From contig NZ_LT605205.1 in the NCBI RefSeq assembly GCF_900095135.1, positions 3,410,001-3,474,000 of the forward strand: a stretch of 64,000 nt of DNA, written 5' to 3'. Position numbers and translations under genes: made by a program. Of the stretch, positions 1 to 64,000 are shown piece after piece (positions within the stretch are counted from its first letter, which is position 1; every line of letters begins with the position of its first letter). This DNA is from Proteiniphilum saccharofermentans. GTDB taxonomy: Bacteria > Bacteroidota > Bacteroidia > Bacteroidales > Dysgonomonadaceae. The notes beneath the pieces were generated by a model. That model had not been told where the DNA came from. It ran no database searches and was given only the letters and a program-made list of their open reading frames with translations.

Positions 1-1262
1 TCCATCATTGACTGCATACGTGGGTATATCTCCGAAATAAACCGACTGTCGCCGGTAAACAGATAATAATCGTAAATGGATAAGAACCAGTAAAAAGTAT
101 AGTCCATAATTGTATTAATATGGCTGGTCACCGGATCTTTACCACGCAGGAGCCAGATGGTATTCCTTACCGTTTGTGAATCAAAAAAGAGGTAATAATT
201 CATCAGATAACTCTGATACGCATCGCCGCTCCACACCCAACGATCGCGTTTGATGCCGTCGATAAAGAATTCCCTTGTGGTAAGGTGCATCGTGTATGTG
301 CTTACATCCCATATCCTGTTCAGCTCTTCGTCGTTGCAACGGAAAGTACCGCGGTACTCCTCCGGCTTGTATTCATACAACATACCGATGTCACTATAGG
401 TAACATCCGCATCTTTCGTGATGTAAATGTAACGGAACGCTTTGCTGTTCTCCATTGTAAAAGTGTCCGAGAGGGGATATGTAAGGCCGAGTGATTCATC
501 CCTGATCCGGACGCCGTCCACAGAAAACCTGTCAAGTGTTTCACAATAGGCGGTATCGAGTGCCTCCTCCCGGCTTTCACCGTAAAAAATATGGATGTTT
601 CCCTTTCCCCGTAAACCTTTCAATTGAAGAAACCCGATGGTTTCTTTCCCGAAATCGAGCAACTCACCCTCTCCATATCTCTCTTTGCTGACCACAGACT
701 GAGGTGTTACGGCAAGTTTGTATGCTGAAGGGGGATTGTCGATCGAATTAAAACCGGCCGATCCGGCATGCATATAGAATGTGGTGGATGTATCACTTGC
801 TTTTCCGCTTTCATCGATCCATTCCTTGTCTTCAAAAGTTACCTTCCATGTTCCGTCCGATTTCACGGTCTTTCCGTTTACAAAGATGGCCGGGGGAGTA
901 GCCTGATTCCAGACTTTGATATTCAGGCTGTATTTTCCGGCCGGCAACAAGAATCTTTCCGGCATTCCAAACTGCAGTTTCCCATCCAGTTTGATGTTGT
1001 ATCTGCCCTCCACCTTGATTTCTATTTCTTCCGGTTCGGTCAGCGCTACCTCTTTACTGAATTCAACCACGACATAATGGCTGTCTATCTTCCAAAACGG
1101 CGGAAAAAAAGCGCCCCGTTCCGTACGACGGTTATTCATTTCGTTTCCCAACCATATTTCATAGTCTCCCGGATACCAGATCCATGTGGCAGTGCCGGAA
1201 GCAAACAGACTGTTTTGAAACAGTAAAAAGAGAGCAACAATAAACAGATATGACTTTTTCAT
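1..1262 (-). CDS. GH78-type alpha-L-rhamnosidase, partial (3' end beyond window)
   Basis: The reading frame opens at an ATG at 1262 and stays open to the window edge, so about 420 N-terminal residues are visible and the C-terminus is missing. It begins with a hydrophobic signal peptide (MKKSYLFIVALFLLFQ) and continues with a beta-sandwich-like accessory region (WIWYPGDYEIWLGN near residue 24). Around residues 325-350 is the motif FFIDGIKRDRWVWSGDAYQS, typical of the six-hairpin rhamnosidase catalytic domain (Bac_rhamnosid6H), where the Asp in KRDRW is in the expected region of the general acid. It would remove terminal alpha-L-rhamnose from pectic glycans in the periplasm. It is the last visible gene of the left enzyme cluster, 15 bp after the oxidoreductase. 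The family is clear; the exact linkage is not. Confidence 0.85.
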   Translation of the reverse strand, partial: MKKSYLFIVALFLLFQNSLFASGTATWIWYPGDYEIWLGNEMNNRRTERGAFFPPFWKIDSHYVVVEFSKEVALTEPEEIEIKVEGRYNIKLDGKLQFGMPERFLLPAGKYSLNIKVWNQATPPAIFVNGKTVKSDGTWKVTFEDKEWIDESGKASDTSTTFYMHAGSAGFNSIDNPPSAYKLAVTPQSVVSKERYGEGELLDFGKETIGFLQLKGLRGKGNIHIFYGESREEALDTAYCETLDRFSVDGVRIRDESLGLTYPLSDTFTMENSKAFRYIYITKDADVTYSDIGMLYEYKPEEYRGTFRCNDEELNRIWDVSTYTMHLTTREFFIDGIKRDRWVWSGDAYQSYLMNYYLFFDSQTVRNTIWLLRGKDPVTSHINTIMDYTFYWFLSIYDYYLFTGDSRFISEIYPRMQSMM

Positions 1263-1277
1263 TGATTTGAAGCGTAA

Positions 1278-2351
1278 TTATAAGTTGATATTGTATTCCT
1301 TTAAGATATCGTCGATTTTGATCTTTTCCCCGGTTTGTAAAGAGCGGTCCATTGCCTGAAGAAGCGCCACTGTCCCGATTCCCTCCCTAATATCGGGATA
1401 AGCGGTGAAATTCTGCTCAATGCTATCGGCAAAATATTCCAGGTAGTTCTGGTATTCACCGGCATGATGGCTTTGTCCTTCGAAGCGGAAATAGTAATTC
1501 TTAAAGTCTTCTCCCCAGGTAATTATCTTTTCCTCGCCTTCACGGGTAGTGACCGAATATCGTAATTCATGATAATCGGCCTGACTTGCACCTTCTGTTC
1601 CACGCAGAATACAGCTCATCTCGCTTTCACGCATAGCAGGTTGTACCGGGGAGGTATAGATCCCACTCACACGGGCAATTCTACCATCTTTTGCCCTAAA
1701 GATAAAATGCATCGTATCTTCGTTTTTGAGGCCGGCCTTTACCCCATTTTGGCTGAGCATACCGTATCCCACCACCTCTTCGATTTCAGGCAGATACCAC
1801 CGGATGAAGTCCACGGGATGGCTCAGACCACCATATAACCACTTAAATTCGGATTTCAATGACCAATCTTTATTCAAAAACCAGCGATGATCGGCATTAT
1901 AAAATGCTTCAACGGTTATTAAATCGCCTATTACTCCTTTCTCGAAGTCGGTCCGTTGACGCTTCATCGGCTCAAAAAAGCGGGAACTCTGTCCCACAAA
2001 TACTTTCCTGTTGTTCTTCTCAGACAATTCGATCAACTCTCTGGCATGCGATAAATCGTGGATGAACGGTTTTGTACACACCACATGTTTTCCATGTATC
2101 AAAGCCTGCCGGATATGTCCGGCATGCAGATGATCCGGCGTATAAATAGCAATGATATCGATATCCGGATCGTTTAAAAGATCATCGTACTTGGTGGTAT
2201 ATGCATCAAAATGAAACTCATTTGCCCGTTGTCTACAAAGTTCTTCATTCCTGTCGCAAATTTTCACAAGATTCAGTTTCTCACTTGCCAATGAAGCAGA
2301 GATTGTACTTCTGCCTTCCCCAAGTCCCAACACAGCTATATTTAATATCAT
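1278..2351 (-). CDS. Gfo/Idh/MocA family oxidoreductase
   Basis: A 357-residue protein with an N-terminal Rossmann fold (AVLGLGEGR at residues 6-14, a GxGxG-like loop with Glu-Gly-Arg) and the family signature CTKPFIHD near residue 92, a variant of the usual EKP motif whose Lys binds the nicotinamide ribose and substrate. The C-terminal half is the alpha/beta substrate domain. No signal peptide is visible, so it is probably cytoplasmic. It starts 2 bp after the GH141 stop and is clearly co-transcribed with it. Family members oxidise or reduce sugars and sugar acids with NAD(P). In an RG-II locus it could process a rare released sugar such as aceric acid or apiose, but that is inference from position only. 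Confidence 0.85.
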   Translation of the reverse strand: MILNIAVLGLGEGRSTISASLASEKLNLVKICDRNEELCRQRANEFHFDAYTTKYDDLLNDPDIDIIAIYTPDHLHAGHIRQALIHGKHVVCTKPFIHDLSHARELIELSEKNNRKVFVGQSSRFFEPMKRQRTDFEKGVIGDLITVEAFYNADHRWFLNKDWSLKSEFKWLYGGLSHPVDFIRWYLPEIEEVVGYGMLSQNGVKAGLKNEDTMHFIFRAKDGRIARVSGIYTSPVQPAMRESEMSCILRGTEGASQADYHELRYSVTTREGEEKIITWGEDFKNYYFRFEGQSHHAGEYQNYLEYFADSIEQNFTAYPDIREGIGTVALLQAMDRSLQTGEKIKIDDILKEYNINL

Positions 2352-2353
2352 TC

Positions 2354-4204
2354 CTATTTTTCTGAGTGTAATAAATATTGAAATTCTTTGGTGAGTCCTG
2401 CATTGGTTTTGACCGAATCGTCTACCATAGGACCGTTATTCTCCCACACATTTCCCGGACCATTGGCATTCTGAAGGAATTTCTCTCCTTCCGTCCAGTT
2501 ATTTTTTACGGTGATAAAAGAAGAACCTTCATCGGTGTAGAGATAAAACCAATGTGTGGGAATATGCACATAACCCGGCCGGTAGATATCATGGATATAA
2601 TTTTCCGATATCACCGTATTGGGCTGACTGCCGAGCGTGTAAATACCTGACACATCGTACATATGTTTGGCATAACGCCAGATATGATTGGCGCGGACAC
2701 GATTATTTCCCATACATACGGGTGTACTGTTCCATCCCCACCCCAGGCTGATTCCCGTATAAGACACTTCGCGTATCTCATTGTGTTCAATATTGATATT
2801 GTTCACATATCCGGCGGCAATGGCCACACAACCCCAGTCCTCGTTGGTCACATCTTCAAACAGATTGTTCACAATATTTTGATAGGAACATACTTCGCGT
2901 TCATCCGCCGGATTATAAGGATAGTGCGTTTCATGGGCCGGCGGTGAAAAACTACCGATCACCATTCCATTTCCCCCGATATCTTTGAAAACAGAACCCT
3001 CTACTTTCCCACCTCTGTTACCCCAGGCATAATCCAATCCTGTGGAAGCCAAATGCCTGAAAACACACCTCTCAAAATCAATATTTTTTGTACCTGACAG
3101 CGATACCGCAGCTGCAGGACGCCCGAGCCATCCCTGGTTATCGAGATCGTGGTTATTGTCGGGTCTCTTCATCTTCGGGTCTATCCTGTAGGCTTCCGTC
3201 AGGAACATACCCGCCTGCAACGGCACATGCCCTTTTTCCGAAGGACGCATCCAGGTAGTATGACTGAACCGGATATTGCTGAACCGGATATTTTCCACCG
3301 GGCGGTCTAACGTGCCCTCCACCAGAATAAGCGTCTCTATCGCCGGAACAACGGCCTCTATCCCGTTTATATCCTCATTGTCCAATGGCAGATAATACAG
3401 CTTTTGCTGCTTAAAATCATGAAACCATTCACCGGGCTGGTCGAGCAGTTCCATCGCATTGGTCAGATAAAAGGCGGATTCATGTCCGGGTGTAGTCATG
3501 GGACTGGGCCAGGGGTGCTCGAACTGTATTTTATGCTCCGGGTTATGAAAACGGACAGCAGCCGAATCCCCGTGGATATCGATGGACCGGATGCGCAGAT
3601 TGGAAATGCACCACATCTGGTGCAGCACCATCTCGGCGTAAGGTGCATTCAGTATGGGTTCCACAGCCCTGGAAGGCACCCATAGGACCTGATTGACCGG
3701 ATCGTTATCCAGAATCCGGTGCATCGCCTCAAAATCGACCACATCCCTGGCACGCACGGCCTTTCTCCCGTTTATCCATAACTGGCGGAAATCGAGGGGA
3801 CGTCCGTTAAAATCGGGCACATCGGCAACCCAGTATTTTCCGCTTCTTTCCCATTGGGTGATGGGCATGCCGCCACTGACAACTGGCATTTCACCTTTCT
3901 CCCCGCGGATGGTCGTCGGAGACTGGGGTGTTCCGCTGTCTTCCGGCCGGATATAGAGAGGTTCATAAAGGTAATAAGTGCCCTCTTTCAATATAATGTT
4001 TATCCCATTCTCGATTCCTGATATATTCAATCTGCGCATTTCGCGTGCCTGGCGCAATGCAGCCTGTAATGTCAGCTTCGGGGATTCCTTAGAACCATCG
4101 TTACTGTCGTTTCCCGTAGATGAAATCCAGATATCTGCCGAAAAGAGATCGGTTATTATAAAGGATAAAAAAACAATGATCGTGAAAAAATAGTTTTGCT
4201 TCAT
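2354..4204 (-). CDS. GH141-family glycoside hydrolase (RG-II alpha-L-fucosidase type)
   Basis: A 616-residue secreted protein with a signal peptide (FFTIIVFLSFIITDLFSA) followed at once by DIWISSTGNDSNDGSKESP, the usual opening of right-handed parallel beta-helix enzymes of family GH141. The rest contains repeated short beta strands (GMVIGSF, NINIEHNEI, GISLGWGW) consistent with the helix coils, and its length is normal for the family. A characterised Bacteroides thetaiotaomicron GH141 removes L-fucose from RG-II chain A; xylanase activity also occurs in the family. It lies 9 bp downstream of GH127, a pairing also known from RG-II loci. I am confident of the beta-helix fold and family, less of the substrate. 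Confidence 0.82.
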   Translation of the reverse strand: MKQNYFFTIIVFLSFIITDLFSADIWISSTGNDSNDGSKESPKLTLQAALRQAREMRRLNISGIENGINIILKEGTYYLYEPLYIRPEDSGTPQSPTTIRGEKGEMPVVSGGMPITQWERSGKYWVADVPDFNGRPLDFRQLWINGRKAVRARDVVDFEAMHRILDNDPVNQVLWVPSRAVEPILNAPYAEMVLHQMWCISNLRIRSIDIHGDSAAVRFHNPEHKIQFEHPWPSPMTTPGHESAFYLTNAMELLDQPGEWFHDFKQQKLYYLPLDNEDINGIEAVVPAIETLILVEGTLDRPVENIRFSNIRFSHTTWMRPSEKGHVPLQAGMFLTEAYRIDPKMKRPDNNHDLDNQGWLGRPAAAVSLSGTKNIDFERCVFRHLASTGLDYAWGNRGGKVEGSVFKDIGGNGMVIGSFSPPAHETHYPYNPADEREVCSYQNIVNNLFEDVTNEDWGCVAIAAGYVNNINIEHNEIREVSYTGISLGWGWNSTPVCMGNNRVRANHIWRYAKHMYDVSGIYTLGSQPNTVISENYIHDIYRPGYVHIPTHWFYLYTDEGSSFITVKNNWTEGEKFLQNANGPGNVWENNGPMVDDSVKTNAGLTKEFQYLLHSEK

Positions 4205-4213
4205 ACTCCTCTT

Positions 4214-6250
4214 TTATCTTGACAATGGCATCCAAACGGTCATCTCACCTTTCCCCCTGTTTCCCCAGGCATAATAAGGGATCAACCGTATATTCACTTT
4301 TTCTTTTTCTTTGGCTACAGGCCGGTAAAGCTGGTTTTTCCACGACGGGTCACCGGCAATCAGGTCGGCCTGCCCTTCAAGACAGATAATCGGGCTACCA
4401 TCGATAACCATTCTGCGTGGTGTAAGCTCCATATCCGCAGGCAGCATCACATCATCCATCTGATAACCCTCCTCTATATCCATCGATTCAAGACAGTAGA
4501 CCAGCGGTCCTCTCTTCACGGCGACCTGGTTTCTGACCTCTTCCACCAGAGGATTGGCTTCCATTAAAACCGTTTGCATATCCAGATCCAACTCAATGAT
4601 ATCTCCTTTTTTCCATCTTCTTTTGACTTCAGCATACGCTCCTTTTTCAGACGAGATATCGATTGCCTTACCATTTACAGAAAGGGTAGCCTCTCCACTC
4701 CACTGCGGAATACGGAAGAATAGTGAAACCTCATCGTTTCCAGAGATCCGGTCGATCCGGATACTGTTCTTCCCATCCCAGGGATAATCCGAAACCTGAG
4801 ACAATTGAATCACTGTACCATTGGGTAAACTGGTATCCAGTTTATTTCCCCCGTAAGTATGAAACCAAAGGGCATTATCCGCTACCGAATAGAAATAATT
4901 GTGTGTTTCACACAAGGTCCTCACCGTATTTGGCGGACAACAGTTACACAATGTGATATATTCTTCACGTTCTTTTGACCAACGCAAAGTATAAGGGAAA
5001 TCCGCCGAGACACGCAAAGGATTGGTATAAAAGAATCGTTTTCCGTCTATGCTTACTCCCGACAGGATACTGTTGTAAAGCGCCGTTTCCATCACGTCGG
5101 CGTATTTCTCATCCCCTGACACCTGTAACATGCGCCAGTTAAACAGCAGATTCCCGATATTGGCACACGTCTCGTTATGCGCGGTACTGTTCGGCAATTG
5201 ATACGCCCTGCCATACGATTGATGCACTTTCTGGATCGAATCGGGTTCATAGCTCGTACCGTCAGGAGAAGTACCGTCATACAAAGCACCGCAGGCACCT
5301 GTGATGTACATCTTTCTGTTGACAATATCATCCCAGATCGACTTCAGATTCTCAATTAGCTTTTGTTCTCCCGTTTCGGCATATACATCCGCCACGCCTG
5401 CGTACAGATAATTTGCCCTCACGGCATGCCCCATTGCTTTGGTCTGCTCCCTGAAAGGAATCCGGTCCTGATTGTCGTCCGTTCCGCTCTCCACCAGACC
5501 ACGAATATCGATCAGGTTTTGCGCCAACTTCAGGTAAGCAGAATTTTCAGTGGTTCTGTACATCTCCACTACCCCCATATAATGAGAAGGGCATATGGCA
5601 TTTCTCGCCAACTCGGCAGAGGCCGTTTCATAAAAATTCCGGAGGAAATCTGCCGCTTTAATAGCCATCTCCAACAGTGACCTTTTACCGGTTGCCCGGT
5701 AATGTACGCAGGCGGCCGTCATTAAATGGCCCAGGTTATAGGTCTCAAAATTCAACCTGTCACGGAATGCCGTTTCTTTATTCGTCTCATTTCTCTCTTC
5801 AATGAGCACGGGAGTATGGATATATCCATCCTGACGTTGCACTTTCTGTAAGGTTTCTATTATTTCGTCCATCAAAGCATCCAACCGGGGATCTTTTGTG
5901 ACGGCATAGACCGATGCCACCCCTTCGAACCATTTATAGAAATCACCATCGTGAAAAGGGGGACCTGAATGGACACCCTCTTTATCACCTGCGGCAATCT
6001 CAAAATTCCTGAAAGAATGGGATACTTCAGGATTATTCAGTGTCTTCCACATGCTCAGGATCATCGTGTCTTTATAGACTTCAAACCGGTCTGCCCAGAA
6101 TCCTTTCGTCCAATGTACGGATCCCATATCTACATTGTTCATTACTACATGCTGGCTGTTCACCGTATTTAACAATCCTTTTTGTTGTGCCATCACCGAT
6201 AAAGTGAAACAAAGCAACCCTAAAGGAAACAGAAACTTTCTCTTTCTCAT
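4214..6250 (-). CDS. GH127-family enzyme (beta-L-arabinofuranosidase / aceric acid hydrolase type)
   Basis: A 678-residue protein with a signal peptide (FLFPLGLLCFTLSVMA). The (alpha/alpha)6 barrel holds the family's zinc-thiolate centre: NETCANIGN near residue 363 supplies the Glu and one Cys, and CNCCPPN near residue 435 supplies the Cys cluster, one Cys of which is the catalytic nucleophile in studied GH127 enzymes. A beta-sandwich domain follows (LSVNGKAIDI and later). In B. thetaiotaomicron RG-II loci a GH127 next to GH141 releases aceric acid from chain B, while other GH127 enzymes cut beta-L-arabinofuranosides. The gene opens the left enzyme operon after a roughly 330-bp spacer containing a terminator-like hairpin. 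Confidence 0.87.
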   Translation of the reverse strand: MRKRKFLFPLGLLCFTLSVMAQQKGLLNTVNSQHVVMNNVDMGSVHWTKGFWADRFEVYKDTMILSMWKTLNNPEVSHSFRNFEIAAGDKEGVHSGPPFHDGDFYKWFEGVASVYAVTKDPRLDALMDEIIETLQKVQRQDGYIHTPVLIEERNETNKETAFRDRLNFETYNLGHLMTAACVHYRATGKRSLLEMAIKAADFLRNFYETASAELARNAICPSHYMGVVEMYRTTENSAYLKLAQNLIDIRGLVESGTDDNQDRIPFREQTKAMGHAVRANYLYAGVADVYAETGEQKLIENLKSIWDDIVNRKMYITGACGALYDGTSPDGTSYEPDSIQKVHQSYGRAYQLPNSTAHNETCANIGNLLFNWRMLQVSGDEKYADVMETALYNSILSGVSIDGKRFFYTNPLRVSADFPYTLRWSKEREEYITLCNCCPPNTVRTLCETHNYFYSVADNALWFHTYGGNKLDTSLPNGTVIQLSQVSDYPWDGKNSIRIDRISGNDEVSLFFRIPQWSGEATLSVNGKAIDISSEKGAYAEVKRRWKKGDIIELDLDMQTVLMEANPLVEEVRNQVAVKRGPLVYCLESMDIEEGYQMDDVMLPADMELTPRRMVIDGSPIICLEGQADLIAGDPSWKNQLYRPVAKEKEKVNIRLIPYYAWGNRGKGEMTVWMPLSR

Positions 6251-6584
6251 AGTGTTAATGTGATTTTATTTGAGGAATCCACGATAATCCTTGTGGTATC
6301 CCTTAATTCGTTATCTTTATTTACGTTACTACACATTTTTATGACGTTCTCAATATTGCATTGTACTCATCAAGAACCGGGATTCTGCCACCGTTGATTA
6401 AAGAACGTAAAAGACTTTTTGCATTTTGTTTTTGTCATTGAAAACATAAGCAAAATGCTTTCGCACAAACAAATGTGATTACATCTGACAAGGAATAATC
6501 TAAAAACAAATGCCCCCAAAAGTTAGACCGAAACTTTTGGGGAGCATCTAATCACGTAGGTTGTCCTTTTACACTAATCCCTGA
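6251..6584. other. Intergenic spacer between SusD1 and GH127
   Basis: No plausible gene. The right end holds the hairpin described separately; the rest is AT-rich with A-tracts (GCAAAATGC, AAACAAATG). I found no clean TAnnTTTG box on the minus strand, so I cannot say whether GH127 has its own promoter or relies on read-through. Confidence 0.5.
6513..6542 (-). terminator. Hairpin terminator or attenuator after SusD1
   Basis: A perfect 11-bp stem, CCCCAAAAGTT at 6514-6524 pairing with AACTTTTGGGG at 6532-6542, with a 7-nt loop. On the minus strand the stem is followed by CATTTGTTTTTAG, a T-rich stretch. It begins 43 nt after the SusD1 stop. It fits an intrinsic terminator or partial attenuator separating the abundant SusCD transcript from the enzyme genes. 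Confidence 0.7.
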
Positions 6585-8360
6585 TCAATAACCGGGATTC
6601 TGACCATACTCATCCGCATTTTCCAGCACATCTAATTCAGATTGAGGAATCGGACGAACATAATGTTTATCGGGATTAAAAGCAGTAATATCCGGATTCT
6701 GATTCCCTTGTCCCAATCTGTTCTCCAACTGCTTGGTCCTTTTTAAATCGGGCCAACGCAGATGTTCTCCCGCAAGCTCCCTGGCCCTTTCGTCCAACAA
6801 GAAGTCGAGATCGATATCCGAGATCGATACCTGCATCTCCGAGGTACGATCTACAGGAGTTTTTACCGCAGCTCTCGTTCTTAAAACGTTTATATAATAA
6901 GCAGCGTCAGGAGAGGTTCTGTTTAACTTATAACTTGCCTCAGCCGCGATCAAGTACATTTCAGCAAGACGCATGACAATCACATTCTTAGTACCGGCAT
7001 CTGATCCGGGTGTCCTGTCGGGATCCCTGAACTTCATGAGTGACGGATAATAGGGATTATTGTTTGCGTTGGTCGAAATTGTCCCGTCGGAATTGTAGGT
7101 ATCGTTGATATCTTTCACTCCGTACGGTCTGGAATCCTTATCTGTGATGACCTTTTTGGTATAAAACAATGCGGTGTCACCCGGTTGAATGGTCACGGAA
7201 CCGGCAGAAAAAGATTTTTCAAACCGTGCAATATCGGTTGTAGTCCAACTGTAAGGCTGGGTAGTAAGAGGAAGGATGAAATGCTCTCTAAAGGAGCCAT
7301 AATACCTTGCATCGATATCTTCATCGAAAATATCCAACAGGAATCTGGTAGGCATCAATCTACTCGCGCCGTCCCTTCCATATTCCGTCACTTCTAAAGA
7401 GGGCATACCGCAAAGTCCGGTATATTTTGCCAGGTACCACCTGAACAGCCGATTGGCATTGTTCGGCTGCGGATTCAGGGCGGAATTGGTCGAATGGGTT
7501 ATCGTCCACAAAGCCTCAGCATTGTTCTTATTGTTTGACGGGGCAAAAACCTCTTCAAACGTGTCATAAAGGCGACATCCGTACTCTGCCTGGCTATCGA
7601 TCAATTCATTGGCTGCATCCAATGCTTTTTGATAGAATTGATCTGCTTCCGCTTTATTGTTTTCAAAATATTCCAGATAAGAAGCGCGGGTCAATGCTGC
7701 TCTTGCAAGCATTCCATACGCTGCTTTTTTATCGGCTCTCCCTACCTGATCCTGATGGTACGGCAATATTTGCGCAGCCCTTTCCAGATCACTTATTATT
7801 AAATCATAGAAATCTTTCAGGGGACTTCTTTCGGCTGTCAGAGGAACCCCGGATGTTTCAGTAGTCCTTAAGGTCACCCCACCGAATGTTTCGGCAATCA
7901 TCCAATAGGCGTAAGCCCGTATAAATCGCAACTCTCCCTCTTTGGCTAATTTCACATTCTCATCCGAATATACCACATTCTCGATCCTGTTTATTCCGGC
8001 ATTGGTATAATTCACGATTTCGTACAGGCGTTGCCATGTGTTTCTTATTTGCCCGGTAGTAGGATCCAATCTCTCGTTATAAACCAATAGTTGTTCCGCA
8101 TACGTTCCCCTGGCGCCCATATACCATAAATCGGTTCCTCCTTCGAACAGGAACATGATATCTTCCCTTCCGTAAAATTGCGCACTAAAATTATAATACG
8201 CTGAATTCACCAGTGCATTCATCCCTTCTTCGGTACTGAATACTATATCGGCCGTAGAGCCGGAAGGATTATATTCTTCCAGACTACACGCCCCAAAGAA
8301 AGAGAGCGTCATGACCAGAACTACTATTTTATACTGTAATTTTGTGTTCATAATGATCAT
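6585..8360 (-). CDS. SusD-like glycan-binding outer-membrane lipoprotein (SusD1)
   Basis: A 591-residue protein with a lipoprotein signal (VLVMTLSFFGACS, lipid Cys near residue 25) followed by SLEEYNPSG and the TPR-rich SusD/RagB fold. It carries the usual late motif FLLDERARELAGEHLRWPDLKR and ends YGQNPGY. It should bind oligosaccharide at the cell surface and cap the SusC1 channel. The stretch MIIMNTK gives two possible starts; the second Met (8351) is equally likely. It starts 5 bp after SusC1. Its N- and C-terminal motifs resemble those of SusD2, so the two adjacent SusCD pairs are probably related duplicates. Confidence 0.95.
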   Translation of the reverse strand: MIIMNTKLQYKIVVLVMTLSFFGACSLEEYNPSGSTADIVFSTEEGMNALVNSAYYNFSAQFYGREDIMFLFEGGTDLWYMGARGTYAEQLLVYNERLDPTTGQIRNTWQRLYEIVNYTNAGINRIENVVYSDENVKLAKEGELRFIRAYAYWMIAETFGGVTLRTTETSGVPLTAERSPLKDFYDLIISDLERAAQILPYHQDQVGRADKKAAYGMLARAALTRASYLEYFENNKAEADQFYQKALDAANELIDSQAEYGCRLYDTFEEVFAPSNNKNNAEALWTITHSTNSALNPQPNNANRLFRWYLAKYTGLCGMPSLEVTEYGRDGASRLMPTRFLLDIFDEDIDARYYGSFREHFILPLTTQPYSWTTTDIARFEKSFSAGSVTIQPGDTALFYTKKVITDKDSRPYGVKDINDTYNSDGTISTNANNNPYYPSLMKFRDPDRTPGSDAGTKNVIVMRLAEMYLIAAEASYKLNRTSPDAAYYINVLRTRAAVKTPVDRTSEMQVSISDIDLDFLLDERARELAGEHLRWPDLKRTKQLENRLGQGNQNPDITAFNPDKHYVRPIPQSELDVLENADEYGQNPGY

Positions 8361-8364
8361 TCTG

Positions 8365-11300
8365 TTAAAAATTAAAATTCACACCAAATACCACTTGTTT
8401 GGTCAAGGGCATACTTTCAGAGCCTCCCCGTTCCGGATCATAATTCTTTATCAAATGGCTCTTGGCGACAGTAAATAAATTAGAAGCCGTAATATAGAAT
8501 CTTAACTTATTAATCCCCATTTTGCCCGATAATGCGGCAGGGATTGTATAGCCGAGATTTACATTCCTTATTTTAAAATAAGAGCCATCAATATAATTAA
8601 GGGACATATATCCAAAGTTATCATATATTCTCCCGTCTTTTTTGGGTCTTGGAAAATCATTCGACGGATTTTCAGGAGTCCAGTAATTCAGATAATCCGG
8701 GCTATTGGATACTCCCGAAGGATCGAATCTCCCTAGAAACTCGGCATCGATCATTTGACCCCATCTCATCAACATAGATAACCCCAGGTCAAAACCTTTG
8801 TAATATAAAGAATTATTCAGTCCGATAGTGAACTTGGGCGATCTGCTCCCCAGATACTGACGGTCGTCTGTGGTGATATTGAAATCCCCATTGCTGTCCA
8901 CCACTTTCAGACTGCCGGGAGTAAAAGCATTTTCCGCTCCGTTCAACTTATATTTAGCCATTTCCTCTTCTTCCCCCAATTGCCAGATGCCATCCAGTTT
9001 ATAGGAGTAAAAAGAATCTATTGGTCTCCCTATCAGTAAGGACGCTATCTCCGGATTTTGACCTGATATGATATCTTCACCGGTAATCAACGACACGATC
9101 TTTTCCTTATTGGAAGTAAATGTCAGGGTTGAGTTCCATTTCAGGTCTCTTCTGTCTATATTTACCGTGTTCAATGTGATCTCTATTCCCTTATTATTGG
9201 TCTTTCCGATATTCTGATAGGTGGAGAATTGTGCCGAGCTGGATCCTCCGGCGCCGGTGGATGGCGGCAGGCTTCTGGCCATCAATATATTATCCGTATC
9301 AATATTGTACAGATCGAGGTTGAGATCGATCCTGTTATTCCATAGGCCGATGTCAAACCCAAGATTGGTAGAAGTTGATTTTTCCCATCCAAGCGAAGGA
9401 TTCCCTACCAGATAAGCGAACTGATACACTAAAACTGGATCATCATTAAAGCCGAATCTCGTATTGGCAGACACGCTCCCACCCTGTGTTGCATAGGGCG
9501 GCGCGCCGGCATTTCCTGATGTACCATAACTGGCCCTTAGCTTTAAATTGCTTAACCAATCTGAGGAAAATGCCATAAAAGGTTCCTCATTTATGCGCCA
9601 TGCACCCGAAACAGAGGGAAAGAAATCCCATTGATGGCCCGGTGCAAGTGTCGAAGAACCGTCCCATCTGCCGGTAGCCGTAATATAATATTTACCCAGA
9701 TAATTGTATGAAAGACGCGCTGCCAGACCAAATGTCTGAGATTGTATATAATTTGAATAAATCAACCGGCTTGCAGGATCTGTAGCGCCAAGGGAGTAAA
9801 ACAGGTATGAATCCAGCAGTTGGTCATTTCCAATCGATGAATAACTTTCATCCATATTTTTGATCCATGTGGTAATCCCGGTCGCTTCCAGATAATGATC
9901 TCCTATATTATCGGCATAGGTAATTATATTGTCCCATGTATAGTTCCTGAATAAATCCTTATTCACCTGAGCCTGGTTTATGTAACTTCCTCCATACTGG
10001 CTGGTGGAGTATTGACCATTATATATACCCCTTCTCTGCGCATTTACGGATGTGGAAAGATTAGACCTCCAGCTTAACTGCTCAATGGGCCTGATAATCA
10101 GATAGGCCGTATTAAACGATCTCAGGGCAATTGTATTGTCAATCGCCTTATTCTCTGAGGCATAATTGGCCAACGGCGATAATCTTTGTGCGTCACCCGA
10201 CACAGGAAACAGATTTATTTCTCCGTTTTCGTCATAAGGAGTACCCAGCGGAATATAGGTCAGTGCCTGGGTAAGCATACTGCTTGGAACACTATTCTGA
10301 TCGAAATAAGTCAACTGGGAATTCACTCCTATATTCAACCATTTTCTTACTTCGTAATCAAGATTTACCCGCAACGTGTATCTGGTGAAATCATCTTTTT
10401 TAAAGATACCTTCTTCATTGTAATAGCCCAATGAAAGATACGAATTCAATTTATCATTATTGGAAGAAACTGTCACATTATGGCTTTGTTGTCTTCCCTG
10501 CCGTACCAGTTCGTCGATCCAGTTCACCCACTGGTTGTTTTGTATGGCATCCCATTCTTCGTTCGAGAATATCTTGAAATCATCCGCCTGGGATTCCCAT
10601 TCCCCAACTGCCCTGTAAGCCTCTCTTCTTACATCCATATACGATTCACCGATCCTGGGCGTCGGGTAATCAACAAACCCATTGACACCATAATAACCAT
10701 CATAATTTATACTGATCCTGTTTTCCCGTCCCCTTTTGGTAGTAATAATTACAACACCGTTGGCGCCTAATGATCCATATATTGCCGTTGAAGAAGCATC
10801 TTTCAATACATCGATACTCTCTATGTCATTAGGGTTCAAATCCGCATAGGATCCGCCCTGCACACCGTCTATGATGAAAAGCGGTTCGGTATTTCTTGTT
10901 TTAGTCCCATAGATATCCGTATATCCCAGGGTTTTGGTACCCCTTATGGTAATGTTCACCCCTGATCCGGCGCTTCCGCTCGACCGGGTTATATCCATTC
11001 CTGCCACTCTACCCTGGATAGCATCCATGGCATTGGACGTGGGTATCTGCACAATATCCGATGTTTTTACGGATGACACCGCTCCTGTCAAATCTCTTTT
11101 TCTTGCGGTACCATAGCCAATAGCCACCACTTCATCCAGGGTGCTGATCTCCGGTTCCATCACAATCCTCAGATTGTCATTGCTCTGGTTGACTGCTATG
11201 TGCTGTGTTTTATAACCCACATACGTTATCTGTAAAACACCCGCTGATTGAAGGTTCATTACGAAATTCCCATCGATATCTGATACTGTTCCCTGCGAAG

Positions 11301-11547
11301 TTCCTTCTATGAGTATGGAGACACCGATTAACGGTTCTCCTGTCTCATCTACTATATTCCCTCTAACCTGTAAAGCCTGATTTACTCCAAAGCTGTCAGA
11401 TAAATTATCGGAAATACTGTTTCCCAATAGCAAAGCGGGACAGATCATCCCGACCATAAAAGTAACAACGCTAATAACCAAAACTTTACCCATTGAAAGC
11501 TTTACGCGCTGATACCGACTTAAAGACACATTCTTTAACATAATCAT
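8365..11547 (-). CDS. SusC-like TonB-dependent outer-membrane transporter (SusC1)
   Basis: A 1060-residue protein: an N-terminal hydrophobic segment (VLVISVVTFMVGMICPALLL), a carboxypeptidase-regulatory-like beta-sandwich (VRGNIVDETGEPLIGVSI), a TonB-box-like segment (LDEVVAIGYGTARKRDLTGA), a plug domain (FIIDGVQGG ... IESIDVLKDASSTAIYGSLG ... GVVIITTKRG) and a 22-strand barrel ending in NFNF. It imports oligosaccharides across the outer membrane with energy from TonB/ExbBD. It heads a susC1-susD1 pair directly downstream of susC2-susD2. The N-terminal segment is longer than usual, and MIMLKN gives two alternative starts. Confidence 0.96.
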   Translation of the reverse strand: MIMLKNVSLSRYQRVKLSMGKVLVISVVTFMVGMICPALLLGNSISDNLSDSFGVNQALQVRGNIVDETGEPLIGVSILIEGTSQGTVSDIDGNFVMNLQSAGVLQITYVGYKTQHIAVNQSNDNLRIVMEPEISTLDEVVAIGYGTARKRDLTGAVSSVKTSDIVQIPTSNAMDAIQGRVAGMDITRSSGSAGSGVNITIRGTKTLGYTDIYGTKTRNTEPLFIIDGVQGGSYADLNPNDIESIDVLKDASSTAIYGSLGANGVVIITTKRGRENRISINYDGYYGVNGFVDYPTPRIGESYMDVRREAYRAVGEWESQADDFKIFSNEEWDAIQNNQWVNWIDELVRQGRQQSHNVTVSSNNDKLNSYLSLGYYNEEGIFKKDDFTRYTLRVNLDYEVRKWLNIGVNSQLTYFDQNSVPSSMLTQALTYIPLGTPYDENGEINLFPVSGDAQRLSPLANYASENKAIDNTIALRSFNTAYLIIRPIEQLSWRSNLSTSVNAQRRGIYNGQYSTSQYGGSYINQAQVNKDLFRNYTWDNIITYADNIGDHYLEATGITTWIKNMDESYSSIGNDQLLDSYLFYSLGATDPASRLIYSNYIQSQTFGLAARLSYNYLGKYYITATGRWDGSSTLAPGHQWDFFPSVSGAWRINEEPFMAFSSDWLSNLKLRASYGTSGNAGAPPYATQGGSVSANTRFGFNDDPVLVYQFAYLVGNPSLGWEKSTSTNLGFDIGLWNNRIDLNLDLYNIDTDNILMARSLPPSTGAGGSSSAQFSTYQNIGKTNNKGIEITLNTVNIDRRDLKWNSTLTFTSNKEKIVSLITGEDIISGQNPEIASLLIGRPIDSFYSYKLDGIWQLGEEEEMAKYKLNGAENAFTPGSLKVVDSNGDFNITTDDRQYLGSRSPKFTIGLNNSLYYKGFDLGLSMLMRWGQMIDAEFLGRFDPSGVSNSPDYLNYWTPENPSNDFPRPKKDGRIYDNFGYMSLNYIDGSYFKIRNVNLGYTIPAALSGKMGINKLRFYITASNLFTVAKSHLIKNYDPERGGSESMPLTKQVVFGVNFNF

Positions 11548-11725
11548 AGCATTTCAGTTAATAACATAAAGTTAGACATCTCAAAATAGAGACTTCATAC
11601 TTAGTACTTATGTACTTAAAATTCCCTCACTTTAACATTGTTAATTACCAGAAATTTTATTTAACCATCATCTGGCAAGAATAGTAAATTTCAACCTTAA
11701 GGAATCAGATAGGGGACAAATAGTT

Positions 11726-11749
11726 GAGGGTACCAATCTGGGCACCCTC
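11726..11749 (-). terminator. Hairpin terminator or attenuator after SusD2
   Basis: A 9-bp stem with one G-T wobble (GAGGGTACC at 11726-11734 and GGCACCCTC at 11741-11749) and a 6-nt loop, starting 43 nt after the SusD2 stop on the minus strand. The downstream tract AACTATTTG is only weakly T-rich. It would separate susC2D2 from susC1D1. The rest of the 11548-11791 spacer is AT-rich with no gene. Confidence 0.5.
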
Positions 11750-11791
11750 CTCTTTAATTATATAAATCTTGCTACTTTCAGTAGCCATCGC

Positions 11792-13645
11792 TTAATACCC
11801 GGGGTTCTGATAATAACTTCCGCCACCTTCCAATGCCTGGATAAATGCGGTAGGTATGGGACGTAAAGCATATTCGGGTTTAAAGAATACAGCCAAATCG
11901 GGGTGCGTACTCTGTAAATAGCTATTATCCTTAAACATACCTGTACGTTTTAGGTCATAATGTCTGGAATATTCGCCGCATAATTCACGGCCTCTTTCAT
12001 CCAGCACCGTACGCACCGTAACTGCTCCGCTTAAGGGTTGCGCACCCGCCCGGGCACGTACTTTGTTAATATACTGGGCTGCATTGGCTCCACCATTCGC
12101 ATAGATATCGGCCTCTGCCGCAATCAGATATACTTCGCCCATACGCATCATAAAAGTAGCGTTGAGGTTCCCGTTTCTTCTTTGACTGGCATTTGCCACA
12201 TAGAAATTGCTGCTGTTATGCTTATTGAGTGACGGATAGAAATAATTGAACGGATTCTCAGAGGATCCGTCGGATGTATAATCTCCCGACGGATTCTGGT
12301 ATGCATAATTCGCTTTTACTCTTTTCTCTGTATCATTATAGACATCCTTATAATCAACCACCAGATAGTCCCGGCTCAGTTTATTGGCGGATTCAGTTGT
12401 ATAGCCAGGATCCTGCGGCATAAGAAACCGGACTCCAGGGTCACCCACCTCGATCACTGATCCGGTAACACTCTCTTTACGATCAAACCGGTGTACAGTG
12501 GATTCGTCCCATATATACCGGGTATTTGCATCCCACTCTGTAGTAAACACAATATTAAATCTCGGATCCAGCGTATCATCATCCTGCATAAACAGGCTCA
12601 GGAGATGTTGTGTCGGCATAAACTGCCCGGATTGATTCCCTTCGTAGGAAATACGGTACTCCTGCGTATCGGTGAAGGCACCAAATTGGAACAGATTACA
12701 ACCGAAATATTCATTATTCCTGTTCAACCGGTAATTTCCGTTACTCGACCCATGTCCGTCGGCACCGGCATACCAGCGATGTTTCCAAAGTGCCTCTTTA
12801 TTATTCCAGTTGTTAGCTTCTTTAAATACATCTTCGTAACTGGGATACATATAGGCATTGTACTGCGCACCTCCTGCTTCTGCATCATCAATCAACATCT
12901 TCGCATAACGTAATGCATCTGCAGCATATTTTTTGGAATCATCGTATTGTACCGTTTGTAGATACGCTTTAGCCAGGAAACCGAGTGCAGCCTTCTTTGT
13001 AGGAATAGTCGTAGTGGCATCAGTTCCTTTTCCCAACCATTCCAAAGCAAACAACAGGTCGGGAATGATTATCTCTTCATAGATAGTCAATGGATCGGTC
13101 CTTTCGGGTTTAAAATTAATGGACTGTGCCGGCTCAGTTATCATCGTAACAGCGCCAAACTGTTCTACAGCATTAAAATAGTAAATGGCTCTCAAGAAAC
13201 GCGCCTCGGCAAGTTTGGCGTTGCGCTCTTCTTCGGTTTTAAAAGGCACCCTGTCGGCATAGTAAATGGCCGTATTACATGAGCCGATCCCATCATAGGT
13301 TCCGTTCCACCAATTGTTTGTATAGGTTGTATTGGGAGCGGCTCCGGCAAAAAACCAAAACCACTGGGTCCAGCTGGTTGACATATTGCGTTGATATGTC
13401 CACAGGTCCGTATTCCCTTCGGTAAGCGCCATCCAGCTATCAGTTCCATAGAAATACCGCTGCATTGCGAAATAGCACTGATTGACCAGTGTCTGATAAC
13501 CTTCCTCTGTGGCAGACATTGCCTCCATTGTAAATCCTCCCGGATTATACTCATCCAGAGAACAGGATTGGAATTTCATCGTTACAGCGAGCAATACAGC
13601 TCCAAGTAATATATTTTTTATTGTAGATCTCATCTTTGTCATCAT
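11792..13645 (-). CDS. SusD-like glycan-binding outer-membrane lipoprotein (SusD2)
   Basis: A 617-residue protein with a lipoprotein signal (ILLGAVLLAVTMKFQSCS) and SLDEYNPGGFT just after the Cys, the SusD/RagB helical fold, the late motif TVLDERGRELCGEYSRHYDLKR and the ending YYQNPGY. It is the surface binding partner of SusC2. Its start overlaps the SusC2 stop by one base (TAATG), which suggests translational coupling. The shared N-terminal SLxEYNPxG motif and the NPGY tail link it to SusD1. Confidence 0.95.
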   Translation of the reverse strand: MMTKMRSTIKNILLGAVLLAVTMKFQSCSLDEYNPGGFTMEAMSATEEGYQTLVNQCYFAMQRYFYGTDSWMALTEGNTDLWTYQRNMSTSWTQWFWFFAGAAPNTTYTNNWWNGTYDGIGSCNTAIYYADRVPFKTEEERNAKLAEARFLRAIYYFNAVEQFGAVTMITEPAQSINFKPERTDPLTIYEEIIIPDLLFALEWLGKGTDATTTIPTKKAALGFLAKAYLQTVQYDDSKKYAADALRYAKMLIDDAEAGGAQYNAYMYPSYEDVFKEANNWNNKEALWKHRWYAGADGHGSSNGNYRLNRNNEYFGCNLFQFGAFTDTQEYRISYEGNQSGQFMPTQHLLSLFMQDDDTLDPRFNIVFTTEWDANTRYIWDESTVHRFDRKESVTGSVIEVGDPGVRFLMPQDPGYTTESANKLSRDYLVVDYKDVYNDTEKRVKANYAYQNPSGDYTSDGSSENPFNYFYPSLNKHNSSNFYVANASQRRNGNLNATFMMRMGEVYLIAAEADIYANGGANAAQYINKVRARAGAQPLSGAVTVRTVLDERGRELCGEYSRHYDLKRTGMFKDNSYLQSTHPDLAVFFKPEYALRPIPTAFIQALEGGGSYYQNPGY

Positions 13646-16600
13646 TAGAAATTAATATTTATTCCGAAAACATACTGTTTATACAAAGGGAATGAATCCG
13701 AGCCGTTCGTCTCCGGATCTGTTCCTCTCAGTTGTTTATCTTTTACATATACAAACGGGTTATAGGCAGTTACATAAAAACGACAGTTTTCAAAGAACGT
13801 TTTTTGGATAACACTTTTGGGTAAGCTATATCCCAATGTGATATTTTTGATCTTAATAAAAGAGCCGTCCCGGAATCTCAAGGCCGACATGACAGTTTGC
13901 TCATCGCCACTGCCGGGAACCGGAAAGTAAGCACTCTGGTTACTTTCGGTCCAGTAATCTATCCCGCGAGGCTGATTTGTTGAGGTATTGGCCTTTGCCG
14001 TATACCATCCGATCAAATCACTCTCGATTGTCTGACCGTATCTCGCCATGGCAAAAACAGTGAAATCAAAATCTTTGTATTGAAAACTGTTATTTAAACC
14101 GACAATATAATCCGGATTCAAATGGCCTAAAATCTGTCGGTCATTCTCACTATATTTATGCTCTCCTCCATCGCCATCATTTTCCACAGTCTCAATTCTA
14201 ATCCAGCCCGGTTTTACACCGTATATTTCCAGGGTTTCAGCAGGAGTATCACTTCCCCATATGCCAAGGTATTTATAGTTATACAATGAACGTATAGGAT
14301 ACCCTTCAAACAAACTTTCCGCGATCAGATCACCGGAAGGTAGAGATTCGATTTTTTCCTCGCTCCATGTAAAAGTCAGGTCTGTGTTCCACCTGAAATC
14401 TCTTGTTTCTATATTGTGCGAGTTGATGGCCAGTTCGAATCCTCTATTACTGGTTTCGGCAATATTTTCCCAACTGGAAAGAGGCGCTCCCCATCCGGTA
14501 ATTCCATCTGTAATAGGCATAGTGCGTCTAAATAGGAGTCCCGTTGTTTTTGTTTGAAAGAGATCCAGGGTACCGTTCACTCTGTTAGAAAATCCGAAAT
14601 CGAACCCGAGATTCCAGTTCTTTGATTTTTCCCATCCGAGACTGGGATTGCCGTATGTTCCCGTATATTGAGTAAAAGGTACTATTTGTCCGTCTATTGA
14701 TATACCGGCACTGGAATAAGCATACACATTCGTAGTCGAACCATAGGCGCCTATTCCTCCAGAGTTTCCGGTAACTCCATAACCTACCCTCAACTTTAAG
14801 TTGGTCAGCCAATCGATGGACCCCATGAATTCCTCATCCGAAATACGCCACGCGACCGCCGCTGCCGGAAAACTATCCCACTTATGACCGGCAGATAACC
14901 AGGAGACACCATCCCATCGATTTGAAAAGGTTAACAGATATTTACCCAGTAATGAATAATTTACTCGTATAGCATAAGACATTTTCTGCGTTTGGTCAAA
15001 ACCTGACTCTACATGAGGAGCTGTTCCTGACATCAAGCGCCAGTATGACCAGGATTCTAATTGCTGCCCACTGCTTGCAGCCATATTGAATTCATTCTGA
15101 CTGTGACTCCATGAAGTAACCAAAGTTGCTCCGACAGTATGTTTATCGGCAAAGGTATTATTATAGGAGAGTATATTTTCCCATGTATAACTTCTGCCAT
15201 AATTGTTTGTAATGGAAGCATGCGGTGACCCCGCGTAAGTAGGCCGATTGGCGTTGGCCTGGTTTCCCCAGAACTGGCCGGTTCTTCCATTGTTCAATGT
15301 CCCGCTTAAGACTGTTTTCAGGCTTACACCGGCAACCGGCACTATTTCCACATTTCCGGTTACATGAATATACGTATTCTTGTTATTATTTTCGAATTGA
15401 TAAGGGATGAAGTCTCCAAGGGGTGAAAATTCATTCGTTGCATATTCATGGATGATATTTCCATTTTCGTCGTACGCATCTCCAAGGGGAAATGCCGATA
15501 ACGACCTTGTAAAAGTATTATTCACCCCATTGTTCCGGTCTGAGTAACTCAAGTTAGATGTGATTCCCGTTTTCATCCAATTAAACAGCTCATGATCGAC
15601 ATTAAACCGGAACACATAACGGTCCTGGTTTTCATTTTTCAGTAATCCTTGGTCACGATTATAGGAAATAGAAGAGTATACCCGGGTTTTCGCATTTCCA
15701 CCTGTTATGGACAGATTGGTTACATGGTTTGTAGCCGTATTACCGGCAGCTTCCTCCACCCAGTCGATCCATTTCCCCTGATTATAGGCTTCCAGTTTGC
15801 CTGCATCAGGCAATAAGGTAGACATATCGGCCGGATACTGTCCATTCTGGTATCTATAGGCTTCCCTCTGGTACTGCACCCATTCGTCGCCGATCATACC
15901 GTGAAAGAACTCCGGTTTACCGCTAAAACCGAAGTAGCTATCCAGGTTCACCCTGGTTTTACCCTCCTTACCCCGTTTTGTGGTAATGATGACCACCCCG
16001 TTTGCTCCCGCAGACCCGTAAATTGCCGTGGAAGAGGCATCTTTGAGAATGTCCACACTCTCGATATCGGAAGGATTGACCTGGCTGTAACTACCCGGGA
16101 TCCCGTCGATAATAAACAGAGGCGAATTATCTCCATAGATAGAGCGTGACCCTCTTAATATGATATCTACTCCTTCTCCAACCCGTCCGCTCGACTTAAT
16201 AATATCCATACCCGGGATCTTACCCGCTAAGGCTTCCATCACGTTATTGGTGGGAGAGATGACAATTTCCTGATTACTTACAGAGGTTACCGCTCCCGTG
16301 AGGTCACGCTTCCTTACTGTTCCATAACCAATGACTACCAATTCGTCCAACGTTTCCGTATCTTCCGCCAGCACCACACTTATAAACGTCCTTCCATCAA
16401 CCGGAACAGTTTGCCTCTGCATACCTACGTAGGAGATTTCAAGGATACCACTGGACGGAACATCCGGTAATACAAAATTCCCATCCATATCGGTAATCGT
16501 TCCGGTTGCCGTTCCCTGTACCTGAACGGTTACCCCTATCAGGGGTTCGTTATTGTTATCGGTAACAGTACCCCTAACGGTTATGTTTTGGGCAAACAGA

Positions 16601-16668
16601 CATAAGGGAAATAACCACATGAAGAGAAACATCATCCTTTTCACTAAACTTAAAATTACTTGTTTCAT
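13645..16668 (-). CDS. SusC-like TonB-dependent outer-membrane transporter (SusC2)
   Basis: A 1007-residue protein with a signal peptide (MMFLFMWLFPLCLFAQ), a carboxypeptidase-regulatory-like domain (VRGTVTDNNNEPLIGVTV), TonB-box region (LDELVVIGYGTVRKRDLTGA), plug (FIIDGIPGSYSQVNPSDIES ... TAIYGSAGANG) and a C-terminal barrel ending NINF. It imports pectic oligosaccharides. It is the first gene of the left half of the PUL and lies downstream of a long, structured intergenic region that probably contains its promoter, although I see no clean -7 box there. Confidence 0.96.
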   Translation of the reverse strand: MKQVILSLVKRMMFLFMWLFPLCLFAQNITVRGTVTDNNNEPLIGVTVQVQGTATGTITDMDGNFVLPDVPSSGILEISYVGMQRQTVPVDGRTFISVVLAEDTETLDELVVIGYGTVRKRDLTGAVTSVSNQEIVISPTNNVMEALAGKIPGMDIIKSSGRVGEGVDIILRGSRSIYGDNSPLFIIDGIPGSYSQVNPSDIESVDILKDASSTAIYGSAGANGVVIITTKRGKEGKTRVNLDSYFGFSGKPEFFHGMIGDEWVQYQREAYRYQNGQYPADMSTLLPDAGKLEAYNQGKWIDWVEEAAGNTATNHVTNLSITGGNAKTRVYSSISYNRDQGLLKNENQDRYVFRFNVDHELFNWMKTGITSNLSYSDRNNGVNNTFTRSLSAFPLGDAYDENGNIIHEYATNEFSPLGDFIPYQFENNNKNTYIHVTGNVEIVPVAGVSLKTVLSGTLNNGRTGQFWGNQANANRPTYAGSPHASITNNYGRSYTWENILSYNNTFADKHTVGATLVTSWSHSQNEFNMAASSGQQLESWSYWRLMSGTAPHVESGFDQTQKMSYAIRVNYSLLGKYLLTFSNRWDGVSWLSAGHKWDSFPAAAVAWRISDEEFMGSIDWLTNLKLRVGYGVTGNSGGIGAYGSTTNVYAYSSAGISIDGQIVPFTQYTGTYGNPSLGWEKSKNWNLGFDFGFSNRVNGTLDLFQTKTTGLLFRRTMPITDGITGWGAPLSSWENIAETSNRGFELAINSHNIETRDFRWNTDLTFTWSEEKIESLPSGDLIAESLFEGYPIRSLYNYKYLGIWGSDTPAETLEIYGVKPGWIRIETVENDGDGGEHKYSENDRQILGHLNPDYIVGLNNSFQYKDFDFTVFAMARYGQTIESDLIGWYTAKANTSTNQPRGIDYWTESNQSAYFPVPGSGDEQTVMSALRFRDGSFIKIKNITLGYSLPKSVIQKTFFENCRFYVTAYNPFVYVKDKQLRGTDPETNGSDSFPLYKQYVFGININF

Positions 16669-17003
16669 CTTGGATTTTGTTTTAGATTGATTAATAAATT
16701 ATCATATATTGTATCCCGTAAGGTCTTTTAGCATCATGGTGAATATATTATGGGTTTACAGGCCGACGGTGAATCTGATCCGCTACAAACGGCAAATACC
16801 TTGTCGGCGTTTATTGAAAAATTAAACGGGTATTCCGGCTAAAGTCGGCTGAAAGAGAAGAGAGTTTGCAGGTAACTGAAACCCGGAGCGGTAACGGGCA
16901 ATCGTCCAGGCGAAAAATAGGTATTCCGTTTATGAAAGAATAAGACTGCCGGTAATCAGGCTTCTGACATCTTATTCGATTTATATGCGAGGATATAAAA
17001 AAG

Positions 17004-17142
17004 AGGCGCGGACGATTGTCGATATTCCTCATAACAGGCACCGCTAGGGCCTTCACACGAGAATATGACAATGTCCACGCCCTTATTGCTAAGGGCGCTT
17101 CCATTCTTTAGCCTCGTGTGAGAATTTAGCGGATTCGTTATG
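17004..17142. repeat. Cluster of nested imperfect inverted repeats
   Basis: Three overlapping inverted-repeat sets are visible. (1) 17004-17029 against 17060-17083, sharing GGAC, ATTGTC and ATATTC with small indels. (2) 17030-17061 against 17112-17142, sharing CATAAC, CCGCTA and TCACACGAG separated by variable 4-6 nt spacers. (3) A perfect 8-bp hairpin with a TTGC loop, CGCCCTTA at 17078-17085 and TAAGGGCG at 17090-17097. The variable spacers between conserved blocks suggest base-paired structure kept by selection or a decayed palindromic mobile repeat. Confidence 0.65.
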
Positions 17143-17485
17143 AAGGCCAAAAAAGCGCTATATTACTTCGTACCGTGGTTTTACGGTACAAAAATAATAA
17201 TTCGTTTTAAATCTATTATGTTCCCATAGGCATAATTTTTAACAGGATGATGATTTTTTACTTAATATTTACACAATAAAGAAATTCATTCTCTACCAAA
17301 TTCAATTTTTTTCAACATATAATCAGCTCTTCATAAGCTGATTTAAGAGTCAATGACAAATAATTATTCTTAAAAACAGTAACACAATGACAAAGGAAAA
17401 AAGATTTTTTGTGAATAACGGAACAAAATCGACATATAATTATGCGATTTCCGGATATAATTATAAGTATATCACCGAAAATCAC

Positions 17486-17493
17486 TATTTTTG
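17486..17493 (+). promoter_or_regulatory. Candidate -7 box for the XRE gene
   Basis: TATTTTTG matches the Bacteroidetes -7 consensus TAnnTTTG and lies 28 nt before the ATG at 17522. No good -33 TTTG is seen at the usual spacing. Confidence 0.4.
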
Positions 17494-17521
17494 CTATATA
17501 ACACGGAAAAACAGATAAAAA

Positions 17522-17935
17522 ATGGAAACAAAAGAGCAGACCTTCAAGAATACACATCACGGGCACGCAGTAAAGCGCATTCGTCACTCTTTAGGAATCA
17601 AGCAGGAAGTTCTGGCTGATATGATGGGAATCACCCAGGCACGCGTTTCCAATTTCGAACAGAAAAAAGTGTTGGAAGATGAGGTGATTGATAAATTAGC
17701 CAAAGCATTAAATGTAGCCCCCGAATTGATCAAGGAACTGGAAGAAGATCCGGTAACGGTGATTATTGAAAACAACAGACTGGATAATAATTCAGGCTCT
17801 GCCTATAATTATATTGCCGGAGATAATATTATCAATAACCCGATAGATAAGATTGCAGAACTTTTTGAAAAGTTATTGGAAAAAGAGCAGGAAAAGATTG
17901 CGTTATTGGAAAAGTTATTGGGAGAGAAGAAATAA
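17522..17935 (+). CDS. XRE-family HTH regulator with coiled-coil tail
   Basis: A 137-residue protein. Residues about 15-70 are a Cro/CI-type helix-turn-helix (AVKRIRHSLGIKQEVLADMM, then GITQARVSNFEQKK as recognition region). A polar linker rich in Asn (NNRLDNNSGSAYNYIAGDN) leads to an amphipathic coiled-coil tail (KIAELFEKLLEKEQEKIALL) likely used for oligomerisation. It is the only plus-strand gene within the PUL, placed between its two halves, and reads toward the broken AlbA_2 gene. Whether it controls the PUL, itself, or a lost accessory module is unknown. A damaged second copy of its tail follows directly. Confidence 0.85.
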   Translation: METKEQTFKNTHHGHAVKRIRHSLGIKQEVLADMMGITQARVSNFEQKKVLEDEVIDKLAKALNVAPELIKELEEDPVTVIIENNRLDNNSGSAYNYIAGDNIINNPIDKIAELFEKLLEKEQEKIALLEKLLGEKK

Positions 17936-17942
17936 TTACAGA

Positions 17943-18067
17943 ACGTATAATTTAATCGAACAAATTCTCGAACTAAGTAAGGGAAAAACTGTCCTGTACG
18001 AACGGATGCTCAAACTGGAGAGAGAAAAATGGCCCTTTTGGAACAGTTGTTGCAGGAAAAGAAATAA
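17943..18067 (+). pseudogene. Eroded duplicate of the XRE coiled-coil tail
   Basis: Just after the XRE stop, one frame reads YNLIEQILELSKGKTVLYER then MLKLEREK, closely parallel to the end of the XRE protein (NPIDKIAELFEKLLEKEQEK). At about 18028-18032 one base is missing from an A-run (GAGAAAAATGG). In the next frame the sequence continues ALLEQLLQEKK and ends at TAA 18065-18067, matching IALLEKLLGEKK of the XRE protein. The fragment has no HTH part, so it is a partial tandem duplication or the remnant of a second regulator, inactivated by a -1 frameshift. Confidence 0.7.
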
Positions 18068-18169
18068 GATTCCGGCATCTCTATTTTGGCGAACGTGCCT
18101 CTTTAAATCCCTCCAGTTGGGACAGATGAAAGGTATATTTGCGGGGACGAGGCATAATAGTGGTATTCG

Positions 18170-19721
18170 TTATTTATTTAAAAATTCATCTACTTTTGAA
18201 GTAAAGAAATAACCTCCGGTTTTCGGGGCTCCCCTGAATTCAATGATCTCTTTTTTTCTTAATATACGGAGATATCGTTCAATTGTGGCAAGACTTTTCC
18301 CCGTTCTCTCTGCAATTTCCACAGCGTTCAGCCCCGTCGTCTTCAAAATAAGATCTATTATTTCGCTTACACCCTCATTTACACCCTCATTTACACCCTC
18401 ACGAACGAGGGAATAAATAGTATTAATTTTATTATCAGATGGTTGCGATATTTTTACACCCTCATTTACACCCTCATCGGAACGAAAAGCGGGATGAATT
18501 GGAAGAGTGACTATAAAATAGTTGTAGTTCTCGTCTGTTTCAAAACAGGGTTCGGGAGAACCGTTTTTCGCCATTTCTTTACGGATAATGGGAATACCTG
18601 TTCCTCTTCCCTCGGTCATATCCAGTTCCTTTAAGAAATCCCCAATTCTACGATTACGGTATCTCCTGTTCCGGATAATACCTTTCCGAACTTCTTCCAA
18701 CTTTATGCTGCGGTCGGGGCCACCATAGTTGATTATTTCAATGGCATCGGGGAGAATACGGATCTCAACAGGTTCCCTGATCTCATAACTGCGATGATAT
18801 ACACTATTGACTACCGTCTCCTCCAATGCCCGAAACGGATAACTCTTCAGCTTTGTCAGGGCGTTTATATATCTGTTCTTTTAGTGCGATATTCTCAAGC
18901 TGTTCCAATGCCTTTTGGATTTGTATGTGTATGGGGCCCGTAATGGCAGGCTTTTCATAAAATGTAGGATCGCCTAATCCTTTGGGAAACTCCACTATTT
19001 CAATACGGGAATAGGGAAAGAATTTGTCCGGCCTGAAATTGAACATCATCAATGCAATATTCTTGGGAAAAAGCATCTCATCAGAGCCGTGTAACAGATC
19101 CATTGAACGATAAATTTCTACTAACGGCACTTTGTCGAATTCATCCAGTAATTCGCTCTCTACCGTAACCAGATACTCCCTGACCAAGGAAGGGGAAATG
19201 TCGTCTATTGTAGCTTGTTGATTGGAACGGTCATCGAATGGAATACGATTTGCCAGGTTAAATAATTCTTCCAGTTCTACTTTACCCGGTCGAACGGTAC
19301 TTGCATATTTGCGGATATAATACTGATGTTTTTTATCTTTAGCCTTTATATTTTCAGGGACTTCATAAGGACGGTCCATTCCGGCGGGAACCCAAATTAC
19401 AAGGAGATTTTGTTCGTCGAGCGTCTGAATATCTATTTTAGGACCATAATAAGGGCGTATAAGGTTGTTGTAACCGATCATTTCTTTTTGGATAGCATCC
19501 AATTGTTCCGTCGGTATACCTGTAATCGGGCGTTTGGCTCTACCATTCTCTTCTTCGGCGCCTACAATAATATATCCGCCCCCTATGTTTTCAAAATCAT
19601 TTGCAAATGCACAAATCGTACGATATATAGCTGCCGGATTCCAACCTTTTTTATATTCAATCCGTTCACTTTCAACAATACGTCCGGAGACAAGTTTTTC
19701 TATGTTGACAGGAATTGCCAT
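18170..19721 (-). pseudogene. AlbA_2 / HATPase_c_4 transcriptional regulator, frameshifted
   Basis: Two overlapping frames together make one standard regulator of the AlbA_2 (Schlafen-like, formerly AAA_4) family. The N-terminal part (19721-18804) has the AlbA_2 domain (ESERIEYKKGW, AFANDFENIGGGYIIVGAEE). The C-terminal part (from 18826) starts in the middle of the HATPase_c_4 domain (ALEETVVNSVYHRSYEIREP) and ends in a winged-helix region (VEIAERTGKSLATIERYLR). The family-like SYPFRALEETVVN sequence is read only in the second frame, while the first runs out after KRPDKAEE, so a one-base indel lies near 18838-18850. A linker has repeated GVNEGV units. The gene is either broken, mis-sequenced, or made as two polypeptides. 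Confidence 0.75.
18362..18475 (-). repeat. 12-bp tandem repeat encoding GVNE units
   Basis: The unit TTACACCCTCAT (plus strand) occurs three times in near-perfect tandem at about 18366-18402 and again at about 18455-18475, in frame, giving EGVNEGVNEGV and DEGVNEGV in the protein. In-frame 12-bp repeats allow length variation without frame loss. Confidence 0.75.
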
Positions 19722-19731
19722 ATTTTATTGA

Positions 19732-19764
19732 TTTAAAGAACAAACTTACAATTTATTCTTTAAA
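19732..19764 (-). promoter_or_regulatory. -7 box flanked by perfect inverted repeat (operator candidate)
   Basis: Upstream of the AlbA_2 start (19721, minus) the -7 box TAAGTTTG lies at 19748-19741. It is bracketed by a perfect 9-bp inverted repeat, TTTAAAGAA at 19732-19740 and TTCTTTAAA at 19756-19764. Dyad arms around a promoter core are a typical operator arrangement, so autorepression or XRE control is possible. Confidence 0.5.
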
Positions 19765-19812
19765 GTTCATGAATAGACTTGTATTCTTTTTCTTTTTGGA
19801 GTAAACTCACAT

Positions 19813-22800
19813 TCAATATGGCCAGGCTTCGTTTTGAATCGGCGTTCGTTCCAGTTTAGCGGGATCGATTTTCACATATTTAATGCGTTGACGGCGCCAG
19901 GTGTAGACAATATGAACATATCCATCTTCTCCTTGGATAACAGAAGGATAGGAGTATTGGCTGACCGGGGAATCCTCCAGGATCAGCGAAGCATACCATG
20001 CTTTTCCGTCATCCGATAAGGCGACATTCAACGGGGTTCTGGGCCCTTTCCCTGATCTATCCGTAGGTTTTACGTGATTATATACCAGCAACTGCCGTCC
20101 GTCGCGGAGCGTCACGGCATCGGTCCCTGAATTATTATTGGGCAATCCGGACAGCGTCATTTCACCCCAGGTCTCCCCTCCCTCTTTCGACCAGGCTTCG
20201 GCCAAGGCTGCATCACGTGTCCTTGCAAGAATTTGCAAAGAGCCATCCTGATAGGTCAGGATACTGGGTTGAATTGCCCTGATCGCTTTTCCATCATTGA
20301 TGGCGCCCACTTTCCTCCAGGTTTTACCTTTGTCTTCGGTAATTTCGAAATGGACCCTCCAACCGGGAGCGCCTTCCAGACTGGAAGGACAGATCATTCT
20401 ACTGCCGATCATGACGGGTTTATTTTTGACCGGCCCGATAAACCCTTCGGGCAGCTCTTCCGGTTCCGTCCATGTTTTTCCGTGATCGAAAGAACGGATC
20501 AGATGTCCGGTCCAGTCGCTCACGGAACTACCTATCTTGTAAAAAAGCAATAATTCCTCTCCGGGCACCTGAAACAGCACCGGGTTCCAACAGGCTTTTC
20601 TCAACGTATCACTGATAATGCCGTTCGCTACCGACTCCGGTGCTGTCCATTCACCGTTCACCATCCGTGATACCCAGATTTCGACATCGGGATTCCGCTC
20701 TTTGGTCCCTCCGAAGAAAGCGGCCACCAATCCTTCAGGTGTCTCGGCGATAGTTGCTGCATGGCACTCGGGAAAGGGTGCTGTTTCATAGAGGAATTTC
20801 TCTTCCACAATACCTTTCCTCCACTTTTCGTATCCGGGATCCAGCTCCATAGTGAAGTTGTAATCGCCCGAACCCATCTCCCATATAATAGCGTTTTCGT
20901 CCCTGCCCAGTTCTTTTATCCCGTTTCCGGTTTTCAAAGCAACATCTCCTTCCCTGATATTGAAGCTGTTTGCCGGGAAATGCACCACTGCAGTACTGTT
21001 GGGCGGAACGGAAACGATCCACTCCAGCCGTTCAAGGTCTTTTTTCCAGTAGCTCTTTACATCCCCGTATGGCGTCTTATAAGAAGCATTGACATAGGAT
21101 AAGTCCTGAATATCAAAATGGGGTCTCATGATGATCTTTTTGAAAGCGATCAGCTCATCGTCCGATTTTATTCCGGCCATATTTTCGTAGCAAAACGGGA
21201 TGAAATCACCCAACAGCATCACATGGTTACCAGAATTCATTTCAGGCCGTGCCGTATCGCCATTCCATAATTCCCAGATGGTGGTAGCGCCTTGTTTTGC
21301 CATATACCCCCAGCTCGGATAAGTATCATTGGATGCCAGACGGAACGCGATATCGGCCCTTCCCATTTTGGAAAACTCCCGTAAAATCCATTGGGAACCG
21401 ATCACACCCGTAGGAATGTGGCAGTCATAGTTGTTATTCTTCATTATGCCTGTCACCAGATGGTTCTCTACGGCAGGGACCCACTCTTCGGGGATCATCC
21501 CGAAGGCGAGCGGCAACAGGTTGGCTGTCGCCGTATTGTTGCCATAAAACAGGCTGTCAGTCCGGAAGAATTTATCGTTAAATGCTGCTTTTACTTTATC
21601 GGACAATGCGTCAAATTGTGCCGCATCATCCTGTTTATCCTGTAAGAGGGCGAATTTTTTCATCAATCTGAGTATCCGGTAATAATAAGCAGTACCGATC
21701 AGCGCACCGTCGGTAAGGCGCCTCGGATCTCTTGCATGGATCTGTTCCGGTGATTCAGGTGGCACACACCAGTCACCGTACTTATCACGCGGCATAAGAT
21801 AGTCCTCTGTCATGTATTCCCCTTTCATATGGCGAACCCATTTCAGCATGCTCTCATAATTTTTTTCAATCGGTTCCTGGTTGCCGAACTGAGTATAAAG
21901 CATATCGCAATTGAAGAAGAAAGCGGAAGGCCAGGTCACATTGTCGGAATAGTAATTCCAAAAAGCAGGTGCCACATCCGGTATACATCCATCCTCCCTT
22001 TGTGCTTCGCGGATGTCGTCCATCCATTTGCTGTACATCTGGACGTTTTCAAAGAGATAACTTTCCCCAAGACCGCCGATGATCCTGTCTCCCAGCCAGG
22101 GCTGACGTTCATTCCGCTGGGGGCAATCCACCGGCATCCCTTTATAGTTGCCCCGTATCCCCCAGAAAGCATTCTTCATGACCTGATTGATCACCGGATC
22201 GGATGATTCAAAAGAGCCGGTGATCACCATCTCGTCATTCACTACCTCTCCTGTAAAATTCTTTTTGTCGACTTTGCCGGGATAACCGGTCACCTCGACA
22301 TACCGGAAGCCGTGATAGACAAACCGCGGTGCCCACTCTTCGATCCCATCTCCCTTCAGGATGTAGGTATCCGTCACTTTTGCATCACGCAGGTTGTCCA
22401 TATAGAGGTTGCCATCGGGCTGCAAAGTCTCGGCAAAACGAAGTTTCACCATATCACCTGCATTTCCCTGTACCTTAAAGCGGATCCATCCGACCATATT
22501 CTGTCCCATATCCAGAATATGCTTTCCCGGTGAGAGTTCTGTAATGGATAGAGGATCGATCGTATCGACCACTTTCATTCCTTCCATCATTTGTGCCCTC
22601 AGTGTCCCGTATGGTATGGAAACACGTTCGGCATCCTCCCAGTATGAGTCGTCGTATCCTGCCTTATTCCAGCCGGTCAACTCTTTCCGGGCATCATACT
22701 CTTCACCATCGTATTCGTTATTACTTCGGATAGGGCCATCGGCCGTCATCTTCCACGATGTATCGCTCCCTATCACCTCCCTTGTCCCGTCGGTATAATC

Positions 22801-23607
22801 GATAATAAACGTCAAACGCAACTTCGGATATCCGAAAGTGGGAATTTTATAGGGTTTGTATGCTTGCCGCATGGTATAATAACGGCCGTTACCCAGCGTT
22901 ACCCCGATCGCATTGTCTGCCACCTGAAGCATTGATGTCACATCATAACTATTGTATAACAGGGTCTGCCGGTAGTCCGTAGGAGCCGGCGCCAATACCT
23001 GATTCCCCACCCTGTTGCCATTCAGGAAGAGCTCATATAACCCTAATCCCGAGATATGGACAACAGCCTGTTTCACCGGTTTATCCACCTGGAATTCCTT
23101 ACGCAGGTAACGTGCCGAAAGGCGTGAGAACTGTGATTCAACATCCCACTTGGCACCCCTGTCCATACCGATCCAGCGTGCCCTCCAGTCATTCTCGGAA
23201 AGCAGTCCCATACACCAGAAGGCACTACCGCTCCACACCGGATTGCCTGTATTGGTTGTCACAAGCACTTTCCAGTAATAATAGGTGTTACTCTCGAGTG
23301 GTTTTCCTTCGTACCGGATCCATTGTGACTGATCGGAATTGACGACCCCCGAATCCCACATATCACCGCTGTTTTCATCCAGTTTTTGTTGGGATGAAGC
23401 GACTAAGATCCGGTACGAACGCTGCATCACATTCCGTTCACCCTCCGCAAAGATCCGCCAGCTGAACCGTGGATTTCTGGCGTCTATTCCTATAGGGTTC
23501 CGCAGCGATTCGCATTGAATATCACCTATTGATACCGCTGCAGAGACCGTATAGGTAAAAGAGGCCAGCAGGGTAACCAACACAAATATTCTTATCTTTC
23601 CCAACAT
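19813..23607 (-). CDS. GH78 alpha-L-rhamnosidase fused to a sialidase-like (BNR) domain
   Basis: A 1264-residue secreted enzyme (signal peptide ending YTVSA). Residues about 25-890 form a complete GH78 rhamnosidase: N-terminal Ig-like domain (IQCESLRNPIGIDARNPRFS), carbohydrate-binding domains, and the (alpha/alpha)6 barrel with DCPQRNERQPWLGD near residue 495, where the Glu fits the family's acid. Residues about 925-1260 are a BNR_2-type sialidase-like propeller with Asp boxes (SFDHGKTW, TEDKGKTW) and the opening FPECHAATIAETPEGLVAAF. RG-II chain C is alpha-L-rhamnose linked to Kdo, so one protein with both activities would fit, but the propeller's substrate is not shown. It is the last gene of the right operon. 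Confidence 0.88.
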   Translation of the reverse strand: MLGKIRIFVLVTLLASFTYTVSAAVSIGDIQCESLRNPIGIDARNPRFSWRIFAEGERNVMQRSYRILVASSQQKLDENSGDMWDSGVVNSDQSQWIRYEGKPLESNTYYYWKVLVTTNTGNPVWSGSAFWCMGLLSENDWRARWIGMDRGAKWDVESQFSRLSARYLRKEFQVDKPVKQAVVHISGLGLYELFLNGNRVGNQVLAPAPTDYRQTLLYNSYDVTSMLQVADNAIGVTLGNGRYYTMRQAYKPYKIPTFGYPKLRLTFIIDYTDGTREVIGSDTSWKMTADGPIRSNNEYDGEEYDARKELTGWNKAGYDDSYWEDAERVSIPYGTLRAQMMEGMKVVDTIDPLSITELSPGKHILDMGQNMVGWIRFKVQGNAGDMVKLRFAETLQPDGNLYMDNLRDAKVTDTYILKGDGIEEWAPRFVYHGFRYVEVTGYPGKVDKKNFTGEVVNDEMVITGSFESSDPVINQVMKNAFWGIRGNYKGMPVDCPQRNERQPWLGDRIIGGLGESYLFENVQMYSKWMDDIREAQREDGCIPDVAPAFWNYYSDNVTWPSAFFFNCDMLYTQFGNQEPIEKNYESMLKWVRHMKGEYMTEDYLMPRDKYGDWCVPPESPEQIHARDPRRLTDGALIGTAYYYRILRLMKKFALLQDKQDDAAQFDALSDKVKAAFNDKFFRTDSLFYGNNTATANLLPLAFGMIPEEWVPAVENHLVTGIMKNNNYDCHIPTGVIGSQWILREFSKMGRADIAFRLASNDTYPSWGYMAKQGATTIWELWNGDTARPEMNSGNHVMLLGDFIPFCYENMAGIKSDDELIAFKKIIMRPHFDIQDLSYVNASYKTPYGDVKSYWKKDLERLEWIVSVPPNSTAVVHFPANSFNIREGDVALKTGNGIKELGRDENAIIWEMGSGDYNFTMELDPGYEKWRKGIVEEKFLYETAPFPECHAATIAETPEGLVAAFFGGTKERNPDVEIWVSRMVNGEWTAPESVANGIISDTLRKACWNPVLFQVPGEELLLFYKIGSSVSDWTGHLIRSFDHGKTWTEPEELPEGFIGPVKNKPVMIGSRMICPSSLEGAPGWRVHFEITEDKGKTWRKVGAINDGKAIRAIQPSILTYQDGSLQILARTRDAALAEAWSKEGGETWGEMTLSGLPNNNSGTDAVTLRDGRQLLVYNHVKPTDRSGKGPRTPLNVALSDDGKAWYASLILEDSPVSQYSYPSVIQGEDGYVHIVYTWRRQRIKYVKIDPAKLERTPIQNEAWPY

Positions 23608-23620
23608 GATATCGTGCGAT

Positions 23621-25075
23621 TTATTTTTTCAGTTTCTCCTGTGCATCGGGCAGACTATCCCAATCACTTGAAATATACTCTTTAGAGGCATCGACAGCAA
23701 TCAATACCGTATCTTTCCCATAACGGTATCCATCGTCATCACTAAACCCGGTGACCTTATTATCGAACTCTCCGATATAGGACAACGCCCCATCTTTGGG
23801 ACTATACCACCATACTTTTTTCCTGTTGCCCGATATTTTGGTCAGGTCTATTTCCATAGGGCGTCCGGTATAATTATAGACCAACAGATAATCATTACCT
23901 CGTGTGGCTATCAACCGGTCGTAACGGATACCGTTGGTACCTGCGATCACTGTCTGGTCGGGCACCCTTTCAAAATAGGGGAAAGTCAGCATTAAGTTTT
24001 TCAGGTATTTCATCTGGTTGATTCCAGGGTCGTTCAATGCTTCATACCATGTCTTCTGGGCTCCGTAAGCACCACCGATTCCATCTTTCTTCATCTGCAT
24101 GATGGAATTATGACCATAGGTATGTCCGAACGATCCGGCGAAAACAGACCAGTAAGCATAACGACGCACATCGTCGTCGTTCCATTTCACTTCATTGGGA
24201 TTATGCAATCCATGCGGAATATCTTCATAGATGGGCTCTCCGTCGATCACCGGTTTTAGCGGTTCCAAAGCAAAGCTGCGTTCAACAAACCGCCAGTTGT
24301 CTTCTTCGGTATTCTCTTCGATAGGATATTCGCCGTCACCTTTGCGCTGGCCGTAACGCCGGTGCCCCGACTGGAACATATTGAAATCCAGCCAGTGTTC
24401 GTTATGGAACCAGGTACCCGACATAGTCCTGCCACGAGGATGATACGTCATCAAATGATGTTTATCAATAGCCCGGATACTGTTCGCCAGTGCATCCCAG
24501 ACCTCTGTTTTTACGTCTCCCCGGATATCTCCACCGATAAGCCAAATAATATTAGGACTATCCTTATACCTTTTTGCTAAAAATTCCCCATATTTTCTGG
24601 CATCTGCCGTGCTCATTTTTCCTTGCTGCACCGGAGTACCCCACACACAGACCATTCCGATATAGATCCCTTTCCGTGCCGCAGTCTCTATAATATAATC
24701 CATATGGTCCCAGTAGCCGTATTCACCTTTTTTATCGATATTCTCAAAATTAAATCCTTCCGGCAGCGCCCATTTCCCGTATGCATTGATCGCGGGCATG
24801 GTATTCATGACCATTACCTGTACCACATTGTATCCTTTCTGTTTGCACTGCTCCAGATAATACTCGGCTTCATCCCTGTTCAACCGTGCCGGTAGATACC
24901 AGCCGGTCTCACCCAACCAAAAAAAGGGAGTACCGTTTTCATGTTTCAAATAGCGGTTTCCTTCGTCCACCACCAACTTCCCGTTTTTCCACGGGATATA
25001 GGTTTCCTGAGCCGACAGGTTATTCGTTAGACATACAACAATAATAATGGTTATCAGGGATTTGAATTTGTTCAT
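23621..25075 (-). CDS. GH140-family apiosidase-type hydrolase (DUF4038)
   Basis: A 484-residue protein with a signal peptide (SLITIIIVVCLTNNLSA). The TIM barrel starts with the DUF4038 signature HENGTPFFWLGETGWYLPAR. The catalytic acids of the family are expected at NIIWLIGGDIRGD (Asp near residue 182) and PVIDGEPIYEDIPHG (Glu near residue 277), and both are present. A C-terminal DUF5060/DUF4038-type beta domain follows (YTGRPMEIDLTKISGN). Studied GH140 enzymes split apiose from galacturonan in RG-II chains A and B. It lies 13 bp upstream of the GH78 fusion in the same operon and strongly supports RG-II as the target. Confidence 0.9.
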   Translation of the reverse strand: MNKFKSLITIIIVVCLTNNLSAQETYIPWKNGKLVVDEGNRYLKHENGTPFFWLGETGWYLPARLNRDEAEYYLEQCKQKGYNVVQVMVMNTMPAINAYGKWALPEGFNFENIDKKGEYGYWDHMDYIIETAARKGIYIGMVCVWGTPVQQGKMSTADARKYGEFLAKRYKDSPNIIWLIGGDIRGDVKTEVWDALANSIRAIDKHHLMTYHPRGRTMSGTWFHNEHWLDFNMFQSGHRRYGQRKGDGEYPIEENTEEDNWRFVERSFALEPLKPVIDGEPIYEDIPHGLHNPNEVKWNDDDVRRYAYWSVFAGSFGHTYGHNSIMQMKKDGIGGAYGAQKTWYEALNDPGINQMKYLKNLMLTFPYFERVPDQTVIAGTNGIRYDRLIATRGNDYLLVYNYTGRPMEIDLTKISGNRKKVWWYSPKDGALSYIGEFDNKVTGFSDDDGYRYGKDTVLIAVDASKEYISSDWDSLPDAQEKLKK

Positions 25076-25153
25076 ATTGATGTTATTTATTTTAGTTTCG
25101 TAAGTCTATCAGCAAGATGTAGGCAGCTAAATATGAAACATGTGAAAATTGAG

Positions 25154-26356
25154 TTATTTATTTGATTTTTGTAATTTCTCCATTTCGATAGCGGCCAAAA
25201 TAAAGGAGCCGGTTGATTTAGGGTCGTTTTCTATGACCGGTTCACTGATGTAATATTCAAAGGATCCGTCCCTGCGCCTTCCATCTCCCCCTAATCCGGC
25301 GACAGCGCAACAGTGAGTGATGGTGTACGTTCCGTCTTCTTCCAGCCTGATAAAATTGCGGATGATCCCGTCAAATCCTTTTTCTGCGGTATCCCTGTAG
25401 CTTTGGTCAATATAGTTGTTGTTCAGCGCTTTGGACAGGAAATAGACAAAAAGGGCCGAACCGGATGATTCCAGATAATTCCCTTCCCTGTTTCCCTGGT
25501 CCGTCACCTGATACCACACACCCGTAGCGGGATCCTGGTATTTCTTCATTCCTGATGCAAGGGTATTCACTATAACAAGCAGGCTATCGCACCCCTGATG
25601 GTCTTCGGGAAGGAAATCGAGGACATCTACCAACGCTGCGGCATACCATCCCATACTGCGAGACCAGAACCCGGGGGACGTACCTGTCTCCTTATCCGCC
25701 CAAAATTGTTCTCGTGATTCATCCCATCCGTGATAAAAAAGCCCTGCTTCTTCGTCATAGGTATGCCGGGCAATCATAGTGATCTGGTTGACCACATCAT
25801 CATAGAGCGCCGGTTCGTTGAAAACAGCCGCATACTGCACCAAAAAAGGAGAAGCCATATAGATACCGTCGAGCCACATCTGGTGCGGATACTTCAGTTT
25901 ATGCCAGTAGCCGCCTTCCGAGGTACGGGGATGCGTTTGCATCTGGGTATACAGGGTGTCTATCGCTTGTTTATAGCGGGGATCATTGGTTTGTGCATAC
26001 AGGTCAAAGAGTATCTTTCCGGGACTGACATTATCGATATTATACGATTGCATCGAATATGTTTTGATTTGTCCCCCATCCGTAATCAGACTGTCGGCAT
26101 AGAGTTTGGCATAATCAAAATATTTTTGGTCTCCGGATACTTCCCACAATTCGAGCATCGATTTGGCGACCAGTCCGAAAGTGTAAGTCCACCTTGGTTT
26201 TGTCGCTTTTTCAATCATCCATAATTCCGGAAAACGAACCATTTCCGAATCGGCCATTTTTTCCGACCAGGGCTTCTCTTCGTTTTGTTGTTCGCATGAC
26301 ACGAATAGCAGGGACAGAGCAATAAGAATCAATAAATTACACTTAAGAAACTTCAT
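25154..26356 (-). CDS. GH105 unsaturated rhamnogalacturonyl hydrolase-type lipoprotein
   Basis: A 400-residue protein with a lipoprotein signal (LIALSLLFVSCEQQ). The (alpha/alpha)6 barrel has the GH105 motifs RWTYTFGLVAKSM near residue 55 and HQMWLDGIYMASPFL near residue 158, where the Asp is the family's acid/base. HCCAVAGLGGDGRRRDGSFE near the C-terminus is also characteristic. It removes the 4,5-unsaturated uronic acid that polysaccharide lyases leave on the non-reducing end, so it acts downstream of the two PL1 lyases. It is separated from GH95 by a low-complexity spacer of about 220 bp. Confidence 0.93.
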   Translation of the reverse strand: MKFLKCNLLILIALSLLFVSCEQQNEEKPWSEKMADSEMVRFPELWMIEKATKPRWTYTFGLVAKSMLELWEVSGDQKYFDYAKLYADSLITDGGQIKTYSMQSYNIDNVSPGKILFDLYAQTNDPRYKQAIDTLYTQMQTHPRTSEGGYWHKLKYPHQMWLDGIYMASPFLVQYAAVFNEPALYDDVVNQITMIARHTYDEEAGLFYHGWDESREQFWADKETGTSPGFWSRSMGWYAAALVDVLDFLPEDHQGCDSLLVIVNTLASGMKKYQDPATGVWYQVTDQGNREGNYLESSGSALFVYFLSKALNNNYIDQSYRDTAEKGFDGIIRNFIRLEEDGTYTITHCCAVAGLGGDGRRRDGSFEYYISEPVIENDPKSTGSFILAAIEMEKLQKSNK

Positions 26357-26369
26357 ATATCTCTTTTTT

Positions 26370-26580
26370 TAATTACAAATTACTAATTACCAACTACTAA
26401 TTACCAATTACTAATTACCAATTACCAATTACTAATTATTAATTACCAATGAGTTGGCATAATACAATTATAGGTACTTGTTCCCAAATTTTTCATTCTT
26501 CACTCTTAGTTTTTAGTTTTTAATTTTTCACTTTCAGTTCTTAGTTTTCCACTCTTCATTTTTAATTTTTCATTCTTCAT
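26370..26580. repeat. Low-complexity AT-rich spacer with two tandem repeat types
   Basis: 26370-26450 is an irregular tandem of ATTACTAATTACCA-like units. 26490-26580 is a second irregular tandem based on TTCATTCTTCACTCTTAGTTTTTAG-like units running up to the GH95 stop codon. No gene or promoter box is seen. Such spacers may arise by slippage and may separate transcription units. Confidence 0.7.
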
Positions 26581-29039
26581 TTTTTATACACCAAATAAGT
26601 CTCCCCTGCCTTGGTATTCAGGTCGTAGATAAAGCTATCTGCGATACCGGTGGGGGGAATCTCTGTTTCCGAATGAATAAGCGGTGCGGGAATATCGGGC
26701 GTCTCAAAACAGGCATTCGGATTAATCCCTTTCGCCCTTTTTAATCCTTTTCCTTTCAGGGCTGTCCGGGAACGCAGCCGACAATTGCCACCGTTCTTTG
26801 ATATTATCTTAACCTCACTCACCTCTCCTTCTCTCCATATAATATCTATCTCAAATCCGCCACGGGCGAGTAACCCTTTGACATGTCCCTCTTTCCACAA
26901 CGACGGTAAAGCCGGAAGAAGATAGATAAACCCATCGTAGCTCTGCATCAACATTTCCGCGATACCGGCCGTACAACCAAAATTCCCGTCGATCTGGAAG
27001 GGCGGGTGTGCATCGAAGAGATTGGGATAGGTACCGCCCGGCCCGGAATTTTCCCTGACAAGTGTCAGTTGGTCGGTAATCAATTGATAGGCCTGTTCTC
27101 CATCGAGCAAACGTGCCCACAGGCACACTTTCCATCCCATCGACCAACCGGTGGAAGGCCCTTTCCTGTGAATCAGCGATATCCGTGCAGCGTTGAATAA
27201 TTCCGGAGTACGATAAGGGGATATCTGATTACCAGGGAATAACCCGTATAAATGAGAGACATGCCTGTGCGTATCTTTCGGGTCGTCCCAATCATGCATC
27301 CACTCCTGAAGCTGTCCCCATCGTCCGATCTGCATCGGCGCCAACTCCGGCAACCGTTGTCTTAAATGAGCGGCATAATCATGATCCATATCCAAAACAG
27401 ACGAAGAAGTGATCACACTATTCCATAAGTCGAATACCAACTGGTTGTCCATGGTACAACCTGCCGCGATGGAAGCTCTTCCCCCGCTGCCGGCATGTGT
27501 ATTTTCCGGAGAGTTGGAAGGAACGACCACCAACCAGTTATTTTCGGGTTCATGCACCATGAATTGATCGAAGAAAAGAGCTGCCTCTTTCAGGATCGGA
27601 TATACTTCACGTAAGAAATCCACATCACCGGTATAGAGATAATGCTCCCATAAGTGTCTGCACAGCCAGGCGCCGCCGGCAGGCCACATTCCCGACATAG
27701 CCCGGTCTACCGGCCCGGTAATGCGCCAGATATCGGTGTTGTGATGAAGGACCCATCCGTCTGTGGCATACATGATTTTAGCTGTCTCCTTTCCCGTTTC
27801 CGAGACCTCTTTGATGAGCCTGAACAACGGTTCATTCAATTCCTGTAAGTTGGTGACTTCCGTAGGCCAATAGTTCATCTCAAGATTAATATTGGTCGTA
27901 TATTTACTATCCCACGAAGGGAAAAGCGCATCGTTCCATATTCCCTGAAGGTTGGCCGGCTGTCCGCCCGGCTGTGAACTCGACAGGAGCAGGTAACGGC
28001 CGAACAGGAAATAGGTGGCTACAAGATGCGCATCGTGGGTCTCTTTAAAATTCCGGATACGCTCGTCGGTAGGAACGTCGGCGTATATATCTTCGCCCAA
28101 ATAGAGGCTTACACGGTCCAGATAACTCCGGTAATATGCCGTATGGGCTTCTTTCGACTCCTGATAATTCCTAATCTTTGCTTTTTCCAGATAATCCGCC
28201 GTACGTTGTACTTCATCGGCCGTGATATCCTGATAGTTGTTGAAATTGGTAGCTATGGAAACATACAGTACCACTTCATCGGCATCTACCACAGAGATCA
28301 CCCCATCCCTGTAAAGCACATTGCCGCCAGTTGCATCCACCGATGCCCGGCCGTGGAACCTCACTCTCCCGGACACTCTTTCGTGAGTAGACGTAACGCC
28401 TGATAACGAAACAAAATCCTCACCGGTAGCTATTTTTACGTCTCTGTGCGGTGAGGTAAGGTGCGCGTTAAACGTGATCGCACCGGGCCTGTCGGCTGTC
28501 AGCCGGATCAACACTACCTGATCGGTGAAAGAGGTAATAAATTCCCTTTTAAAAGTCACATCGCCCACTTTGTAGGACATCGAAGCTTTGGCCGAATCCA
28601 GATCCAGTTCCCTATAATAATCGGAATAGCTGGCGTGTCCCGGAAATGACATCCTCAGGTCTCCGAAAGGCTGGTAGGGCATTCCCGAATTGGTGTTGGA
28701 CATCACCTTTTTGTTGGCCAAATCCTGTGCTTCTACATATTTACCGGCAAATATCAGTTCACGTATTTTCGGAATATTCTCCAGCGCATCCGGATTCGCA
28801 TTGCTATTGGGACGCCCCGCCCAGATCGTCTCCTCATTCAACTGGATCTGGTCGATCGCCGGATTGGCATATACCATTGCCCCCAATCGTCCGTTACCGA
28901 GCGGCAATGCCTCAGTCCAGACCGCAGCCGGTTTGTCGTACCATAGCTTATATCCCTGACCGTACATGCTTAATGAAAAAGTCATGAAAAACAGACCGAG
29001 AAAATAACCTGTAAGAAACCGTTTTTTCATCTTATTCAT
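26577..29039 (-). CDS. GH95 alpha-L-fucosidase / alpha-L-galactosidase
   Basis: An 820-residue protein with a signal peptide (YFLGLFFMTFSLSMYGQ). The N-terminal beta-sandwich starts KLWYDKPAAVWTEALPLGNG, the family hallmark. The (alpha/alpha)6 catalytic region has TTNINLEMNYWPTE near residue 383 (the Asn pair that activates water), GCTMDNQLVFDLW (region of the general acid) and IDGNFGCTAGIAEM near residue 684 (Asp). In RG-II, GH95 enzymes act on chain A L-galactose or on fucosides elsewhere in pectin or xyloglucan; the sequence alone does not let me choose. It lies between GH28 and GH105 in the right operon. Confidence 0.92.
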   Translation of the reverse strand: MNKMKKRFLTGYFLGLFFMTFSLSMYGQGYKLWYDKPAAVWTEALPLGNGRLGAMVYANPAIDQIQLNEETIWAGRPNSNANPDALENIPKIRELIFAGKYVEAQDLANKKVMSNTNSGMPYQPFGDLRMSFPGHASYSDYYRELDLDSAKASMSYKVGDVTFKREFITSFTDQVVLIRLTADRPGAITFNAHLTSPHRDVKIATGEDFVSLSGVTSTHERVSGRVRFHGRASVDATGGNVLYRDGVISVVDADEVVLYVSIATNFNNYQDITADEVQRTADYLEKAKIRNYQESKEAHTAYYRSYLDRVSLYLGEDIYADVPTDERIRNFKETHDAHLVATYFLFGRYLLLSSSQPGGQPANLQGIWNDALFPSWDSKYTTNINLEMNYWPTEVTNLQELNEPLFRLIKEVSETGKETAKIMYATDGWVLHHNTDIWRITGPVDRAMSGMWPAGGAWLCRHLWEHYLYTGDVDFLREVYPILKEAALFFDQFMVHEPENNWLVVVPSNSPENTHAGSGGRASIAAGCTMDNQLVFDLWNSVITSSSVLDMDHDYAAHLRQRLPELAPMQIGRWGQLQEWMHDWDDPKDTHRHVSHLYGLFPGNQISPYRTPELFNAARISLIHRKGPSTGWSMGWKVCLWARLLDGEQAYQLITDQLTLVRENSGPGGTYPNLFDAHPPFQIDGNFGCTAGIAEMLMQSYDGFIYLLPALPSLWKEGHVKGLLARGGFEIDIIWREGEVSEVKIISKNGGNCRLRSRTALKGKGLKRAKGINPNACFETPDIPAPLIHSETEIPPTGIADSFIYDLNTKAGETYLVYKK

Positions 29040-29105
29040 CCTCTTTTTTTATCTCTATTTGTCATCCGGACTTTATCTCTTTTATCCGGAATCCTATATA
29101 CATCT

Positions 29106-31988
29106 TTATCGAAAATATTTCTGCAATTGCTCAAAAGAGCGAATGGCATTTTCAGGATACAGCTCACCATCCTTGTCGAAACTCTTCAACGCCTCCTGCG
29201 GTTCCACAGTAATCCGGCCTTCGTCCAACTTCGTTCTATCCAGGGAGAAACGGGAAACAAAAAAATCATATACAGCTTTTCGTTTATTGAACCCAAAATC
29301 ATGCCCTTCCTCCTCCAGATGCACATTTCCCACATTCCCCACAGCATCATCGTACAATGCATACATATTTTTCAGATAGGGATACTCCAATGAAGGCACA
29401 CTCGCAGTCCAGTCTCCCCCATCGGACACAATCAGCAGGGGCCGGGGAGCAAACATAGCAGCCAACTCGGCATTATTTGTACCTCCACACGCTAAGAAAA
29501 CCGGCAATCCGCTCTCGCAGGGACAACCCCCATCAAAATGGGAAGCCAGACTTACTACCGGCGCCATTGCCGTATAGCGATCGTCAAGCACCGACAGCAG
29601 GACAGCCTGAGATCCGCCACCGGAACCGCCATTCACCCCTACTCTTTCTCTGTCGATATCATTTCGAGTGAGCATATAATCAAGAATCGCGATTCCGTTC
29701 ATCGCCTGGATCACATGCGCCGCACTGGAACGATGTGCCTCACTTCCCACCTGAAGGGCCGACTCACCCCATCCAAAGAGGTCATATCCGACACAGACAG
29801 CCCCCATTCTGGCTAAAGATCCCATCCTCACCTGTTGGTCTTTCCGGTAACGGCCATCGGCAAAATGGCCATTGGGACAAATGATCAATGCATGTTTCCC
29901 TTTGGATAAAGGGGTATAAATTGTACCGGCAACATAAAGACCAGGGAGTGTTTCCAATGCAAAATTCTGCACCGTATAACCATCATATTTCCTGATTTTC
30001 GATAAAATAGGTTTTGCATGAACCCTTTGCACAAGCAGATCATCTATTCCAAGTTTCTCCCTCACCTCTGTATAGAGGCATTTTTTTCGTTCTTCCCATG
30101 CTTTCCTGTCCGGATACAACGATGCCAGATAGTCAAGCATCTTCTTACCGTCTTCCGGCGTCCTGCGGTGATATTCGTAGGATTTCAACTTATAATGACG
30201 ATCACTTTGCTTTACAAACTTATAATCAAAGGGGGCAAGTATATTCTCCAGGGTTTCCTCAATTGAATAGGAACGAATCCTGAAATCGGCATACGGAAGC
30301 ACTTTTCCTATCGTATCGATATCGTAGGAAAGACGCACATTGAACCGTTCGGATATTTCCGCCAGGACCTCACTCAACGGCCTTTCAAACCTGTTTTCAA
30401 ACCGCTGTTGAGTCTGGTAAACCGGATTATTTTTATCTCCACTTCCTTTATCCAGGACTTCACCTACTCTTTTTAAATAATTATTCATCAACACAACACC
30501 TTCGTTTTTACCATCCAATCGCAGAAACGACCTGTTTCCGGCCATCGGAAAACACCCCTGGATAATGAGATCTTTTGAGTCCTGCACTGTGATCAAAGGT
30601 TTTTCGTTATCGGGTGTTCCTGTCCATACATTATTCATCATCACATTTTCCGAGTGAGCAATCCTGAACGGCGAGGAAGTATCAATTCGGATATCCCTCA
30701 AAGTGACATTTTTGGCGTTTTCGATAGTAGCTCCCTGTTTCGATTGGATATTGATATTGCTGAACGAAATATCGGAAACCGGCATCTCTTCCAGCCCGAC
30801 GACCTCAATCGCTTTATTCACTTCCGTACCGGTCAGGTTGGATATATGGATATTCCTGAAAACAGGCGTTCTTTCCGAAACCGGTTCCGGGTCCATTTTG
30901 CTATACATCAGGTTCATGATGATGGCTTCTTTCTGAATATTCTTCATCACAATATTGCTGACCCTTATCTCCTCCACGATACCTCCCCGCCCCCGGGTAG
31001 ATTTCAGGCGGATCCCCCTGTCGGTTCCGTCAAACACACAGTTGGATATTACCACTTTTCTTACATCGCCGCTCACCTCGCTTCCGATCACCACTCCACC
31101 ATGTCCCGACAGCATCGTGCAATTGGTGATGGTAATATTTTCACAGGGAATCGCAAGGTTACGCGCCTGTTCATCGCGTCCCGATTTTATTGTGATGCAA
31201 TCATCCCCGACGCTGATATGACAATCGGAGATATGCACATTTCTACAGGAAGAAGGATTGATACCGTCCGTGTTGGGTGAAGGGGGATTGTTGATCGTTA
31301 TCCCGGTAACGGTTATATTTTCACAAAACTCCGGGTTGATCGTCCAGAAGGGGGAATTCACGATTGTGATCCCCTCGATACGGATATTCTCACAACGGAT
31401 AGTCTGGAAAAGCGGCGGACGGAAAAACCGTCTGTTCAGGGTATTGACATAATCTGAATTGGTCAGCCTGTAGAGCTCTTCCGTATTGTTTTCTTTATCC
31501 CAGAGCGGCTGGTACTTATTCAGGTCCTTGATCCCGTTTTTCTGAAGATCGACGATCACCCGGTAGAATTCATCCCACCACTTTTTTCCCTGGCCGTCGA
31601 TGGTGCCTCTCCCCTTAATCGTGATATTCTCCTCTTCTACGGCATACAACAGCGGGGAAAAACTTTTCATCATTACTCCCTCGTACCGCATATCGACAAA
31701 AGGCAGGTAATCATCGAAATTATCCGAGAAAAGCAGGATAGCGCCTGACTCCAGCTCTATCGTGATGTGGCTCTTTAATTTGATGGCGCCTGTGAGATAC
31801 TTCCCCGCGGGAAAATAGAGCGTTCCTCCGCCTTTGGCCGATAAATCAGCTATCGTATTATTTATCAATTGAGTGTTTAACTTTTCACCGCTATCGTCCG
31901 CACCCAGTAATTTCATATTCACATTGTCGGCATAGGAAAGTGATGAAAAAAGGAAGAGAAACAGTATAGATAATTGAAAGTACTTCAT
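29106..31988 (-). CDS. GH28 polygalacturonase fused to STN-like domain and alpha/beta-hydrolase esterase
   Basis: A multidomain protein of about 960 residues. I take the Met at 31988 as start because it leads directly into the signal peptide (MKYFQLSILFLFLFSSLSYA); an upstream Met at 32009 exists. Residues about 30-500 are a GH28 beta-helix with NTDGINPSS (near 241), SVGDDCITIKSG, SGHGGVVIGSE (near 294) and RGIRLKS. Residues about 528-600 resemble an STN/DUF4974 domain (RPLSEVLAEISERFNVRLSY). Residues about 620-930 are a serine alpha/beta-hydrolase (VNGGSGGGSQ nucleophile elbow near 789, EEGHDFGF His). It probably de-esterifies and cuts homogalacturonan; in known RG-II loci the GH28 and pectin esterase are separate neighbours. 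Start, frame and stops show one continuous frame. Confidence 0.87.
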   Translation of the reverse strand: MKYFQLSILFLFLFSSLSYADNVNMKLLGADDSGEKLNTQLINNTIADLSAKGGGTLYFPAGKYLTGAIKLKSHITIELESGAILLFSDNFDDYLPFVDMRYEGVMMKSFSPLLYAVEEENITIKGRGTIDGQGKKWWDEFYRVIVDLQKNGIKDLNKYQPLWDKENNTEELYRLTNSDYVNTLNRRFFRPPLFQTIRCENIRIEGITIVNSPFWTINPEFCENITVTGITINNPPSPNTDGINPSSCRNVHISDCHISVGDDCITIKSGRDEQARNLAIPCENITITNCTMLSGHGGVVIGSEVSGDVRKVVISNCVFDGTDRGIRLKSTRGRGGIVEEIRVSNIVMKNIQKEAIIMNLMYSKMDPEPVSERTPVFRNIHISNLTGTEVNKAIEVVGLEEMPVSDISFSNINIQSKQGATIENAKNVTLRDIRIDTSSPFRIAHSENVMMNNVWTGTPDNEKPLITVQDSKDLIIQGCFPMAGNRSFLRLDGKNEGVVLMNNYLKRVGEVLDKGSGDKNNPVYQTQQRFENRFERPLSEVLAEISERFNVRLSYDIDTIGKVLPYADFRIRSYSIEETLENILAPFDYKFVKQSDRHYKLKSYEYHRRTPEDGKKMLDYLASLYPDRKAWEERKKCLYTEVREKLGIDDLLVQRVHAKPILSKIRKYDGYTVQNFALETLPGLYVAGTIYTPLSKGKHALIICPNGHFADGRYRKDQQVRMGSLARMGAVCVGYDLFGWGESALQVGSEAHRSSAAHVIQAMNGIAILDYMLTRNDIDRERVGVNGGSGGGSQAVLLSVLDDRYTAMAPVVSLASHFDGGCPCESGLPVFLACGGTNNAELAAMFAPRPLLIVSDGGDWTASVPSLEYPYLKNMYALYDDAVGNVGNVHLEEEGHDFGFNKRKAVYDFFVSRFSLDRTKLDEGRITVEPQEALKSFDKDGELYPENAIRSFEQLQKYFR

Positions 31989-32087
31989 ATGATTACAATT
32001 TAGACACAAGACACAAGAACCAGGACATAAGACAATTTTCCGATTTATTGATTTAGCGATTTGCAGATGAAACCATAAAGATTAGGA
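31989..32087. other. Short simple-sequence spacer
   Basis: Contains GACACAAGACACAAG and GATTTATTGATTTAGCGATTTG type short repeats, similar in kind to the spacer upstream of susC3. No gene. Confidence 0.4.
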
Positions 32088-34793
32088 TTACAGTTTTACA
32101 GAATAACTATATTTTCCGCTTCCCGCATCATGCGATTGTTTGTCAGGAAGGATTATTCTGGCCCGGGTATTCACAGGCACCTCTACGTTCAATTGGAATG
32201 TGTTGTTTTCTATTTTCCAGTCGACGCTGATCTTTCCATAGAGCGTTTCAGTAGATGCCGAAACAGATGTCAGGTCACCTACCACCTGCGGATGCACGAT
32301 GAACCGTTCATATCCGGGAAAATCGGTATCGGGTTGGATCCCTGCAAGCCAGGCAAAGAACCATTCATCGATCTGTCCCATCATAAAATGATTCCATGAA
32401 GTACCCTGTCGTGGATCCCATTGCTCGGTAAGGGTGGTAGCTCCGAACTTCACCTGAAATCCGTAACCCGGTACGTCTTCGTGATTATTCATGATGTACA
32501 TCAACTCATTCAGATCATTCTGTGCCAATGTCTGGAACAGGTAACGGTTCCCCACATCACCGGTTGTTAACCGGTTTCCCTGTTTCCGGATATCTTTTAC
32601 CAGGTTTGCCAGCACCCGGTCTCTGTTTTGCCTGTCTACCATATCAAAGAAAAGGGGTATCGCATTCGATGCCTGGCTTCCGGTTCCGTACTGGCCTGTT
32701 TTTTCATCGAAGAACATCCTGTTGAAGCCCTCTTTGACGGATGCCGACAATTCATGATAGTATGTCGCATCCGCATTTTTCCCTACCATTACCGCCGCCT
32801 TGCTGAGCAGGGTAAGATCCCAGTAATAGTGAGCCGTCGCCACCAACGGGACGGGCGTATTTTTCGAAAATCCGGCTTTTTCGCCATGATAATCGTACCA
32901 ATCACCCAGGCCATGCGATACAATATGTCCGGAAGCGGTGGAAGAGAGATAATCCACATAGTTCTTCATTACATCGTAGTAATTATCAATCAAAGAATCA
33001 TCGCCATAATAGAGATAATACATCCAGGGCAATATGACCGACGCACTTCCCCATTCGGGCGAATCCCTGAAACCTCCGTCAAACACCACAAATTCGGGTG
33101 CAATACTGGGAACCAGCCCCGTAGGTAGCTGGGCATCCCTGATATCCTGCATCACCTTGGGGATGAATGTTCTCAGGTTGTAATTATAGTAGAGGCCCGG
33201 TCCGTTCAAATGAACCTGCTCCAGCCAACCTAATTTCTCCCTGTGGGGACAATCGGTAAACACAGCCTGCATGTTACTTCTTACGGCATTGCCGATTATC
33301 CTGTGTGCATTATTGAAGATGCTGTTTGAACTTTCAAATGTAGATATTTTTTCTGCCGAATTATAGATAAAGCAGGAGTTAATCTCTTTGAGTCTCGGTA
33401 AACCGGCAGAGGTTTGTTGTTCTTTAGACGCCAGATCAGCCTGGATATACCTGAATCCGTAATAGGAGAAACGGGGACGCCAATATTCATCTCCCTCTCC
33501 CCGCAGTACATATTCATAGTAATGCTTACTTCCGGTTTGTTTCTGGCTTACTGTTCCGTCCTCATTCAACGATTCTCCGACAGTCAGCCGGATGGTATCG
33601 CCCTTTTGTCCGTTCACCACTATTTCCGGGAAACCGGACAGGTTCTGTCCCATATCCATCACATAACGATGGTCGGAAATTTTATTGGTCTCCTTCACGC
33701 CAAAACGCTCCATGATCTTTACAGGAGTGGCCTGCTGTGCCCTCAACTTTCCTCTCGGCGCGTCCTGGACAATAACAGGGTTCCATTCTTCATCATTGAA
33801 TGCAGCCGTATTCCATCCCGGCTGTTCCCTCGTGGCATCATAATCCTCCCCTCCGTAAATACAGTTGAAGGTGATGGGGCTATAGTCGTATTTCCAGTTT
33901 TCGTCCGACTGCACCTCCCGGGTTGTTCCATCGGAATAAGTGATGATCATCTTGAAAAAAAGCGTCGGTGGTCCGAAGCTCACCAATAGTTTCCGGTATC
34001 TTCCCCCTTGCACATTATAAAATCCGTTCCCCAATAATATACCGATCGCATTTGCTCCCTCTTTCAAATATCCGGTTACATCGTAGGCGTTGTAATACAC
34101 TGTTTTATCATAATCGCTTACAAGAGGTGCTAATTCGCTTTCACCTATCTTTTCTCCGTTCAATGAAAATTCATACAACCCCAGTCCGCAGACATACGCC
34201 ATAGCCTCTTCGACTGTTTTGCCGGATTCAAAAGTCTGCCGCAGGTATATGCTCTTATTGGATAAGGGATTGACCTGCTCCCAAAGGGATCTGTTCTCCG
34301 GCCTCCCCATGACTGTTGAGTGAAAATTCCTCCCTTTCGGAAGTCTGGCATCCTGATGAGAGACAGACCCGATCCATTCGGCGTTCAGGAACGCTGAAGC
34401 CGGCGCCATGCGAAAAGAATTTTTCTCACTCCATTCCGACGGCTGGTTTTTCTCATTCCATACTTTTACCCGCCAGAGATATTTTTTCATCGGTTCCAGT
34501 ACCCTGTTACCGTCATAAGCGACATAGCGGCTGTTTGATGAGATCGTTTTTCCGGTACTCCAGAATAGCTTCTCGTTACCATCGACCAGTTCATATACTT
34601 CAATCTCATAAGCGCTCTGATAAGTACCATTCTCTTCGGAAGTGATCTGCCAACCGAACCGGGGGTGGGTTGAACTGACCGTGACGGGTGATTCCATCCT
34701 GTCGCATGTAAGACGAACCACTTCAAAAGCCCCGGCTTGTCTTACACTCAAACAGAGAATCCAGATACACAGCAATGATATTTTACCCTTCAT
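32088..34793 (-). CDS. GH78 alpha-L-rhamnosidase
   Basis: A protein of about 901 residues. I choose the Met at 34793, one nucleotide after the stop of the upstream gene, because it starts the signal peptide MKGKISLLCIWILCLSVRQ; a Met at 34805 overlaps the upstream gene. The GH78 plan is complete: Ig-like domain (SSTHPRFGWQITSEENGTYQ), carbohydrate-binding domains (GLGYEFSLNGE-like GLGLYEFSLNGEKIGES), the barrel with TDCPHREKLGWLEQVHLNG carrying the acid Glu, GATTLTEQWDP and a C-terminal beta domain. It removes alpha-L-rhamnose and differs from the two other GH78 proteins in the window in its acid-motif subtype, so the three probably act on different rhamnosyl linkages. Confidence 0.93.
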   Translation of the reverse strand: MKGKISLLCIWILCLSVRQAGAFEVVRLTCDRMESPVTVSSTHPRFGWQITSEENGTYQSAYEIEVYELVDGNEKLFWSTGKTISSNSRYVAYDGNRVLEPMKKYLWRVKVWNEKNQPSEWSEKNSFRMAPASAFLNAEWIGSVSHQDARLPKGRNFHSTVMGRPENRSLWEQVNPLSNKSIYLRQTFESGKTVEEAMAYVCGLGLYEFSLNGEKIGESELAPLVSDYDKTVYYNAYDVTGYLKEGANAIGILLGNGFYNVQGGRYRKLLVSFGPPTLFFKMIITYSDGTTREVQSDENWKYDYSPITFNCIYGGEDYDATREQPGWNTAAFNDEEWNPVIVQDAPRGKLRAQQATPVKIMERFGVKETNKISDHRYVMDMGQNLSGFPEIVVNGQKGDTIRLTVGESLNEDGTVSQKQTGSKHYYEYVLRGEGDEYWRPRFSYYGFRYIQADLASKEQQTSAGLPRLKEINSCFIYNSAEKISTFESSNSIFNNAHRIIGNAVRSNMQAVFTDCPHREKLGWLEQVHLNGPGLYYNYNLRTFIPKVMQDIRDAQLPTGLVPSIAPEFVVFDGGFRDSPEWGSASVILPWMYYLYYGDDSLIDNYYDVMKNYVDYLSSTASGHIVSHGLGDWYDYHGEKAGFSKNTPVPLVATAHYYWDLTLLSKAAVMVGKNADATYYHELSASVKEGFNRMFFDEKTGQYGTGSQASNAIPLFFDMVDRQNRDRVLANLVKDIRKQGNRLTTGDVGNRYLFQTLAQNDLNELMYIMNNHEDVPGYGFQVKFGATTLTEQWDPRQGTSWNHFMMGQIDEWFFAWLAGIQPDTDFPGYERFIVHPQVVGDLTSVSASTETLYGKISVDWKIENNTFQLNVEVPVNTRARIILPDKQSHDAGSGKYSYSVKL

Positions 34794-34794
34794 A

Positions 34795-37700
34795 CTACAA
34801 AACATCCTGACAAACTATTTTTTCCAATTGATCCGATCTTCCCGCTTCTTTTCCATCCACAAAAATCCTGAAACCTTTTCCCTGATGATAGCGGTCTCCG
34901 TTTTTATCCCATAGGATCGTAATACTCCTACCGTGGTATGGCAGATTATCCAGACAGAACCAATCCCATTTATCTGCCGGCAACAGGGGATTTACAACAA
35001 GGGTATTGTCTTCCTGGGGACGAAGCCCGATCAATCCGGTAATCAACAGATCATTAAAGGTGGAATGATTGTAATATTTGCTCCTCTCCTGATCCCCTTT
35101 CAACCAATAGCCTGTCACTTCATCCTGATATTCACCTATGTAGGGTCGTCCCCTGTGATATTGTGATTCCACGTACAGTTCCATCAAACGATAATAGATA
35201 CTGTCGTTCACGGTGGTCTGGGAATAGTTATTCATGAAATTGGCCATCGCCGTCATGGTCTGGCTGGTCGCAAACGGCCAGATTGCTCCGTCCCATTCAC
35301 AATTACAGCATCCTGCTTTACGGAAAAGCGGGTGACGCCGTTCGGCTGTTGTCAACCCGTATGGGGCCAGGAAACCCTCTTCATCTGTAAGTTGTTCCCA
35401 GGCTACATCATATTTCCCCTCATCCGGCAAATTAAAATACCAGGGGATATAGCCGATCGCTTCCCTTACATTGGCCAGAGAATCCCCTCTGTGTGTTTCA
35501 AAAAACTGATGCTCTTCGTTCCAGAGTACCTGATCCACCAGATTTTTTATCGTATCCCTTTTCAATTGGTATTCCCGGGATTTTTCTTTCTCACCGGCCA
35601 ACAGAGTGATCTTCGAGAGAGCATCCGCATTTCCGTACATATAGCTATTGATGGTGGGGCGGGCATATTTTTTGCGTCTTCCGCCACTGATCGACTCCTC
35701 CATCCCATCCTGTACATCTCCCTGCCAGTAGAGGTTATTCGGTAACCGGTGAGTTGTCTCCCACCTGCGGTATTCATTTTCCAGATCGGGTAACAGGTCA
35801 AGCAGGAATACGCTATCCTTGTCTACCAGATAACGGTTATAGAGGGCGTCTGCCGCCCACGAACTGAAATTACCGAATCTCTCCATCGGCTTTCCTTCAT
35901 TTCCTCTATACCAGGCGTGGATATACTGGTCAAGATATTGCGGATCGCGAAGCCATCGCGACTCATAGATGTGATGACCAAAAGCACAGGCAATCATATT
36001 GTATTTATCGGCATACGACCTGTTTACCAGAAACTCGGTCATGACGTACCCTATGGGAGTCTCTTTGATATGTTTTCTCAAGGACCACCAGCGATAGTAG
36101 TACATCTCTTCAAAATTCTCCTGAGGACATTCAAACAGCGGTATATTTTTTCTCATCCATTCACTCGATTCACTGTTTGGAATAGCCTGAACAATATTCT
36201 CCTCTTCCATCCGGTTGAAGTAGTCCGCATAGTGCCTGAAATGATCGTAACGAAGGATCATGCCTTCCTGATAACCACTTATATCGGACGTACGAAGGTT
36301 CCTGATATAAAACGCAGACAACGGATCTTGCTCTCCCGCATCGGGCAGGTCGTCATAGTTATCCGCCGGGGTCTCAGGTGTCGGATGCTGGCGTAATTCG
36401 CCAGTCCTGAACACGATTCTTTCGATGGAATGAACCGGTGCAAAAAATCTCCTGACACCTACCCTCTTTTCATTCACATAGACCACTATTTCATTATTGG
36501 ATGCCGATAAATCTGCCCTCACCGTATATTCCCTGTCAGACTCATATTGCATCATGTTGGAGAAACGGGCTCCCCCTTTTACCCTGAAAACGCCTTCCGG
36601 TGTCAGTTCAAGGCGGGAACAGGCAATACCGTTCTCATCCATGAATTCAATCTGCAAAGTGCCGTTGGCCACTTGTGCGGCCATCACTTTGAACGAAACG
36701 CTTAATTCCCCGGTTTTAGGAATTTTCCTTTCGATCTTCGCATAATCAAACGGATCTTTATCTTCCAGCGCAAGCCAGGTATGCCCCTCTTTTTTCTGCA
36801 GTGAAACCGGTGCCCATAGCGGAGAATAGATATTCCACTCTGTCAGATCGGATAACTTTTCTTTGGTATCCAGGTCATCGTTCGCATGGGCGGTAGCATC
36901 CGTTTTTACAGGTACAGGCACTCTGGCCACCCACATATCCTCTTTGTTCATGCTGTAGGTTACCCAAAGATCCCCATCGGGCGGGACACCGTTGCCTTCC
37001 TGTATCCCCCGGACATATTGCGGCCCGTAGGACTTATAGTTTCCACCATATCTCATCGGGGTGATCTCACCATGTACAAGGTTCAGCGTAGTGTATTCTA
37101 TCCCGTCAGTACTGGTAGAAATAGCCAGGGGCCACCTGAATTCCGCCGGATTATATACAGTGGCATAGGTGCCGTCACTCAACCGCTGCCCCCATATTTT
37201 GGCGTTACTGTTGATAAAACCTCTCGCCCTTTCGACGGGTTCCAGCCAGGTTTTTCCGCCGTCTTTACTAATGGAAGTCAATGCATGTTTCCATAAACCT
37301 ACCACGTTGCCGTCAGGCAGATGATAATAGGAAAAAGCCTTATATTGTTTCTTTAACGGAATCAACGGGTCATCCCTGTCCGACTCTTCGACCCATTGCA
37401 TCATATAGAGCGGATTTTCCAGGATTTCCCTGCACGCTTTCACAAATTCTTTGTCCTTGCTTCTCTCGAAATAGGGGTAGTCCGTATTTTTTTCGTTAAA
37501 CTGATGATTATAGCGGATAAAATAGATGGGACCGAAAGAACCGTCTTTTTTAATTTCACGGACCACTCTGCCGATCCCGTTCCCATCGTTGGGATCATCT
37601 TTTTCATCTAACGCGATACCATAGTATCCCATGGCGATAAGACGGTCCGACTTGGATACATAGAACCCGACCCTTTGATGCATGATCGCTTCCAACCCTT

Positions 37701-38121
37701 TTGCCACCATCTGGTTGCCGGGTTTTGTGAATCCGTCAGGTACTTTGTATCTCGGGAATAACACCATCGGATCACTCCATCTGTATCCATCTTCCGAAGT
37801 CATTAAAAATGTCTGTGACGGGGGGATATGCTCACCTACTTCATCCGACAGATACTCTAAATAAAATTTTCCGTTCCAATAAGCCAGCATGGGTTGGTGG
37901 TTATAGGTCCATCCATACCCGTTGGAAGCATCCGGATACTCCCTGTTTGCCCGCATTACCTGAATGTTGTGTACCCCAACAACCGGTGATAACTGTCCGT
38001 CATGATAAACCGGGTTCGAAAGCTCCCGCCCGCTATAATATACTCTGTCCTGTGCACCGGATATCATTGAAACTGATGCAAACAGCACGCAACAAACTAA
38101 AATATGCAGGATATTCTTCAT
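34795..38121 (-). CDS. GH143-GH142 bifunctional enzyme (DHA hydrolase / beta-L-arabinofuranosidase type)
   Basis: An 1108-residue secreted protein (signal ILHILVCCVLFASVSMISGA). The N-terminal half is a five-bladed-propeller enzyme (SPVVGVHNIQVMRANREYPD, HQPMLAYWNGKFYLEYLSDE, MHQRVGFYVSKSDRLIAMGY) followed by a concanavalin-like insert, matching GH143. From about residue 612 an (alpha/alpha)6 domain (NIPLFECPQENFEEMYYYRW, WYFNLPDEGKYD, CCNCEWDGAIWPFATS, NHSTFNDLLITGLIGL) matches GH142. The known B. thetaiotaomicron protein with this order removes DHA and terminal beta-L-arabinofuranose from RG-II chain D. This is the strongest single marker of RG-II degradation in the window. It lies 11 bp after the GH43-like gene. 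Confidence 0.9.
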   Translation of the reverse strand: MKNILHILVCCVLFASVSMISGAQDRVYYSGRELSNPVYHDGQLSPVVGVHNIQVMRANREYPDASNGYGWTYNHQPMLAYWNGKFYLEYLSDEVGEHIPPSQTFLMTSEDGYRWSDPMVLFPRYKVPDGFTKPGNQMVAKGLEAIMHQRVGFYVSKSDRLIAMGYYGIALDEKDDPNDGNGIGRVVREIKKDGSFGPIYFIRYNHQFNEKNTDYPYFERSKDKEFVKACREILENPLYMMQWVEESDRDDPLIPLKKQYKAFSYYHLPDGNVVGLWKHALTSISKDGGKTWLEPVERARGFINSNAKIWGQRLSDGTYATVYNPAEFRWPLAISTSTDGIEYTTLNLVHGEITPMRYGGNYKSYGPQYVRGIQEGNGVPPDGDLWVTYSMNKEDMWVARVPVPVKTDATAHANDDLDTKEKLSDLTEWNIYSPLWAPVSLQKKEGHTWLALEDKDPFDYAKIERKIPKTGELSVSFKVMAAQVANGTLQIEFMDENGIACSRLELTPEGVFRVKGGARFSNMMQYESDREYTVRADLSASNNEIVVYVNEKRVGVRRFFAPVHSIERIVFRTGELRQHPTPETPADNYDDLPDAGEQDPLSAFYIRNLRTSDISGYQEGMILRYDHFRHYADYFNRMEEENIVQAIPNSESSEWMRKNIPLFECPQENFEEMYYYRWWSLRKHIKETPIGYVMTEFLVNRSYADKYNMIACAFGHHIYESRWLRDPQYLDQYIHAWYRGNEGKPMERFGNFSSWAADALYNRYLVDKDSVFLLDLLPDLENEYRRWETTHRLPNNLYWQGDVQDGMEESISGGRRKKYARPTINSYMYGNADALSKITLLAGEKEKSREYQLKRDTIKNLVDQVLWNEEHQFFETHRGDSLANVREAIGYIPWYFNLPDEGKYDVAWEQLTDEEGFLAPYGLTTAERRHPLFRKAGCCNCEWDGAIWPFATSQTMTAMANFMNNYSQTTVNDSIYYRLMELYVESQYHRGRPYIGEYQDEVTGYWLKGDQERSKYYNHSTFNDLLITGLIGLRPQEDNTLVVNPLLPADKWDWFCLDNLPYHGRSITILWDKNGDRYHQGKGFRIFVDGKEAGRSDQLEKIVCQDVL

Positions 38122-38132
38122 ACAGACCTCTC

Positions 38133-39065
38133 CTAATCTCTCTTCTTACTTACATTCTTCATCTCATCAACAACCGAAGCGGGCACTTTAATTACTGTTC
38201 CGTGTTTATGCCCATTCGGAATATGCAACTCGTCCGTAATATCTTCAAAATATATAAAGTCGGTTGTTTTCTTCGCCCCATACTTTTTCTTACGATACAT
38301 ATCAAAATATATCAGATACTCCTCTCCGATTTTCGTCACGGAAGGACCTTCCACAAATTTTTCAGTGAATGGATCAGACGGTTCGGAGTAAGGCCCAACA
38401 GGTGATTCAGCAAATGACACCTTGAGGTTTCTATCAAGTCTTGTATTGTCTTTTAACACTAACACATAATCCTTCTCAGCCCTTTTGACGACCACCGCAT
38501 CAATCACGCTGAATCCCGGATCCAGAAAAAGCCTGGTTTCGGAAAAAGTTTCAAAATCTTTCGTGGTCAGATAATACAACCTGTGATTGTTATCCTCATC
38601 CTCGACACCTCTCTCAAATTTACCGGGGACACAAGATGCCCAGACAATTATATATTGATCATCCACATCGTCATAAAATATTTCAGGTGCCCATACATTG
38701 ACGGTCGTCGTATCTTGCATGGCAGGAATCATTTTCGGTTCAGACCAATGGATCAAATCTTCGGATTGTGCATATCCAAATCCCAAATCTCCTTTCCAAC
38801 TGGTAGTCCAAACCAGATGATACAAATTATCAGGACCTTTCACAATGGAAGGATCACGCATTAACTGATGTTTTCCCAGCGATGGTTTCAGCCATACTCC
38901 ATCTATACTTTCCCAATTGTATCCATCTTCACTATAAAGAAACCTGAGCCCCTCATCAGCAGGTTCATGAAATGAAGTAAACAGAAAAACCTCTTTCTCA
39001 TCCTGCGCTGCGGCGCATGCGGAAAAGATCACAACGACGAAATACAATAGTAGTTTATGTTTCAT
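38133..39065 (-). CDS. GH43-like five-bladed propeller glycoside hydrolase
   Basis: A 310-residue protein with a signal peptide containing a possible lipobox (LLLYFVVVIFSACAAA). The propeller carries a plausible GH43 catalytic triad: LMRDPSIVKG (Asp base near residue 70), GFSVIDAVVV (Asp near 186) and KFVEGPSVTKIGEEYLIYF (Glu acid near 238), and further blades WAPEIFYDDVDDQYIIVWAS and YYLTTKDFETFS. Likely arabinofuranosidase or xylosidase on pectin or arabinoxylan. Its start overlaps the DUF3826 stop by one base (TAATG). Confidence 0.85.
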   Translation of the reverse strand: MKHKLLLYFVVVIFSACAAAQDEKEVFLFTSFHEPADEGLRFLYSEDGYNWESIDGVWLKPSLGKHQLMRDPSIVKGPDNLYHLVWTTSWKGDLGFGYAQSEDLIHWSEPKMIPAMQDTTTVNVWAPEIFYDDVDDQYIIVWASCVPGKFERGVEDEDNNHRLYYLTTKDFETFSETRLFLDPGFSVIDAVVVKRAEKDYVLVLKDNTRLDRNLKVSFAESPVGPYSEPSDPFTEKFVEGPSVTKIGEEYLIYFDMYRKKKYGAKKTTDFIYFEDITDELHIPNGHKHGTVIKVPASVVDEMKNVSKKRD

Positions 39066-39736
39066 TACATTTTACTTCTTTTGGCTTCTTCAATACGTTT
39101 ATTCCATTCAATCCGTTCCTGGTCAAGATCGTATCCCTGCTGAGACAGATAATTATTGATCTTACCCTTATATTGCCTGAAAACCGCCTGTTTGTCTTCC
39201 GATGACCCCATATTCATAGCCTTATCCCTGGCCTCAACCAATTGATTATAGACATACTCCTTTTCGTCTTGTTTCAGGGAGGGGATAAGCTCGGTAAAAC
39301 CCCGGTAGTTATGGTCGAAAGCACCAAGGGTCATTCCGTCTTTGACCCCGTCAATTTGTTGTTTATTCAAATATTTCGACAAGTTCCTGAGATATTTTTT
39401 CTGCAATTTCTGCAATTTTTTTTCAGCTTTGTTTTCTAACTTGCTTTTCTCTTTTCCGAATTTTTCATCCGGCAAACCGGATTGTTTCAGTTCTTCAATC
39501 TTCCGGTCTTTCCGGTCATGTATCTTGTTAAGATCCCAATACTGTTTCACCATTAGATCACGCACTTTTTCTTTGATCTCTCCTTCAGGAAGACGAACAT
39601 ACTGATCCAATATTTTATCAGATCTATTGCTCAACACCTCAAGATACTTTATATCCTCAGGTGTTTTGGCTTTTTGTGCATTTACCGAAATCAATCCGAA
39701 GAGGATGAATCCTATCAGGAAAATATATCGTGTCAT
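39065..39736 (-). CDS. DUF3826 secreted protein
   Basis: A 223-residue protein with a signal peptide (YIFLIGFILFGLISVNAQ) and an almost wholly helical, highly charged body with coiled-coil segments (KSKLENKAEKKLQKLQKKYL) and the family-like NKQQIDGVKDGMTLGAF. DUF3826 genes recur beside pectin lyases and rhamnogalacturonan enzymes in Bacteroidetes PULs, but no activity is known to me. Here it lies directly downstream of PL1 and upstream of GH43. No catalytic motif is visible; a periplasmic chaperone or oligosaccharide-binding helper is possible. Confidence 0.83.
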   Translation of the reverse strand: MTRYIFLIGFILFGLISVNAQKAKTPEDIKYLEVLSNRSDKILDQYVRLPEGEIKEKVRDLMVKQYWDLNKIHDRKDRKIEELKQSGLPDEKFGKEKSKLENKAEKKLQKLQKKYLRNLSKYLNKQQIDGVKDGMTLGAFDHNYRGFTELIPSLKQDEKEYVYNQLVEARDKAMNMGSSEDKQAVFRQYKGKINNYLSQQGYDLDQERIEWNKRIEEAKRSKM

Positions 39737-39828
39737 ACTTTTAAAACTGTTTATTCTTTACATTATTGTATCTGTAGTAAGCAACAATGCAGCGCAGCGT
39801 ACAGACTTGCAGTTGTGCTGCATTGTTG

Positions 39829-41523
39829 TTATTCTTGATGGAGGGAGCCGTTCTCCTGTAACGTATCATAATTGAACTGAAGGTTACTCCAATCAATTTT
39901 TGTTTCGGGATTGATACCATTGATGAATTTCTCGATATTGGTATACCCATCGCCATTGATATCGCCATTGGCATCCGACGGGTCATTTGGATTCAGGCCG
40001 TATTTTACTTCCCACCAGTCGGGCATGCCATCACCGTCCGAGTCCTGATAAGGCTCGCCTTTATATTCAGGATAACCTCCTACCTGGTTTATGTCGGTGA
40101 TGATCCCTTTTTTATACGAATCCGCGGGTAATCTTCTTTTTACATATTTGCTATCTTTGGTCTCCAATCCCTCTTTATATTCAATGATTCCTGTCTTTAC
40201 CTGTTTTACGATACGTGTATCCACTTCGTCTCTTTTCGGGAGGGTAGCACCGGCATTGTCCAATACCCATCCGAAAGCTTCGCGTGCAGGGAGAATACGG
40301 ACGTGCGCCATCGGGAACGGGGTTCTTGAACGCATATATTCAAAATGCTCTTTCGCTTTCTCATGCGGCATCCCCAATTGAATACCCCCGGCCCAGTTGT
40401 CTTTTGTTACCTCTTCGTTGTCGTCAATCACATTGCCATGTGCATATACCCTGCCAAAGATAAGAGAATCGATACTTCCTTTTTCAGGTTTCGCGATCCG
40501 GTATCGGACCGGGTCATTTTCGGGAGTGATAGGTCCGGGTTTGTAATAATTATTAATGAAATTCCACATCGACCTGTAATCTCCTCCGTCTACGGTCCTA
40601 TTCCACCAGTTGAATAACACGTTATTCACAAACGAAAAATCGCCCCACATCCCTACGGACGGATTACGTGCCACATTATTGGCAAAAAGATTCCGGGTCA
40701 TAGTGCTGTTGAGCCCTCCGAACGTGCTTCCGAAAGCATGATTATAGAGATCCAATGTCTCGGCGATAATGCTGTTTTGAACAGTGATGTTGACCGTGGG
40801 CAGTTTTTCGGGACTCCTGCCCGGGTGTCGTTTAGGTTCTGCCTCCCACATGTTTCGGTAGAGTGACAGGGATTCATCAAGCCCCCAACTGGCAGAAGTA
40901 TGGTCGACGATGATATTGCCTATGGCATCACCGCTTAGCGCATCATCGCGCCGCAACACATTCACTTCTCCTCTTCTGAATCTCATATGCCTGATAATCA
41001 CATCATGCGTATCAATATCCACCGACTCGCCGGCAATCACCACTCCATCACCCGGTGCTGTTTGTCCGGCAATGGTAATATACGGAGCGCGTATCGATAT
41101 CGGTTTTTCCAACCGGATAATACCTGCCACATTAAAGACCACTATTCTGGCTCCCCCGGCTTCACATGCTTCACGAAACGTTCCGGGACCCTCGTCGTCC
41201 AAGCTTGTCACTACATACACTTTGCCTCCGCGACCTCCGGGCGTGAACATTCCTCCGCCTTCGGCACCCGGAAAGGCGGGTATGTTGGCCTGTGGCAATG
41301 CTTTGGGAATACCGGCCCACGGAATGTAGGGACGTCCCTCCCGTGCCTCTTTCTCTACGATAGGTAATGCTTTTGCCCATGCCGCATCATTATGGAGTTT
41401 GACTGCTTCCATAAAAGCTTTTCCCTTTTGCTCCTCTTCCTGAGGTACCTGGGGATATTGTGCCTGCATAAAGTGCGGTACAAGAACCACTAATAGTATT
41501 ATGCTGTTTTTACAAGGATTCAT
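39829..41523 (-). CDS. PL1-family pectate lyase A
   Basis: A 564-residue secreted protein (signal SIILLVVLVPHFMQAQ). The parallel beta-helix opens with IPAFPGAEGGGMFTPGGRGG and contains ITIAGQTAPGDGV, IIRHMRFRRGE and DHTSASWGLDESLSLYRNMW near residue 211, the calcium-binding part of the PL1 site. The C-terminus has a thrombospondin type-3-like calcium motif, DSDGDGMPDWWEVKYGLNP and NGDINGDGYTNIEKF. It cuts alpha-1,4-galacturonan by beta-elimination, giving the unsaturated ends GH105 removes. It is a tandem paralogue of the next gene, of identical length, with a near-identical C-terminal 75 residues. Confidence 0.92.
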   Translation of the reverse strand: MNPCKNSIILLVVLVPHFMQAQYPQVPQEEEQKGKAFMEAVKLHNDAAWAKALPIVEKEAREGRPYIPWAGIPKALPQANIPAFPGAEGGGMFTPGGRGGKVYVVTSLDDEGPGTFREACEAGGARIVVFNVAGIIRLEKPISIRAPYITIAGQTAPGDGVVIAGESVDIDTHDVIIRHMRFRRGEVNVLRRDDALSGDAIGNIIVDHTSASWGLDESLSLYRNMWEAEPKRHPGRSPEKLPTVNITVQNSIIAETLDLYNHAFGSTFGGLNSTMTRNLFANNVARNPSVGMWGDFSFVNNVLFNWWNRTVDGGDYRSMWNFINNYYKPGPITPENDPVRYRIAKPEKGSIDSLIFGRVYAHGNVIDDNEEVTKDNWAGGIQLGMPHEKAKEHFEYMRSRTPFPMAHVRILPAREAFGWVLDNAGATLPKRDEVDTRIVKQVKTGIIEYKEGLETKDSKYVKRRLPADSYKKGIITDINQVGGYPEYKGEPYQDSDGDGMPDWWEVKYGLNPNDPSDANGDINGDGYTNIEKFINGINPETKIDWSNLQFNYDTLQENGSLHQE

Positions 41524-41544
41524 CTTTACTACGTATTGATATTG

Positions 41545-43239
41545 TTAGTACTGTGCGTGAATATTGCCTTTTGCTTTCAGCGTGTCGTGATTAAAAAGAG
41601 GATTGCTCCAGTTTATCTTTGTTTCGGGATTGATACCATTGATGAACTTCTCGATATTGGTATATCCGTCCCCGTTAAGATCTCCGTTGGCATCCGACGC
41701 ATCATGAGGATCCAGGCCATATTTTACTTCCCACCAGTCGGGCATACCATCTCCATCCGAATCCTGATAAGGCTCACCTTTATATTCAGGATAACCACCA
41801 ACCTGACTTATATCCGTGATGATACCCAGCTTATATGAATCGTCCGGTAAACGGCGGTGTTCGAATCTGGGGACACCGTCAAGGTTCACGTTCTCTGCGT
41901 ATTCAATGACACCTGTCCCCACAACCCTTGCGATCCTTTCATCAACAGCATCACGTTTGGGAAGTGTAGCACCGGCATTTTCAAGTACAAAGTCATAGGC
42001 TTCGTAGGCATCCAGAATGGTCATAGATGGCATCGCGAAAGGAGTCCTCCATCTTATTTCATCCGTATAGTCTCCTGCGTCCGAAAGGCTCTCTACCTGT
42101 ACTCCTCCATCCCAGTTATCTCTGGTTACCCTTTCATTGCCTTCCATGACATTGCCATTCACAAAAGCCATTCCATACACTTTGCGCGACAATTGGCTCC
42201 GACCCGATTCCGGTTTCAATATCCTGTGGCTGACAGGTCCGGAGGTTGGTGTAACAGGTCCCGGCTTATAATAATTGTTGATAATATTATATTTCGCAGT
42301 ATAATCCCCACCGTCTACAGAGCGGTGCATCCAGTTAAAAACCACATTATTCACGAAATTAAATACCCCGTTCCATCCTATAGAAGGATTACGTCCTGTA
42401 TTATTGGCAAACAGGTTTCGCATAAAAGAACAGTTTTCGCCTCCCAAAGTCGCGCCAAAAGAGTGATTCCATGTATCAAGCGCTTCTGAGAAAATAGAAT
42501 TTTGAATAGTGATATTCACGGTACCCAACTTCAAATCGCTTTTACCGGTACTGTCATTCCACATATGCCTGTAGATAGACATGTTTTCATCCAACCCCCA
42601 ACTGGCGGAAATATGGTCCAGCATAATATTGCCTACCGGATTTCCGCCTATCGCATCGTCGCGACGGCCTACCCAGGTTTCCCCTCTACGGAAACGCATG
42701 TGCCGTATGACCACGTCGTGGGTATTGATCCAGAAGGATTCGCCCGCTACACAGATCCCGTCACCGGGTGCAGTTTGTCCCGCAATGGTAATATAAGGAG
42801 CTCTGACAATGAGGGGAGATTTTAATTTGATGATACCCGATACATTGAACACAACAATACGTGCACCTCCCTGTTCACACGCCTCCCGGAGCGAGCCGGG
42901 ACCGCTGTCGTTCAGATTCGTTACCATGATCACTTTCCCACCCCGGCCACCAAAACTATAGGCGCCTCCCCCTTCAGCTCCGGGGAAGGCGGGAATATGG
43001 GCTTGCGGGAGATCGGACGGTCGCGCTGCCCAAGGGATATAAGGCCTTCCGGCCCGAGCCTCTTCTTCGATAACAGGCAAGGCCTTTTCCCATGCTATGT
43101 CGGATTGACGCCGCGCCTCCTCCATCATCTGATTTGCCTCCGCTTGTACTTCTTTAGGAATCCTTGGATATTGTGCGACAATAGATGCACTGTATAACAA
43201 CCCAAAGATAAACATGAATAATCCAATCTTTCTATTCAT
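41545..43239 (-). CDS. PL1-family pectate lyase B
   Basis: A 564-residue paralogue of lyase A with signal peptide (IGLFMFIFGLLYSASIVAQ), the same IPAFPGAEGGGAYSFGGRGG start, DHISASWGLDENMSIY site near residue 210 and the DSDGDGMPDWWEVKYGLDP / NGDLNGDGYTNIEKF calcium motifs at the end. It differs from lyase A mainly in the middle loops (ARNPSVGMW versus GRNPSIGWN regions and the region after NNYYKPGP), so the pair may prefer different methylation or acetylation patterns. It is the first enzyme gene after susD3, following a hairpin. Confidence 0.92.
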   Translation of the reverse strand: MNRKIGLFMFIFGLLYSASIVAQYPRIPKEVQAEANQMMEEARRQSDIAWEKALPVIEEEARAGRPYIPWAARPSDLPQAHIPAFPGAEGGGAYSFGGRGGKVIMVTNLNDSGPGSLREACEQGGARIVVFNVSGIIKLKSPLIVRAPYITIAGQTAPGDGICVAGESFWINTHDVVIRHMRFRRGETWVGRRDDAIGGNPVGNIMLDHISASWGLDENMSIYRHMWNDSTGKSDLKLGTVNITIQNSIFSEALDTWNHSFGATLGGENCSFMRNLFANNTGRNPSIGWNGVFNFVNNVVFNWMHRSVDGGDYTAKYNIINNYYKPGPVTPTSGPVSHRILKPESGRSQLSRKVYGMAFVNGNVMEGNERVTRDNWDGGVQVESLSDAGDYTDEIRWRTPFAMPSMTILDAYEAYDFVLENAGATLPKRDAVDERIARVVGTGVIEYAENVNLDGVPRFEHRRLPDDSYKLGIITDISQVGGYPEYKGEPYQDSDGDGMPDWWEVKYGLDPHDASDANGDLNGDGYTNIEKFINGINPETKINWSNPLFNHDTLKAKGNIHAQY

Positions 43240-43336
43240 ACGACAAAAATATTTATTTTATATCCTCCACACCGATAGGACGTATTTCATAGACGCTTTA
43301 CTTCATTTTTTGTAACCTTAAGAAAGGTAAAAGAAA

Positions 43337-43373
43337 GAGGGAACTATTACAAATAGCTTGCAACAGCTCCCCC
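43337..43373 (-). terminator. Hairpin terminator or attenuator after SusD3
   Basis: On the minus strand GGGGGAGCT pairs with AGTTCCCTC (9 bp, two G-T wobbles, 19-nt loop) and is followed by the T-rich TTTCTTTTACCTTTCTT. It starts 39 nt after the susD3 stop and precedes the PL1 genes. Confidence 0.5.
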
Positions 43374-43411
43374 TAACCCATTTATTAATCCATTAAAAAA
43401 ACAATCTATTA

Positions 43412-45733
43412 TTATTCCGGTGTACAGTAATAATAAGTTCCATCTTGCTCTTCGGGTCCAAGACCTGTTGGATTTGCATTGGCAGTCATCCATCCTGCGG
43501 TTTGCTCAATCCAATCATTTCCCTTTCCCGGAGTATACATATCATAGTGGATCGGATAGACATAGTACCACCCGCGCCAAGCGAACAGAAAATTTTGATC
43601 TGTCACATTTGTTCCGCTATCCATGGCATATTTATGTCCCATTCTGCTGTCTTGAATCGGATTTACTGTTTCCATACCAACGCCATCATAAAAAGCATCT
43701 AATTTATCGAAAGCAGCATCTCTCTGGGATTCAGTCATATTTCTGCTGATAGGCGAAACTGCAAGTAATCGTTCGTCTGTTTTCAAAGGATGATCTATTA
43801 CTCCTTCATTCGGGTTCCACTCATCCACAGGGTATACATTATCAATATCATATGCCCAAAGTTTGCTGGAGTGTTTTGTTCCCGCGAACCGGGGAAGTCC
43901 CAATTTTGTCAATACATTACTTTCTTTGGTGTAATTGGGTCTCCCGTCTTTTCCGTCATAAATACGCCATCCTTTTCCCCATGCAAGATCGGGAGTATAA
44001 AAGCGAGTCCCATCATCAAAATCAGCAAGTCGGGGATCAAAACCGGCACCTCCTTCATACAACAACCAACGTCTCATATCCCAGGAGCGTTTGCCCTCAT
44101 ATGCCAGTTCTACAGCACGCTCATTCAAAACAGTCCTGATCGCAGAATATTTGTCTGTTATGTCGTTTAACCCGTAATTGTTGGCCGCATCCACACCTAC
44201 ACGACTACGTATTTTGCTCAAATAGCTGATGGCACCCCCAACATCACCTTTTGCCGCATATGCTTCAGCGATGTTTAACAATATCTCAGCATAACGATAT
44301 TCCAATATATCTGTCCCACTGGTTGATTCCCCTCCTATGGGAACATTGGGATCTGACATCTTCCAGACAATCGCCCTGCTTTTTTTCTGAGCACCTCCAT
44401 CTCCTCTGCTGCCATCAGTATAACGGTACATTTGGTTTTCAGAGGTACTGTATTTATAGGTGTACAACCAAATCTGCGTATTTGTTCCCGGCCATTCACA
44501 TCCGGAGAATGCAAAAGTACGATAGAACCGGGGATCCCTGTTCCTATAGAATTTTTCGTTATTGTATCCATTCTCTTCTATCGCCGCCCTACCATTTCTC
44601 ATTGGAAATTTCATTAAAACCTCATCAGGTGCCGGCATACCGGCATTGGTTCCGGAAATCACAGCTCCGGGACGGACATATTGTTCCCATCTGTTGAATG
44701 CTCCTGCAATTACATTGTCGCTTTTTGGAATCTTTATGATCGCTTCCGGGTTAAACATTCCATTGTATGCATAGAATGCCCTGTCCCACGATTCAATATC
44801 ACTGATACTCGATCCGTAACCTGCCGTATTGGCCGCTGCTTCCGCAGCCAAGCTGGCATCGAGCGCTGCTTGCCAGCGTCTGCTGCCGGGGTCGTCCCAA
44901 TTGGCATTGAACACCGGACTGGCAGCATACACACGTACTCTGCTTATCATTGCCAATGCTGCCACAGAAGTAAATCGGCCATCATTATCAGCATCCCACA
45001 CAGCCGGAAGCAACTCTGCGGCTGCCTGGAAATCATCGCAGATTTTGTCAATACAATCCTGAATGGGCATACGCAAAGAACGATCGCCTGGTTGTGGCTG
45101 ATCCGTGTCCGTCGCATAATAGGGCACACCTCCCCATAAACGAACCGCATCAAAATAGAGCCACGCACGTGCAAAAATAGCCTGTCCTTTTAATTGGTCC
45201 CAAAACGTATCATTATTGTACAGGTCACGGGATCGATCGATTTCAATGATAAAGTTATTGATAAGAAAAACAGTAGGAAAGAGCGTATATCTGTTAAAAT
45301 TATTATAGTTACTTGAGGAACTTCTGGGATCATTCCAATACGGAGGATTGGCAATATGGTTCCCTGCTTTGGTATTCTTACCGTTGGATCCATTATACCT
45401 TCCGTCCCTGAACCCCCCGTCAGACAACTCTTCCGTGTAAATGTGCTGCAGACCGCCTGTGTTCTGAGCTTGTCGCATTAGCGGATCGGATCCGCAAAAA
45501 GGAGAATTATACCTTTCCAATATCTGTTTATAGATTGTTCCAAATACTGCTTTTGCCTGCTCCGGATCACTGTATACATCTAATGTCGTTAGATTATTAT
45601 AATCCCTCTTGTCCTGTAAAAACTGATCGCTGCATGATAACAAAAATGTCAATATGCATATACTGATCAATATTTTTGATATTATTATTTTCATAAGTAC
45701 TCGTTTCATACAATTTAAACTATTTATTTTCAA
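43412..45733 (-). CDS. SusD-like glycan-binding outer-membrane lipoprotein, large type (SusD3)
   Basis: A protein of up to 773 residues, longer than most SusD proteins. Several Met codons open the frame (MKINSLNCMKRVLMK); the third (45694) gives the most compact lipoprotein signal, MKIIISKILISICILTFLLSCS. After the Cys comes DQFLQDKRDYNNLT and a SusD fold with LNIAEAYAAKGDVGGAISYL, VLNERAVELAYEGKRSWDMRRW. A C-terminal extension beyond this last motif (about 200 residues, many Trp, Tyr and Asp) is unusual in length and could add a binding surface. It is the surface partner of SusC3, starting 5 bp after it. Confidence 0.93.
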   Translation of the reverse strand: MKINSLNCMKRVLMKIIISKILISICILTFLLSCSDQFLQDKRDYNNLTTLDVYSDPEQAKAVFGTIYKQILERYNSPFCGSDPLMRQAQNTGGLQHIYTEELSDGGFRDGRYNGSNGKNTKAGNHIANPPYWNDPRSSSSNYNNFNRYTLFPTVFLINNFIIEIDRSRDLYNNDTFWDQLKGQAIFARAWLYFDAVRLWGGVPYYATDTDQPQPGDRSLRMPIQDCIDKICDDFQAAAELLPAVWDADNDGRFTSVAALAMISRVRVYAASPVFNANWDDPGSRRWQAALDASLAAEAAANTAGYGSSISDIESWDRAFYAYNGMFNPEAIIKIPKSDNVIAGAFNRWEQYVRPGAVISGTNAGMPAPDEVLMKFPMRNGRAAIEENGYNNEKFYRNRDPRFYRTFAFSGCEWPGTNTQIWLYTYKYSTSENQMYRYTDGSRGDGGAQKKSRAIVWKMSDPNVPIGGESTSGTDILEYRYAEILLNIAEAYAAKGDVGGAISYLSKIRSRVGVDAANNYGLNDITDKYSAIRTVLNERAVELAYEGKRSWDMRRWLLYEGGAGFDPRLADFDDGTRFYTPDLAWGKGWRIYDGKDGRPNYTKESNVLTKLGLPRFAGTKHSSKLWAYDIDNVYPVDEWNPNEGVIDHPLKTDERLLAVSPISRNMTESQRDAAFDKLDAFYDGVGMETVNPIQDSRMGHKYAMDSGTNVTDQNFLFAWRGWYYVYPIHYDMYTPGKGNDWIEQTAGWMTANANPTGLGPEEQDGTYYYCTPE

Positions 45734-45737
45734 AATA

Positions 45738-48700
45738 TCAGAATGTCATATTAACCCCTAAAGTCCATGTCCTTAATGTAGGATAATCAGTCCGCCCGCC
45801 ATCGTACATATTTCTATACCTGCCGGGGTACGGATTGTAAAAGTCCCATAAGTTATTACCTGTCAAATTAAATTGCAATCTTTCGATCTTAACGTTTTGT
45901 AATAACTTTTTCGGTAATGAATAGCCAAAAACCATATTTCTTACATACATTCTGAAAGAGGATACTTGCCAGAAATCGGAACGCTCCCCAAATGCACTTG
46001 GAACAGCCATACTCGGATATTTTCCATTCGGATTATCATCCGGATCGAACATATCGGCTACATAAGAGAATTGGGACCATATAATGGTGCTATTATTAAT
46101 GGCTTGCCTTACATCGTTATCAAGAGCATAATAACCACCCCAACCGGTAGAGATCATAGAAGACCAGCTAAAATCTCCCCACTGAAGGCTTAATTTTGTA
46201 TTCACGCCATGACGCCTGTTACTGGCCAGTTTGGCATAATCTTCACCGTGATCTCTCGAAATTACACCATTCGGACCGGCAATAGTTTGGTTTTCGACAT
46301 CGATATCTCCTGCAAGATCCTGATAAGCAATCATGCCGGGAAACATTCTATCCTTGGAAGTAATACCAAGATAACTGGGAGTAGTGCCGGCTGCCGTTGC
46401 CAGATCGGTAAGATACTGCCAATATTTGTCGATATCTTCCTGCGTCCTAAGCATCCCGTCGCCCTGGCTTGTATTTTTCCAAACTTTAAACCCCCATTGA
46501 TGTCCGGGGCCACGATAGCCTGTCCAACTGCCCTGATCTTGCACAAGTGCGGGATAATCGAAAACAGGCTCTTGTCCCAATACGGTTTTGTTCCAGTTTA
46601 TACTATAGTCAATCCCAATTCCATATCTGATCGGTCCCCATGACGGAAGCAAAGATTGGTTAATCCTGTCGTTCCACCTTAATGAAAATTCCCATCCCCA
46701 GGCATCTTTCTTCCCATAATTGATCGGTGGTAGCCTTGCCCCGATATAGATGGGTTCTTCATCATCAGCGATCTGCATAATCAAATCTTTCGTTTTGTCG
46801 TAATAATAATCCGTCGTAAGGGACAAACGTCCCGACAATATACTAAAATCCAACCCCAGGTTTTGCTTGATTGAAGTGTCCCACTTGATATCACGATTCG
46901 CAGTACCTCTTATATTAGCTCCCAAAGCAGGTTGCCCGCCTATACTTCCGAATCCGAGGCCACCGGTCGGATTGATATTATAGAGTTGTAACCACATCCA
47001 GGCGTCCACATTGTCCTTCCCTGTCTGCCCTAAACTATAACGTAATTTTAAAAAATCTATCGTATTGGATAATTTGCTGTTTTTGAAGAATTTTTCTTCC
47101 GATATAACCCAACCGGCAGACCCTGTAGGGAAAATACCCCAGTAATTTTCAGGGGCAAATTTCGTGGAAGCATCAGCACGGATAACAAACTGAAACAGAT
47201 AACGATTATCGTATTTGTAATTTGCCCTGCCCACATATGATAAAGATCCACTCTCATATTTTCTGAAATAGGTTTCCTGGGCATTCGTACTCAGCGTCCC
47301 GGCTGTAGCGCTTACGCCATTGTATGATCTTCCGGGGCCCCTGTATAATTGCTGCTGATTGATGCCCTCCGCTTCACCTCGCTCAATGACCCCTGTAGCA
47401 GATACGTCATGTCTGCCAAATGTGCCGTTGTACATCAACATGAAATTAAGCTGTTCCGATTTTCTTATATTCTTAGTATAAGTAATTGTAGGTTTCCTAC
47501 TGATATCGGTACCGTCAGGATCCCCATAGTTGATAAAATTCCAGATTGTATGCTCTCCGATCAGGTGCATCCCTTCTCTATCGGTATTTCCGGCACGTGC
47601 AAGCTGGTAATAGTCGCCCACGTTATTGTTATATGAATTGTCATAACCCACTGCATAGGTTCCCCTTACCGATAATCCTTTGATAAACGGAATATCGTAA
47701 TTTAAAGAGAAGTTCGCATTGTAACCATTCTGCTCCAGGTAACTTCTCGATTTGGAATCTTCATTGGCAAAAAAGTTCCATACCGGGAACCCGCTACCGA
47801 CATTTGCGTCTGTAGACGTGTTCACAGCATGGGGACCAACCCATGGCGACAAATAGAAATTTCGCATCTCATTGGTGACAGGATCCAGAATCTCAGCCTC
47901 TATAGGAATGAATTTTGGCATGTGGCGCAGCATCGGGTAATCGTGTGAAGGGCTTTGACTTCCCCATGGGCCGGAAGAAATCCTTGCCTGAGGATTATTG
48001 CCGGTTTGTTTGGTATTGTATCCTGAAATCGAGGCCGACAGTTTTAATCCCGCCGCAACGGTTATCTCGCCACCTGTACGGAATGTCCATTTATCAAAAT
48101 CCTGGATCTTTCCTAAATTTGTTTCCTGATTTTGGTAATTGATCCCGGCAAAATAGGTTAATTTTTCCGAACCGCCATCAACCGTTAGTGAATGGCGTTG
48201 AGACAATGCCGACTGCCATGCCCTATCCAACCAGTCATAGTTCAGGTTTTTCATCGCATTCAACTCACTTTCGGAATAAAGATATGGCGCCCAATTTGAA
48301 TTACCATTGATCCTGTCTAATTGATTCAGCATCCGATTGGTAAACACGCCGGTTTCATATGCATTCATTGTTTTTATATGCCCGACCGCATCAGAGAAAT
48401 CCAACTTTGCAGAATAAGAGATTTTTGGCGTACCAACAGATCCTCTTTTTGTTTTTACCAGTATTACGCCAGCAGAGGCACGGGAGCCATACACAGCAGC
48501 TGAAGCGTCTTTCAGGATTGTCATGCTTTCAATGTCGGAATGATTCAACATGTTAAAAACAGTCATACTAGGTTCTCCATTCTCATCCACCTGCACCACA
48601 TCATCAATAACGATCAGTGGTTGATTAAACGCCGAACTTCCATCGAAACTCATAGGTTGGCGCACCCTGAACGAACCGGTTGAACCGGGTCGACCGCTAC

Positions 48701-49238
48701 TTTGAGTTACAGATAATCCCACTACCTGCCCTGCCAGCGCATCTATAATGGAAGCACCCGGCAACTCCGCGATCTCATCCATGTTCACACCTGTTGCCGC
48801 ACCGGTCAGATCCCTCACGCGTTGTGTACCGTAACCCACTATCACCACTTCATCCAATGTCTGGGCATCAGGCTCCAATTGAACCGTAAGGCTACCAGAG
48901 GTTACCTGAATGCTTTGTGTTTCATACCCGACATAAGATATCCTTATTTCATCTCCTTTCCTTACTGAAATTGTGAAGTTTCCATCAATGTCGGTAACAG
49001 TCCCACCGCCGGTTCTTACAACCAGAATCGAAGCACCGATTACAGGATCATTGTTCTCATCAATTACTTTACCTCGCACGGTAATGTCTTGTTCAACATT
49101 CTTTAAAACTTCTTTTTTTTCAAAAACAGATGCCTGAGATGACATTGGCATGTACCAGAAAAATAAACTAAAGGCGCACAATATCGTCGGCACATTTAAT
49201 TTAAGATTTAATCTCATTTTTTGTTGTTTGTAATTCAT
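45738..49238 (-). CDS. SusC-like TonB-dependent outer-membrane transporter, large type (SusC3)
   Basis: An 1166-residue protein with a hydrophobic signal (VPTILCAFSLFFWYMPMSSQA), carboxypeptidase-regulatory-like domain (VRGKVIDENNDPVIGASI), TonB-box segment (LDEVVIVGYGTQRVRDLTGA), plug (IVIDDVVQVDENGEPSMTVF ... ILKDASAAVYGSRASAGVI) and barrel ending GVNMTF. It is about 100-160 residues longer than the other two SusC proteins and has a different plug signature (AAVYGSRASAGVILVKTKRG), so it belongs to another subfamily and probably takes larger or different oligosaccharides. It heads the right operon of the PUL. Confidence 0.95.
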   Translation of the reverse strand: MNYKQQKMRLNLKLNVPTILCAFSLFFWYMPMSSQASVFEKKEVLKNVEQDITVRGKVIDENNDPVIGASILVVRTGGGTVTDIDGNFTISVRKGDEIRISYVGYETQSIQVTSGSLTVQLEPDAQTLDEVVIVGYGTQRVRDLTGAATGVNMDEIAELPGASIIDALAGQVVGLSVTQSSGRPGSTGSFRVRQPMSFDGSSAFNQPLIVIDDVVQVDENGEPSMTVFNMLNHSDIESMTILKDASAAVYGSRASAGVILVKTKRGSVGTPKISYSAKLDFSDAVGHIKTMNAYETGVFTNRMLNQLDRINGNSNWAPYLYSESELNAMKNLNYDWLDRAWQSALSQRHSLTVDGGSEKLTYFAGINYQNQETNLGKIQDFDKWTFRTGGEITVAAGLKLSASISGYNTKQTGNNPQARISSGPWGSQSPSHDYPMLRHMPKFIPIEAEILDPVTNEMRNFYLSPWVGPHAVNTSTDANVGSGFPVWNFFANEDSKSRSYLEQNGYNANFSLNYDIPFIKGLSVRGTYAVGYDNSYNNNVGDYYQLARAGNTDREGMHLIGEHTIWNFINYGDPDGTDISRKPTITYTKNIRKSEQLNFMLMYNGTFGRHDVSATGVIERGEAEGINQQQLYRGPGRSYNGVSATAGTLSTNAQETYFRKYESGSLSYVGRANYKYDNRYLFQFVIRADASTKFAPENYWGIFPTGSAGWVISEEKFFKNSKLSNTIDFLKLRYSLGQTGKDNVDAWMWLQLYNINPTGGLGFGSIGGQPALGANIRGTANRDIKWDTSIKQNLGLDFSILSGRLSLTTDYYYDKTKDLIMQIADDEEPIYIGARLPPINYGKKDAWGWEFSLRWNDRINQSLLPSWGPIRYGIGIDYSINWNKTVLGQEPVFDYPALVQDQGSWTGYRGPGHQWGFKVWKNTSQGDGMLRTQEDIDKYWQYLTDLATAAGTTPSYLGITSKDRMFPGMIAYQDLAGDIDVENQTIAGPNGVISRDHGEDYAKLASNRRHGVNTKLSLQWGDFSWSSMISTGWGGYYALDNDVRQAINNSTIIWSQFSYVADMFDPDDNPNGKYPSMAVPSAFGERSDFWQVSSFRMYVRNMVFGYSLPKKLLQNVKIERLQFNLTGNNLWDFYNPYPGRYRNMYDGGRTDYPTLRTWTLGVNMTF

Positions 49239-49405
49239 ACGTCAATATTTATTTTTAAAGATTAAGGTCGTATGGAACCAGAACGATTAGTTAATTTAAC
49301 GATTTGACGATTTGTTGATCAGTAATTATCAAATCGCCACATCATCATATCATCAAATTGATTATCATGCTCGTTTCATAGATATAAAAATTAGAGTCAT
49401 TTGAT
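49239..49405. other. Spacer upstream of SusC3 with short direct and inverted repeats
   Basis: Contains direct repeats (ACGATTTG twice at about 49299-49314) and an inverted pair CGATTTG at 49308-49314 with CAAATCG at 49330-49336, then ATCATCATATCATCAAATTG. It should include the susC3 promoter unless the gene is co-transcribed with the isomerase gene; no clear TAnnTTTG box is seen. Confidence 0.4.
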
Positions 49406-50341
49406 TTATCGTTGAAATATATCTTTCAAATAATCGATATTAGTACCGAAATTTTTCCTTACATCGGTCGGTTCATTTTTATCTCTGGACCTCTCTACAA
49501 TAAGCCAACCGCTCCATTCCATTTCATCGAGTACTGATTTAATTTTTCTCATGTCCAACCTTTTGTTGTAAGGTAACGTAACACTGTCGGTGTCCGTACA
49601 ATGGATCTGGCAAATTCTCTCTTTCCCCAATATCTTCAGCTCTTCATAAATATCCCTGCCTGCTTCCAACGGATTTTGAAAATTAAAATAGATCTTAATG
49701 GCCGGAGAGCCGATTTCTTCTAACAAATTTATTTCCGATGCAGCATCCAAAGAAGTCTCAATACCTATTACTACCCCTGCCTGTTCTGCCATATCGCCGA
49801 CCACTTTCAGCCTTCTGACCAATTCGGGCCTGATGTCGGGTCTTTTATTCAGATCACCCTGCACCCCCAACGGTAAAAAGGCTATTTCCACATCCATTTT
49901 TTTCATCGTTTGGATACAATCGTCCAACAGTTCCCTGTAATTTTCTCTCTCTACAAAAGATTGTGCGTAAAATGCAGACATGGCAATCGAAGCAATTTCC
50001 AGATTATATTTGTCAGCCTCGCTTTTGAACTGTTCAACAAAAACAGTATCCCGTAATTTATTATCGAACAATTTCCTATTTCCCAGTCCTCCCATATCAA
50101 CTTCAACACCGTCTCCATTCAGTTCGCTGGTCAATTCAAAAGCTCCAATCTTCTGACGTTTCAATATCATCCAATCACATACTCCAATTTTATATCGTAG
50201 GTGATTCGACTCCCCATCCGGTTTTGTTTTTCCATTGCAGTTCATGTAGATTAAACTCAGTAAGAACAAAACAAATATTATGATGAAGGATCTGTATGAT
50301 ATTTTTCCATCCCTACTTAAATACTTTCTCACCACTTTCAT
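49406..50341 (-). CDS. Sugar phosphate isomerase/epimerase-like TIM-barrel protein, membrane-targeted
   Basis: A 311-residue protein. Residues 17-40 are a hydrophobic segment ending in Cys (FIIIFVLFLLSLIYMNCNGK), which looks like a lipoprotein signal with an imperfect lipobox, placing the protein outside the cytoplasm. The body is an AP endonuclease 2/xylose-isomerase-like barrel with metal-ligand-type motifs GIETSLD, NFQNP, QIHCTD and WLIVERSRD. Extracytoplasmic proteins of this fold are common beside PULs, and some are implicated in 3-keto-sugar chemistry, but the activity here is unknown. It is the most upstream minus-strand gene of the PUL. Confidence 0.8.
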   Translation of the reverse strand: MKVVRKYLSRDGKISYRSFIIIFVLFLLSLIYMNCNGKTKPDGESNHLRYKIGVCDWMILKRQKIGAFELTSELNGDGVEVDMGGLGNRKLFDNKLRDTVFVEQFKSEADKYNLEIASIAMSAFYAQSFVERENYRELLDDCIQTMKKMDVEIAFLPLGVQGDLNKRPDIRPELVRRLKVVGDMAEQAGVVIGIETSLDAASEINLLEEIGSPAIKIYFNFQNPLEAGRDIYEELKILGKERICQIHCTDTDSVTLPYNKRLDMRKIKSVLDEMEWSGWLIVERSRDKNEPTDVRKNFGTNIDYLKDIFQR

Positions 50342-50802
50342 CTGTAATGATTTAACATGTAAAAATTTCTCTTCATTTCTCTTATGACGACAGAATCATT
50401 TTTTTGTAATCACATATATCTTATTTAAGTTATAAAAATAAAAGTTAAAAATCACATGGACAACTAATCTGCTATATACAAAGGAACTATATGCGTATGT
50501 ACCAAGATTAATCTACGTACTCATGGATTTGTTTTACGAGTAAAACCGGTCAATTGGCCTGCGCCTGTGTTTATTGAAGAAGAGTATAAGAAATCTGTAC
50601 GGGATAGAAAAGGGAACCGATCTGTTGCATGGCGCTGTCGGGGTTGCTTTCGATAAGCCGTCCGGCATCTGCCAGCAGCCTGGAGGCTTCGGGCTGGGGG
50701 TTGAGGTTGCACTCCCCCAAAAAAGACGGCACTATGCAAATCATAAAATTACACTTTTATATTTACATAAAACTTGTACCTTTGCCAAAAAATTTCAGAG
50801 TT
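50342..50802. other. Divergent intergenic region with unidentified coding-like remnant
   Basis: 50342-50520 is AT-rich and may carry the isomerase promoter. A short palindrome GTTTTACGAGTAAAAC lies at 50531-50546. 50547-50740 is markedly GC-richer and has open frames on both strands (for example PVNWPAPVFIEEEYKKSV, plus) that match nothing I recognise and run into stops. It looks like a leftover of an inserted or deleted gene next to the foreign-looking ATPase gene. Confidence 0.5.
50755..50784 (+). promoter_or_regulatory. Bacteroidetes-type promoter of the AAA ATPase gene
   Basis: -7 box TACCTTTG at 50777-50784 fits TAnnTTTG exactly, with a TTTT at 50755-50758 at -33 spacing of 18 nt. The ATG at 50803 follows after a short leader, which supports that start over the longer open frame from 50629. 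Confidence 0.6.
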
Positions 50803-51984
50803 ATGGTTTCAAGAATAATTACAGAGAAAATCAAGTTTCTTGCAGGCAAATATCCTATCATAACACTTACAGGAACAAGGCAATGCGGAAAATCGACACT
50901 GCTAAAATCGGCATTCCCTGACTATCGTTATGTGAGTTTGGAGGATTTGGACTTGCGAATGATGGCAAAAGACGATCCGCGCGGTTTTTTGCAAAACTTT
51001 GGCAGTAAAACCATTATTGACGAGGCACAGTATGTTCCCGAACTCTTTTCGTACATTCAAACAAAAGTCGATGCTGAAAACAAGGCGGGAATGTATATTT
51101 TATCGGGATCGCATAATTTTTTGCTGTTGCAAAACATATCGCAAAGTTTGGCAGGACGGACGGCAGTGCTGAAACTCGCGCCTTTTTCCATTACAGAACT
51201 GCAAAACGCCTCGCTTTTGCCCAATACGCTCAACGATTTCCTTTTTACAGGCGGCTACCCGCGCATTTATGACAAACAAATTGCGCCCGCTGATTTTTAC
51301 CCGCACTACATTCAAACTTATATCGACCGCGATATTCGCACAATTCGCGAAATCAGCAACCTGTCGCAGTTTGTCCGTTTCCTCAAACTTTGCGCCGCGC
51401 GGACAGGGCAATTATTGAACATTACCTCGCTCGCAAACGAGGCGGAAATCAGCGTACCTACTGCCAATGCATGGCTCTCGCTTTTGGAGAGTTCTTATGT
51501 GGTTTTTTTGTTAAAACCATATCACAATAATTTCAATAAACGGCTTGTCAAATCGCCGAAACTCTATTTTTACGATACGGGCTTGGCGGCGTCTTTGCTT
51601 GGTTTGGAAAATTCCGAACAACTTTCTACCCATTATTTGCGGGGCGAAATTTTTGAAACGATGGTAATTTCCGAAATTGTAAAGCAGCATTTTTTCGCAG
51701 GGCTTGAGCCGCAAATCTATTTTTGGCGCGACAGCAACAAAAACGAAGTCGATTTGCTGATTGAAAGCGGCGGACAGTTGCAGGCAATCGAAATAAAATC
51801 TTCCGCCACAATGAAAAACGACTTCTTCGATACGCTGCAACTTTTCCAATCGTTTAGCGGAATAAGCCCTGAAAATCTGTTTGTAGTTTATGGCGGAGAA
51901 ACCGATTATACGACAAAAAAAGGCAAGTTTATATCGTGGAAAAATCCATTTCAGGTAAAAAGTGGTTATCCTTTGGATCGTTAG
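50803..51984 (+). CDS. AAA_14/DUF4143 family ATPase
   Basis: A 393-residue protein counted from the Met at 50803; the frame is open further upstream to 50629, but the promoter and the family start (MVSRIITEKIKFLAGKYPII) favour 50803. It has Walker A GTRQCGKST (residues 23-31), Walker B KTIIDEAQ, the family's SGSHNFLLLQ segment, and a C-terminal DUF4143 nuclease-like part (LRGEIFETMVISEI, IYFWRDSNKNEVDLLIE, IEIKSS), where E...EVDLL...IEIK is a PD-(D/E)XK-like arrangement. Function is unknown; members are often mobile accessory genes. Codon use (many GCG, CGC, TTG) differs from the flanking genes. Confidence 0.88.
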   Translation: MVSRIITEKIKFLAGKYPIITLTGTRQCGKSTLLKSAFPDYRYVSLEDLDLRMMAKDDPRGFLQNFGSKTIIDEAQYVPELFSYIQTKVDAENKAGMYILSGSHNFLLLQNISQSLAGRTAVLKLAPFSITELQNASLLPNTLNDFLFTGGYPRIYDKQIAPADFYPHYIQTYIDRDIRTIREISNLSQFVRFLKLCAARTGQLLNITSLANEAEISVPTANAWLSLLESSYVVFLLKPYHNNFNKRLVKSPKLYFYDTGLAASLLGLENSEQLSTHYLRGEIFETMVISEIVKQHFFAGLEPQIYFWRDSNKNEVDLLIESGGQLQAIEIKSSATMKNDFFDTLQLFQSFSGISPENLFVVYGGETDYTTKKGKFISWKNPFQVKSGYPLDR

Positions 51985-52042
51985 TCCTGACTGGTTAAAA
52001 TCTAAAATAAACATTGAATGAAGCGGAAAAGGATTTTGAAAG

Positions 52043-52050
52043 TATTTTTG
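52043..52050 (+). promoter_or_regulatory. Candidate -7 box for the small secreted protein gene
   Basis: TATTTTTG fits TAnnTTTG, 70 nt before the ATG at 52120; a second near-match, TATCTTTA, follows at once. No clear -33 element. Confidence 0.35.
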
Positions 52051-52119
52051 TATCTTTACGCCACAGACATATTGCCTGGTTTTTGTTTCTCAACTCATTA
52101 AACCAAAAATACGTGCAAA

Positions 52120-52497
52120 ATGAAAAAAATCGGTGTTTTATTATCAGCAGTATTATTATTAAGCCTGTACACAACAGCTTATGCAAGTGACCTTACCAAA
52201 GCAGTACAAGGTGTTTGGACAGCTAAAGTGGCGGATGCGCCTTATGGTTATCAGGATTACCAGGTGACAATAAAGCAGGTAGAAGGTAAGTGCGTGGCGG
52301 ATATTACAGGTTCTCAACTGAATGTAAAAAATCAGGAATTGAAGGAAGTTGACGGAAAACTGACGATAACAGTGTATGCCGGAGAAAATGTGCAAGTCGT
52401 CATCTGGAAGGAAAAGAAAGAAGTGAAAGGAACAGCCGACACTTCCATGGGTAAGTTGCCGATTGAATTTACCCGTAAACAAGAGTCCAAACAGTAA
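52120..52497 (+). CDS. Small secreted protein, unknown function
   Basis: A 125-residue protein with a clear signal peptide (MKKIGVLLSAVLLLSLYTTA, cleavage after AYA). The mature 100 residues are predicted by eye to be mostly beta strands alternating with turns (GVWTAKVADAPYGYQDYQVT, KCVADITGS, KLTITVYAGENVQVVIW, VKGTADTSMGKLPIEFTRK), like a small lipocalin-type or beta-sandwich domain, with one Cys. I do not recognise the family. It lies 20 bp before the EndoQ-like gene but the two products do not suggest a joint role. Confidence 0.75.
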   Translation: MKKIGVLLSAVLLLSLYTTAYASDLTKAVQGVWTAKVADAPYGYQDYQVTIKQVEGKCVADITGSQLNVKNQELKEVDGKLTITVYAGENVQVVIWKEKKEVKGTADTSMGKLPIEFTRKQESKQ

Positions 52498-52517
52498 CCT
52501 CATTGCGGTTATCGTCT

Positions 52518-54008
52518 ATGTCTTATATTGCCGACCTTCATCTTCATTCCCACTATTCACGGGCTACCAGCAAGGAACTGAATCTTGAATCACTTTTCCA
52601 GTGGGCACGTATCAAAGGGATCCATGTGGTAGGCACGGGAGACTTTACACATCCCCTCTGGTTTAAAGAGATAAAAGAAAAGCTGGAGCCGGACGGAACA
52701 GGTTTGTTCCGTCTGAAAAATCCCCCGAAAAAAGAGATCGACGGATTCAAATGCAAGGATATTGACATACGGTTTTGCCTTACTTCCGAGATAAGCTCCA
52801 TTTATAAACAGGGAGATAAGGTGTATAAAAATCATAACTGTGTATATGCCCCGGATTTTGAAACAGTTGCCCGCATTAATGCGAAGTTGGCGCAAATCGG
52901 AAATCTGGAAGCAGACGGGAGACCCATATTGGGACTGCCTGCGCGCAACCTGCTGGAGATCGTATTGGAAACTTCCGATGATGCCCATCTTATCCCGGCT
53001 CATATCTGGACACCCTGGTTCTCCCTCTTCGGCTCAAAATCGGGTTCCGATACAATAGAAGAATGTTTCGGCGATTTATCCCACCATATCTTTGCCCTCG
53101 AAACCGGTTTGTCTTCCGATCCGGAGATGAACTGGCGGTTGAGCATGCTTGACAAATATACGCTGGTATCCAATTCGGACGCCCATTCTCCGCAAAAACT
53201 GGGACGTGAAGCCAATCTGTTCGATACCGAACAAAGTTACTACGCCCTGTTCGATGCACTGAAAACAAGGAAAGGATTCCTTGGCACCTATGAATTTTTT
53301 CCCGAAGAGGGCAAATACCATATGGATGGACACCGCAAGTGCAACGTCTGCTTTGAACCGGAAGAAAGCATCCGGCACAAGAACATTTGTCCGAAATGCG
53401 GCCGGCCACTCACTATAGGCGTCCTGCACCGTGTCTTCGAATTGTCCGACCGCAGGCAGCCACAACAACCTGAAGGGGCTCCGGGGTTCCATTATATTAT
53501 CCCCCTGCCCGAAATACTTGCCGAAATCAAAAATGCTTCCTCTTCCGGCAACGTGGTGAACCGGTTTTTCCAGCAGGCCATATCTTCGTTCGGCAACGAA
53601 TTTACCCTCCTGACAGAGGTTCCGGTCGAAGATATCAAAAAACAGGCGGGCATGTTGCTGGCAGAAGCCATTCAACGGATGCGTGCGCGGGAAGTACATC
53701 CCCAGGGTGGGTATGACGGAGAATACGGCATCATTAAAATTTTCAAAGAAGGGGAAATCGAACGGCTTACAGGCCAGATGGATCTCTTTGGAGCGGCTGA
53801 TATAACTAAAACCGCCAAACGTGAAAGCAGGGATACGGAGATTACGAAGAAAATTCCCTTACCCGATCTGACAGAACCGACCGGCGCTCCCTCCTTAAAT
53901 GCGGAGCAACAGGCTGCAAGAAGCGCGTTTTACTTCTCTTTTCGGAAAGCAAGGAGAAGAAGTTTTCGCAAAGCAAGGAGCAACAGGTGTTGTGTCATTT
54001 ATTTTTGA
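52518..54008 (+). CDS. EndoQ-like PHP-domain nuclease (N-terminal part of a broken EndoQ-UvrD protein)
   Basis: The Met at 52518 (MSYIADLHLHSHYSRATSKE) is the usual family start; a Met at 52503 is in frame. A PHP metal-dependent domain (DLHLHSHYS, GTGDFTHP, LIPAHIWTPWFSLFGS, LVSNSDAHSP) is followed by a four-Cys zinc site (CNVC and CPKCG) and a helical region ending near residue 450. This is the layout of endonuclease Q, which cuts at deaminated bases. Near residue 460 the sequence LNAEQQAARS begins the UvrD helicase Q motif, but the frame is then lost and ends after about 25 unrelated residues. The nuclease part itself seems complete. Confidence 0.8.
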   Translation: MSYIADLHLHSHYSRATSKELNLESLFQWARIKGIHVVGTGDFTHPLWFKEIKEKLEPDGTGLFRLKNPPKKEIDGFKCKDIDIRFCLTSEISSIYKQGDKVYKNHNCVYAPDFETVARINAKLAQIGNLEADGRPILGLPARNLLEIVLETSDDAHLIPAHIWTPWFSLFGSKSGSDTIEECFGDLSHHIFALETGLSSDPEMNWRLSMLDKYTLVSNSDAHSPQKLGREANLFDTEQSYYALFDALKTRKGFLGTYEFFPEEGKYHMDGHRKCNVCFEPEESIRHKNICPKCGRPLTIGVLHRVFELSDRRQPQQPEGAPGFHYIIPLPEILAEIKNASSSGNVVNRFFQQAISSFGNEFTLLTEVPVEDIKKQAGMLLAEAIQRMRAREVHPQGGYDGEYGIIKIFKEGEIERLTGQMDLFGAADITKTAKRESRDTEITKKIPLPDLTEPTGAPSLNAEQQAARSAFYFSFRKARRRSFRKARSNRCCVIYF

Positions 54009-54477
54009 AAAATTTATCACTGATGAGACCCTGGATGAGACGGGAATTATCCGGAAAGAAACTATTCTCCACATTGCCAGGGAATACGAAGGAGATCTGG
54101 AACCGTTTTTACATAAGATTTTGCTGGATACCTATACCGATGTGGCACGCCTGAAAACCGATGCGGTAACGCTGCTGACTTTCCACGCTTCCAAAGGGCT
54201 CGAGTATCCGGTTGTATTCATTGCAGGAGCCGAAGAAGGAGTCACTCCTTTACTGAGAAATAACATTGATATCGAAGAAGAAAGGAGACTTTTTTATGTA
54301 GCCCTTACCCGTGCCAAAGACCATTTGTTTATTACAAATTCTTTAATGAGAAAAAATTTCAACCAGACAGAAAATAAGACCCGGTCAAGATTCGTTGGAG
54401 AAATACCTGCTTCCTTCAGGGAAACCATAGAAAAGAAACCTCCAAAGCCTAAATGTGAACAATTGCGGTTGTTTTAG
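53899..54477 (+). pseudogene. UvrD-type helicase C-terminal remnant
   Basis: In a different frame from the EndoQ-like part, this segment carries only the last helicase motifs: VTLLTFHASKGLEYPVVFIA (motif V) and EEERRLFYVALTRAKDHLFI (motif VI), ending PKCEQLRLF. Walker A, Walker B and motifs Ia-IV, normally some 400-500 residues between LNAEQQ and this part, are absent. Short direct repeats GGAGCAACAGG (53902 and 53978 areas) and AAAGCAAGGAG (53947 and 53970 areas) lie at the junction, consistent with a deletion between short homologies. It cannot encode a working helicase. Confidence 0.8.
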
Positions 54478-54669
54478 GTTGTAAGCGTTTTTGGAAAAAG
54501 TCCAATGAGAATAGAGAAGAACCTGATACGGAGACATTTTTTATAATGCATACACTCTTGCTTTTTCAACAAATATCTGAAAAAGGGATTATCTCTTCTT
54601 TTGGAGGGAACGTCCGGAATTATCCGGAAGTAACAATGGAAAAGAAAAATCCTATTAAAAAAAATAATA

Positions 54670-55275
54670 ATGAAACCATTAAAGAACATTATCTTTGACT
54701 TCGGTGGGGTGCTGATCGATTGGAATCCCGTCTATCTCTACCAGGAAATTTTTGATAAAGAAGAGGATATGAATTATTTCCTGGAACATGTGTGCCGCTA
54801 TGAATGGAATGTGCTGCAAGATGCCGGGCGCTCCCTGGCAGAGGGCACCAGGGTCTTACAGGAACAACACCCTGAGTACCGTGAAGAAATAGCGATGTAT
54901 TACGGTCGATGGGATGAGATGCTGGGAGGTACTATAAAAGAAAATGTGAAATTGATTAAGCCCCTGAAAGAAAAATATAACATATACGGGCTTACGAATT
55001 GGTCGGCTGAAACGATCCCCATTGCCATGGAACGCTACGATTTTTTCAAGGATTTGGATGGGATGGTTGTTTCAGGTGCGGAAAAGATAATAAAGCCCGA
55101 TCCGAAACTCTATCATATTTTGCTGGAACGTTATGAAATAGAAGCCGGAGAATCACTTTTTATCGATGATAATTACGCAAATATCGAAGCCGCGCAACAA
55201 CTGGGATTTCAAACAATCCATCTGGCAGAAGGAATCAGTCTGGAGGAAGTGCTAAAAGCAAAAGCTATCTTATAA
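54670..55275 (+). CDS. HAD-superfamily hydrolase (subfamily IA)
   Basis: A 201-residue cytoplasmic protein with all four HAD motifs: IFDFGGVLIDWNP (motif I; the second Asp of the usual DxD is replaced by Gly, as in the dehalogenase/epoxide hydrolase-like branch), YGLTNWSAE (motif II), KIIKPDPKLYH (motif III) and LFIDDNYANIEAA (motif IV), with a four-helix cap between I and II. It probably acts on a small phosphorylated metabolite; the YihX-like phosphatases are the closest pattern I recognise. It is preceded by 190 bp without a gene. Confidence 0.9.
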   Translation: MKPLKNIIFDFGGVLIDWNPVYLYQEIFDKEEDMNYFLEHVCRYEWNVLQDAGRSLAEGTRVLQEQHPEYREEIAMYYGRWDEMLGGTIKENVKLIKPLKEKYNIYGLTNWSAETIPIAMERYDFFKDLDGMVVSGAEKIIKPDPKLYHILLERYEIEAGESLFIDDNYANIEAAQQLGFQTIHLAEGISLEEVLKAKAIL

Positions 55276-55362
55276 AGATATTTTCCTTCTTCTATTCCTC
55301 CCACTTTTACAGGCACGTTGTTAAAAAATAAGAAGTATATCAGCTACAACAACGATTTTACT

Positions 55363-55370
55363 TATTTTTG
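55363..55370 (+). promoter_or_regulatory. Candidate -7 box for the NlpC/P60 gene
   Basis: TATTTTTG fits TAnnTTTG. It lies downstream of the earliest possible start codon of the open frame and 35 nt before the Met at 55405, supporting the later start. Confidence 0.4.
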
Positions 55371-55404
55371 TCAACTATATATGTTATTATACAGCGTGTT
55401 CACT

Positions 55405-56367
55405 ATGGCATACAGAAATAACGGCTGGTTGAAAGTCGTTTCTCTGGCAATCATAACATTTATCCTGGCCTCCTGCGGTGCGGGAAGAACAACTGTCTCC
55501 AGTAGTAAACCATCTACGGTTTTACAAGATGATATCATCCAATATGGAAGGCAGTACCTCGGTAAACCTTACCGGTATGCAGGGAAAGGCCCTAATTCTT
55601 TCGATTGTTCAGGTTATACCTCCTTTGTGTTCAGAAAATTCGGATACAGGTTAGATCCCAGTTCAGCCGGACAGGACCGCCAAATCCCCACTATCGCCAG
55701 ACGAGAGGATCTTCGAAAGGGTGATCTTGTTTTTTTTGAAGGAAACAGAAAGAACGGGAGAGTCGGACATGTAGGAATAGTGACGGAAGCATTCCCTAAC
55801 GGACAATTTAAATTCATCCATTCTTCCACCACCAGCGGAGTGATTATCTCCTCCTCTACAGAACCATATTACGCATCGCGCTATTTACGAGGAGGGAGAA
55901 TCCTGGAGGAAAATGCATCATATGTGACACGACGCAATCCACAAGTAAATAAAAAACAACTTACAGCAACAAATAAAGAACCGGTACAACCAAATATCCC
56001 GGAGATAACACCTCGCGAAACAGATGAACCCGTAATAACGACCATACAGACCGGAAATTATTCCGGCCGCGAATCTATACTTGTACAGACTGATCCCCTG
56101 AAAAATCCTCCCCTCACATCAACAAACGGAAAAGGGCAAAGAGAAGATAAGGTTCAACGGACAAAAAGCGACATGGTGCTGAGAGAAGAAGAGAATGCTA
56201 TAATTTCCGCCCCTACTAATACTAAAAACCATACGGTACAAATGGGCGAAACACTCTACTCCATCTCACGATTATACGGATGTACCGTAGAACAACTGAA
56301 AGTATGGAACCCGCACCTGAAAACTGTATTAAAACCTGGAGAGTCCCTACTTGTCCATACCAATTAA
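55405..56367 (+). CDS. NlpC/P60 peptidoglycan endopeptidase with LysM domain, lipoprotein
   Basis: About 320 residues from the Met at 55405 (MAYRNNGWLKVVSLAIITFI, lipobox LASCG); the frame is open from 55318 but the earlier start would bury the signal. The catalytic domain follows: NSFDCSGYTSFVFRKFGYRL (Cys nucleophile), GHVGIVTEAF (His) and FIHSSTTSGV (third residue). A Pro/Thr-rich linker leads to a C-terminal LysM (HTVQMGETLYSISRLYGCTV). It cuts peptide stems in the cell wall from the outer-membrane inner leaflet. A stand-alone gene before prfB. Confidence 0.92.
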   Translation: MAYRNNGWLKVVSLAIITFILASCGAGRTTVSSSKPSTVLQDDIIQYGRQYLGKPYRYAGKGPNSFDCSGYTSFVFRKFGYRLDPSSAGQDRQIPTIARREDLRKGDLVFFEGNRKNGRVGHVGIVTEAFPNGQFKFIHSSTTSGVIISSSTEPYYASRYLRGGRILEENASYVTRRNPQVNKKQLTATNKEPVQPNIPEITPRETDEPVITTIQTGNYSGRESILVQTDPLKNPPLTSTNGKGQREDKVQRTKSDMVLREEENAIISAPTNTKNHTVQMGETLYSISRLYGCTVEQLKVWNPHLKTVLKPGESLLVHTN

Positions 56368-56443
56368 CCTGAACAGTACACCATAAAGCCACCCTGCCAT
56401 GTACGAATTTCCATATCTTAATGGAATTCCGGCATCTTTTATG

Positions 56444-56451
56444 TATTTTTG
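56444..56451 (+). promoter_or_regulatory. Candidate -7 box for prfB
   Basis: TATTTTTG fits TAnnTTTG, about 92 nt before the prfB ATG, giving a leader of roughly 85 nt. -33 element not clear. Confidence 0.4.
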
Positions 56452-56542
56452 TGGCTCATTACAGAAATCGATTATTCCATTATACGGAGTAAGCGTAAGA
56501 AAAACAAGGAAATCGACAATATAAAAAGTATAAAATATAATT

Positions 56543-57656
56543 ATGATAACGACAGACCAACTAAAAGATGTGTTGGAGCGCGAGAACGCGCTGAGGGGGT
56601 ATCTTTGACATCGATGTAAAGCGTATCCAATTAGAAGAAGAAGAATTAAGGACTCAATCACCCGATTTCTGGAACGACGCCAAAACCGCCGAACAGCAGA
56701 TGAAGGTAGTGCGTGAACTGAAATACTGGATCAATGCCTACCAGGAGGTAAAGTCGGCTGCCGAGGAGCTACAGTTGGCATTCGACTTCGCCAAAGAAGG
56801 AATTGTTTCGGAAGAGGAGATAGATGCCAACTACAAACATGTGCTTCGACTGATCGAAGACCTGGAGTTGAAAAATATGCTTCGTCGTGAGGAAGATCAA
56901 CTGGGAGCAGTATTAAAGATCAATGCAGGTGCAGGCGGTACGGAGAGTCAGGACTGGGCCTCTATGCTTTTCCGTATGTATCAGCGCTGGTGTGAAAGCA
57001 AGAACTACAAGACTACTGTTACCAATTGGCAGGATGGCGATGATGCCGGCATAAAGACAGCGACCCTGCAGGTGGAGGGCGATCTGGCTTACGGATTCCT
57101 GAAAAGTGAGAACGGGGTGCACAGGCTGGTACGCGTATCCCCTTTCAATGCGCAGGGGAAACGGATGACCTCATTCGCTTCGGTGTTTGTCGTACCATTG
57201 GTTGACGACTCCATCGAGATAGAGGTGAATCCCGCCAACCTGAGTTGGGACACTTTCCGTTCGTCCGGAGCCGGTGGACAAAATGTAAATAAGGTGGAAA
57301 CCGGCGTACGACTACACTACCAGTATAAAGATCCTGACACCGGAGAAGAGCAGGAAATTGTAATTGAAAATACCGAGAGCCGTTCGCAAATGGGAAATCG
57401 GGAGAATGCCCTGCGTTTACTCAAGTCGCAGCTTTACGAAATAGAACTGGAGAAACGCCGTGCAGCACAGGCAGCTATTGAAGCTGGTAAAAAGAAGATC
57501 GAATGGGGATCCCAGATCCGCAGTTATGTATTCGATGATCGCCGTGTAAAAGACCACCGCACCAACTACCAGACATCAGATGTGACTGGAGTAATGGACG
57601 GTGATCTGGATGAGTTTATCAAAGCCTATCTAATGCAATTTGGAGACGAAGCATAA
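56543..57656 (+). CDS. prfB: Peptide chain release factor 2 with programmed +1 frameshift
   Basis: RF2 terminates translation at UGA and UAA. The gene starts at ATG 56543 (MITTDQLKDVLERENALRGY), runs 21 codons to CTT at 56603-56605, and then meets an in-frame TGA at 56606-56608. The context AGGGGGTATCTTTGAC has an internal Shine-Dalgarno-like AGGGGG before CTT TGA, the classic RF2 autoregulatory frameshift. Skipping one base gives DIDVKRIQLEEEE and the long frame to 57656, about 370 residues in total. The GGQ motif (SSGAGGQNVNKVETGV) is near residue 243. The stop overlaps the next start (TAATG). Low RF2 favours the shift and so restores RF2. Confidence 0.96.
56591..56609 (+). promoter_or_regulatory. 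prfB programmed frameshift signal
   Basis: AGGGGG at 56594-56599, three-base spacer, CTT slippery codon 56603-56605, TGA stop 56606-56608 followed by C. The ribosome shifts +1 on CTT T when RF2 is scarce. Confidence 0.95.
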
Positions 57657-58738
57657 TGCCAGACAGAAAGAACCGATATCATCGTTTTGTCCTTTTAGGG
57701 TTGATCCTGCTCTTGTCAATTATTATTTTCAAAGAGCTACACCCCTATCTGGGAGGATTTTTCGGTGCTTTCACACTTTTCATTCTCCTGAGAGGATTGA
57801 TGGTGAGACTGGTGGAGAAACATAACTGGAGAAAAGGGGTGAGCGCTTCAGTCATTGTGCTCGGGACCACGATATTTATTCTGATCCCGCTCACTGGCTT
57901 CGGGTTTCTTGCTGTTGACACTATCTCAGGAATAAGTATTGATCCTGCACAGATCATAAAAAGCATGAGAGAGTTCTCTGACATCGTTGAGGAACGCATT
58001 GGGATCACCTTGTTCACTCCCGAAAATCTTTCGTTCGTACCCCGTGCAGGGTCTTCCATCATGCAGTCACTCGTCTCAGGGTTAAGTTCTATGGTTATCA
58101 ACGGAGTCATCGCCATTTTCCTGCTTTATTTTATGCTGGTAAGCTATCAATCATTGGAGAATATTACCCATGAGATACTCCCATTCAGTGAGAAGAACAA
58201 GCGCATTCTCCGGGAGGAGACAAAATCTATTATCCAGGCAAATGCCATTGGTATACCGGTAGTTGCCATCACACAAGGGATACTGGCCTATATAGGGTAT
58301 CTCTCCTTCGGAGTAAGCAATCCGCTTGTATATGCCGTTTTAGTAGCTTGTACCACCATCATCCCTGTGGTAGGCACTTCGCTGGTATGGGTACCGATCG
58401 GTATTTCAGCACTGACTCAAGGTGATATAGTAAGAGGGGTATTACTACTTTGCTACGGGCTACTTATCATAGGGGGATCCGATACCATCCTCCGGTTTGT
58501 ACTGCAAAAAAGGCTGGCTAATATCCATCCGTTGATCACTTTCTTTGGTGTGATCATGGGGCTTGCCATGTTTGGATTTTGGGGGATTATTTTTGGTCCG
58601 CTGCTGATCTCTTTGTTATTGCTTTTCTTTAATATGTATCGTCACGACTTTATTCCCGGTTCGACGGCACAACCCCGTGTCACTACAAAAGAAGACGGGA
58701 AAGGGGGCATTCTTTTCCGAAAAAGAGCGGCAAAGTAA
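57656..58738 (+). CDS. AI-2E family transporter (multi-pass membrane protein)
   Basis: A 360-residue protein with about eight transmembrane segments (FVLLGLILLLSIIIF, ASVIVLGTTIFILIPLTGFG, MVINGVIAIFLLYFMLVSY, PLVYAVLVACTTIIPVVGTS, GLAMFGFWGIIFGPLLISLL). The GxxxFGFWGxxFGP type ending is the hallmark of the AI-2E/TqsA/PerM permease family. The substrate is unknown; members move autoinducer-2 or act as Na+/H+ antiporters. It overlaps the prfB stop by one base and is probably translationally coupled to it. Confidence 0.9.
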   Translation: MPDRKNRYHRFVLLGLILLLSIIIFKELHPYLGGFFGAFTLFILLRGLMVRLVEKHNWRKGVSASVIVLGTTIFILIPLTGFGFLAVDTISGISIDPAQIIKSMREFSDIVEERIGITLFTPENLSFVPRAGSSIMQSLVSGLSSMVINGVIAIFLLYFMLVSYQSLENITHEILPFSEKNKRILREETKSIIQANAIGIPVVAITQGILAYIGYLSFGVSNPLVYAVLVACTTIIPVVGTSLVWVPIGISALTQGDIVRGVLLLCYGLLIIGGSDTILRFVLQKRLANIHPLITFFGVIMGLAMFGFWGIIFGPLLISLLLLFFNMYRHDFIPGSTAQPRVTTKEDGKGGILFRKRAAK

Positions 58739-58773
58739 GCTGCATCCTTTAGTATGCCACAATCCTTATTATT

Positions 58774-59556
58774 TTAGTTTCCATGCTTTACCCATTTATT
58801 TTCTAACGACAACCCGAAAAGGGCAAAGTCATATTTCACCGGATCAGCAGGATCCAGGAGGCGGAGGTTTTCGGTCAGTTCCAGCGCAGTTTTCCAATCG
58901 GTCTGTTTTCTGGTAATTAATTGCAGTCGACGTGCCGTCCTGTCTACATGGAGATCAATAGGACAAATCAGCGCACTTTGAGGAATACGTTTCCAGATAC
59001 CGAAATCCACTCCTTTTCCATCACTTCTCACCATCCAACGCAAAAACATATTGATCCTCTTGCATGCTGAATTGCGAAGAGGAGTTGCCACATGTTTGCG
59101 GGTACGATACGGTGCGTCAGGAAAATCAAAAAAAAGCCGTTCGAACCGGATCAGTGAGTCTTCTACCGAATGAAAAACGCCTCCGTCCAGAAACGCCTCC
59201 TCTAATGTAGGATAACGTGAGTAATGCCGATGCAGAAAATCCACAAAGTAGAGTAAATCAGTATCGTTAAAGGTACGATGTGTAAAGCCGAGCAGACTTT
59301 TCAAATCGTCATCGCTATGCTCCATAATAAAACGGTAAGGCTCGCCTCCGAACCGTTGCACCAGTTCACCGCATTTGGCGATAATCGTTTTTCGTTGTCC
59401 CCACGCCAGTATAGCAGCAAAGAAACCCATGATTTCACGGTCTTGTCTGCCGGAAAACAGGTGAGGAACAGATATCGGATCATTTTCAATAAATGAAATA
59501 TTGTTATATCGATCTACTTTCTCATCCAAAAAACTCTTCATACGATTAAATATCAT
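58774..59556 (-). CDS. TIGR02757 family protein (DUF2400)
   Basis: A 260-residue protein; Met 1 or Met 6 (59541, MKSFLDEKVDRYNNISF) may be the start. It has the family pattern ENDPISVPHLFSGRQDREI, GFFAAILAWGQRKTI, CKRINMFLRWMVRSDGKGVD, LICPIDLHVDRTARRLQLI and the closing DLADPVKYDFALFGLS-type segment (LLDPADPVKYDFALFGLSLE). The arrangement resembles helix-hairpin-helix DNA glycosylases, and a DNA repair role has been guessed, but nothing firm is known to me. It converges with the AI-2E gene and diverges from the protease gene. Confidence 0.9.
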   Translation of the reverse strand: MIFNRMKSFLDEKVDRYNNISFIENDPISVPHLFSGRQDREIMGFFAAILAWGQRKTIIAKCGELVQRFGGEPYRFIMEHSDDDLKSLLGFTHRTFNDTDLLYFVDFLHRHYSRYPTLEEAFLDGGVFHSVEDSLIRFERLFFDFPDAPYRTRKHVATPLRNSACKRINMFLRWMVRSDGKGVDFGIWKRIPQSALICPIDLHVDRTARRLQLITRKQTDWKTALELTENLRLLDPADPVKYDFALFGLSLENKWVKHGN

Positions 59557-59578
59557 TCCTGTTACTTACTCCACTTTC

Positions 59579-59605
59579 TTGCACAAATAATTTAGTGCAA
59601 AATTA
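59579..59605 (-). promoter_or_regulatory. Promoter of TIGR02757 gene with overlapping inverted repeat
   Basis: On the minus strand TAATTTTG (59605-59598) fits TAnnTTTG. A perfect 6-bp inverted repeat TTGCAC (59579-59584) and GTGCAA (59595-59600) with a 10-nt loop overlaps it and could be an operator. Confidence 0.4.
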
Positions 59606-59626
59606 CGCCTATTCCTTAAAAAACCT

Positions 59627-59634
59627 TACATTTG
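59627..59634 (+). promoter_or_regulatory. Candidate -7 box for the secreted protease gene
   Basis: TACATTTG fits TAnnTTTG exactly, 57 nt before the ATG at 59691, back to back with the minus-strand promoter at 59598-59605. Confidence 0.45.
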
Positions 59635-59690
59635 CAATTATTTCTTCAATTACAAAAGAAGAAATAAAACATTGAAATTAATTCCTATTC

Positions 59691-61961
59691 ATGAGAAGTG
59701 TACCCTACTCTTTCCAGCCTATACTGAAGAGCAGTCTTCTATTTGTTTTCTGTTTCCTCTTCCATACGGTTTCGGGGCAGATCAGTTACGGAGGTAAACC
59801 CCTTCCGCTTCACGCCGGGATGGGGGCAAGATCTATAGAACCGGCCACTGATCTCTTCGTAGAGATGCCGTCATTCGATGTGACGGCAGCATTACGGCAG
59901 TCCCAGCAGGATCAGACAAACCTCAAAAGCTTAGAGTTTGCCCACAAATTTTATCCGTTCCTTCGTCCCGACAATTCAGGTATTGGCTTTGTTACCGGCA
60001 AAATGAAGGTGTGGCGTGTGGGGATTCGTTCAAAAGGTGCTTACTCATTGAATATTCTTTTTTCAAAATTCAGGTTACCCCCGGGGGCACAATTGTTCGT
60101 GTATAACTCCGACCAGTCGGAGATCTTAGGTTCATATACCGAAAAAAACAATACAGAGCTGAACATGCTCCCTGTACAGCCTGTCGGGGGCGATGAATTA
60201 ATCGTGGAATATCAGGAACCGCTGGATGCGGTATTCAACGGTGAGATTGAGGTAGGTGAAGTAAATCACGATTTTCTGGGGATCTTCTTCAGGGCCACTG
60301 AGATGAGAGACCCGCAGCAGGATTGCCATCCCAACCTTATTTGCTATCCGGAGGATATCCAAACCGGAAGCGGCGTAGTGGGACTGATCATCAACGGAAC
60401 AACCTATTGTACCGGCTCTCTCGTGAATAATACGGCAGAAGATGGTACACCCTACCTGCTGACTGCCACCCACTGCCTGAATAGCAATTACAACCCCAGC
60501 TTTCTGGCCAACAGAAGATATGACATCGTTGCCGGCAGTATCGTCGCCTTTTTCAATTACAATTCACCATTGTGTGATATCGATATCCGCGGCCCGTTAC
60601 AGATGACCATGGCTTCGGCCGATTCGGTACTGATCAGCGAAAGGCATGATATCTCCCTGCTCAGATTGAAAGAGATCCCCCCGGCAGAATACCAGCCTTA
60701 TTATTTAGGATGGAATGCCGGCTCTTCTCCTTCAGCACCGTTCCACGGCCTGCACCACCCCAACGGAGGGATTAAGAAAGTAGCAATAGACGAAGACCGG
60801 CCACGCCTCGGTTCGTTTACTCTTCCCAATAATTACCAGGCTGAACCCAACTCCTTTTGGGAAGTAGGGGCATGGGATATCGGAGCCACCGAAGGGGGAT
60901 CCTCGGGTTCGCCACTCATCGACAGGGAAAAAAGGGTATTAGGTACGCTTACCGGAGGGGCGTCGATGTGTTCATCACCCAGAGGTCCGGATTCTTATGC
61001 ATCTCTTTTCAAATTCTGGGACGTACAAGGATCACTCGACAACCCGAACCCGATCAGCCATTATCTTGATCCGGAGGAATCACAAGTTATGCAATTGGGA
61101 GGTTTCAACCCCTATTCACAACAACCTTTCACTAAAAGCCACAATTTTAAACCGGAAGACAAGGCTGTAAGTTATCTATTTCAACGGATCCCTCTATTTG
61201 CCACTAACAACACTTTTGGATACACCGAATTTGCTGAGCAGTTCTATGCCGGAGACGGAGTAGAGTTGCGGGGAGTGTTTGTCTCATCCCCCCCTGTTAG
61301 CAGTATTTCGAGTATGAACATCAGAATAAAGGTTTACTCCGGAGAGAATGGGCCTGAACGGCTCCTTTACGAACAGCCCTACAATTATAGCTACAGATAT
61401 TTCAATAATACAGACTTTCCGGTCAGCTCCCGCAATATGCTCCACAATATAGAGAATTATATCCGCTTTAATGAACCTGTATCTGTTTCAAGGACATTTT
61501 ATATTTCCTACTCCGATGCCAACGGGATACCGGCCGGTTTTTCGGCATTTAGTGCAGAAGCCAGAAGGGTCGGTTCCGGGATCGTTTCCACGGCATGGAT
61601 GAAAAATGCTTCGGGATGGGTAAAATCGTCGGAAAACATTGAGAATCCTATTAATACCACTTTACTGATAGCACCCTATGTTATAGGCAATACCTCCACC
61701 TCAGTAGAACCGGAAAAAGAACAATTCAAATTGGTTGTCTACCATTCCAGTGAAGTGAAACGGATATTTATCGAATCAAACTATGATTTGGTCGAATGGG
61801 AAATTTTCTATTCATCAGGGATAAAAATCCATCATGAAACCATTGATATCAGTATAAGCAGAGGTTCCTATTCGTCAACTCATCTTCCGAAAGGAGTTTA
61901 TATAGTACGGGTTAAAACTGTTGATGGGACTGTCTCTGCAAAGAAAGTATTGGTGACCTAA
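59691..61961 (+). CDS. Secreted trypsin-fold serine protease with T9SS sorting domain
   Basis: A 756-residue protein with a signal peptide (LLFVFCFLFHTVSGQ), an N-terminal beta-rich prodomain (residues about 30-200), and a lysyl-endopeptidase-like S1 domain: LLTATHCLN (His near 260), RHDISLLRL (Asp near 319) and TEGGSSGSPLIDREKRVLGT (Ser near 405). A beta-sandwich region follows, and the last 80 residues (VYHSSEVKRIFIESNYDLVE ... THLPKGVYIVRVKTVDGTVS ... KKVLVT) are a type A T9SS C-terminal signal. It should cross the outer membrane by the type IX system and be anchored or released. It is the only protein in the window with this signal. Confidence 0.9.
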   Translation: MRSVPYSFQPILKSSLLFVFCFLFHTVSGQISYGGKPLPLHAGMGARSIEPATDLFVEMPSFDVTAALRQSQQDQTNLKSLEFAHKFYPFLRPDNSGIGFVTGKMKVWRVGIRSKGAYSLNILFSKFRLPPGAQLFVYNSDQSEILGSYTEKNNTELNMLPVQPVGGDELIVEYQEPLDAVFNGEIEVGEVNHDFLGIFFRATEMRDPQQDCHPNLICYPEDIQTGSGVVGLIINGTTYCTGSLVNNTAEDGTPYLLTATHCLNSNYNPSFLANRRYDIVAGSIVAFFNYNSPLCDIDIRGPLQMTMASADSVLISERHDISLLRLKEIPPAEYQPYYLGWNAGSSPSAPFHGLHHPNGGIKKVAIDEDRPRLGSFTLPNNYQAEPNSFWEVGAWDIGATEGGSSGSPLIDREKRVLGTLTGGASMCSSPRGPDSYASLFKFWDVQGSLDNPNPISHYLDPEESQVMQLGGFNPYSQQPFTKSHNFKPEDKAVSYLFQRIPLFATNNTFGYTEFAEQFYAGDGVELRGVFVSSPPVSSISSMNIRIKVYSGENGPERLLYEQPYNYSYRYFNNTDFPVSSRNMLHNIENYIRFNEPVSVSRTFYISYSDANGIPAGFSAFSAEARRVGSGIVSTAWMKNASGWVKSSENIENPINTTLLIAPYVIGNTSTSVEPEKEQFKLVVYHSSEVKRIFIESNYDLVEWEIFYSSGIKIHHETIDISISRGSYSSTHLPKGVYIVRVKTVDGTVSAKKVLVT

Positions 61962-63671
61962 TTACTTATCTTCCAATTCCACAGAGATCTCTTCTTCTAT
62001 TCCGGAAACAGTTTCCGGTTCGTCCGGCAATTTGTTCTCTCCGACTTTTTTCTCAATTTGATCTTTCAGATAAGACGAAATAATATTGCTTCCACCCGAT
62101 ACTTCGGTACGGTTGTAATCCTCTTTTTCGGACTCCGGCTCTTGGACAATGGGTACTACTTTTTTTCCGATAATCAACTGATCTCCGATGCCGATCCGGG
62201 AAGAATTCAATCCGTTCCATGATTGAAGCTGTGCCACCTGAATACCGTTTTTCCGTGCGATATCTCCGAGTGTATCACCTTTCCTGACCCGATAATACTG
62301 ATTGACTGTCTGGGTTTTTCCATCGGGATTGTCAGTAACAGCTTGTGCCAGCTGTTTCTCTGTCGTTGCCTGGGGTGCCACTGCTTTTTTCCCCACGATC
62401 AACTGTTTTCCGATATTGAGCCTGTTGGAACTAAGCCCATTCCAGGATTTGAGCAAGGCAACGGTCGTGCCATTCCGTCTGGCAATAGTAGAAAGATTAT
62501 CTCCTTTTTTTACCCGATAATAGACATTGGTTGTATTTCCCGATACCGATGAAACCGAACCGTCCAGAAAACCGTCGGTATTAGCCCTGTGCGTAAAATA
62601 CCGCTCCTTATCATAATTAATAATGGTATCGTTTTTATCGATAAATGCATACATCTTTTCCGTAGGCAAAACCAATGCATGTGCTTTAAAATCACCAGGA
62701 ATAATATTCTTCTTAAACTGAGGGTTCAATCTCTGTAACTCACCCAGAGATATATCCAGTACTCCTGCAATTTGTTCCAGGTGTATCCTCTCGTTCACCT
62801 GCACCGTATCGAGCGCAACTGTCAGGGATGAAGAGTGTGCAGGGCAAATATTATGATCTGCATAGTAATGCATAATATAATTGGCTGCGATAAAAGCGGG
62901 TACGTACCCTCTGGTTTCTCGCGGTAAACGGTAATAAATCTCCCAGTAATCCCGTTTACCACCACTCCGTGCAATCGCCTTGTTCACATTCCCCGGCCCG
63001 CAGTTATAGGCTGCAATTACTAAGTTCCAGTCCCCATAAATCGCATATAGGTCTTTGAGGTAACGTACGGCAGCATCTGTTGATTTATAAGGATCACGCC
63101 TTTCATCTACCAGACTGTTTACTTCCAATCCGTAACCTTTACCCGTACGCAGCATAAACTGCCACAACCCCGTAGCCCCGACACGGGACACTGCTACAGG
63201 ATTGAGCGCTGATTCAATTACAGGAAGATATTTTAGTTCCAACGGAAGTCCGTGTCTGTCCAACGCCTGCTCAAACATAGGGAAGTAATAGTCGCCCAGC
63301 GCCAGCATATAGCTCACTTGGTCCCTCTTACGGACAGCATACATCTCTATGTAATTCTTCACCACGCTATTGAAAGAAAGCTCCATCTCCGAGGGTAAAT
63401 TATAGAGTCTTTTAATATAAACTGAGTCATGAAAGACCACATTCTGTCCCCTTTTACAATCAATCTCCGCATTCGACAGATCAAGTTGCCAGTTACGTAA
63501 GAGGTCACTCAGTTTTTCCGTCATACTCTCCGGATAAACGATTGCATTATCCTGAATGGTGTCTGCACTGGCCGATGAAGTTTGCGGTGAATTTTCCGGT
63601 AGGCTATTTTGAGCTATAAGTCCCAGCCCGGGCCATAGAGCTACCAATATAAGTAAGATAGTTTTCTGCAT
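61962..63671 (-). CDS. MltD-like lytic transglycosylase with LysM repeats
   Basis: A 569-residue secreted protein (signal ILLILVALWPGLGLIAQ). The SLT domain has LKYLPVIESALNPVAVSRVG (catalytic Glu near residue 155), GATGLWQFMLRTGKGYGL and VIAAYNCGPGNVNKAIARSG. Two clear LysM repeats follow (YRVKKGDNLSTIARRNGTTV and YRVRKGDTLGDIARKNGIQV, each ending with a QLI(V/I)GKK segment), plus a degenerate one before them (IAGVLDISLGELQRLNPQF). It cleaves peptidoglycan glycan strands, giving anhydro-muropeptides. Its place just after a DUF5683 gene matches the conserved ParA-ParB-DUF5683-MltD order of Bacteroidales. Confidence 0.93.
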   Translation of the reverse strand: MQKTILLILVALWPGLGLIAQNSLPENSPQTSSASADTIQDNAIVYPESMTEKLSDLLRNWQLDLSNAEIDCKRGQNVVFHDSVYIKRLYNLPSEMELSFNSVVKNYIEMYAVRKRDQVSYMLALGDYYFPMFEQALDRHGLPLELKYLPVIESALNPVAVSRVGATGLWQFMLRTGKGYGLEVNSLVDERRDPYKSTDAAVRYLKDLYAIYGDWNLVIAAYNCGPGNVNKAIARSGGKRDYWEIYYRLPRETRGYVPAFIAANYIMHYYADHNICPAHSSSLTVALDTVQVNERIHLEQIAGVLDISLGELQRLNPQFKKNIIPGDFKAHALVLPTEKMYAFIDKNDTIINYDKERYFTHRANTDGFLDGSVSSVSGNTTNVYYRVKKGDNLSTIARRNGTTVALLKSWNGLSSNRLNIGKQLIVGKKAVAPQATTEKQLAQAVTDNPDGKTQTVNQYYRVRKGDTLGDIARKNGIQVAQLQSWNGLNSSRIGIGDQLIIGKKVVPIVQEPESEKEDYNRTEVSGGSNIISSYLKDQIEKKVGENKLPDEPETVSGIEEEISVELEDK

Positions 63672-63718
63672 ACCAATTAAGGATTCATCCCGGGAGGATG
63701 AATCATGTTGTTTTAGTG

Positions 63719-64000
63719 TTAAAAATTAAAACTCAATTGCAACCCGTATGAGGTGCTTCCCAGATTAAGTCCCTTCTCTCCCCTGATTAGAACAGGAGCT
63801 ACGCGCATTGAGAGATCCGGACTCATATCGAAATCAAACAACTGCGCATCCACGTAAGCATCTATAATAAAAATCAAATAGACTCCCACGGTAGCGATAA
63901 TACTCAGATCCCTGTAGTAACGATAGTGATCTTTCCTTTGCTGCAATACCCCCGTGAACCACTGTGTATCTACCGTCTCCGGATCTTGTCCGTAAGGCAG
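63719..64000 (-). CDS. DUF5683 family protein, partial (5' end beyond window)
   Basis: The frame is open from the window edge to the TAA at 63719-63721, giving the last 93 residues. They contain the family pattern YRYYRDLSIIATVGVYLIFI followed by DAYVDAQLFDFDMSPDLSMR, a membrane segment and a short beta tail ending QLSFNF like an outer-membrane strand. The start is not in the window; an in-frame TTG at 63946 is not the real start, because homologous-looking sequence continues before it. In Bacteroidales this gene follows parB and precedes the MltD-like gene. Function is unknown, probably envelope related. Confidence 0.85.
   Translation of the reverse strand: MPYGQDPETVDTQWFTGVLQQRKDHYRYYRDLSIIATVGVYLIFIIDAYVDAQLFDFDMSPDLSMRVAPVLIRGEKGLNLGSTSYGLQLSFNF

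What the first reader, a model, noticed from the sequence alone, without database searches (positions are those of the whole stretch)
19813..23607. Rhamnosidase fused to sialidase-like propeller: a possible one-protein chain C enzyme
RG-II chain C is alpha-L-Rha linked to Kdo. A GH78 followed by a sialidase-fold domain (the fold used for 2-keto-3-deoxy sugars by GH33) could remove both sugars in turn. The propeller has Asp boxes, but I cannot confirm the Arg triad of true sialidases, so it may be a new specificity.
Basis: partly seen in the sequence, partly recalled or inferred. Interest (0 to 1): 0.75.

Follow-up and report, generated by a model that had tools for sequence, protein, structure and literature searches.

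The report
Two-enzyme protein for plant pectin RG-II
A bacterium carries one secreted protein that joins a rhamnose-removing enzyme to a sialidase-shaped domain, most likely to strip a two-sugar branch (rhamnose then Kdo) from the plant pectin RG-II; the idea is probably already known, but the second active site differs clearly from that of ordinary sialidases.

Summary
ORF 19813-23607 (minus strand, 1264 aa) is a complete GH78 alpha-L-rhamnosidase followed by a sialidase-fold (BNR_2) domain. It lies in an RG-II utilisation locus of a Proteiniphilum-like genome. The fusion is conserved: at least 12 of 393 genomes of the order have it, 11 of them among the 20 with an RG-II marker. The Arg-triad question is answered: two Arg and the Tyr are kept, but the catalytic Glu is an invariant Gln, no Asp stands at the acid/base place, and the first Arg is replaced, most simply by an invariant His (41 sequences). 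So it is not a canonical sialidase. Best reading: GH78 removes Rha, then the propeller removes Kdo, from chain C. Substrate and activity are inferred. Support from aldolase/transporter neighbours exists but is limited to 5 of 36 loci examined. 'Kdo hydrolase' is already listed as a GH33 activity in print, and I recall BT1013 as the same architecture, so I call this a new member of a known kind. Open: the altered active site, and a ketose-epimerase-like barrel fused behind the propeller in four genomes.

The parts
19813..23607 (-). whole gene: GH78 rhamnosidase fused to sialidase-fold propeller, 1264 aa
23539..23607 (-). Sec-type signal peptide, about residues 1-23 (judged by eye, no predictor run)
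   Evidence: sequence; inference
23197..23523 (-). Ig_Rha78A_N domain, residues 29-137
22567..23082 (-). Bac_rhamnosid_N, residues 176-347
22240..22539 (-). Bac_rhamnosid concanavalin-like domain, residues 357-456
21178..22221 (-). GH78 six-hairpin catalytic domain, residues 463-810
   Evidence: solved relatives 6i60, 3w5m
22108..22110 (-). E500, aligned with 3w5m E636 (general acid, recalled)
   Evidence: alignment; invariant in 15 fused sequences
21271..21273 (-). E779, aligned with 3w5m E895 (general base, recalled)
   Evidence: alignment; invariant in 15 fused sequences
20965..21147 (-). Bac_rhamnosid_C, residues 821-881
19816..20832 (-). sialidase-fold propeller, residues 926-1264 (BNR_2 at 960-1233)
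20761..20763 (-). H949, invariant; in the place of the first triad Arg of GH33 if no gap is allowed
   Evidence: one search's hhalign puts a three-residue gap here instead
20698..20700 (-). E970, invariant; candidate replacement for the lost acid/base Asp
   Evidence: role is inference
20269..20271 (-). Q1113, invariant, in the place of the Glu that activates the Tyr nucleophile
20221..20223 (-). R1129, second triad Arg, invariant
20038..20040 (-). R1190, third triad Arg, invariant
19948..19950 (-). Y1220, invariant, Tyr nucleophile position
   Evidence: hhalign prefers Y1218, which is Tyr in only 31 of 41 rows
23621..25075 (-). GH140 apiosidase-like, directly upstream, same strand
25154..26356 (-). 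GH88/105-type unsaturated uronyl hydrolase
26577..29039 (-). GH95
29106..32009 (-). GH28 with a second half that is a separate gene in four relatives
32088..34805 (-). second GH78
34795..38121 (-). BT_1020-like (GH143/GH142) protein; RG-II marker PF24067
43412..49238 (-). SusD/SusC-type pair of the locus
49406..50341 (-). AP_endonuc_2 / ketose-3-epimerase-like barrel, lipoprotein-like N-terminus (by eye); fused to the propeller in relatives

Best explanation
A secreted two-step exo-enzyme for RG-II side chain C. The GH78 part removes the terminal alpha-L-rhamnose of Rha-alpha-1,5-Kdo (an inverting Glu/Glu reaction, as recalled for GH78); this exposes Kdo, which the C-terminal sialidase-fold domain then hydrolyses off the galacturonan backbone, using Arg1129, Arg1190 and His949 to hold the carboxylate and Tyr1220 at C2, with Glu970 the likeliest new acid. 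Shown: domains, fold, residue conservation, RG-II context, conserved fusion. Inferred: substrate, order of steps, residue roles.
For: Complete GH78 with both catalytic Glu. Sialidase fold. RG-II locus: GH140, GH141, GH127, GH95, GH28, GH105-type, BT_1020-like, a pectate-lyase-like protein and three SusC/SusD pairs. Of 393 genomes of the order, the propeller family (E <= 1e-20) is in 19 of 20 with the RG-II marker and 27 of 373 without; the fused form in 11 of 20 versus 1 of 373, and that one has GH140 next door (L059). Where not fused, GH78 and propeller genes are adjacent in L048 and L074. Chain C is Rha-alpha-1,5-Kdo, alpha-2,3 to the backbone (PMC12282258, passage). A DHDPS/NAL-type aldolase and an SSF symporter lie near the propeller in L052, L053, L055, L057 and, inside an RG-II locus, L073. 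Eight positions set RG-II rows apart from others; six of them lie at 1187-1238, around R1190 and Y1220 in sequence. Dha, the other keto sugar, already has a BT_1020-like protein in the locus (its Dha activity is recalled). 'Kdo hydrolase' is a listed GH33 activity (PMC9120202, PMC11214529, passages).
Against: No activity data. The GH33 Glu and acid/base Asp, and the first Arg, are all replaced, so the propeller cannot work exactly like a sialidase; and the wider family, not only the RG-II clade, has this changed site. The aldolase link is thin: only 5 of 36 loci (4 of 20 outside RG-II loci, all four in one clade) by similarity, and no control in genomes without the RG-II marker. No aldolase or SSF gene was found among the window ORFs scanned; the genome's closest aldolase homologue is at 34 kb, far from the locus. 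Three of the 20 marker genomes (G022, G068, G176) have no propeller of the RG-II clade that I saw, and three rows of that clade (L013, L049, L068) had no RG-II neighbour in the stretch fetched.
Confidence: 0.67

Rival explanations
1. The propeller is a non-catalytic carbohydrate-binding domain that anchors the rhamnosidase on RG-II.
For: Three of six canonical GH33 catalytic positions are replaced.
Against: Twelve polar residues (H949, E970, K1024, K1061, E1078, Q1113, R1129, D1163, R1190, Y1220, H1232, R1239) are invariant across 41 sequences as low as 35% identical to the window's (that they line one pocket was not shown), and the domain occurs as a stand-alone protein of roughly 345-420 aa in many genomes.
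Confidence: 0.13
2. The propeller hydrolyses another keto sugar of RG-II, namely Dha of chain D.
For: Dha is the other 2-keto-3-deoxy acid of RG-II (PMC12282258, passage).
Against: A BT_1020-like GH143/142 protein, recalled as the Dha hydrolase, is in the same locus; the propeller family is found in 19 of 20 genomes with that marker. The fusion is to a rhamnosidase, and rhamnose caps Kdo, not Dha (PMC12282258, passage).
Confidence: 0.08
3. The propeller is an ordinary sialidase for nonulosonic acids, joined to GH78 by chance.
For: 47 of 50 listed Foldseek matches are sialidases or neuraminidases; BNR_2 family.
Against: Incomplete Arg triad, no acid/base Asp, Gln for Glu. The genome has two separate sialidases with the canonical RIP, YD, TTE, MRDN and YSC motifs (L003, L004). 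The fusion follows RG-II loci.
Confidence: 0.04
4. The propeller is a GH145-like rhamnosidase or a propeller lyase (PL24/25/42-like).
For: Some propeller enzymes of plant- or alga-glycan loci have these activities (recalled).
Against: None of the 50 Foldseek matches listed is described as a rhamnosidase or lyase (541 further hits with E below 0.001 were not listed); two Arg and the Tyr of sialidases are kept.
Confidence: 0.04

Closest known systems
BT1013 of the B. thetaiotaomicron RG-II loci (recalled as GH78-GH33; Ndeh et al. 2017, not held, nothing seen)
   Same: As recalled: same two domains, next to the GH140 BT1012. PMC4032388 (passage) says that BT_1012 is colocalised with an alpha-rhamnosidase.
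GH33 Kdo hydrolase (activity listed in PMC9120202 and PMC11214529, passages)
   Same: Sialidase fold; predicted keto-deoxy acid substrate of RG-II.
   Different: I could not see which sequence carries that activity, nor whether it has the same altered active site.
Canonical GH33 exosialidases (Micromonospora 1w8o/1eur; L003 and L004 of the same genome)
   Same: Sialidase-fold propeller, Arg2, Arg3, Tyr.
   Different: First Arg replaced (His in the ungapped reading), acid/base Asp is Phe or Gly, Glu is Gln; 19% identity at best in the Foldseek list.
GH78 rhamnosidases (3w5m SaRha78A, 6i60)
   Same: Full domain series and both catalytic Glu.
   Different: Extra C-terminal propeller.

Membership tests
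GH78 alpha-L-rhamnosidase | Bac_rhamnosid domain series with six-hairpin catalytic domain | tested here: met
   all over gathering cut-off
GH78 alpha-L-rhamnosidase | catalytic Glu pair (E636/E895 of 3w5m, roles recalled) | tested here: met
   E500 and E779; invariant in 15 of 15
GH78 alpha-L-rhamnosidase | rhamnose release from Rha-Kdo | not testable with these tools
   needs an assay
GH33 sialidase | sialidase-fold beta-propeller | tested here: met
GH33 sialidase | full Arg triad | tested here: not met
   R1129 and R1190 kept; no Arg at the first place, H949 there in the ungapped reading
GH33 sialidase | acid/base Asp | tested here: not met
   F965 (41 of 41 Phe) or G966 (35 Gly, 3 Ala, 2 Leu, 1 Glu of 41) at that place
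GH33 sialidase | Tyr nucleophile | tested here: met
   Y1220, 41 of 41 rows; one search aligns it, searches align Y1218 instead
GH33 sialidase | Glu that activates the Tyr | tested here: not met
   Q1113, 41 of 41 rows
GH33 sialidase | assignment by CAZy's own GH33 model | not testable with these tools
   no CAZy model library; NCBIfam gives nothing for the domain
RG-II utilisation locus | SusCD with GH140, GH141, GH143/142, GH127, GH95, GH28, GH78, pectate lyase | tested here: met
RG-II utilisation locus | GH106, GH137, GH138, GH139, GH2 members | not tested
   not searched for in the genome; no such Pfam name came up for the window ORFs scanned
GH145 propeller rhamnosidase | close fold match to GH145 | tested here: inconclusive
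   none among the 50 listed Foldseek matches

The most novel reading that the evidence does not exclude
The propeller belongs to a separate, widespread branch of the sialidase fold with its own chemistry: a His-Arg-Arg carboxylate clamp, Gln instead of Glu at the Tyr, and a relocated acid (Glu970), suited to the axial leaving group of alpha-Kdo (stereochemistry recalled), so that it deserves a family of its own; and in some relatives the fused ketose-epimerase-like barrel acts on the freed Kdo, giving a three-step chain C enzyme in one chain.
Probability: 0.25. Interest if true: 0.65.

Novelty: new member of a known kind. Interest (0 to 1): 0.4.

Why it matters
[quoted passage not shown] The fusion, the side-by-side unfused pairs and the residues specific to RG-II rows give a clear, testable assignment for the Rha-Kdo branch. 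The altered active site asks how a sialidase fold would cut a keto sugar whose anomeric geometry is opposite to that of sialic acid (recalled); the closest solved structures listed share 19% identity at most. Relatives outside RG-II loci, some beside keto-acid aldolases, suggest further unknown substrates.

Tried and rejected
Canonical sialidase: rejected on residues. GH145 or lyase: no such match listed. Chance fusion or assembly error: rejected by conservation. Structure overlay of catalytic residues: not possible, the models came without coordinates and the VIA library was absent, so residue mapping rests on sequence-profile alignments; its N-terminal part is weak (hhalign places a three-residue gap beside the RIP motif; I prefer the ungapped reading). 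Naming a B. thetaiotaomicron orthologue: not possible, the single genome-contig scan found six loci of close relatives, and the search for BT1013 listed four papers on spruce and macadamia. The search for GH78-GH33 wording found one paper, whose passage is on binding modules. RG-II with Kdo, GH33, rhamnosidase or sialidase: (listings; passages read). None of the passages describes this fusion; the supplements were not open to me.

Rows dropped: L009 (near-identical) and two distant propellers (L052:7267, L055:12218) were left out of alignment A1; L013, L049 and L068 were left out of the clade-specific residue count. Of the 46 genomes with the propeller, 35 had a region fetched (for G000 the paralogue's); 11 were not (G006, G011, G020, G039, G107, G230, G260, G262, G311, G331, G339), so 12 fused genomes is a lower bound. 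P-values treat related genomes as independent and are overstated.
Full report
What is there. The ORF at 19813-23607, minus strand, encodes 1264 aa. By eye it starts with a Sec signal. Residues 29-881 carry the whole GH78 domain series; residues 960-1233 match BNR_2 with 284 bits. The GH78 part aligns with solved rhamnosidases 6i60 and 3w5m; E500 and E779 fall on 3w5m E636 and E895, which I recall as its acid and base, and both are invariant in 15 fused sequences.

Where it is. The window is G000:C1:3410001-3474000 of a 4.41 Mb single-contig genome; Proteiniphilum sp. X52 has a near-identical protein and neighbourhood (L009; 100% over the GH78 part, 99.7% over the propeller). Upstream in the direction of transcription and on the same strand lie GH140, GH88/105-type, GH95, GH28, a second GH78 and a BT_1020-like GH143/142 protein, then GH43-like, DUF3826, a pectate-lyase-like and SusD/SusC genes; downstream lie two more SusC/SusD pairs, GH127, GH141 and part of a rhamnosidase-like gene. 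That is an RG-II locus.

Is the fusion meaningful? I examined 41 loci. Leaving out L009, 15 have GH78 and propeller in one frame; 14 of these 15 have at least one RG-II-type neighbour and the fifteenth (L066) is a 6.2 kb contig. Five more loci (L045, L048, L050, L073, L074) have the propeller not fused to GH78 within RG-II loci; in L048 and L074 the GH78 gene is directly beside it. Across 393 genomes of the order, 46 have the propeller at E <= 1e-20 and 20 have the RG-II marker PF24067. The propeller is in 19 of the 20 and in 27 of the other 373; the fused form in 11 of 20 and 1 of 373, the one being G388 (L059), which has GH140 next door. In a tree of 41 propellers, 24 rows (16 fused, 5 unfused in RG-II loci, 3 others: L013, L049, L068) form one side of a branch with support 100/98. 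By that tree 16 of the 20 marker genomes have a propeller of the RG-II clade; G006 was not placed, G068 (L054) and G176 (L063) have one outside the clade and G022 has none.

The propeller. AlphaFold2 gives mean pLDDT 94. Of 50 Foldseek matches listed, 47 are named sialidases or neuraminidases, TM (query) 0.68-0.77, identity 11-19%. A profile of the 41 sequences finds 58 distinct PDB sequences at E <= 0.001, nearly all sialidases, NanC and NanB first. Alignments to these and to two canonical sialidases of the same genome agree that Q1113 stands where the catalytic Glu stands and R1129 where the second Arg stands; R1190 matches the third Arg. The Tyr is Y1220 and by the ungapped 15-residue distance to the next conserved strand; prefer Y1218, which is Tyr in only 31 of 41 rows, so I take Y1220. 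In the first blade the RIP Arg has no Arg partner: H949 lies there if no gap is allowed, and the acid/base Asp falls on F965 or G966. H949, F965, E970, Q1113, R1129, R1190 and Y1220 are each identical in 41 of 41 rows; G966 is Gly in 35, and Glu in one (L075). So three of six canonical GH33 positions are changed in a fixed way, which does not look like decay. E970 (41 of 41) and D974 (39 Asp, 2 Glu) are conserved acids close after the lost Asp; their role is inference.

Specificity. Comparing 21 RG-II rows with 17 others (3 rows dropped), eight positions are set apart: P1015, D1121, K1187, T1191, P1192, S1213, Q1217 and R1238. Six of the eight lie at 1187-1238, the stretch that holds R1190 and Y1220, as expected if they read the RG-II sugar; their places in space were not seen.

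Metabolic context. By similarity to L052 genes, a DHDPS/NAL-type aldolase lies near the propeller in 5 of 36 loci: L052, L053, L055, L057 (4 of 20 loci outside RG-II contexts, one clade at 93/96) and L073, an RG-II locus; an SSF symporter is in 9 of 36 (L045, L050, L052, L053, L055, L056, L057, L069, L073). Pfam confirms the aldolase in the four (and not in L056, the fifth tested) and in L073, which also has SSF and a rhamnose-mutarotase domain. L069 fuses SSF to the propeller. A close homologue (54% or more) of the L073 aldolase is in 12 of the 20 RG-II genomes; in 7 of these 12 it lies within about 25 kb of the propeller, the barrel gene or the BT_1020-like gene (places). In the window's genome it is not near the locus. 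No control set without the marker was run for it, and the aldolase could serve Dha as well as Kdo. This line of support is therefore modest.

A third partner. Window ORF 49406-50341 is an AP_endonuc_2 barrel whose homologues (E <= 1e-30) are in 13 of 393 genomes, all 13 among the 20 RG-II-marker genomes. It is fused behind the propeller in L045 and L050, and in L046 and L047 the order is GH78-propeller-barrel. Its model (pLDDT 89.5) is closest to ketose 3-epimerases, and a 3-keto-glucoside lyase is among the hits. Its function is open.

Known or new? Chain C is Rha-alpha-1,5-Kdo (PMC12282258, passage). PMC9120202 and PMC11214529 (passages) list Kdo hydrolase under GH33, the second within RG-II breakdown; PMC4769552 (passage) describes a pectin-induced B. 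xylanisolvens locus with GH28, GH33, GH43, GH78 and PL1; PMC6852159 (passage) suggests Kdo or Dha for plant GH33. I recall BT1013 as GH78-GH33 from Ndeh 2017, which is not held. I therefore file the finding as a new member of a known kind; what is not explained in anything that I read is the altered active site.

Noticed in passing
window 49406-50341; L045, L046, L047, L050: Lipoprotein-like ketose-3-epimerase-type barrel; 13 of 393 genomes of the order have it, all 13 with the RG-II marker, and it is fused to the propeller in four genomes; function unknown.
   Followed up: partly
L052, L053, L055, L057, L073: Propeller relatives near DHDPS/NAL-type aldolase and SSF symporter genes, once (L073) inside an RG-II locus.
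   Followed up: partly
L045 1-4612, L050 1-4281: RG-II loci with SSF-like, Fe-alcohol dehydrogenase, PdxA-like and acid-sugar-kinase-like (SBD_N/NBD_C) genes upstream, perhaps for rare RG-II acids or apiose.
   Followed up: no
window 18170-19721: Schlafen AlbA_2 / HATPase_c_4 / HTH regulator split into two overlapping ORFs; the near-identical L009 has one 521-aa ORF there.
   Followed up: partly
L069 1037-3616: Fusion of an SSF symporter with the propeller domain in one 859-aa frame.
   Followed up: no
L055 11957-14440: A distant BNR_2 propeller fused to an alkaline-ceramidase-like domain, near the main propeller gene.
   Followed up: no
window 29106-32009: 967-aa GH28 protein whose second half is a separate neighbouring gene in L008, L010, L011 and L012; that half has no Pfam match at E <= 0.001.
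   Followed up: no
L067 (same genome, C1:49500-69490): Stand-alone propeller paralogue beside alkaline phosphatase, AP_endonuc_2, GFO/IDH/MocA and MFS genes: same family, another substrate likely.
   Followed up: partly
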